This document shows positions 1 through 24,361 of a stretch of 24,361 bases of DNA, piece by piece. Origin of the DNA: a virus. The notes under the pieces are model-generated. The model did no database searches. It worked only from the letters and a program-made list of their open reading frames with translations, and was not told the origin of the DNA. Position 1 is the stretch's first letter. Every line of letters begins with the position of its first letter. Both the position numbers and the translations under genes were made by a program. The stretch is taken from positions 1 through 24,361 of the IMG/VR virus record IMGVR_UViG_3300035698_015773. The stretch is one strand, 5' to 3'.

Positions 1-270
1 ATATTTCATTTGTTCAGTTATTAGAATAGTGGGGAGAGATTTGATCCTATATCTTTTTGCTTCTGTGGGATATTTATCAACATCTATTGAGATATAATAT
101 TCATATCTAGAGATTGTTTTTTGTATATCTGTGCGAGGTAAAATTCTAGATTTTAGCGTTTGGCATCCTCCGCACCATTTAGCTGTAAAATTTAGGACTT
201 GTCGCTCTCCTGCTAAGGATATAGAAGAAAATATCGTGAGCAAGAAAAGAATAATTAGGGGCGTTTTCAT
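1..270 (-). CDS. Exported thioredoxin-like protein (partial, C-terminus outside window)
   Basis: The 90 residues visible start at an ATG at 268-270 and run off the left edge. They begin with a short basic start, a hydrophobic stretch and a likely signal-peptidase site (LLTIFSSISLAGE, about residues 9-21), followed by FTAKWCGGCQ (about 28-37), a thioredoxin-fold CxxC active site of the form WCGGC. Further on, SLPTILI matches the cis-proline loop of thioredoxins. The protein is therefore probably a secreted or membrane-anchored thiol-disulfide oxidoreductase acting in the periplasm or outside the membrane. Its ATG overlaps the stop of the GT90 gene upstream (ATGA), so it is probably translationally coupled to the glycan operon. 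The oxidoreductase direction and the substrate cannot be read. The fold call is sure; the full length is unknown. Confidence 0.85.
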   Translation of the reverse strand, partial: MKTPLIILFLLTIFSSISLAGERQVLNFTAKWCGGCQTLKSRILPRTDIQKTISRYEYYISIDVDKYPTEAKRYRIKSLPTILITEQMKY

Positions 271-1223
271 GATTGGTTATTTTGCCATTTGCTCATTTCG
301 GTCAATAGGGAAATAATATAATGTTGGATATTGGCGGGTTGTAAATAAGCGTTTACAAAGTTTTGTCCCTCACTAGCAATTTCCTTACAATAATCTAAAT
401 TGTTTTCTAAGTAAGCATGTACGTCAAATATATCTTCAACATCAAATGTAAAACAATTTTTAGCAGTGTCTAATAGTGGATAAAACCATTCTATAAATTC
501 ACCACGGCAATCCCTAGCTTTTAGACATACAGAATTTGATGCCATTTGCCAAACTAATCTTTCATATGTTGTATTGTGTCCGTCAATAGAGACTACATAC
601 TTAAATTGTAATTGATCTTTGATTGACATGCGGTCCATATTTATTCCACTGTCAATTATTTTGAGTCTTTTTTCATTATCTTCCGGCATTAATCGAGATA
701 TAAAATTATCATTTTGATAGGTTCGTAAACAATATTTATATCGGGTATTGTCTTTAAATTCATATGAGCCTAATCCTGTGCTAATACCGGCAAAAACACA
801 TTTATTTATTTTATCGTCAAATTGAATATCGCTATTTAATTGTGACAGTACAGATGAATAGCCATTTAAAGAAGAGAAGGCTGGAAATAAAATAGTATTA
901 GAATTTTGTTTTTTACTAAAAATTACGGTTGGTAATGGAGTGTAGTGTTGCTCAGCCCCGTCTGCAAAACCTAAGATAAATGTCAAATTAATAGGAGGAT
1001 ACTTAGACAAAATATTAGCTAGATAATTTACAACTGCCCTGACTCTAACTACTGCTGGTATGCTACTACATTTCAGAATTTGTATTTGTCCGTCACAAAT
1101 ATCTATAATGCATTGTGTTACTGATAAGTTCTCATATTCAGAAATAGATTTTCTAGTAACATTTTGAAAATAACAAGCTTCTTTTTTCGCTAGGTTATAA
1201 ATTTGTTGGTCTACACTATTCAT
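267..1223 (-). CDS. GT90-family (CAP10-like) glycosyltransferase
   Basis: The protein has 318 residues from the ATG at 1221-1223, which has GGAG six bases upstream; the in-frame GTG at 1235 is less likely. Its C-terminal half carries the signature of glycosyltransferase family 90 (CAP10, POGLUT and bacterial LPS-modifying relatives): KYVVSIDGH near residues 208-216, then a WQMASNSVCLK strand, then EWFYPLL near 245-251, and a final helical region resembling the 'EIASEGQNF' part of the family. An upstream VFAGISTG segment also fits. Members transfer glucose, xylose or related sugars to glycans or proteins. No signal peptide is seen, so it probably works in the cytoplasm. It ends the sugar cassette and overlaps the exported thioredoxin gene. 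Donor and acceptor are unknown. Confidence 0.8.
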   Translation of the reverse strand: MNSVDQQIYNLAKKEACYFQNVTRKSISEYENLSVTQCIIDICDGQIQILKCSSIPAVVRVRAVVNYLANILSKYPPINLTFILGFADGAEQHYTPLPTVIFSKKQNSNTILFPAFSSLNGYSSVLSQLNSDIQFDDKINKCVFAGISTGLGSYEFKDNTRYKYCLRTYQNDNFISRLMPEDNEKRLKIIDSGINMDRMSIKDQLQFKYVVSIDGHNTTYERLVWQMASNSVCLKARDCRGEFIEWFYPLLDTAKNCFTFDVEDIFDVHAYLENNLDYCKEIASEGQNFVNAYLQPANIQHYIISLLTEMSKWQNNQS

Positions 1224-1674
1224 TATATGCTCCACGAAAATCTCTAGACGAGTATAGTTTAGGTAAGTCTAAAAATTTAGTTTCAATACCTAATTCTTTA
1301 CAGATTTGTTCCTCGGCAGAATTAAGATTGGAAGGATCTCTGTCTCCGCTGTTATAAAAACAAATGGTGTCGTTATTTATTTTATCTGCTGTAACTCGAT
1401 AAGTATCAGCTATAAGGGCTAAAGTTTGACATACCGAACTATCTCTATCGATAGCTATCATTGTCATATCTACCGCTTTTAAATTACTTACAATAGCACG
1501 ACGATGATCTTCGTCCATTATTATTTTTGCATTTTTTAGTTGCACTTGTATGTCGCTATTTATAATTGCAAGTAAATGATCGCAATCTCTTTTAGCTGCA
1601 TTCAAATAGTGAATATGGCCTAAATGTAAAATATTTGCATGGAGAGATACTATTCCTAACTTAGTTTTGCTCAT
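1216..1674 (-). CDS. Small cytidylyltransferase-family nucleotidyltransferase (sugar-phosphate activating)
   Basis: This 152-residue protein has the HxGH nucleotide-binding motif near its start (HLGH, residues 17-20), then an NSD strand end near residue 40 and a DEDHRRAIVSNLKAVD helix, all typical of the adenylyl/cytidylyltransferase fold seen in the C-terminal domain of HldE and in glycerol-3-phosphate cytidylyltransferase. SSR near residue 142 corresponds to the family's C-terminal (I)SST-R-like motif. The expected reaction is sugar or polyol phosphate plus NTP giving the nucleotide-activated sugar. It lies directly downstream of a small HAD phosphatase (ATGA overlap at 1671) and a heptose-kinase-like GHMP kinase, which together resemble a kinase-phosphatase-nucleotidyltransferase heptose activation route. 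The nucleotide (A, C or G) cannot be decided. Confidence 0.8.
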   Translation of the reverse strand: MSKTKLGIVSLHANILHLGHIHYLNAAKRDCDHLLAIINSDIQVQLKNAKIIMDEDHRRAIVSNLKAVDMTMIAIDRDSSVCQTLALIADTYRVTADKINNDTICFYNSGDRDPSNLNSAEEQICKELGIETKFLDLPKLYSSRDFRGAYNE

Positions 1675-2045
1675 AGATTAACTTCTCCTAACCCCTTGTT
1701 TCGTTCTATACAATAAGCTTCTGCCGTCACCATTCCGTCTGGCTTTCGATCATTAATAACTACTCTACATCCGCGAGGGAGTCCCATAATAAGTTTATCG
1801 TAGAATATACCATTGGTAAGAAGTTGACTTTCGGTTTTAGTCCTTGTACTTTCTGGCCTGGAAGTCGTTAGTATTATATAATAGTCTTTATCATGCCAAT
1901 CGCCAAGTATGAGTCTTGCATTCTCAGTAGTTGATCCATTGCCTATAGTCATATATGATAATTTTTCTTGGTGCCAGAAAATTGTCCCGTCTATATCGCA
2001 GAAAATTGTCTTCCGTTGTAAGCTGACCGATTGTTTAGAATCCAT
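1671..2045 (-). CDS. Small HAD-superfamily phosphatase
   Basis: The 124-residue protein shows FCDIDGT (nucleophile D17, acid/base D19), the second HAD motif in LTTSRPES, and an INDRKPDG stretch that supplies the metal-binding acidic residues. The short length leaves little room for a cap domain, as in HAD subclass III phosphatases of capsule and heptose pathways. It is paralogous to the HAD at 4686-5045: both share the order DIDG, TT-RPES, H/DKLIMGL, and INDKKPxG. By context, between a GHMP kinase and a nucleotidyltransferase, it may remove a phosphate from a sugar bisphosphate, as GmhB does in heptose synthesis. It is much shorter than GmhB, so only the superfamily is firm. Confidence 0.82.
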   Translation of the reverse strand: MDSKQSVSLQRKTIFCDIDGTIFWHQEKLSYMTIGNGSTTENARLILGDWHDKDYYIILTTSRPESTRTKTESQLLTNGIFYDKLIMGLPRGCRVVINDRKPDGMVTAEAYCIERNKGLGEVNL

Positions 2046-3012
2046 TAGCTATGATCTCCGATCCCTTTTCCGAATAATTAATATCAACGAGTTGATTCTT
2101 ATACTCCTGCTCTATTATATAACGAGCATGATTATCTTTCACTATACCAAAAATAAATCCAGAGCCGCCAGACCCCAACAGTTTTCCGCCTATCATCCCC
2201 AAGTCTTGTAAATCGTCATATATGTCGTCTATATGAGAGTTGCTAATCAGTGGAGATATAGCTTTTTTATTTTGCCAAGATTCGTCTAATAAAGAACCTA
2301 TACTATCTATATCATGATCTTGGAACCTTTTATAGGCTACTCTAGATAACTCTCTAATATTATGTTGGTATTTAACATCAGATGGTTTTTTATATGCTGC
2401 AGCTATTTCAAATGAATCGTGAGTTGTTCCAGTATATAAAAATATAGATCTGTCTAAAAAGTGTTGTTTAAATTTTTCACTCAATGGCATAGGTGAAACT
2501 TCAAAACCGCCCTCTTTGTCTATATTTATAGATATAAATCCTCCATACGCAGCAAATATTTGGTCTTGAATTCCACCTTTTTCATTAGCCAATACTCTTT
2601 CTACATATATAGCTTGTGCTGCTAGCAATTCAGTGTTAACCACTTTACCATGCATTAGATATTGTATAGCATTAAGTAGATTCACGATGAAAGTTGAGGA
2701 TGATCCAATACCTGCCCCAGAAGGTAAATCCGAGAGGTGATTTAGCTCAAGCCCAATGTTAATATTTAAGTAGTCGAACACATTTTTTGCCCCGTTATGT
2801 TTAATGTCTAAATTATTTCCAACAGTTTCTATAATACGATAGGCTAATCTTGTATGATGGTCAAGTATAGAGGGGGTTTTTCGTAAACTAAGATAACAAT
2901 ATTTATCTATAGTAAATCCAATTATTGGTCCGCATCCATATTTACTATAGTATTCTTTGTAATCGCATGATCCAAACATGGATACTCTAAAGGGTGCTTT
3001 ACTAAATAACAT
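2035..3012 (-). CDS. hddA: GHMP sugar kinase, D-glycero-D-manno-heptose-7-phosphate kinase-like
   Basis: The 325-residue length and motif order fit the GHMP kinase family. Near the start is KAPFRVSMFG, the substrate loop; then LPSGAGIGSSS (residues 96-106), the glycine-rich ATP loop; then GGKLLGSGGSGF near the C-terminus, the third GHMP motif. The N-terminal wording and the NEKGGIQDQIFAAYGGF segment are those of the HddA group, which phosphorylates heptose 7-phosphate at C1, as opposed to galactokinase or mevalonate kinase. It overlaps the downstream HAD gene by 11 bases and is followed by a nucleotidyltransferase, as expected for making an activated heptose. No SIS-domain isomerase (GmhA) is present in the window, so the precursor would come from the host or from elsewhere in the element. 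Confidence 0.82.
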   Translation of the reverse strand: MLFSKAPFRVSMFGSCDYKEYYSKYGCGPIIGFTIDKYCYLSLRKTPSILDHHTRLAYRIIETVGNNLDIKHNGAKNVFDYLNINIGLELNHLSDLPSGAGIGSSSTFIVNLLNAIQYLMHGKVVNTELLAAQAIYVERVLANEKGGIQDQIFAAYGGFISINIDKEGGFEVSPMPLSEKFKQHFLDRSIFLYTGTTHDSFEIAAAYKKPSDVKYQHNIRELSRVAYKRFQDHDIDSIGSLLDESWQNKKAISPLISNSHIDDIYDDLQDLGMIGGKLLGSGGSGFIFGIVKDNHARYIIEQEYKNQLVDINYSEKGSEIIANGF

Positions 3013-3013
3013 T

Positions 3014-3742
3014 TTATACTATCCTTTTATATTTGGCTATTTTTTTACAAGTGTCTATAAAATAATCTTGACTAAATGCCATTTTCATTCTATTTATATC
3101 TTTATGAATCCATTGTATATTATCTTTTAAATAACCTATTGAACTGTCTATTCTATCTAAAGAAGCTGTTGCCTGTTTGGTTGTAGCTCTTGTTGTAGCA
3201 AATTTTAAAGAAAGTCCTGACAAAGCACATTTTCTATTTTGTTTTATAAACAGTTCCCAAATATCTTCTATTGTAATTTTTACTTCTAAGTTACGTTGTC
3301 TAGCTCCTGTAACCATATAGCACCACATAGTTCCTGGAATTTCTTTATACCCTGTCCATGTGCGATTATTAGAATTTCTAGTTTTTTGACGCGGTCCAGA
3401 AGATCTACATCTTATACAGCCCATAGATTGATTATTAACTAAAGACCCATAACTTACATTAGATATGATTCCACATTCACATTTACAAACCCATTTACTT
3501 TTACTATTATGATGATGGTTAGAAAAGAGTTTTTGAACTGTCCATTTTCCGAAAATTTTTCCAGTTATATCTTCTCTTTTTTTATTTTGTTTTCGTCTAG
3601 GAATGTTGAAATCTTTAAGTCTTGTTAAAATAAGATGGTGGGAACAGCCAAAATGTTTTGCTAAGTCTCTAGCTGATTTTTTATTATCAGTATATTCTTT
3701 TGTTAAAAATTCTTTGGTTATATTATAGATTCTAGTTGGCAT
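3014..3742 (-). CDS. HNH homing endonuclease with N-terminal DNA-binding region
   Basis: I chose the ATG at 3740-3742 (242 residues) because AGGA precedes it and because a longer start would overlap the epimerase gene. The N-terminal part (about 10-55) looks like a helix-turn-helix (SARDLAKHFGCSHHLILTRL). A middle zinc-binding region with CKCECG and CIRC follows. The C-terminal nuclease has CALSG...ASLDRID...GYLKDNIQWIHKDINRMK, the variant HNH motif of phage homing endonucleases, with the late histidine and asparagine present. It sits with one or two bases to spare between the epimerase (stop at 3744) and the GHMP kinase (start at 3012), which is how a free-standing homing endonuclease inserts without breaking neighbours. 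It is probably not part of the sugar pathway. Confidence 0.87.
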   Translation of the reverse strand: MPTRIYNITKEFLTKEYTDNKKSARDLAKHFGCSHHLILTRLKDFNIPRRKQNKKREDITGKIFGKWTVQKLFSNHHHNSKSKWVCKCECGIISNVSYGSLVNNQSMGCIRCRSSGPRQKTRNSNNRTWTGYKEIPGTMWCYMVTGARQRNLEVKITIEDIWELFIKQNRKCALSGLSLKFATTRATTKQATASLDRIDSSIGYLKDNIQWIHKDINRMKMAFSQDYFIDTCKKIAKYKRIV

Positions 3743-3743
3743 G

Positions 3744-4682
3744 TTAATAATTCCTATGTAACGACTTATATTTAAGGTCAAATGTTTTATAAAAATTAAT
3801 CATTTCTTGTATGCCATAATCTAAATCGTACTTGCAAGAAAAATTAGTATCGTAAAGTTTTGAACTTGAAATAATATAGTCACGTTTATCAGGATCTGTT
3901 TTAATTTTATCATAAGTATATTTAGCATTTGTATATTTACAAATTTGTTTTACTAAATCTTTTTTGGTAGTATTAATAGAATCATTACCTAAATTATAAA
4001 TTTGTCCACACATCAAATTTTTATTTTTTATAGCATGTACAAAAGCAGATACTATATCTTTAATATGAATATAATTTCTATGAAATTGTCCATCAAAAAT
4101 AGATACTTCTTTTTCCATTAAAGCTATTTGAACTAAATTATTTACTAATAAATCTATTCGGGTTCTATAAGAAGTCCCAAAAACAGTAGCTAATCTAAAA
4201 CATATGATTTTATTATAATTATTAATTAAAAATTGTTCAGAATCGTATTTTGTTTTAGCATATAGAGATAATGGGTTACCAATAGTTTCCTCTGTACATA
4301 TTTTATCTGAAGTCCCATACAACGAATTAGTATTAGCAAAAAGTACTAGTTGGTCAGTTAGTTTTGGAACCAATTTTTGTATCCAGCCTGTATTTAATTC
4401 TATAGTTTGACTGATGTGTTTGTCACACAAAGGGGCTCCTACTAATGCCGCTAGAGGTATAATTATATCTGAGGCATTAATGCTTGATTTAAGGGCATCC
4501 GACCATTTTAATATATCTTCTTCAAACAGTTGACAGTTGGGATGATCAAATACCTTTTGTACTAATTCTTTTTGCCCAAAGAAAAAGTTATCGAAACATA
4601 GGACAGTATGTCCTTGCTCAAGTAATGTTGAGGTAAGCATACTACCAATGTAGCCTCCAGCTCCTGTAATAGTTATTATCAT
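3744..4682 (-). CDS. NAD-dependent epimerase/dehydratase (extended SDR)
   Basis: The 312-residue protein starts with the Rossmann dinucleotide motif GAGGYIG (residues 7-13). It has the expected acidic residue after strand 2 (D31) and the catalytic set S120, Y141 and K145 (TNSLYG and YAKTK). The later HRNYIHIKDIVSAF and GQIYNLGN segments are typical of nucleotide-sugar epimerases/dehydratases of the extended short-chain dehydrogenase family. The substrate is probably a nucleotide sugar or a related activated sugar; the specific reaction (epimerisation, dehydration or reduction) cannot be assigned. It lies between a HAD phosphatase upstream and an inserted HNH endonuclease downstream, inside the continuous sugar operon. 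Confidence 0.9.
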   Translation of the reverse strand: MIITITGAGGYIGSMLTSTLLEQGHTVLCFDNFFFGQKELVQKVFDHPNCQLFEEDILKWSDALKSSINASDIIIPLAALVGAPLCDKHISQTIELNTGWIQKLVPKLTDQLVLFANTNSLYGTSDKICTEETIGNPLSLYAKTKYDSEQFLINNYNKIICFRLATVFGTSYRTRIDLLVNNLVQIALMEKEVSIFDGQFHRNYIHIKDIVSAFVHAIKNKNLMCGQIYNLGNDSINTTKKDLVKQICKYTNAKYTYDKIKTDPDKRDYIISSSKLYDTNFSCKYDLDYGIQEMINFYKTFDLKYKSLHRNY

Positions 4683-4685
4683 TTG

Positions 4686-5045
4686 TTAAATATTTAACTC
4701 CATTAATCCTGTATTTTTGGTCAATTCTATAGCCAAGGCACAAATACCACCTTCTGGCTTTTTGTCATTTATTAGTATTCGTTCACAATGCTTAAGTCCC
4801 ATAATCAAATGATCATAATGTAAACCATAATATTTGAGTTGTTGTATAGTTTGCTCTCTCATAGATTCCGGTCTACCTGTAGTAAGAATGACATTATAGT
4901 TTTTGAAGTACCATTCGTGAAATCTTTCTCTAACTCCCGGTAGCAAATAATCATCGGGAGGGGGAAACGGCAACTTAATTATTTTCCCTAGTTCTCCCCA
5001 GGCCCTAAACAAACATCCATCTATGTCTAAGAATAATGTTTTCAT
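4686..5045 (-). CDS. Small HAD-superfamily phosphatase (paralogue of 1671-2045)
   Basis: This 119-residue protein begins MKTLFLDIDGCLF, the HAD motif I (D7, D9) directly at the N-terminus, followed by LTTGRPES (motif II) and ILINDKKPEGG (motifs III/IV). Like its paralogue it is almost capless. Its ATG overlaps the stop of the E1-beta-like gene (ATGA at 5042-5045), suggesting coupled translation with the thiamine-diphosphate enzyme pair. A phosphatase step on a phosphorylated sugar intermediate is the most likely role. That two copies are kept in one operon suggests two distinct phospho-sugar substrates or steps; this is inference. Confidence 0.82.
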   Translation of the reverse strand: MKTLFLDIDGCLFRAWGELGKIIKLPFPPPDDYLLPGVRERFHEWYFKNYNVILTTGRPESMREQTIQQLKYYGLHYDHLIMGLKHCERILINDKKPEGGICALAIELTKNTGLMELNI

Positions 5046-5941
5046 AAGCTAAGTCCTTGGATAGATTTATAGATTTGCTTTGCAGTAGGAGTAACATTGT
5101 CTAATTTAGGAGCAAATCCGGCAGTCCTATTTTCTAGTCCTAATGCGTGTGATCTAACTCCAGTCCTGTTCATAATAGTATAACAAATATGTTCTGATAT
5201 TCCACAAGTAGTATAGTCTGAGTCAACTACTATAACTTCATCGCTATATTCAATAGAAGCCCATGCCTCATCACTAAGTTCAAACGGAGAGAGTTTATAA
5301 CAATTTACTATATTAATTTTATATCCATCAGATAGTTGTAATAGTTGTCTTGCGCTTATTCTTGCTGCTCCAATAGCAACAATAGTTATATGTGGACATT
5401 TGTGATTAAATAATTCTGGTAGATCTCCTTCTATTCCATAACTACTTCTATGCTCACTACAAAATACAGGATCATCATGTGTAATATAAGAGTCCCAACA
5501 TTCTAGCCATTCTCGGCTAGTCATAGGAGCATATACAGGTATCCCAGGCATATGTGATATAATACTGTGATGGCAGTTACTGGCTACCGGACCAATACTT
5601 CCTTCTGCTGCAGACCCCCTAACAAAGACAGGACATGGTTCATCCCACATTGTTTTTGACTTAGCTGCATAATTTAAGATAGATACGGCGTTGTACCATA
5701 AGAGCCCTTGAAATCTTACCACATAAATAGGTCTCCTACCCATTAGTGCAGCACCACAAACAATACCACTATTAGAAACGTCAGAGATAGGCAATTCTTC
5801 GAATCCTTTATTATTAGGAATATCATCAGGAACAGTATTTACTACAAAACCAGCTCCTAACAACGCTTGACAATAAAGCTGCCCATTATCTTCTACTAGA
5901 TGTTTTCTAATAATAGATTTAATTGTATCGCGTGTTGCCAT
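5042..5941 (-). CDS. Thiamine-diphosphate enzyme, E1-beta / transketolase C-terminal-like subunit
   Basis: The 299 residues follow the order of the pyrimidine-binding plus C-terminal domains of 2-oxoacid dehydrogenase E1-beta and DXS/transketolase-like proteins. An N-terminal region ends in the PISDVSNSGIVCGAALMGRRPIY segment (the family's 'E-GI-GAA-G-A--G-RP' zone). A middle part has HHSIISHMPGIPVYAPMTSREW, matching the H-x(n)-P-x-V-x-P-(x)n pattern. The C-terminal domain begins near ITIVAIGAARISA and continues through the EVIVVDSDYTTCGISEHI stretch. It overlaps the E1-alpha-like gene by 23 bases, so the two should form an alpha2beta2 enzyme. No E2 or E3 subunit is in the window, which points to a decarboxylating carbon-carbon ligation or a transfer onto a sugar rather than acyl-CoA synthesis. 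Confidence 0.83.
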   Translation of the reverse strand: MATRDTIKSIIRKHLVEDNGQLYCQALLGAGFVVNTVPDDIPNNKGFEELPISDVSNSGIVCGAALMGRRPIYVVRFQGLLWYNAVSILNYAAKSKTMWDEPCPVFVRGSAAEGSIGPVASNCHHSIISHMPGIPVYAPMTSREWLECWDSYITHDDPVFCSEHRSSYGIEGDLPELFNHKCPHITIVAIGAARISARQLLQLSDGYKINIVNCYKLSPFELSDEAWASIEYSDEVIVVDSDYTTCGISEHICYTIMNRTGVRSHALGLENRTAGFAPKLDNVTPTAKQIYKSIQGLSL

Positions 5942-6788
5942 TTTTTACTTTTCTCCAAATATCTTTCATTTCATTTTTAATCGGTTCTATAGACTCTAAA
6001 CATTTTGCTGAAGGATTTTGTTTTTTATAGTCTGATAGCCAGTCATATTTGATATCTCCATCTTGTCCAGCTCCAGCATGCCATAAATGACGGTACACTT
6101 GTATATTCAATAAATAAGGATGGTTACTGTTAGCACAATCAATACCGACTTCTATTTCATCATAGACATCACTTAAATTACATTGCTTATTAATACTGCA
6201 TGCATCTATACCCATTCCTAGAGCAACCTCTACTATATCCCAACCGCGTCTTTCAGCTTTAGTAGTTAATAAAGACAGGTTGTTATCTTCGCAAATAAAT
6301 AATATGGGGCATTTATGAGTTACAGCATAGCCCATTGCTCCTAAAGCGTAATCTTCTTCTGCCCCAGCGTCTCCCATAACACATATCGTTAATTCTTGAC
6401 TTGCATGCGCTGCCCCAGCAGCGATAGGTACTTGATCTCCTAACAATCCTGAGTGACCCCACATTTTATAGTTAGTATTTTTAGTATGGCTAATAGAAGC
6501 CGATCCTCCATACCCACGACTACACCCATGCGTTGATCCACATAATTCTAAAGCTAATTTTTCGTATTCACCAGAGAAGGTTAGGTAGTATGAATGGCAC
6601 CTATGTTGAGCAAAAATATTACATTTCTTGATATTGTTTGCCAACAATGCCTTTTTTAGTAATGGAGGAATAAATTCGGTGCCTACAGATAGATATATAG
6701 GTGGATTAACAATTTTTTCTTTTAAAGCTTGAGCTGCTTCATATTCGAAATATCTATTTTTTAAAGCTTGTATAATAACGTTATTCAT
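5919..6788 (-). CDS. Thiamine-diphosphate enzyme, E1-alpha-like subunit
   Basis: The 289-residue protein contains the thiamine-diphosphate binding motif GD-x(2)-AEE...EDNN (residues 139-170, spacing of about 30). It is preceded by GCSRGYGGSASISH and GHSGLLGDQVPIAAGAA, which correspond to the family's 'G..GGS.H' and 'G.G..G.Q.P.A.G.A' segments. This places it with pyruvate/branched-chain E1-alpha rather than with true transketolase. The AQHRCHSYYL segment fits the 'R.H' active-site region. It pairs with the beta-like gene it overlaps. In this context it may build a branched or chain-extended sugar by transferring an activated two-carbon unit to a keto-sugar; that role is inference. Confidence 0.85.
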   Translation of the reverse strand: MNNVIIQALKNRYFEYEAAQALKEKIVNPPIYLSVGTEFIPPLLKKALLANNIKKCNIFAQHRCHSYYLTFSGEYEKLALELCGSTHGCSRGYGGSASISHTKNTNYKMWGHSGLLGDQVPIAAGAAHASQELTICVMGDAGAEEDYALGAMGYAVTHKCPILFICEDNNLSLLTTKAERRGWDIVEVALGMGIDACSINKQCNLSDVYDEIEVGIDCANSNHPYLLNIQVYRHLWHAGAGQDGDIKYDWLSDYKKQNPSAKCLESIEPIKNEMKDIWRKVKNGNTRYN

Positions 6789-7836
6789 TTGTTATTCCTA
6801 ATACGTATATATCTTGATCGCCATTAAATTTTTCTAACATTAATTTTAAACTGTCATAATATAAGACATCTCCTGGTCCACATACTACAAAATCATTACT
6901 AGTTATTGTTCCTTTCAATACAATAAAAGTCCGATATTTATTATTAATAGTTTTATTGTTGACTGTAAGAAATTGTATCTTGCACGATCCAATATAATTT
7001 AGTTGACCGTTAAGTAAAAATTTATATTGATTCGTATAATTAGTATAATGTTTCTCGTTTTCGTATGGCTTACCTTTTCGTCCATATTCGTCTTCTAGTC
7101 TAACGATATCGGTTTTATTGTTTGGCGTTTCTATTTCTAATATTTCACAATTACCAACTACAGCTTGACTACTATGGAATACTCCTTGTCTTATCATAAT
7201 TTTATCAGAAGGAAATAATTTAAAATTATCTGTTAAAAAAGAGGTTTGCACACCCCCGTCTACTACAATTAAACCAGTTTTTTTGTTAGGGTGTGCGTGT
7301 AATGATGTTTGTTTTCCTTGGTTAATTTTCAAATGCCATAGTGCTATATCTTCACTTTCGTACAACAAATATTCTTCACCCCAGGGTTTTTTTACTAATT
7401 TATTTTGAAAGTTTAATTTAGTACTTTTTTTAATATAATGCTGATTTAATATTGTAGAAGAGATTCCTTCTGTATATTCGATATCAATAACCGTACCTCC
7501 CCATGTTTTTAATATTTTTACAACGTCATTTCGTATCTCTTTTTGCCTACCAGTTTTCCAATCGCTACCATGTACAACGTAGTCTGGTCTAATTTTATTT
7601 AAATTGTCAGTATAATCTAACGTTGTTTGTTCAACAACTTTATCTATTCCCTTTAGATTTGAGATTATTAGTTTTCTTTGTTCGTATGTTAAAATTGGTG
7701 TTTTTTTATATTGTTCAATAGCTTTATCAGTTAATAAACCTATTATTACTTTACCATATTTTAACGCTTCTTTAATAATATTTAAATGCCCATGATGCAA
7801 TAAATCAGCACACATTGCAACGTATACAATTTTCAT
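6781..7836 (-). CDS. Nucleotidyltransferase-cupin fusion protein
   Basis: Residues 1 to about 135 are a cytidylyltransferase-fold domain: HHGH at 14-17, TYEQRKLIISNLKGID near 50-65, HGSDW at 89-93, and GISSTIL at 124-130, which completes the family's ISST motif. From about 145 on there is a cupin: KPWGEEYLLYES, then SLHAHPNKKTGLIVVDGG (metal-type histidines H180 and H182), and a GVFHSSQAV segment further on. A second, degenerate beta-barrel may fill the last 80 residues. Glycerol-3-phosphate-, ethanolamine-phosphate- and aminoethylphosphonate-type cytidylyltransferases share the N-terminal domain; the cupin resembles type II mannose-6-phosphate isomerases. One polypeptide may therefore both isomerise and activate a sugar phosphate. 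An AAGGAT ribosome site precedes the ATG. Confidence 0.82.
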   Translation of the reverse strand: MKIVYVAMCADLLHHGHLNIIKEALKYGKVIIGLLTDKAIEQYKKTPILTYEQRKLIISNLKGIDKVVEQTTLDYTDNLNKIRPDYVVHGSDWKTGRQKEIRNDVVKILKTWGGTVIDIEYTEGISSTILNQHYIKKSTKLNFQNKLVKKPWGEEYLLYESEDIALWHLKINQGKQTSLHAHPNKKTGLIVVDGGVQTSFLTDNFKLFPSDKIMIRQGVFHSSQAVVGNCEILEIETPNNKTDIVRLEDEYGRKGKPYENEKHYTNYTNQYKFLLNGQLNYIGSCKIQFLTVNNKTINNKYRTFIVLKGTITSNDFVVCGPGDVLYYDSLKLMLEKFNGDQDIYVLGITNE

Positions 7837-7846
7837 ACTACATCCT

Positions 7847-8443
7847 TTATAGTGGATTGTTAAATATGTCCGCTAGTATTTTCCAATTGCCATATCGCCT
7901 AATTAAAAAGGCTTCTGTATTTCCTAAAATTTGCACTTTTTTCCCTAAGAATTCGACTGTTTTGAGTGGTTCTACTTCCAATGTAAAAAGATTATATCCT
8001 CTTTCTAATGCTGGATGAGCATAGAAATTACCATTTAAAAAAACATTGTTGATATCAATTTTGCTATATTCATAAATGTCTATAGGTATAGCATTTTTGA
8101 CAAAAGTAAAAATACCACGATCTCGTCTAATAAATTGATAGTCTGCTTCTACTAAAGTTGTATTAATAATATCAACTAATTTTTGAACTTCAGTATTTAG
8201 AAATCCAAAGTCTATATCTCCATCGTGAGGTATGAGACTATTATCTCTATAATATCCTAGTAATGTCCCAAAATGCAAAAAATGTTCGATATTAGCTTTA
8301 TCTAAAATAGTAGAAAATTCTACTAATACTTCCTTAGCTGTTTCCATATGGTCTTCTAATTTAATTTCTGACCAAGATCCAACGGGCTGATTATAATAAA
8401 AATTTTGTTTTAATGAATCGGGTGCTATAATTGTAGCTGCCAT
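7847..8443 (-). CDS. LicD/fukutin-family nucleotidyltransferase-fold protein
   Basis: The 198-residue protein carries FGTLLGYYRDNSLIPHDGDIDFGF (residues 58-81), the LicD-family active site with GT and clustered aspartates D74, D76 and D78. LicD enzymes move phosphocholine, and fukutin-type relatives move ribitol phosphate, from a CDP-activated donor onto a glycan. That fits the neighbouring cytidylyltransferase-fold domain at 6781-7836, although that pairing is inference. The IPIDIYEYSK segment and the C-terminal RRYGNWKILADIF match the second conserved zone of the family. AAGGA precedes the ATG. The phospho-substituent cannot be told from the sequence. Confidence 0.85.
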   Translation of the reverse strand: MAATIIAPDSLKQNFYYNQPVGSWSEIKLEDHMETAKEVLVEFSTILDKANIEHFLHFGTLLGYYRDNSLIPHDGDIDFGFLNTEVQKLVDIINTTLVEADYQFIRRDRGIFTFVKNAIPIDIYEYSKIDINNVFLNGNFYAHPALERGYNLFTLEVEPLKTVEFLGKKVQILGNTEAFLIRRYGNWKILADIFNNPL

Positions 8444-8452
8444 ATTAATTCC

Positions 8453-9019
8453 TTATCGCATATTATGTACATATTCACTTTGGTAAGTTTCTTTAGTTGC
8501 CAGTATTTCTAAAAGTTTATCGGTAAATTCTTGATTGTGCTTATAATGGCAACATGTAACGATATTTTTTTGTTGAACTAAATGTTCTTCTGGATAGATA
8601 TATCCAGCATTTTCAATATCGTGTTTAGTTCCTACGTAACCAGTAAGTTTAGTTCCTGTAGGAATAGTTCTGGCCGATAACAAGACTTGAGTTCCATGAC
8701 AAATAGACCCAATAATAGATTTTTTATCTATATTATATCTAACAATTGCCATTATTTCAGCATCAAGTCTCATTACTTCTGGTGCCCATCCACCTGGAAT
8801 AATAATAAGATCATATAGCATTTGCCCACTAGCAACTACTTCTTGTGCTGTTTTATTATATGTAATTGGCGTTCCACCCTTACCTGTGGGATTAGGATAT
8901 TTTCGTTTAGGAGCGAGAATAACGTCTAGTTCTACCCCTTGCTTTTTCATTTCTGCATATGGATGTAAAAATTCTTCATCTTGTACGTCTTGTGCTACTA
9001 GTAATGCTACTTTAGTCAT
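8453..9019 (-). CDS. DJ-1/PfpI-family glutamine-amidotransferase-like protein
   Basis: The 188-residue protein shows the DJ-1/PfpI fold pattern: MTKVALLVAQDVQDEEF at the start with the conserved glutamate (E15/E16), YDLIIIPGGW (residues 69-78), and the nucleophile elbow GSICHGTQ with C107 followed by H108, as in PfpI. Family members include proteases, deglycases, chaperones and hydratases, so the exact activity is open. It is unusual inside a sugar operon; protection of reactive carbonyl intermediates, or action on a keto-sugar made by the neighbouring enzymes, is possible inference. An AAGGA ribosome site precedes the ATG. Confidence 0.85.
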   Translation of the reverse strand: MTKVALLVAQDVQDEEFLHPYAEMKKQGVELDVILAPKRKYPNPTGKGGTPITYNKTAQEVVASGQMLYDLIIIPGGWAPEVMRLDAEIMAIVRYNIDKKSIIGSICHGTQVLLSARTIPTGTKLTGYVGTKHDIENAGYIYPEEHLVQQKNIVTCCHYKHNQEFTDKLLEILATKETYQSEYVHNMR

Positions 9020-9031
9020 AATGTTCCTTTT

Positions 9032-9823
9032 TTATATATATTGTTTAGTTGTAGTTTCTTGATTTCTTTGAATCAAGTTCATTAATGTTTCCATATCTCT
9101 ATTATATATTTCGGTATTTCCCCAACTGTAGCTATTAATTTCTTTATAGAGCCAGTTTTCCCGTGAAAATTCTTCTTCTGTTGGAAACGGTGGAGCTGGG
9201 TCAACAATAGGTAATGTGGTTCCATAAGTAATGTTTTTTGGACATTCAAAAATTGGTTGTCTATGATAATAGGCATACCAGGACATATATAGATCTCCTG
9301 CTCCATTAAAAAATGACGGATGATGAATGACTCCTCCAAGTTCTTCATTGATAGTTTTTTGGGATGCCGCCACCGCCCTAACAAGTGGAAAGGTTGCCCA
9401 TAGATTACATAATATAGCTTTTCCTTTATATCTTATCTTTTGATCTTTGTAGGTTTGCCCAGGATGAAGATGCGGACCAGATATATTAAATCTTTTATTA
9501 CTAGTAGTTTGTTTCATATAATCAAATAGATTGAAAATATTACTATAAGTTATATCATCAGTTAAGAAAAAGATGTATTCTCCTTCAGCATACGGAATAA
9601 GTTTATTAAAACCATAGATTGCTCCATGCCTAAAGTCTTCGGTATAATTTGTAAACTTTTGACAATGACTATCGTTGAACTCATAGGTTACAGGTTCGCT
9701 TGAGTTTATTAAAATTTCAAATTCATAATTATTAGGATTTACAGATGCAAATATACAATCTAATACATTCTTGGAAAATTGTTGAAAGTCTCGTCTTGTA
9801 TTTATTATAAATGTAACTAACAT
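9032..9823 (-). CDS. GT-A fold glycosyltransferase (family 2-like)
   Basis: The 263-residue protein starts MLVTFIINTRRD, a typical first strand of GT2-like enzymes, and has HGAIYGFNKLIPYAEGEYIFFLTDDITY (about 85-112), where TDD takes the place of the DxD metal motif after the A-EGEYI helix-strand. A later SFFNGAGDLYMSW stretch fits the acceptor side of the domain. No membrane segment is visible, so it is probably a soluble enzyme that adds one sugar residue to a lipid-linked or surface glycan. AGAGGA precedes the ATG. Donor and linkage are unknown. It is not obviously related to the three tandem paralogues at 13664-16560. Confidence 0.78.
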   Translation of the reverse strand: MLVTFIINTRRDFQQFSKNVLDCIFASVNPNNYEFEILINSSEPVTYEFNDSHCQKFTNYTEDFRHGAIYGFNKLIPYAEGEYIFFLTDDITYSNIFNLFDYMKQTTSNKRFNISGPHLHPGQTYKDQKIRYKGKAILCNLWATFPLVRAVAASQKTINEELGGVIHHPSFFNGAGDLYMSWYAYYHRQPIFECPKNITYGTTLPIVDPAPPFPTEEEFSRENWLYKEINSYSWGNTEIYNRDMETLMNLIQRNQETTTKQYI

Positions 9824-9834
9824 ATGTATGTCCT

Positions 9835-11358
9835 CTATTTATATATTGGATGATTTTCTAATAAGTTTCGTTTGAGTTTAATCTTATTCATTTTCTTAAT
9901 AGTATCGCATGCATTTGGTCCATATTTATTATAAATTGTTGACAAAATTTTAGGATTAGTCCAATATGTTTCATAAAAATAATCTCTAAAAGCTTCAATG
10001 TCTGATTGAGATAAATAATCTGTCGGAGTAGGTTTATGGTCATAAGAAAGAAATCCAAATTCAGAATATTCTGTAGGGACACTTCCATTATTTTTCATAT
10101 CTAAATAAAGAGGGCTCCCAGGTAAAGCTGTAGAACTGTATACGTTCATATTTAATGTATTTAATTCTATAGCTAAATCTAATGTCGCTTGCATGCTATC
10201 AAAATTATCTTTAGGTAAACCAACAATATAATTAGCACCAACATCCATTCCAGAGGAGTGTATCATATTAACAACTTCTCTTATATTTACGTCTTTAAAT
10301 TTACCCTTTTCTATTTCTAATCTTACTTGTTGGTTGGCTGACTCAATACCCAATGCTGCAACATTTAAACCAGCCTTTAACAATATTTCTAAATATTGTT
10401 CTTTAATGGTGTCAATTCTTGAGTAAAACCAGCCTTTAAATGGATATTGACGTTCTGCCATTAATCTAGCAAGTTCTAAAAAATGTTTAGGTTTCAAACA
10501 AAACATTTCATCTGCTATTTTAATATATTTAACATTACATTCTGCTAAATAATCTAATTGTTTAATTATAAAATTAGGAGACCAATACCTAAAAGTATTA
10601 AAATCTTTAGCCGTTTTTGTTTGATCGTTATCAGTTTTATTTATTATATTTATCATACAAAAGGAACAAGAATATATACAACCTAAACTAGTATATATAC
10701 TAGCGAAAGGACTTCTATCCTTTCCTTGAAAATATGCTTGCCAATATCCAGTTCTATATTTATCTAGAGAAGGCATTAAATCCCACGCCATCCCTGGTAA
10801 ATCATATTCTAACAATTCTTGTGGAACTAATTTTTCAGGAGGGTTTAGGTGAGATATACCATCTTTTTTATAGCCAATACCTTTAACTTGACTTAAATCT
10901 TTTAAGTCTGTAGCTAACAAATTATGTAAAGCATACACCCCTTCATTAGTAAAAACTATATCTATAAAATTATGTTTATCTAATGTTTCCAAAGGTAAAG
11001 CATTAACATGGGGTCCAATAAATGATATTTTATATTCTGGATATAAATTTTTTAATTCTTGTGCTGTTTTTACTGCTCCTGTCATACTGCTACTAGAAGC
11101 ATTAGGATTAGCGCCATAGCAACAAAATAAAACTAATTTAGGGTTTATTTCTTGTATCCTAGTAGTTGTTTCTTGATAAGATAAATTTTCTGCATGCATA
11201 TCTATTATAGCTACGCTAAAACCTTTTGATCTACAAGATTCGGCTAATAAACCAGTCCAAGGAACAGGTTCTTTAACGGAAATATCTTCTGCTAAACCTT
11301 GATACAATTTTCGTTGGGCCGCTGGGGTAACTAACAATAAGTCTAGTTTTTTATTCAT
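9835..11358 (-). CDS. B12-binding-domain radical SAM enzyme
   Basis: The 507-residue protein has an N-terminal Rossmann-like B12-binding region (about 1-150, with PVPWTGLLAESCRSKGFSVAIIDMH and FIGPHVNA near 113-120). A radical SAM barrel follows, with CxxxCxxC as C227, C231 and C234 in SLGCIYSCSFCMI. Barrel features include KYIKIADEMF, the ALGIESANQQVR strand (GGIES-type), and VGLPKDN. Members of this class perform methylations at unreactive carbons, ring contractions and other radical reactions; several modify sugars or antibiotics. In this cluster it may C-methylate or rearrange a sugar. The AT-rich coding style matches its neighbours. The reaction is not predictable from the sequence alone. 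Confidence 0.88.
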   Translation of the reverse strand: MNKKLDLLLVTPAAQRKLYQGLAEDISVKEPVPWTGLLAESCRSKGFSVAIIDMHAENLSYQETTTRIQEINPKLVLFCCYGANPNASSSSMTGAVKTAQELKNLYPEYKISFIGPHVNALPLETLDKHNFIDIVFTNEGVYALHNLLATDLKDLSQVKGIGYKKDGISHLNPPEKLVPQELLEYDLPGMAWDLMPSLDKYRTGYWQAYFQGKDRSPFASIYTSLGCIYSCSFCMINIINKTDNDQTKTAKDFNTFRYWSPNFIIKQLDYLAECNVKYIKIADEMFCLKPKHFLELARLMAERQYPFKGWFYSRIDTIKEQYLEILLKAGLNVAALGIESANQQVRLEIEKGKFKDVNIREVVNMIHSSGMDVGANYIVGLPKDNFDSMQATLDLAIELNTLNMNVYSSTALPGSPLYLDMKNNGSVPTEYSEFGFLSYDHKPTPTDYLSQSDIEAFRDYFYETYWTNPKILSTIYNKYGPNACDTIKKMNKIKLKRNLLENHPIYK

Positions 11359-12328
11359 TATTTATTTGCGCCATCTTATTATATTTTCTTAACATATGAA
11401 AAGGAACATCTAATTTTAAAAATATTTTGACTAATTCATTACATTCTAATCCACAATAACAAAGTTCATAAGTATTTTTAGTTGTTTTTTTGTATATTTT
11501 TTTCTTATATTCTTTATTACTAATATTAATTTGTTCTTTTAAAGATAAATAAATCCAGTCTAAAAGTTCTTTAGTTCCAATAAAAGATATTTTAAGTATC
11601 TTATTATTTTTATAAATACATCCATCTCCATATAAATATCCTAATATATAATATAATTTATTAGTCATATTTGATATATTAGGAGATTTTAAAACTAAAG
11701 ATTTTCGTTCTCCTATACTAAAATTCTTTTGTAAATCTTTATACCAATCTTCTTGTATTCCACCTATACGTAATCTATAATATTTTTTGTTATTTAAAAT
11801 TTCTTCTTTACAATTTCCACTATATTCTAAAATTTGTGTAATATGATTTAAAAAATATCGGTCTATTTCTTTAAAAACTATGCTTAAATATTTAGTCTTA
11901 GATTTTTTATGTTCAAATATACATCCGTCAGCAGCAATTATACCAGCTATATATGAATTAATATTATTGATAGTGCTAAAAAATAATCTATCATATCTAT
12001 TATCATTTCTAGTCATATTTAAAACTTTATTAGCTCTACTCATTATAGAACCTATTGTTCTGTTGGTTAAAAATTGGTTAGATATTTCTTTCACGGTTAA
12101 CTTTCCATAATATTTTTTTAAAATATCGTCTTCTTGATTCGTCCATATGTTATTTTGTAAATTTCTAGATTCTTTAAGAGATCTTAACGGAATATTATAT
12201 TCTTTTATATATTTCCCTATTGTAGTATCATAAGTATTAAAAATTTTTGCTATTTTATAAGTACTGAATTGTTTATTGACATAAAGATCATACAAGATCT
12301 TTTGATCTATATTTAGTTTTTTAGGCAT
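11351..12328 (-). CDS. LAGLIDADG homing endonuclease (free-standing)
   Basis: The 325-residue protein has two LAGLIDADG helices, IAGIIAADG (127-135) and YILGYLYGDG (227-236), about 100 residues apart, as in monomeric double-motif enzymes; the terminal acidic residues D134 and D235 would bind the metals. The N-terminus holds a resolvase-like helix-turn-helix (FSTYKIAKIFNTYDTTIGKYIKEY) and a SANT/Myb-like WTNQEDDILKKYY region, a DNA-binding arrangement shared with the other endonucleases here. It overlaps the radical SAM gene by 8 bases and has GGAGA upstream. No group I intron core was recognised around it, so it appears to be a free-standing mobile gene. Confidence 0.88.
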   Translation of the reverse strand: MPKKLNIDQKILYDLYVNKQFSTYKIAKIFNTYDTTIGKYIKEYNIPLRSLKESRNLQNNIWTNQEDDILKKYYGKLTVKEISNQFLTNRTIGSIMSRANKVLNMTRNDNRYDRLFFSTINNINSYIAGIIAADGCIFEHKKSKTKYLSIVFKEIDRYFLNHITQILEYSGNCKEEILNNKKYYRLRIGGIQEDWYKDLQKNFSIGERKSLVLKSPNISNMTNKLYYILGYLYGDGCIYKNNKILKISFIGTKELLDWIYLSLKEQINISNKEYKKKIYKKTTKNTYELCYCGLECNELVKIFLKLDVPFHMLRKYNKMAQINNE

Positions 12329-12352
12329 AATTTAACTAATCTCCATATAATT

Positions 12353-12376
12353 GTATATAGTTACTATACTAGTATA
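12353..12376. repeat. Two overlapping short palindromes in the gap upstream of the LAGLIDADG gene
   Basis: The 60-base gap between the RmlC-like gene and the LAGLIDADG gene holds tatagt-t-actata (12356-12368) and the perfect 12-base palindrome tatactagtata (12365-12376), which overlap by four bases. They could be an operator, a structured leader or a remnant of an insertion site. The region is very AT-rich, so chance is a real alternative. Confidence 0.45.
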
Positions 12377-12388
12377 TACACCAAAATA

Positions 12389-12883
12389 CTAAAAAGGACA
12401 TGTTTTATAAAATTTCTCTAAGGCTATACCAGCTTTATCTCTATCAGAGACACGCCTTGGTATTAATTTCCAGTTTGGCTGTATAGTTTCATCGTTATAA
12501 TGAATACTCCATTGTTTATCTGCAGGAAAAGTTTCATAATATTCTGTTTGCTTATACATAAATAAACAGGCATGTGTTAAACATTGGTGTGCGTTTAAGT
12601 GATATGGAGGAATTAATACAGATCTTTTCTTATCTTCGGCTAATATTACTTCTTCTCTAATGCGTCGTTTTAAGTCCCAGACTATAAGTTGTAATGATCC
12701 GAAGGGGCAGGTAATATATTTCCATGTTTCTGGATCTCCATGAAAACCGCGCACCCCACCTTTATAAGAAATAGAGCATCTATCTTGAACAAAATTTAAA
12801 CCAATTTTATTGTGATTGTAAAACGCAAATATTTCGCCTCTATCTTCATAGAATGCGTCGTGTTCGAAAATTTCTATTGCCAT
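12389..12883 (-). CDS. rmlC: RmlC-like dTDP-4-dehydrorhamnose 3,5-epimerase family protein
   Basis: The 164-residue protein follows RmlC in order. DRGEIFAFY comes near residue 14; FVQDRCSISYKGGVRGFH (31-48) places the catalytic histidine at H48 in the 'RGxH' motif; then K55, SVLIPPYHLNAHQCL (the 'IPPGFAHGF' segment), and YKQTEYY (110-116), which supplies the acid tyrosine. Family members epimerise C3 and/or C5 of 4-keto-6-deoxy nucleotide sugars, and some are 3- or 5-monofunctional or isomerases. It is shorter than the usual 180 or so residues. It overlaps the methyltransferase gene upstream by 10 bases. No RmlA or RmlB homologue is visible, so the substrate probably comes from elsewhere. Confidence 0.85.
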   Translation of the reverse strand: MAIEIFEHDAFYEDRGEIFAFYNHNKIGLNFVQDRCSISYKGGVRGFHGDPETWKYITCPFGSLQLIVWDLKRRIREEVILAEDKKRSVLIPPYHLNAHQCLTHACLFMYKQTEYYETFPADKQWSIHYNDETIQPNWKLIPRRVSDRDKAGIALEKFYKTCPF

Positions 12884-13695
12884 ACTAATACCATATATCC
12901 TTCATTAAACATATTGCCAAATGTTGTTCGTGAGCAATGTAATATATTTGCTTCCGATGCCATAATATATGAAAGAAAAGTCCCCAAATAATGTCTACTC
13001 TTATGATACTGAATAGCTAGTTGATCAAATGGAGAGTTTTTATCATATAATTCTATTAAAGGTTCAATATGAATTTTATATTTTGCTTCCGATGTCATTA
13101 ATACATATAGGAAATGCTCATAATTTTCTCCTAATTGTTCCATTGCTCCGATTGTTAATATAGCAGAATCGCTCATGTTGCACTTAACTATATCGGGTAG
13201 GACATCCTTATACATATCAAATTTAAAATTATTGATTCTATTTTTTTGTAGTATTTGTAAAGCTGACTCACAAAAATCACTACCACATACATAAACATTA
13301 GGCAATAAATTTCTTAATGCAAGTAAATTATGACCACTTCCACATCCAAACTCAACCGCATTACTTACGTCAATACAATATTTATTAAATATTCTTGTCC
13401 TTAATTCCGAAATATACTTTTGCTCCAATCTATTGTCTGGAGTATGTATAAAACTATGATTCCACCTATAAATATATTTGTTATTATCTGTAAACCACAA
13501 AGGTTCTATTTGTTCTCTATCATTTACAATGCCCCAAATTTTATCCCATTGTTTTTGGTCTGGCTTATCGTGTTGATTAATAATTTGTTCATTAATTTCA
13601 CGCGATAATTTATCATATTGTTTAGTGTCTAATACTGTATAATCAACTCCTAATTCTTTAGGGTCAATTATAATATTTGTGTTGTATTGTGTCAT
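12874..13695 (-). CDS. Class I SAM-dependent methyltransferase
   Basis: The 273-residue protein contains the SAM-binding motif I VEFGCGSGHNLLAL (114-127). A motif II acidic residue follows in VYVCGSDFCESAL, and a motif IV-like strand occurs in SDSAILTIGAMEQLG. The N-terminal 110 residues are helical with a WNHSFIHTPDNRL segment of unknown role. It overlaps the third tandem glycosyltransferase gene by 32 bases and the RmlC-like gene by 10 bases. In a sugar operon it is probably an O-, N- or C-methyltransferase acting on a nucleotide sugar or a terminal glycan residue; the target is inference. Confidence 0.82.
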   Translation of the reverse strand: MTQYNTNIIIDPKELGVDYTVLDTKQYDKLSREINEQIINQHDKPDQKQWDKIWGIVNDREQIEPLWFTDNNKYIYRWNHSFIHTPDNRLEQKYISELRTRIFNKYCIDVSNAVEFGCGSGHNLLALRNLLPNVYVCGSDFCESALQILQKNRINNFKFDMYKDVLPDIVKCNMSDSAILTIGAMEQLGENYEHFLYVLMTSEAKYKIHIEPLIELYDKNSPFDQLAIQYHKSRHYLGTFLSYIMASEANILHCSRTTFGNMFNEGYMVLVWQ

Positions 13696-14629
13696 AGTTA
13701 AGTTCGTATTTTTTTAAGTAGCAATTATATTTAATAAAATGCTTTAGTTTGTTATTTAAACATAGTTGATTTTCATCAAAATGTTTATTGTCGTGTACTA
13801 AAATCTTTCTACATTCTTCATATCCAAAGCCATAATCATAAGCCTGTTGAGTAACTAATTTTTTGACAATAGAAGTTGTTCTATATGGATGATCGTAAGT
13901 CGCTCCACCTGCTCTCTGCCAATTTAAAGTACTAAATCCAGAAGATTGGCCATCTAAACTAATAGTATGGTCAATGATGAAGTCTTTTAGTAGTACCCAT
14001 TGTAATTGTAAAGAGGCGCATATAAAAGAAAAGGTGCTTTCTGTACAGTGACTAGCAAAGATGTCTGGATAACATCTATCAAAAAATTTAAAAATTTCGT
14101 TACTAACTAAATTAACATGAGTCCCCATACCTTTGCCGACTGGTATAATATAATTCCCATCCTTAAACATTTGTTCTCTTGCATATTCGTCATCTTTGTT
14201 AAACCTTCCTATCCCAAGTCCATTAAAATATTCAGTGTCATTTGCTGGTTGTGGAGTTACCATACCATATTTATTGGTAGACATTACATCCCACATACTT
14301 TGTAGCAACGTACTGTTTCCGGTAAAGTTAGATCCCGAATCCATATAGAGATAAGCACCGCACTCTTCATTTCTTTGTACGTATTGTAGAATTGAATGGT
14401 TGAATGTTACATTCACAGGATGAATTTCATTTACAAAATTATATGAAACCGTATCTTTAAAATACTCTTTCAACTTTGCCTGTTGTTTCTCAGTAAGCAT
14501 ACATCCAGATATAATAACTCTAAACGAATCAAAAGTTTGATTTAATATACTACTAATCGATTTTATGTAACATTCTGTGTTATCTTTTCCAGATATATTA
14601 CAACAGTTATATACTACTAATATATTCAT
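13664..14629 (-). CDS. Tandem glycosyltransferase paralogue 3 (GT-A-like, divergent)
   Basis: This 321-residue protein shares the layout of the two genes upstream: an N-terminal LVVYN strand, INxTFNHSIL (NVTFNHSIL here), AYLYMDSGSNFTGN in place of the DxD region, PVGKGMGTHVNLVSNEI, CCPDIFASHCTEST-like FASHCTESTFSFICASL, and a YEECRKILVHDNKHFDENQLCLN end. MDSGS is a plausible metal site and differs from the C-D form in its paralogues. It is the most diverged of the three and has probably acquired another donor or acceptor. Its start overlaps the upstream paralogue by 23 bases, so the genes are translated in series. No membrane segment is visible. Confidence 0.75.
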   Translation of the reverse strand: MNILVVYNCCNISGKDNTECYIKSISSILNQTFDSFRVIISGCMLTEKQQAKLKEYFKDTVSYNFVNEIHPVNVTFNHSILQYVQRNEECGAYLYMDSGSNFTGNSTLLQSMWDVMSTNKYGMVTPQPANDTEYFNGLGIGRFNKDDEYAREQMFKDGNYIIPVGKGMGTHVNLVSNEIFKFFDRCYPDIFASHCTESTFSFICASLQLQWVLLKDFIIDHTISLDGQSSGFSTLNWQRAGGATYDHPYRTTSIVKKLVTQQAYDYGFGYEECRKILVHDNKHFDENQLCLNNKLKHFIKYNCYLKKYELNYDTIQHKYYN

Positions 14630-15578
14630 ATTCTATATCGCTGTAATCAAATACATCTTTAGATAAATATAAATTATCTCTTATGTATTCTTTTAGTTTA
14701 TCGTTTATACAAAATTGGTTATCGTCAAATTGTGTAGGGTTATGCATAACAATTTGTTGACATTCTTCGTAACCTAATCCTAATTCAATTGCCTCTCTAT
14801 TTTTAAAGATAGGAAGTAGTGTGTCTCCTATAAAAGGATGGTCATAAGGTGGTTGTTCACGTTTCTCTGGTCTAAAGCCCGCACTAGGTACGTCAGTAGT
14901 TGGAATATGGTGAATTAAATAATTCTTAGATACCGCCCAATTTAATTTTAAAGCGGCAGCAACAAATGTCATAACAGATTCTGTACAATATCCAGCAAAT
15001 ATGTCCGGACAACACTTGCCGTAATAGTCCATTATTTTGTTGCTCCAAAAATTAACATGTCCCCCCAACCCTTTTCCGATAGGAACAATATAGTCCTGGC
15101 CATCTTTAAACATCTCATGTCTAGCACGTTCGTCATCTATTCCATGTCGGCCTCCACCTAATCCTAAACCGTAAGCATATACAGCATCAATATCTACCTG
15201 GGCAGATAAGATGCCATAATTTTCGTTATTCTTCATGACATTAAACATACCTTGAATAATATTTGGAGACTTAATTAAAGAGTCGCACGACATATACACA
15301 TAAGCGTCGTAGTCACCCAATCTTTTTTTGCATTCTAACATAGAATGATTTTGGGTTATATTTATAGGAAGGACTTCTTTTATATGATTAATATAGCACG
15401 CTGGAAATTTCTTGTGTAATACTTCTATAGTGCGTGGGGCTGGCATACAAGCAGATATTACAATATCTAATTGCCCATCAAATTCTTGAGATACTAATCT
15501 CTCTAAAAAGTATGGATATTCATGTGTATTGTCTTTAGCTATTCCACATATATTGTATGTGACTAAAAGTTTATCCAT
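14607..15578 (-). CDS. Tandem glycosyltransferase paralogue 2 (GT-A-like)
   Basis: I chose the ATG at 15576-15578 (323 residues, MDKLLVTYNICG) because it aligns with the start of the upstream paralogue; the frame extends further but inside the neighbouring gene. It shares with that paralogue LLVTYNICGI, VVSAC/VISAC, LPINxTxNHSxLE, YMSCDSLIKSP (the DxD position as C-D), AYGLxLG, HVNFxSNKI, CCPDIFAGYCTES, IPSAGFRPE-like and LGYEECQ. Such long collinear identity means a tandem duplication. The fold resembles GT2-type GT-A enzymes, but the match is loose, so the family call is moderate. It overlaps its neighbours at both ends by 8 and 23 bases. Confidence 0.75.
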   Translation of the reverse strand: MDKLLVTYNICGIAKDNTHEYPYFLERLVSQEFDGQLDIVISACMPAPRTIEVLHKKFPACYINHIKEVLPINITQNHSMLECKKRLGDYDAYVYMSCDSLIKSPNIIQGMFNVMKNNENYGILSAQVDIDAVYAYGLGLGGGRHGIDDERARHEMFKDGQDYIVPIGKGLGGHVNFWSNKIMDYYGKCCPDIFAGYCTESVMTFVAAALKLNWAVSKNYLIHHIPTTDVPSAGFRPEKREQPPYDHPFIGDTLLPIFKNREAIELGLGYEECQQIVMHNPTQFDDNQFCINDKLKEYIRDNLYLSKDVFDYSDIEYEYISSI

Positions 15579-16560
15579 TATTCTTATCGGTCCATGTATT
15601 ATTGATAGTACTATAATCAAATATGTCTGGGGTTAAATATAGATTTTCTTTGATATATTCTTTTAGTCCTTCATTTATACAGAATTGTAGATCATTAAAT
15701 TGTGATGGATCATGTACAAATAAATTTTGACATTCTTCATATCCTAGTCCCAGTTTAATAGCTTCTGGATTTGCAAAAATAGGTAATAAACTTTCTTGAC
15801 GGAAGGCGTGATCGTAGGCAGGTTTGGGAGGGACACGTATTTCAGGCCTAAATCCAGCACTAGGAATATCCATGCCTCCTTGATGATTTGGGTGATGTTT
15901 AATAGTAAAATCTTTAGATATTACCCAATTTAATCTTAATGCAGCACATATAAAACTCCAAACTGATTCGGTACAATATCCTGCAAATATATCTGGGCAA
16001 CATCTGCCATAATAATTCAATATTTTATTACTGTAAAAATTGACATGGGCGGCGCAAGCTCTGCCTACTGGTACGACATAATCAGTACCGTCTTGAAACA
16101 TTAAGTGTCGTGCATATGCATCGTCTCCATGATGTCTGCCAAGTTTTAATCCATAAGCATAACAAGAATCTACGTCTATTTGAGCAGATACCATTCCATA
16201 ATTATTATTATACTTAGTTAAATTAAATAAGCCTTGTAAACAATCTGGCGATTCCAATAAGGCATCACATGTAATATATACGTGAGCATCGTAGTCTCCA
16301 AGTCTTTTTGTTCCTTCTAGTATAGAATGATTGAAAGTAACATTAATAGGCAGAGTATCATGTATTTCATTGTAATAACAGTTAGGGAAAGCCTGTTTTA
16401 GAATTGGTAAGGTTCTTTCGTTTGGCCTGCAGGCAGATACAACAATATCTAAATCGCCATCAAATCGTTGCTTTGTAATAGGTTCTAGAAATTCTAAATA
16501 TTCATTCGTATTGTCTGTTTCTATTCCACATATATTATAGGTTACTAATAGTCTGTCCAT
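15571..16560 (-). CDS. Tandem glycosyltransferase paralogue 1 (GT-A-like)
   Basis: The 329-residue protein is the first of three collinear paralogues. The N-terminal MDRLLVTYNICG is a first Rossmann strand. LPINVTFNHSILE and YITCDALLESP give the nucleotide-sugar/metal region with C-D instead of D-x-D. HVNFYSNKI, CCPDIFAGYCTES and KHHPNHQGGMDIPSAGFRPE follow, and the C-terminal part ends LGYEECQNLFVHDPSQF. Compared with paralogue 2 it has a few extra residues in the histidine-rich KHHPNHQGG loop. By context it is a sugar-transferring enzyme of the same operon. A different nucleotide-sugar-handling role cannot be excluded, because the metal motif is not canonical. Confidence 0.75.
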   Translation of the reverse strand: MDRLLVTYNICGIETDNTNEYLEFLEPITKQRFDGDLDIVVSACRPNERTLPILKQAFPNCYYNEIHDTLPINVTFNHSILEGTKRLGDYDAHVYITCDALLESPDCLQGLFNLTKYNNNYGMVSAQIDVDSCYAYGLKLGRHHGDDAYARHLMFQDGTDYVVPVGRACAAHVNFYSNKILNYYGRCCPDIFAGYCTESVWSFICAALRLNWVISKDFTIKHHPNHQGGMDIPSAGFRPEIRVPPKPAYDHAFRQESLLPIFANPEAIKLGLGYEECQNLFVHDPSQFNDLQFCINEGLKEYIKENLYLTPDIFDYSTINNTWTDKNNG

Positions 16561-16562
16561 TT

Positions 16563-17300
16563 TTATTCCCTTAATTTACTTTTTAAAAGATTGATCTCTT
16601 TAGAATAATCCATATTAAAAGGATTTAATTTTGCGGTATGAGATTGTAACTGATATTGTCTCTGCCTATATTCTGAAGCTGTTTGGTCAGGATGATTAAT
16701 GTCGTGCAGCGTGGTATGGCCGATATGGTTAAAAACTATTTCCCTCATTGGTATAATTCTATCTACAGCATTATATATCGTATATGTTGCTACGTCTCCC
16801 CCTAATGAAATCCAATGTTCATTAATTAAATATCCCAAGGCTCTTAAACATTCCTGCGAAAATATTGGAGCATCACTAAACCAACCTAAAGAGGTAGTTA
16901 GTGTCTTATCTATACTGGTAGAGTCAACAGCCCCAATTGCTATTCTATCTGTTTTTATTTTAAAGTATTCTTCAAATTTTTGTAGAGCAATAAGATCCCA
17001 ATTTTTAGTAATGATATGGCAATCGTCTCCTAGTGGCCAAATATATTTGCCTATCGCTTTTCGTGCTAATTTATTAACATTTATATGTATATTACATTCT
17101 CTTTTAGAAACAATTGGTTCAAAAAATGTGTAATATTTTTGTAAATTTTCTAAAGCATCAACAGAAATTTGATCATCATCATCAAAATTTACTAAAACTT
17201 CTAATTCCTTAAGATTGTTAGCTGTAGTTTTAATACGATAGAGCATTTCTTGCAGTAATACTATGCGATTACGTGAATTAAAGATAATAGAAAAATTCAT
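16563..17300 (-). CDS. GT-A fold glycosyltransferase (family 2-like)
   Basis: The 245-residue protein begins MNFSIIFNSRNR, a GT2-type first strand, and continues LEVLVNFDDDDQ, the typical second strand with clustered aspartates. KYIWPLGDDCHI (about 89-100) gives the DDx metal site, and a later FNHIGHTTLHDINHPDQT stretch supplies conserved histidines. AGGA lies five bases before the ATG, which overlaps the stop of the upstream epimerase gene (ATGA at 17297-17300). It is probably a soluble or peripherally bound transferase working on the same glycan as the paralogues immediately downstream. The specific sugar is unknown. Confidence 0.77.
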   Translation of the reverse strand: MNFSIIFNSRNRIVLLQEMLYRIKTTANNLKELEVLVNFDDDDQISVDALENLQKYYTFFEPIVSKRECNIHINVNKLARKAIGKYIWPLGDDCHIITKNWDLIALQKFEEYFKIKTDRIAIGAVDSTSIDKTLTTSLGWFSDAPIFSQECLRALGYLINEHWISLGGDVATYTIYNAVDRIIPMREIVFNHIGHTTLHDINHPDQTASEYRQRQYQLQSHTAKLNPFNMDYSKEINLLKSKLRE

Positions 17301-18151
17301 GCAATTCCTTCCACATAATCAATAATGGCCAACTTAGTAGGTTTACAATCAATATTAGACTTTAACGATACATATTTATCGTCTCCTACCCAATCTCCTT
17401 TTTCTCCTAACCATCGTATTGGCTTATGTATTCCGATTATTTCCATGATGAAAGTTGCCATTTGTAGTATATTTATATTGTCGTTTGGGCTTATGTTTAA
17501 GATTATGTTTTTCCATGATAAAGACCATGTAGTAGCATATATACTATCTTCTATGCCGAGATAGGGCTTAGTTGAGCCTGGACTATTACCTATCAACTCT
17601 AAATATTCACTACCTGAACGAAGTTTCCTAACAATGTCATACATTACTCCATGTCTCGCCTTTTTCCCTAGATGTGTGACATATCGCAATATCACATAAC
17701 TATCAATCTTATTGTATGATTCGGCGTATAATCTTACGAGATTTTCACAATAGAGTTTACTTAGTCCGTAAATAGAACTAGGCTGGGGAATGTGATAAGG
17801 AGTTCGAGGGGAAGAATGTGTACCGTATACAGTACCAGATGATGCTAGAACAAATTTAGAATGTTTGGGAGTACTATCCAATATTCGATGAGTCATCACT
17901 ATATTGTTCTGACTTACACTGTGATCGAAAAATTTTACTTGAGTGGTTGCTGCTAAATGAATGATTATGTCTGGATTAATTTCTTTGAATAAAGTATCTA
18001 TTTTATCTTTAGATAAATCTAGTTCATAGTGTGGATAAGGTACATCTGGTTTAGAACGAGAGATACCAATTACATCACGTCCTTGAGCATATAAAGCCGG
18101 TCCTAATTCAGATCCTATCAGTCCAGTGTCACCAGTTATAAGAATTTTCAT
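17297..18151 (-). CDS. NAD-dependent epimerase/dehydratase (extended SDR)
   Basis: The 284-residue protein has the Rossmann motif GDTGLIG (7-13), the IIIHLAAT strand (62-69), and the catalytic S105, Y128 and K132 (SSGTVYG and YGLSK). This is the extended SDR pattern of nucleotide-sugar epimerases, dehydratases and reductases. Substrate binding is suggested by the STKPYLGIEDSIYA segment. It is the first sugar gene after the tmRNA region in the direction of transcription, and its ATG overlaps the stop of the small HNH gene (ATGA), so the endonuclease has been fitted into the operon without breaking coupling. Exact activity is open. Confidence 0.88.
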   Translation of the reverse strand: MKILITGDTGLIGSELGPALYAQGRDVIGISRSKPDVPYPHYELDLSKDKIDTLFKEINPDIIIHLAATTQVKFFDHSVSQNNIVMTHRILDSTPKHSKFVLASSGTVYGTHSSPRTPYHIPQPSSIYGLSKLYCENLVRLYAESYNKIDSYVILRYVTHLGKKARHGVMYDIVRKLRSGSEYLELIGNSPGSTKPYLGIEDSIYATTWSLSWKNIILNISPNDNINILQMATFIMEIIGIHKPIRWLGEKGDWVGDDKYVSLKSNIDCKPTKLAIIDYVEGIA

Positions 18152-18477
18152 TTATTATGTTTCGCTACAGCCTTACACATAGTAATAGTATCTTCTACAG
18201 AAAAATTATTTCTAGCGTAATTAAAAGACACACTTACAAATTTCACGTTTCCTATCCTATATCCTATTTTATTATCTATACGGTCGAGAGAGGCAGTATA
18301 AATGCTTAATGGTTTAGCATAAGCATGAGTCCTTAGTTCTAATTGTAAGTTAGAATATGGACATTTTCCCTTTTGTTTCTCCCACAATTGTTCAAGATAT
18401 TCTTCCGTGAGATTTGTTTCTTGCCCTTTCCTTTTAGATTTTCCTTTAACAACTTTTAAATACCACTTAAAGTTCAT
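18148..18477 (-). CDS. Minimal HNH-type endonuclease domain protein
   Basis: The 109-residue protein is collinear with the nuclease domain of the larger HNH gene at 3014: CPYSNLQLEL matches CALSGLSLKF, ASLDRIDNKIGYRIGNVKFV matches ASLDRIDSSIGYLKDNIQWI, and a CKAVAKHNK end matches the CKKIAKYKRI end. It lacks the N-terminal DNA-binding part. At the place of the late catalytic histidine (WIHKDIN) it has FVSVSFN, a serine-for-histidine change with the asparagine kept; such variants occur in HNH relatives, so loss of activity is possible but not certain. It lies just 3' of the tmRNA and has AGGACA upstream of its ATG. Confidence 0.8.
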   Translation of the reverse strand: MNFKWYLKVVKGKSKRKGQETNLTEEYLEQLWEKQKGKCPYSNLQLELRTHAYAKPLSIYTASLDRIDNKIGYRIGNVKFVSVSFNYARNNFSVEDTITMCKAVAKHNK

Positions 18478-18719
18478 CTAATTTTGTCCTGTCCTATCCT
18501 AAATGCTTCAGTGGACTAGGGCGGTGCGACCCGCCGTCTTGCACACTTATAATTACTACTTCTACGTACATAGTCAATTAATTCACAATTGACAGTATAG
18601 ATTCATTAGAATCGTCAGCCATTTTATTGTTAGGCTCAATTTTCCGAAATTATCGGTAGTCAACTATTCAGTAGTACTGGCGGATTTTTTATCGGTTCAT
18701 GCTAACCTGCAACCTAAAA

Positions 18720-18752
18720 TTAGGCAGCTAAACAATATGTATAGTTCTTCAC
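18720..18752 (-). other. tmRNA proteolysis-tag reading frame
   Basis: Downstream of PK1 the frame GUG-AAG-AAC-UAU-ACA-UAU-UGU-UUA-GCU-GCC-UAA encodes VKNYTYCLAA. Ten residues ending in LAA is the usual form of tmRNA tags (compare ANDENYALAA of Escherichia coli). UUAGUU just before GUG resembles the UAGUC determinant before the resume codon. GUG as resume codon is an inference by spacing; AAG is an alternative. The LAA end should be read by ClpXP-type proteases. Confidence 0.75.
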
Positions 18753-18765
18753 AACTAACAAGTCA

Positions 18766-18802
18766 GGTCGTCTTATTTATAGCAGCCTAACGACCAACTG
18801 CT
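18766..18802 (-). other. PK1 pseudoknot of the tmRNA
   Basis: On the minus strand AGCAG (18798-18802) pairs with CUGCU (18781-18785), and GGUCGU (18790-18795) pairs with ACGACC (18766-18771), giving two interleaved perfect stems with a nine-base AU-rich loop (AUAAAUAAG region). The place and form are those of tmRNA PK1, directly before the tag frame. Confidence 0.85.
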
Positions 18803-18867
18803 AATACGCAATAGTAATCTCCATTTGCAATCGATTTCAATTCTAGCCCATATATAGTGGTATTGTT

Positions 18868-19884
18868 CTAAAAATTTAATTTCTCTGTCAAAATATCATT
18901 AATGTTATTAAAGTGGTCATAATTAATTATTAACAATGGTATTTTATTTTTTCTACAATAGTCTTCTTTAATCTTGTCTCGTTTTTTACTATTTATAAAA
19001 CCTTGTTTAGTCTTATGAAAATATTCCGTAAATTTAAAATGTTGCTCCCCTTGATATTCTATTAGATGTAGCTTATCATGTTCCCAATAAGCAAAATCAA
19101 ATATTAAATTATTAATAAATTTGCAGTCTGGTAAAATATACTGAGGTTTAAATGTTACTTGCTTATCTATTAAAAATTGTTCAATTACTTTTTCTCCTAA
19201 AGAACTACTACAAGACCAACATTCACTATGCTTATGATTTTCTGGTATTTGTTGAAAATCGCCATGTATTGGACATGTAATGGTTACTTTAGTTTTAGAA
19301 TTAATATAGTCAACTTTATCATAGTTGTATTTATTATTATGAAATATAGAACTGGCTTCTATAAATTTAGTTTTATTTATTTCTTGCTGTATCAAATAAT
19401 CATCTTGTAAACAATTAGGACAATTAACACCTCTCAAATGATAATATGGTATTTGTTTAAATTTACCATGTTTTTTACATATAATAGTTAATGGTTTCTG
19501 GCTATGTATGTAAATTGTATCACTATAGTCATATCTGTTACCAAATATAGCGATTGCTTTTTCAATAAAATATTTTGTTGTAGTATTTTTATTAGCGGTA
19601 CATAAATTTAGCTTAACAGCTTTGTTCCTTATTATATGAGTAGTTCTATTTTTTAACAATCTTTCAGTTTTTTTTCTGTCAGAATGATAATATTTTTGTA
19701 ATATAGATAATTCTTGATCGGTCCACACTATATATTTTTTAGCTAAATTCAATTTTTTAAAACGATGATAAATACCATTATGAGTTCGTCCGGGCAATAA
19801 TTTACACATATCAACTATCGATATTTTATTATGATTGTCAATTAATATGTTATCTTCTTTTTTAGTCCACTTATACCCTCTCAT
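18868..19884 (-). CDS. Vsr-like/PD-(D/E)XK homing endonuclease with SANT and zinc-binding repeats
   Basis: The 338-residue protein has two N-terminal Myb/SANT-like units (YKWTKKEDNILIDNH near 4-18 and VWTDQELSILQKYY near 53-66). Two cysteine/histidine repeats follow, of the form F...YDY...Y.......I.C..HG.F.Q.P..HL....C..C (about 105-158 and 172-225). The C-terminal nuclease has LIFDFAYW and LIEYQGEQHF (candidate D263, E276, Q278) followed by KRDKIKEDYCRKNKIPLLII. This is the domain order of many phage homing endonucleases. It stops 19 bases before the 5' end of the tmRNA and has GGAGA before its ATG. It is clearly related to the endonuclease at 21009. Confidence 0.82.
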   Translation of the reverse strand: MRGYKWTKKEDNILIDNHNKISIVDMCKLLPGRTHNGIYHRFKKLNLAKKYIVWTDQELSILQKYYHSDRKKTERLLKNRTTHIIRNKAVKLNLCTANKNTTTKYFIEKAIAIFGNRYDYSDTIYIHSQKPLTIICKKHGKFKQIPYYHLRGVNCPNCLQDDYLIQQEINKTKFIEASSIFHNNKYNYDKVDYINSKTKVTITCPIHGDFQQIPENHKHSECWSCSSSLGEKVIEQFLIDKQVTFKPQYILPDCKFINNLIFDFAYWEHDKLHLIEYQGEQHFKFTEYFHKTKQGFINSKKRDKIKEDYCRKNKIPLLIINYDHFNNINDILTEKLNF

Positions 19885-19906
19885 TATGATATCTTCTCCA
19901 TATCTT

Positions 19907-19935
19907 ATTATAGTAGATTATACACCACAAATCAA
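19907..19935 (-). promoter_or_regulatory. Sigma70-type promoter before the endonuclease-tmRNA unit
   Basis: On the minus strand TTGATT (19930-19935) and TATAAT (19907-19912) are separated by 17 bases, close to the bacterial sigma70 consensus. It lies 23 bases upstream of the endonuclease ATG and could drive that gene, the tmRNA and the sugar operon beyond. A second TATAAT lies between the two boxes. Confidence 0.6.
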
Positions 19936-19952
19936 GGTCTAAATTTAAATTT

Positions 19953-20564
19953 TTATGGTTTTTCTGGATATTCTGTAATTCTATCGCTTATGTCTCCAAT
20001 TCTATCATTTAAGTCTAAGAAGACCCAACGGTCTAGATGGTCAATTTTCTCGGCAAATGCTATATTCCACAGATATTCTTTAACTTGGACCCAACCTTCG
20101 AACATTAAAGAATGTGGCAAAGTTCCCATTAGCCAGGGAGGAAGGTCAGACTTATCATTACATTGGATGATTATGGGTTTTTTCTGCCTGTTAGCAGTAA
20201 CAATTTCCTCCATTGTCCCACAAATTCTTTTGCTTACATCATAGTTGACAATAAGAAAGTCTGCCTTGTCTGTAAAACGAAGATCTACAGCTCTAACCTT
20301 TTTCATATTCTTACTTATACCATCAAAATCCCTATTCTTCATACATTGTTGTCTGTACAAATATGATATATCGTCTTCAAGACCGGCATTAGTATCGTCT
20401 TCAATAAGTATTGGTTTCTTATAAGGGTTAAAAACAATAAGGTCTAAATCTTCCAGCCAAGGAGTAAGTTCTTCTCTCCATTGGCGACCTTCTTCTCTAC
20501 CGTGATCCATGCTTCCCACGAGATAGCAACTAGAATACCTTAGACGTGATCTCCACCTATTCAT
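19953..20564 (-). CDS. Nucleoside 2-deoxyribosyltransferase-like protein
   Basis: I chose the ATG at 20562-20564 (203 residues), which overlaps the phosphatase stop as ATGA and has GGGGA upstream; a longer start would lie inside the phosphatase gene. YLVGSMDHGREEGRQWREEL (14-33) resembles the family's first strand and 'G--F' loop. ADFLIVNYD (101-109) and CGTMEEIVTA (115-124) match the conserved 'D-D--V---D' and 'G---E---A' sites, where the glutamate is the nucleophile. KKPIIIQ completes the core. Such enzymes cleave or exchange the N-glycosidic bond of (deoxy)nucleosides or nucleotides. The family is broad and also covers sugar-nucleotide hydrolases and NAD-related enzymes, so the substrate is open. 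Confidence 0.75.
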   Translation of the reverse strand: MNRWRSRLRYSSCYLVGSMDHGREEGRQWREELTPWLEDLDLIVFNPYKKPILIEDDTNAGLEDDISYLYRQQCMKNRDFDGISKNMKKVRAVDLRFTDKADFLIVNYDVSKRICGTMEEIVTANRQKKPIIIQCNDKSDLPPWLMGTLPHSLMFEGWVQVKEYLWNIAFAEKIDHLDRWVFLDLNDRIGDISDRITEYPEKP

Positions 20565-21031
20565 TCTATTTTTCCCCAATTCTGAACAAGCCACATCTGG
20601 ATACCTCGGCCTGGACGGTATGACCATTTTGTAGCAAATTCTTTTTGTGCTTCTTTATAAGATTCGTTGGTAATAAGCTTAGCTCTTTTAGCTAAGTAGC
20701 ACAATACTAAACTTGGAGATCTAGATTCTCCACGATTACAGTGGACTATAACTTTACGGTTGTCAATGTGTTTACTTATAAAATCTAGACTTTTAGTAAA
20801 TGTTTCCATTCTAAATAGTGGATGTTCTGGGTCTATCATATTTAGATATAGGTCGTTGTCTTGCTCAAGGTACAAATAATTAGGATGAAGTTGTGGAATT
20901 TGCCCTAAATCGCCAACAGCAGAAACGTAACAAGGATTTTTGCAAGCGTGAATAATTGCGGTGTTTTTACTGGAGTTGGAACATAAATCAATATCTCCAG
21001 CAAATAAATTAGGTAAAACTTGAGTGGTCAT
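20561..21031 (-). CDS. Dual-specificity (tyrosine-type) phosphatase
   Basis: The 156-residue protein contains VHCNRGESRSPSL (96-108), the HCxxGxxRS P-loop of cysteine-based phosphatases with C98 and R104. The preceding FTKSLDFISKHIDNRKVIVHC matches the helix-strand before the loop in dual-specificity phosphatases. The small size leaves only the catalytic domain. The substrate may be a phosphoprotein, but relatives also act on nucleotides, RNA 5' ends or phospho-sugars. Its stop is coupled to the deoxyribosyltransferase-like gene, which suggests a joint role in nucleotide or ADP-ribose-type metabolism (inference). The start overlaps the endonuclease gene at 21009 by 23 bases. Confidence 0.85.
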   Translation of the reverse strand: MTTQVLPNLFAGDIDLCSNSSKNTAIIHACKNPCYVSAVGDLGQIPQLHPNYLYLEQDNDLYLNMIDPEHPLFRMETFTKSLDFISKHIDNRKVIVHCNRGESRSPSLVLCYLAKRAKLITNESYKEAQKEFATKWSYRPGRGIQMWLVQNWGKIE

Positions 21032-22307
21032 TATCTATACTTAATTCTTTAGTTAAAATTGTTTCTATATTATTAAATTTTGTATCAGGTATAACTATTA
21101 GTGAAATATTATTTTTTTTACAATAGTCTCTTTTAATTCTATCTCGTTTTTTTTGTGCTAGAAATACATCTTTAGTTTTATGCCAATGTTTAACAAACTC
21201 ATAATGTTGTCTACCATTCCATTCTATTAGAAATAATTTATTTTTAATCCAAACACCAAAATCAAAAGGTAAAGGTTTTTTATATCTACAGTCTTTTATT
21301 CTATATTGTGACTTATATTTGATATTATTATCAATTAAAAACTGTTGGACAGCAATCTCTCCTTTAGAAAGCCAACACTTTTGACAATTATGTCCTTGTT
21401 TACGTGAACCAGAAGTTGCCTTCCACGAATTTTTACATTTATTACATATCCACCAATATTTTTTAGAACTACCTATTGATACTTGAGAAGCCAATCTTTG
21501 ATTTTTATTATAATCGTATTCGGTAACTAAAAATTCATGATCTGCAACGCTATTTCCTTCTTTTGGTATACTACTAGTAAATCTTCTATTTATTTCTCCA
21601 CAAATTGGACATCCACTTCCTGCTAAATGTGTATAAGGAGCCTGTTTAAAGATGCCATGCATAAAGCATAAGATAGGCTGTTCAATATGAGCATTAATAT
21701 ATTCTGTAATTTTACCATAGCCATATCTATTATTGTGTTTTATATTAGCTTTTTTTATAAAATTTTCAATAGTATCTCTATATCTTATACTATGGGATTC
21801 ACCAGCACATTTAATACAACCGTCTCCTCTTAAATGATTTTCTGCTTTCTGCCAAAAAAACCCATGTTTAGGGCACTCTATTTTAATTTTTTCTTTACCA
21901 TTAATATACTGTGTTTCATCATAACAATATTTATTGTCGTGTACGATTTCTACTTCTTTTATAAAATAGTCATGACTTTTTTTATTATGAGTGATCCTTT
22001 TTTTGTATATATTAAGTTTTTTAGCTTGGCAAACAATACTTCTCCAATTTCTATCGGGAAATAAAAACATTAATCTTTTTTTATCATATTGACTATATGT
22101 TAACCTTAATAAATCTATTTCTTTTTTTGTCCATAATCGAGATCTAGTTAATTTAAGGAGTTTAGCATACATACCTATAGCTTCTACTGTTCTATTTGGA
22201 AGTAATAATTGTACATCAGCTCTAGATAATAGGTGATAATTATCAATAAGAATTTTTTTTTCTTGTTCTGTCCACTGTTTACTCACATCCACATCCCAAC
22301 ATAACAA
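21009..22307 (-). CDS. Vsr-like/PD-(D/E)XK homing endonuclease with SANT and zinc-binding repeats (second copy)
   Basis: The 432-residue protein repeats the architecture of the gene at 18868: a SANT-like KQWTEQEKKILIDNYH and a second RLWTKKEIDLLRLTY, cysteine/histidine repeats (KIECPKHGFFWQ...CIKC, ILCFMHGIFKQ...CPIC, and WICNKCKNSWKA...CQKC), and the nuclease LPFDFGVW...LFLIEWNGRQHYEF...KKRDRIKRDYCKKNNISLIVI. It has one more cysteine repeat than the other copy. AAGG precedes the ATG. It overlaps the zinc-ribbon gene by 25 bases upstream and the phosphatase by 23 bases downstream, so it is fitted into the operon without breaking either neighbour. Confidence 0.82.
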   Translation of the reverse strand: MLCWDVDVSKQWTEQEKKILIDNYHLLSRADVQLLLPNRTVEAIGMYAKLLKLTRSRLWTKKEIDLLRLTYSQYDKKRLMFLFPDRNWRSIVCQAKKLNIYKKRITHNKKSHDYFIKEVEIVHDNKYCYDETQYINGKEKIKIECPKHGFFWQKAENHLRGDGCIKCAGESHSIRYRDTIENFIKKANIKHNNRYGYGKITEYINAHIEQPILCFMHGIFKQAPYTHLAGSGCPICGEINRRFTSSIPKEGNSVADHEFLVTEYDYNKNQRLASQVSIGSSKKYWWICNKCKNSWKATSGSRKQGHNCQKCWLSKGEIAVQQFLIDNNIKYKSQYRIKDCRYKKPLPFDFGVWIKNKLFLIEWNGRQHYEFVKHWHKTKDVFLAQKKRDRIKRDYCKKNNISLIVIPDTKFNNIETILTKELSIDNDHSSFT

Positions 22308-22525
22308 ATACCTTCTATAGAAAGTACTTTGTTAGTATGTTTTTTATTTTGACGGAGGCCCCATTCAGATTCTATTTTTTTACATTGCGGACAGACAAAG
22401 TTTTTCATTGAGTCTCCATAAAAATCCCATTCATTTATAACTGTTTTATAGCCGCAGTTTTCGCACATCAACTCGTATTCTCTTGTTCTTGCGTTTTTAT
22501 ACATGGTAATACTCATTTTAATCAT
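22283..22525 (-). CDS. Small zinc-ribbon protein of unknown function
   Basis: Two CxxC knuckles, CENCG and CPQC, are spaced about 24 residues apart, giving a zinc-ribbon. The rest is polar. The start is uncertain: I prefer the ATG at 22523-22525 (80 residues), with AGAAAG upstream; the ATG at 22514-22516 is nearly as good, and a longer start at 22564 would overlap the membrane peptide gene. The first option overlaps that gene's stop by 8 bases. The protein is probably a small phage regulator or nucleic-acid-binding protein, but no specific function is supported. Confidence 0.6.
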   Translation of the reverse strand: MIKMSITMYKNARTREYELMCENCGYKTVINEWDFYGDSMKNFVCPQCKKIESEWGLRQNKKHTNKVLSIEGICYVGMWM

Positions 22526-22682
22526 CGTAACTTTCTGCCGAATAAATCCAGGCCATGCCATCATCTTTTGTCTCGTTTATACTTTGTTTTGGCTTAGTAG
22601 TACATGGAGAATCTCCCTGTAGCAAAGTACTAATTATGCCAAAAATAAATGCCGCCAATATAATTGCACCGAGAGCATCCAT
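22518..22682 (-). CDS. Small single-pass membrane peptide (54 residues)
   Basis: The frame from the ATG at 22680-22682 to TAA at 22518-22520 is 54 residues long and is preceded by AGGA, seven bases plus a T-rich spacer before the ATG; that site overlaps the TAG of the upstream gene. Residues 4-21 (LGAIILAAFIFGIISTLL) form one hydrophobic helix, followed by a polar tail with several acidic residues near the end. It resembles the small membrane proteins common in large phages (lysis modulators, holin-like or superinfection-exclusion peptides), but no family is recognisable. Good coding signs and a tight fit between neighbours support it. Confidence 0.72.
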   Translation of the reverse strand: MDALGAIILAAFIFGIISTLLQGDSPCTTKPKQSINETKDDGMAWIYSAESYDD

Positions 22683-22691
22683 AATAATATC

Positions 22692-23048
22692 CTATGTGAG
22701 TAATCTAACAGTATGGGGGCGATAAAACGTACTACCTTGCCACTTAGTATTTCCGCAATAAATAAAACAAAGTCCATCTTTGAACGCTACTATCCCATCG
22801 TCCTTTACTTCTATGACTTGGAATATTCCTCTATGTCCAATATTGGCTTTCTTGCCAGTCTTCAGTAGAATGTATGGGCCATTTGATACGTAAATAGTAT
22901 TGGACTTAGCTAACGTGGTCCAATCCACAGCCGCCCCTTCTGTTAATTCTTTTTTGGTTGGTAACTGTTCACCACAAGAGCAGACTCTCTTACGAAATCT
23001 CCATTCTTTGTGACAGGTAGGACAAATTTTGTGATTTTTTCTTGTCAT
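22692..23048 (-). CDS. Zinc-finger protein of unknown function
   Basis: The 118-residue protein begins MTRKNHKICPTCHKEW...VCSCGEQ, a four-cysteine zinc-binding region (CPTC and CSC) in the first 27 residues. A small beta-rich domain with alternating hydrophobic strands and a NGPYILLKTGKK...GIFQVIEVKDDGIVAFKDGLCFIYCG pattern follows, resembling an SH3- or KOW-like barrel; this is inference. A strong promoter directly precedes it. It could be an RNA or DNA binding protein. The start is fixed by the lack of any other early Met codon. Confidence 0.68.
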   Translation of the reverse strand: MTRKNHKICPTCHKEWRFRKRVCSCGEQLPTKKELTEGAAVDWTTLAKSNTIYVSNGPYILLKTGKKANIGHRGIFQVIEVKDDGIVAFKDGLCFIYCGNTKWQGSTFYRPHTVRLLT

Positions 23049-23054
23049 ATTAGT

Positions 23055-23082
23055 ATTATAATCGATTTTCTGAAAAAGTCAA
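23055..23082 (-). promoter_or_regulatory. Strong sigma70-type promoter abutting a start codon
   Basis: TTGACT (23077-23082) and a perfect TATAAT (23055-23060) are 16 bases apart on the minus strand. The ATG of the zinc-finger gene lies at 23046-23048, six bases after the -10 box, so the transcription start would fall at or beside the ATG. This is the clearest promoter in the window and could drive the genes to the left. Confidence 0.78.
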
Positions 23083-23088
23083 GAGATA

Positions 23089-23985
23089 TTAAACTAACTT
23101 CCTACCTTTCTTAGTTTTGACAATCCAATTTCGCCGCAATAGTTCCGGCTCAATAATTTCAGTAATGGTATCGCTGGATAAATTAGTCAAAGAAACCAAC
23201 GTCCTGACTCCCACCGGCTGATGTTTCTTCACTGTCGCCAGATATAATCTATCGTTAGCGTCCAGATAGTCCTTGTCGATATCCAGCAGGACCATGATTT
23301 CGTCAATAGTGGATATATCTATATTGCTCAGATTATTAACTGCAGCCCAATCGCGTGTAAAAAGAAGTGAATGGTTAACTAGTCTTGGGTTACTTTTGCT
23401 AATACAAACCAACTTCATACTAGCGGTATCGTCAATTATTAGGTTAAGTTTAGAGGCTGATTTCTTTATGATCTCACATAATTCAGTTTGAGTATATGGT
23501 TGAAGTTGATACTGTAATAGAAAACGATTCTTAATTGTCTCAAGGATACTACCAGGATTAGTTGTAGCTGCGATAAAAGTACTTTGAGGAATTTCTACGG
23601 CCATTACGTGACCGGACTTACCTAAATTGAGTTTGCCAGATTCAATTACGCTTAAAAGTAAATTAGCCACAGTCTTGGGCAAGGCTTGCATCTCGTCTAA
23701 GAATATGATAGAGTTTGCAGTAATTTTAATAAGGAAGGGCAGGATAGACTTAACATCGGAAATGGCTGCACAATTGATTATTTGTATAGGCGTATTTAAT
23801 TCGTTAGCAATAGCTAATCCAATAGTTGTCTTTCCACTTCCGGAAAACCCACTTAGAAAAACGTGGGGGAGACATTCACCTCTTTGTTGGCAGGATTTGA
23901 TGGAGATCTTTAGCCTGTCTATGACCTTCTTTTGGCCAATCAGATCGCCTAACTTTACTGGTCGGAGTTCGTTCGAATAATTCAT
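23089..23985 (-). CDS. ruvB: RuvB-like AAA+ ATPase (Holliday-junction branch-migration helicase)
   Basis: The 298-residue protein is shorter than the usual 330-350 of RuvB but keeps its layout. LRPVKLGDLIGQ at the start matches the RuvB N-terminus. Walker A GFSGSGKTT is at 46-54 and Walker B IIFLDEMQ at 93-100, and ATTNPGS is the sensor 1 zone followed by the LETIKNRF arginine-finger region. The C-terminal winged helix ends EPELLRRNWIVKTKKGRKLV, close to RuvB's EP-L---G---RTP-GR. RuvB drives branch migration with RuvA, which is not in the window. A replication or recombination role in a phage is likely, perhaps using host RuvA or none. A clamp-loader-type function is the alternative. Confidence 0.83.
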   Translation of the reverse strand: MNYSNELRPVKLGDLIGQKKVIDRLKISIKSCQQRGECLPHVFLSGFSGSGKTTIGLAIANELNTPIQIINCAAISDVKSILPFLIKITANSIIFLDEMQALPKTVANLLLSVIESGKLNLGKSGHVMAVEIPQSTFIAATTNPGSILETIKNRFLLQYQLQPYTQTELCEIIKKSASKLNLIIDDTASMKLVCISKSNPRLVNHSLLFTRDWAAVNNLSNIDISTIDEIMVLLDIDKDYLDANDRLYLATVKKHQPVGVRTLVSLTNLSSDTITEIIEPELLRRNWIVKTKKGRKLV

Positions 23986-24007
23986 TGAGGTTACTTATGA
24001 TGATAAA

Positions 24008-24238
24008 TTAACTAAAAATCCACGTATTTTTGTCTTTTAGGTTCCTTTCTTTTTTAGAAGCGATACTATACTCTTCTAACTTTCGTATTCTGTTCTCTAG
24101 CTCCATCACCTTACTTTCTAATTCTTGACAGTAACAACCAAACGTATACAAAGCTTCGCTAGTTGCTCTAGAATCTAATTTGTTAACTTCGTCCCATAAT
24201 TCATCACTATGTTCACCAGAAAAAATACGATTAGGCAT
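24008..24238 (-). CDS. Small hypothetical coiled-coil protein
   Basis: The 76-residue protein has a charged N-terminus and a heptad-like helix from about residue 30 to 62 (ELESKVMELENRIRKLEEY) that should form a short coiled coil, and a basic, polar tail. No family is recognised. Its ATG overlaps the stop of the partial gene to its right by a few bases, and the gap to the RuvB-like gene is short, so it belongs to the same transcription unit. A structural or adaptor role is possible but unsupported. Confidence 0.6.
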   Translation of the reverse strand: MPNRIFSGEHSDELWDEVNKLDSRATSEALYTFGCYCQELESKVMELENRIRKLEEYSIASKKERNLKDKNTWIFS

Positions 24239-24361
24239 GAAAACCCCTTTCTAATATTTCGTCGTCACTAGCATCTTCTATATCACTAATGAATTGCCTT
24301 CGTAAATCGTCAGCAACTAACATTCGTAAAATTTCAGATGGTATTTCAATTTGTGGATAAA
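24231..24361 (-). CDS. C-terminal part of a hypothetical acidic protein (runs off right edge)
   Basis: An open frame from the right edge ends at TAA (24231-24233), overlapping the ATG of the coiled-coil gene by a few bases. The 43 visible residues are acidic and helical (IPSEILRMLVADDLRRQFISDIEDASDDEILERGF). Nothing marks a family. It is called because the frame is open to the edge and its stop sits in the same tight overlap style as other genes here. Confidence 0.55.
   Translation of the reverse strand, partial: YPQIEIPSEILRMLVADDLRRQFISDIEDASDDEILERGFHA

Follow-up and report, generated by a model that had tools for sequence, protein, structure and literature searches.

Genes for tmRNA (ssrA; RF00023) are known from bacteria and phages (PMC9004378, PMC5966550). 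They have been counted in 402 of 18,146 phage genomes (PMC9004378), and the initial annotation of the DNA described here, which called them rare in phages, overstated the case. Several kinds of nuclease genes are associated with such RNA genes. In the phages T4 and T6, SegB promotes the inheritance or amplification of neighbouring RNA genes (PMC13096335, PMC2988022). Group I introns interrupt tmRNA genes in the T loop, are self-splicing and, in some cases, encode LAGLIDADG endonucleases (PMC11915505). In mycobacteriophages, a tmRNA and HNH genes occur close together within tRNA/tmRNA arrays; as far as the excerpted text of that report goes, the HNH genes are scattered through the tRNA arrays, and a tmRNA-specific family or a fixed position is not described (PMC5966550).

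The DNA analysed here (“the window”) is a viral record in IMG/VR, a contig of 24.4 kb (24,361 bases). Its tmRNA gene shares with described bacterial and phage tmRNAs the one-piece architecture, the G3-U70 pair, P2, PK1, a tag frame ending in LAA and the T stem, but differs from them in a 6-nt T loop, an altered D part, a GUG resume codon, an ACTG tail, a score under the Rfam cut-off and in being missed by ARAGORN. Directly downstream lies an HNH endonuclease gene whose family resembles the homing endonucleases that phages encode as separate genes near their tRNA genes, such as SegB, in being a sporadically distributed, free-standing nuclease beside RNA genes of the translation system. Seg proteins are of the GIY-YIG type; the family described here has instead an HNH fold (closest to PacI), accompanies one RNA, the tmRNA, at its 3′ end, and occurs also in permuted tmRNA genes and in bacterial chromosomes. 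With the group I introns it has in common that mobile nuclease genes are tied to the 3′ part of tmRNA genes; in the window, however, the tmRNA match contains no intron, and the mature RNA does not include the nuclease gene.

What looks new is the HNH neighbour at the tmRNA 3′ end, phage tmRNAs and LAGLIDADG-bearing tmRNA introns being already known. Searches of a collection of open-access papers yielded no report of a tmRNA-dedicated free-standing HNH endonuclease. Cultured phages contain hardly any members of the family, and this may explain why the association has gone unreported. The pair bears on why some phages carry tmRNA and offers a testable answer, namely that tmRNA would owe its spread, at least partly, to a homing endonuclease that targets it or carries it along, as has been proposed for SegB and tRNA genes.

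A divergent one-piece tmRNA gene on a viral contig

The main genes of the window all lie on the minus strand and comprise a glycan-synthesis cluster (glycosyltransferases, a GHMP kinase, epimerases, LicD, a radical SAM protein and a dTDP-sugar epimerase), several putative homing endonucleases and a RuvB/clamp-loader-like ATPase. The initial annotation had described a minus-strand, endonuclease-rich region of non-chromosomal appearance, in agreement with the viral record and with neighbours that are phage-like or endonucleases. It took the endonucleases as a mere sign of a phage; by way of the tmRNA-associated HNH family, this setting proved to be the most informative part of the locus. The tmRNA gene and its elements are as follows, all on the minus strand.

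18509–18849, minus strand: full-length one-piece tmRNA gene (ssrA) with the tail ACTG in place of CCA; supported by Rfam, helices and fold z-score
18843–18849, minus strand: acceptor stem, 5′ strand GGGCTAG; 7 of 7 pairs with CTAGTCC at 18519–18513, including the G3-U70 wobble
18513–18519, minus strand: acceptor stem, 3′ strand CTAGTCC; the acceptor stem is identical in jumbo-phage tmRNAs
18805–18830, minus strand: P2 helix, 5′ strand; 18 bp in three runs with 18568–18539
18539–18568, minus strand: P2 helix, 3′ strand; pairing checked letter by letter
18766–18803, minus strand: pseudoknot PK1; TAGCAG/CTGCTA (6 of 6) and GGTCGT/ACGACC (6 of 6), together 12 of 12
18720–18752, minus strand: tag reading frame GUG..UAA, VKNYTYCLAA; read directly, preceded by UUAGUU and ending in LAA-stop
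18520–18535, minus strand: T arm GGCGG-GTCGCA-CCGCC with a non-canonical 6-nt T loop; T stem GGCGG/CCGCC, 5 of 5 pairs

The RF00023 match runs from 18849 to 18509 on the minus strand and covers model positions 1–374 of 374 with 42.0 bits (E 2.8e-15, 801 bases scanned), falling short of the curated gathering score (47 bits). A gathering-level Rfam scan and ARAGORN both make no tmRNA call in the window. The predicted fold is more stable than those of 100 of 100 dinucleotide shuffles (minimum energy, z −4.5), and a chance match or a pair of tRNAs is ruled out by the full-length helices together with the tag frame. The window, hence, contains a one-piece tmRNA gene on a viral contig, and this RNA is a new, divergent member of tmRNA.

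The call of a tmRNA gene inside a phage genome is, in this way, borne out by the full-length match, the paired helices and the viral record, and of the elements listed with it, the 7-bp acceptor stem, P2 and PK1 can be confirmed letter by letter and the LAA-ending tag by direct reading; in the 3′ tRNA-like half, the T stem pairs fully and the T loop is non-canonical. The initial annotation had proposed to abandon the call at a covariance score below threshold; formally the score is below it (42 versus 47 bits), but the E-value of 2.8e-15 and the pairing over the full length uphold the gene. Its suggestion to run ARAGORN did not bring confirmation, since that program misses this tmRNA, while compensatory changes of the kind that it asked for are found: acceptor stem, PK1 and T stem stay paired with other letters in related phage tmRNAs, PK1 for instance in the loci L077, L079, L082 and L098 (compared loci are given as L numbers). 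That standard finders miss divergent phage tmRNAs is of practical weight; here, ARAGORN finds none and the Rfam cut-off excludes the gene.

P2 is fully paired (5 of 5, 7 of 7 and 6 of 6), and the stretch where PK2 to PK4 would lie has several hairpins without a clear assignment to these pseudoknots. The tag frame (GUG AAG AAC UAU ACA UAU UGU UUA GCU GCC UAA) starts 13 nt past PK1, in register with the preceding UUAGUU, has no start codon of its own and ends hydrophobically, as is typical of degradation tags; its resume codon is GUG, compared with the usual GCN. The G3-U70 pair of the acceptor stem is an alanine identity feature. Non-canonical are, besides the resume codon, the T loop GTCGCA, the D part, which reads TTGAAATCGAT with GA replacing GG, and the tail ACTG without an encoded CCA; together, these traits could reduce tmRNA function. 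The same T loop recurs in the HNH-linked L201, and GTCGAA is found in L205 and L077, in each case with other stem sequences; therefore, the form in the window is probably functional and not a sequencing error. That the RNA might supplement or replace host trans-translation, or tag proteins, as initially suggested, is plausible.

BLASTN of the window tmRNA against cultured phages gave no tmRNA match, and an exact search with the tmRNA motif TTGACTATGTACGTAGA returned zero matches. Among pattern searches for phage tmRNAs, a narrow T-arm pattern retrieved one contig only, and a looser one retrieved tmRNAs of jumbo phages. Eight of the latter (L082, L091, L093, L101, L115, L116, L121, L130) have an acceptor stem identical to that of the window; their T arms are standard, and GEVNLALAA is an example of their tags. 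In another phage clade (L077–L079), the T arms are divergent.

The HNH family at tmRNA 3′ ends

Two endonuclease genes flank the tmRNA.

18868–19884, minus strand: putative homing endonuclease gene (PHROG 559, E 3e-44), ending 18 nt upstream of the tmRNA
18148–18477, minus strand: HNH endonuclease gene, 109 aa (PHROG 3322 endonuclease, E 6e-22), with its start codon 35 nt past the acceptor stem

When the window proteins were compared with 132 fetched loci, the downstream HNH protein had relatives in seven of them, six being next to a tmRNA; the upstream endonuclease was rejected as a tmRNA-linked gene, with 0 relatives near other tmRNAs in the same loci. For this reason, IMG/VR was searched with the HNH protein alone, and the best 80 relatives, forming 45 clusters at 80% identity (44 of them assessable), were inspected. 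A one-piece tmRNA lies directly 5′ and on the same strand in 62 of these 80 loci (a structural scan recognized 58; sequence, Rfam or ARAGORN added the other four). In a further 12 the tmRNA is of the permuted two-piece type and the HNH gene occupies its intervening segment; in six of these, the end of the HNH gene, with its stop codon, overlaps 8 nt of the 5′ acceptor strand. The remainder comprises two HNH genes convergent with a tmRNA 3′ end, one at a distance of ~0.6 kb, two without a tmRNA and one locus starting inside the HNH gene. Counted by cluster, direct adjacency holds for 42 of the 44 assessable (34 one-piece, seven permuted and one convergent). As a background rate, the one-piece scan gives a hit at 0.8% of randomly chosen places and in 0.25% of upstream regions after shuffling; with ARAGORN as the sole criterion, a tmRNA is confirmed at 38 HNH loci from 17 clusters.

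In bacteria, a profile of the family gave two strong matches among 84,980 genomes, one in Calothrix parasitica NIES-267 and one in a Verrucomicrobiota MAG; in each of these genomes a single full-length tmRNA was found, and the HNH gene directly follows its 3′ end. The protein is present in 16 of 293 Cyanobacteriales genomes, and a tmRNA is directly 5′ of it in all 15 fetched cyanobacterial loci as well as in L280, obtained from a phylum-wide draw; the gene usually starts just past the tmRNA terminator, and one copy (L232) has internal stop codons. Among 388 screened Verrucomicrobiota genomes, the MAG is the sole positive. Altogether, 17 loci were read from searches of bacterial genomes with the HNH alone, and 17 of 17 have the gene directly 3′ of a tmRNA. 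The HNH family is, hence, found almost only at tmRNA 3′ ends, in phages and some bacteria, and its adjacency to tmRNA in dozens of phages and in some bacteria suggests a selfish gene specialized on tmRNA.

PHROG endonuclease families are matched by 25 of 25 family members, with no match to Pfam HNH. The predicted fold (pLDDT 90) is that of an HNH enzyme, with PacI as the nearest structure (prob 1.0, E 0.009). In alignments, the window protein lacks the N-terminal zinc-finger part that its relatives have. In a tree, phage and bacterial tmRNA-linked HNHs group together, and HNHs of crAss-like phages, which are not tmRNA-linked, fall inside this group as the sister of the short window protein. 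Among cultured phages, the closest relatives (up to ~43%) are likewise crAss-like, and those inspected do not adjoin a tmRNA. Given the missing zinc-finger part and this place in the tree, the window copy may have another target or may be decaying.

As a separate observation, the cyanobacterial protein (L228–L242) is ~340 aa long with two tandem HNH domains, compared with the single domain of the phage protein. In L234, the cyanobacterial tmRNA beside the HNH gene looks like a recombinant, having the 5′ acceptor strand GGGGCCG of one cyanobacterial type and the 3′ half (AGGCTCC) of another.

Proposed spread of the tmRNA–HNH pair and competing readings

The explanation that we consider the most probable, with good though not full confidence, is that of a structurally intact phage tmRNA accompanied by a tmRNA-dedicated HNH endonuclease that spreads by intronless homing. 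The RNA most likely acts as a tmRNA: it would be alanylated through its G3-U70 acceptor stem, work with the SmpB of the host and enter ribosomes that have stalled on broken messages during infection, where addition of the tag VKNYTYCLAA would direct the product to host proteases. A search of 35 viral records, most of which carry a tmRNA or are related to carriers, found no SmpB; host SmpB would, thus, be needed. The HNH protein, probably a homing-type endonuclease that travels with the phage tmRNA, would cut HNH-free tmRNA genes near their 3′ end, and repair would copy the HNH gene along with some or all of the tmRNA next to it; in this way, the pair could pass between phages and occasionally enter bacterial chromosomes.

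Presence of the HNH gene is sporadic, as seen in the Cyanobacteriales and from empty sites in jumbo phages. In L082 and L091, the HNH gene lies between the tmRNA and the next gene; in L116, L130 and L093, the tmRNA is followed directly by that gene, placing the insertion point a few bases past the tmRNA 3′ end. These empty sites come from jumbo-phage relatives, the window locus itself being without an empty-site partner. The tmRNA of L082 is ~98% identical to those of L116, L130 and L093, compared with ~74–91% (mostly 74–85%) for the homologous flanks; between L115 and L082, the flanks are closer and the tmRNA is ~92% identical. Such over-similar tmRNAs in divergent phages fit an exchange of the tmRNA gene, as judged from these identities, while part of the similarity could be due to purifying selection.

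A different role for the nuclease is conceivable, in which its targets would be standard-T-arm tmRNA genes of the host chromosome or of competing phages; the phage's own tmRNA would resist cutting by its altered T arm and take on the rescue of ribosomes. The standard GTTCRANYC T arm is missing from about 25 of 41 phage clusters with a linked HNH gene (or from 22, leaving out three that are of alphaproteobacterial type) and present in each of the 29 cyanobacterial tmRNAs without HNH that were read; moreover, the tmRNA of the HNH-minus L077 is nearly the same as those of the HNH-plus L078 and L079, with the T arm as the main difference. Yet HNH-plus cyanobacteria as well as L082 and L091 keep a standard T arm, the sample of HNH-free phages is small, and L077, although without HNH, also has an odd loop; we regard this reading as unlikely. 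Its extension to a nuclease and a resistant RNA through which phages would contest the control of trans-translation, by cutting the tmRNA genes of hosts and competitors, appears rather unlikely. As a strict marker of the HNH gene, the T-loop change was rejected on account of the same standard T arms and the odd loop of L077.

Alternatively, the HNH gene might reside at the tmRNA 3′ end without targeting the tmRNA, simply because landing there is safe, tRNA and tmRNA genes being used in the same way by integrases. RNA-gene 3′ ends are indeed known integration sites (PMC11915505), and the cyanobacterial HNH genes start just past the tmRNA terminator. A mere landing place, however, accords poorly with a family that adjoins tmRNA in 42 of 44 clusters from phages and 17 of 17 bacterial loci but not the far more numerous tRNAs, and with HNH genes in the intervening segment of permuted tmRNA genes, again directly past the acceptor end. 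We hold this to be improbable.

Equally improbable, in our estimate, is a decaying or repurposed RNA, such as an inhibitor of host trans-translation. Such a fate would suit the short, altered T loop, the missing equivalent of G19, the GUG resume codon, the lack of an encoded CCA and the score below the Rfam cut-off; moreover, the tag-less tmRNA of phage DS6A inhibits the host tmRNA (PMC11915505), and the relatives L036 and L037 carry a tag-less form. Against this, the helices and the LAA tag frame are all intact in the window, and T loops of 6 nt are shared by L201, L205 and L077, whose stems differ in sequence. A misassembled host gene as the source of the tmRNA is unsupported, the record being viral, without tRNA, and its neighbours all phage-like or endonucleases.

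Related phage tmRNAs and the glycan-synthesis cluster

Many phage tmRNAs among L133–L212 have T loops of 6 or 8 nt or a G53-C61 pair that is swapped, and standard finders cope badly with such forms. Tag-less mini-tmRNAs of 81 nt, resembling the one of phage DS6A, occur in L036 (1501–1581; IMGVR_UViG_2716884398_000001:3956-4036) and L037 (1501–1581; IMGVR_UViG_3300030333_006551). They consist of the tRNA-like part only, with no tag or pseudoknots, score 65 and 64 bits, above the Rfam cut-off, and have a P2 that is changed yet paired. Permuted two-piece tmRNA genes are present in L041 (1311–1607), L043 (1255–1581) and L044 (1277–1582), phages that are kin to the window by their glycosyltransferases. 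An HNH gene fills the segment of a permuted tmRNA in L177 (2620–3392), L165 (2656–3452), L149 and L160 (both 2653–3439) and L174 (2608–3400).

IMG/VR protein searches with the RuvB-like and the transketolase/E1-like proteins of the window gave no relatives. The glycan-synthesis cluster (267–17300 in the window; also L001–L035) is long, with ~15 genes whose order is kept across many IMG/VR phages, and includes a transketolase/E1-like pair, the GHMP kinase, radical SAM protein, LicD and dTDP-sugar epimerase, and three tandem glycosyltransferase-like paralogues.
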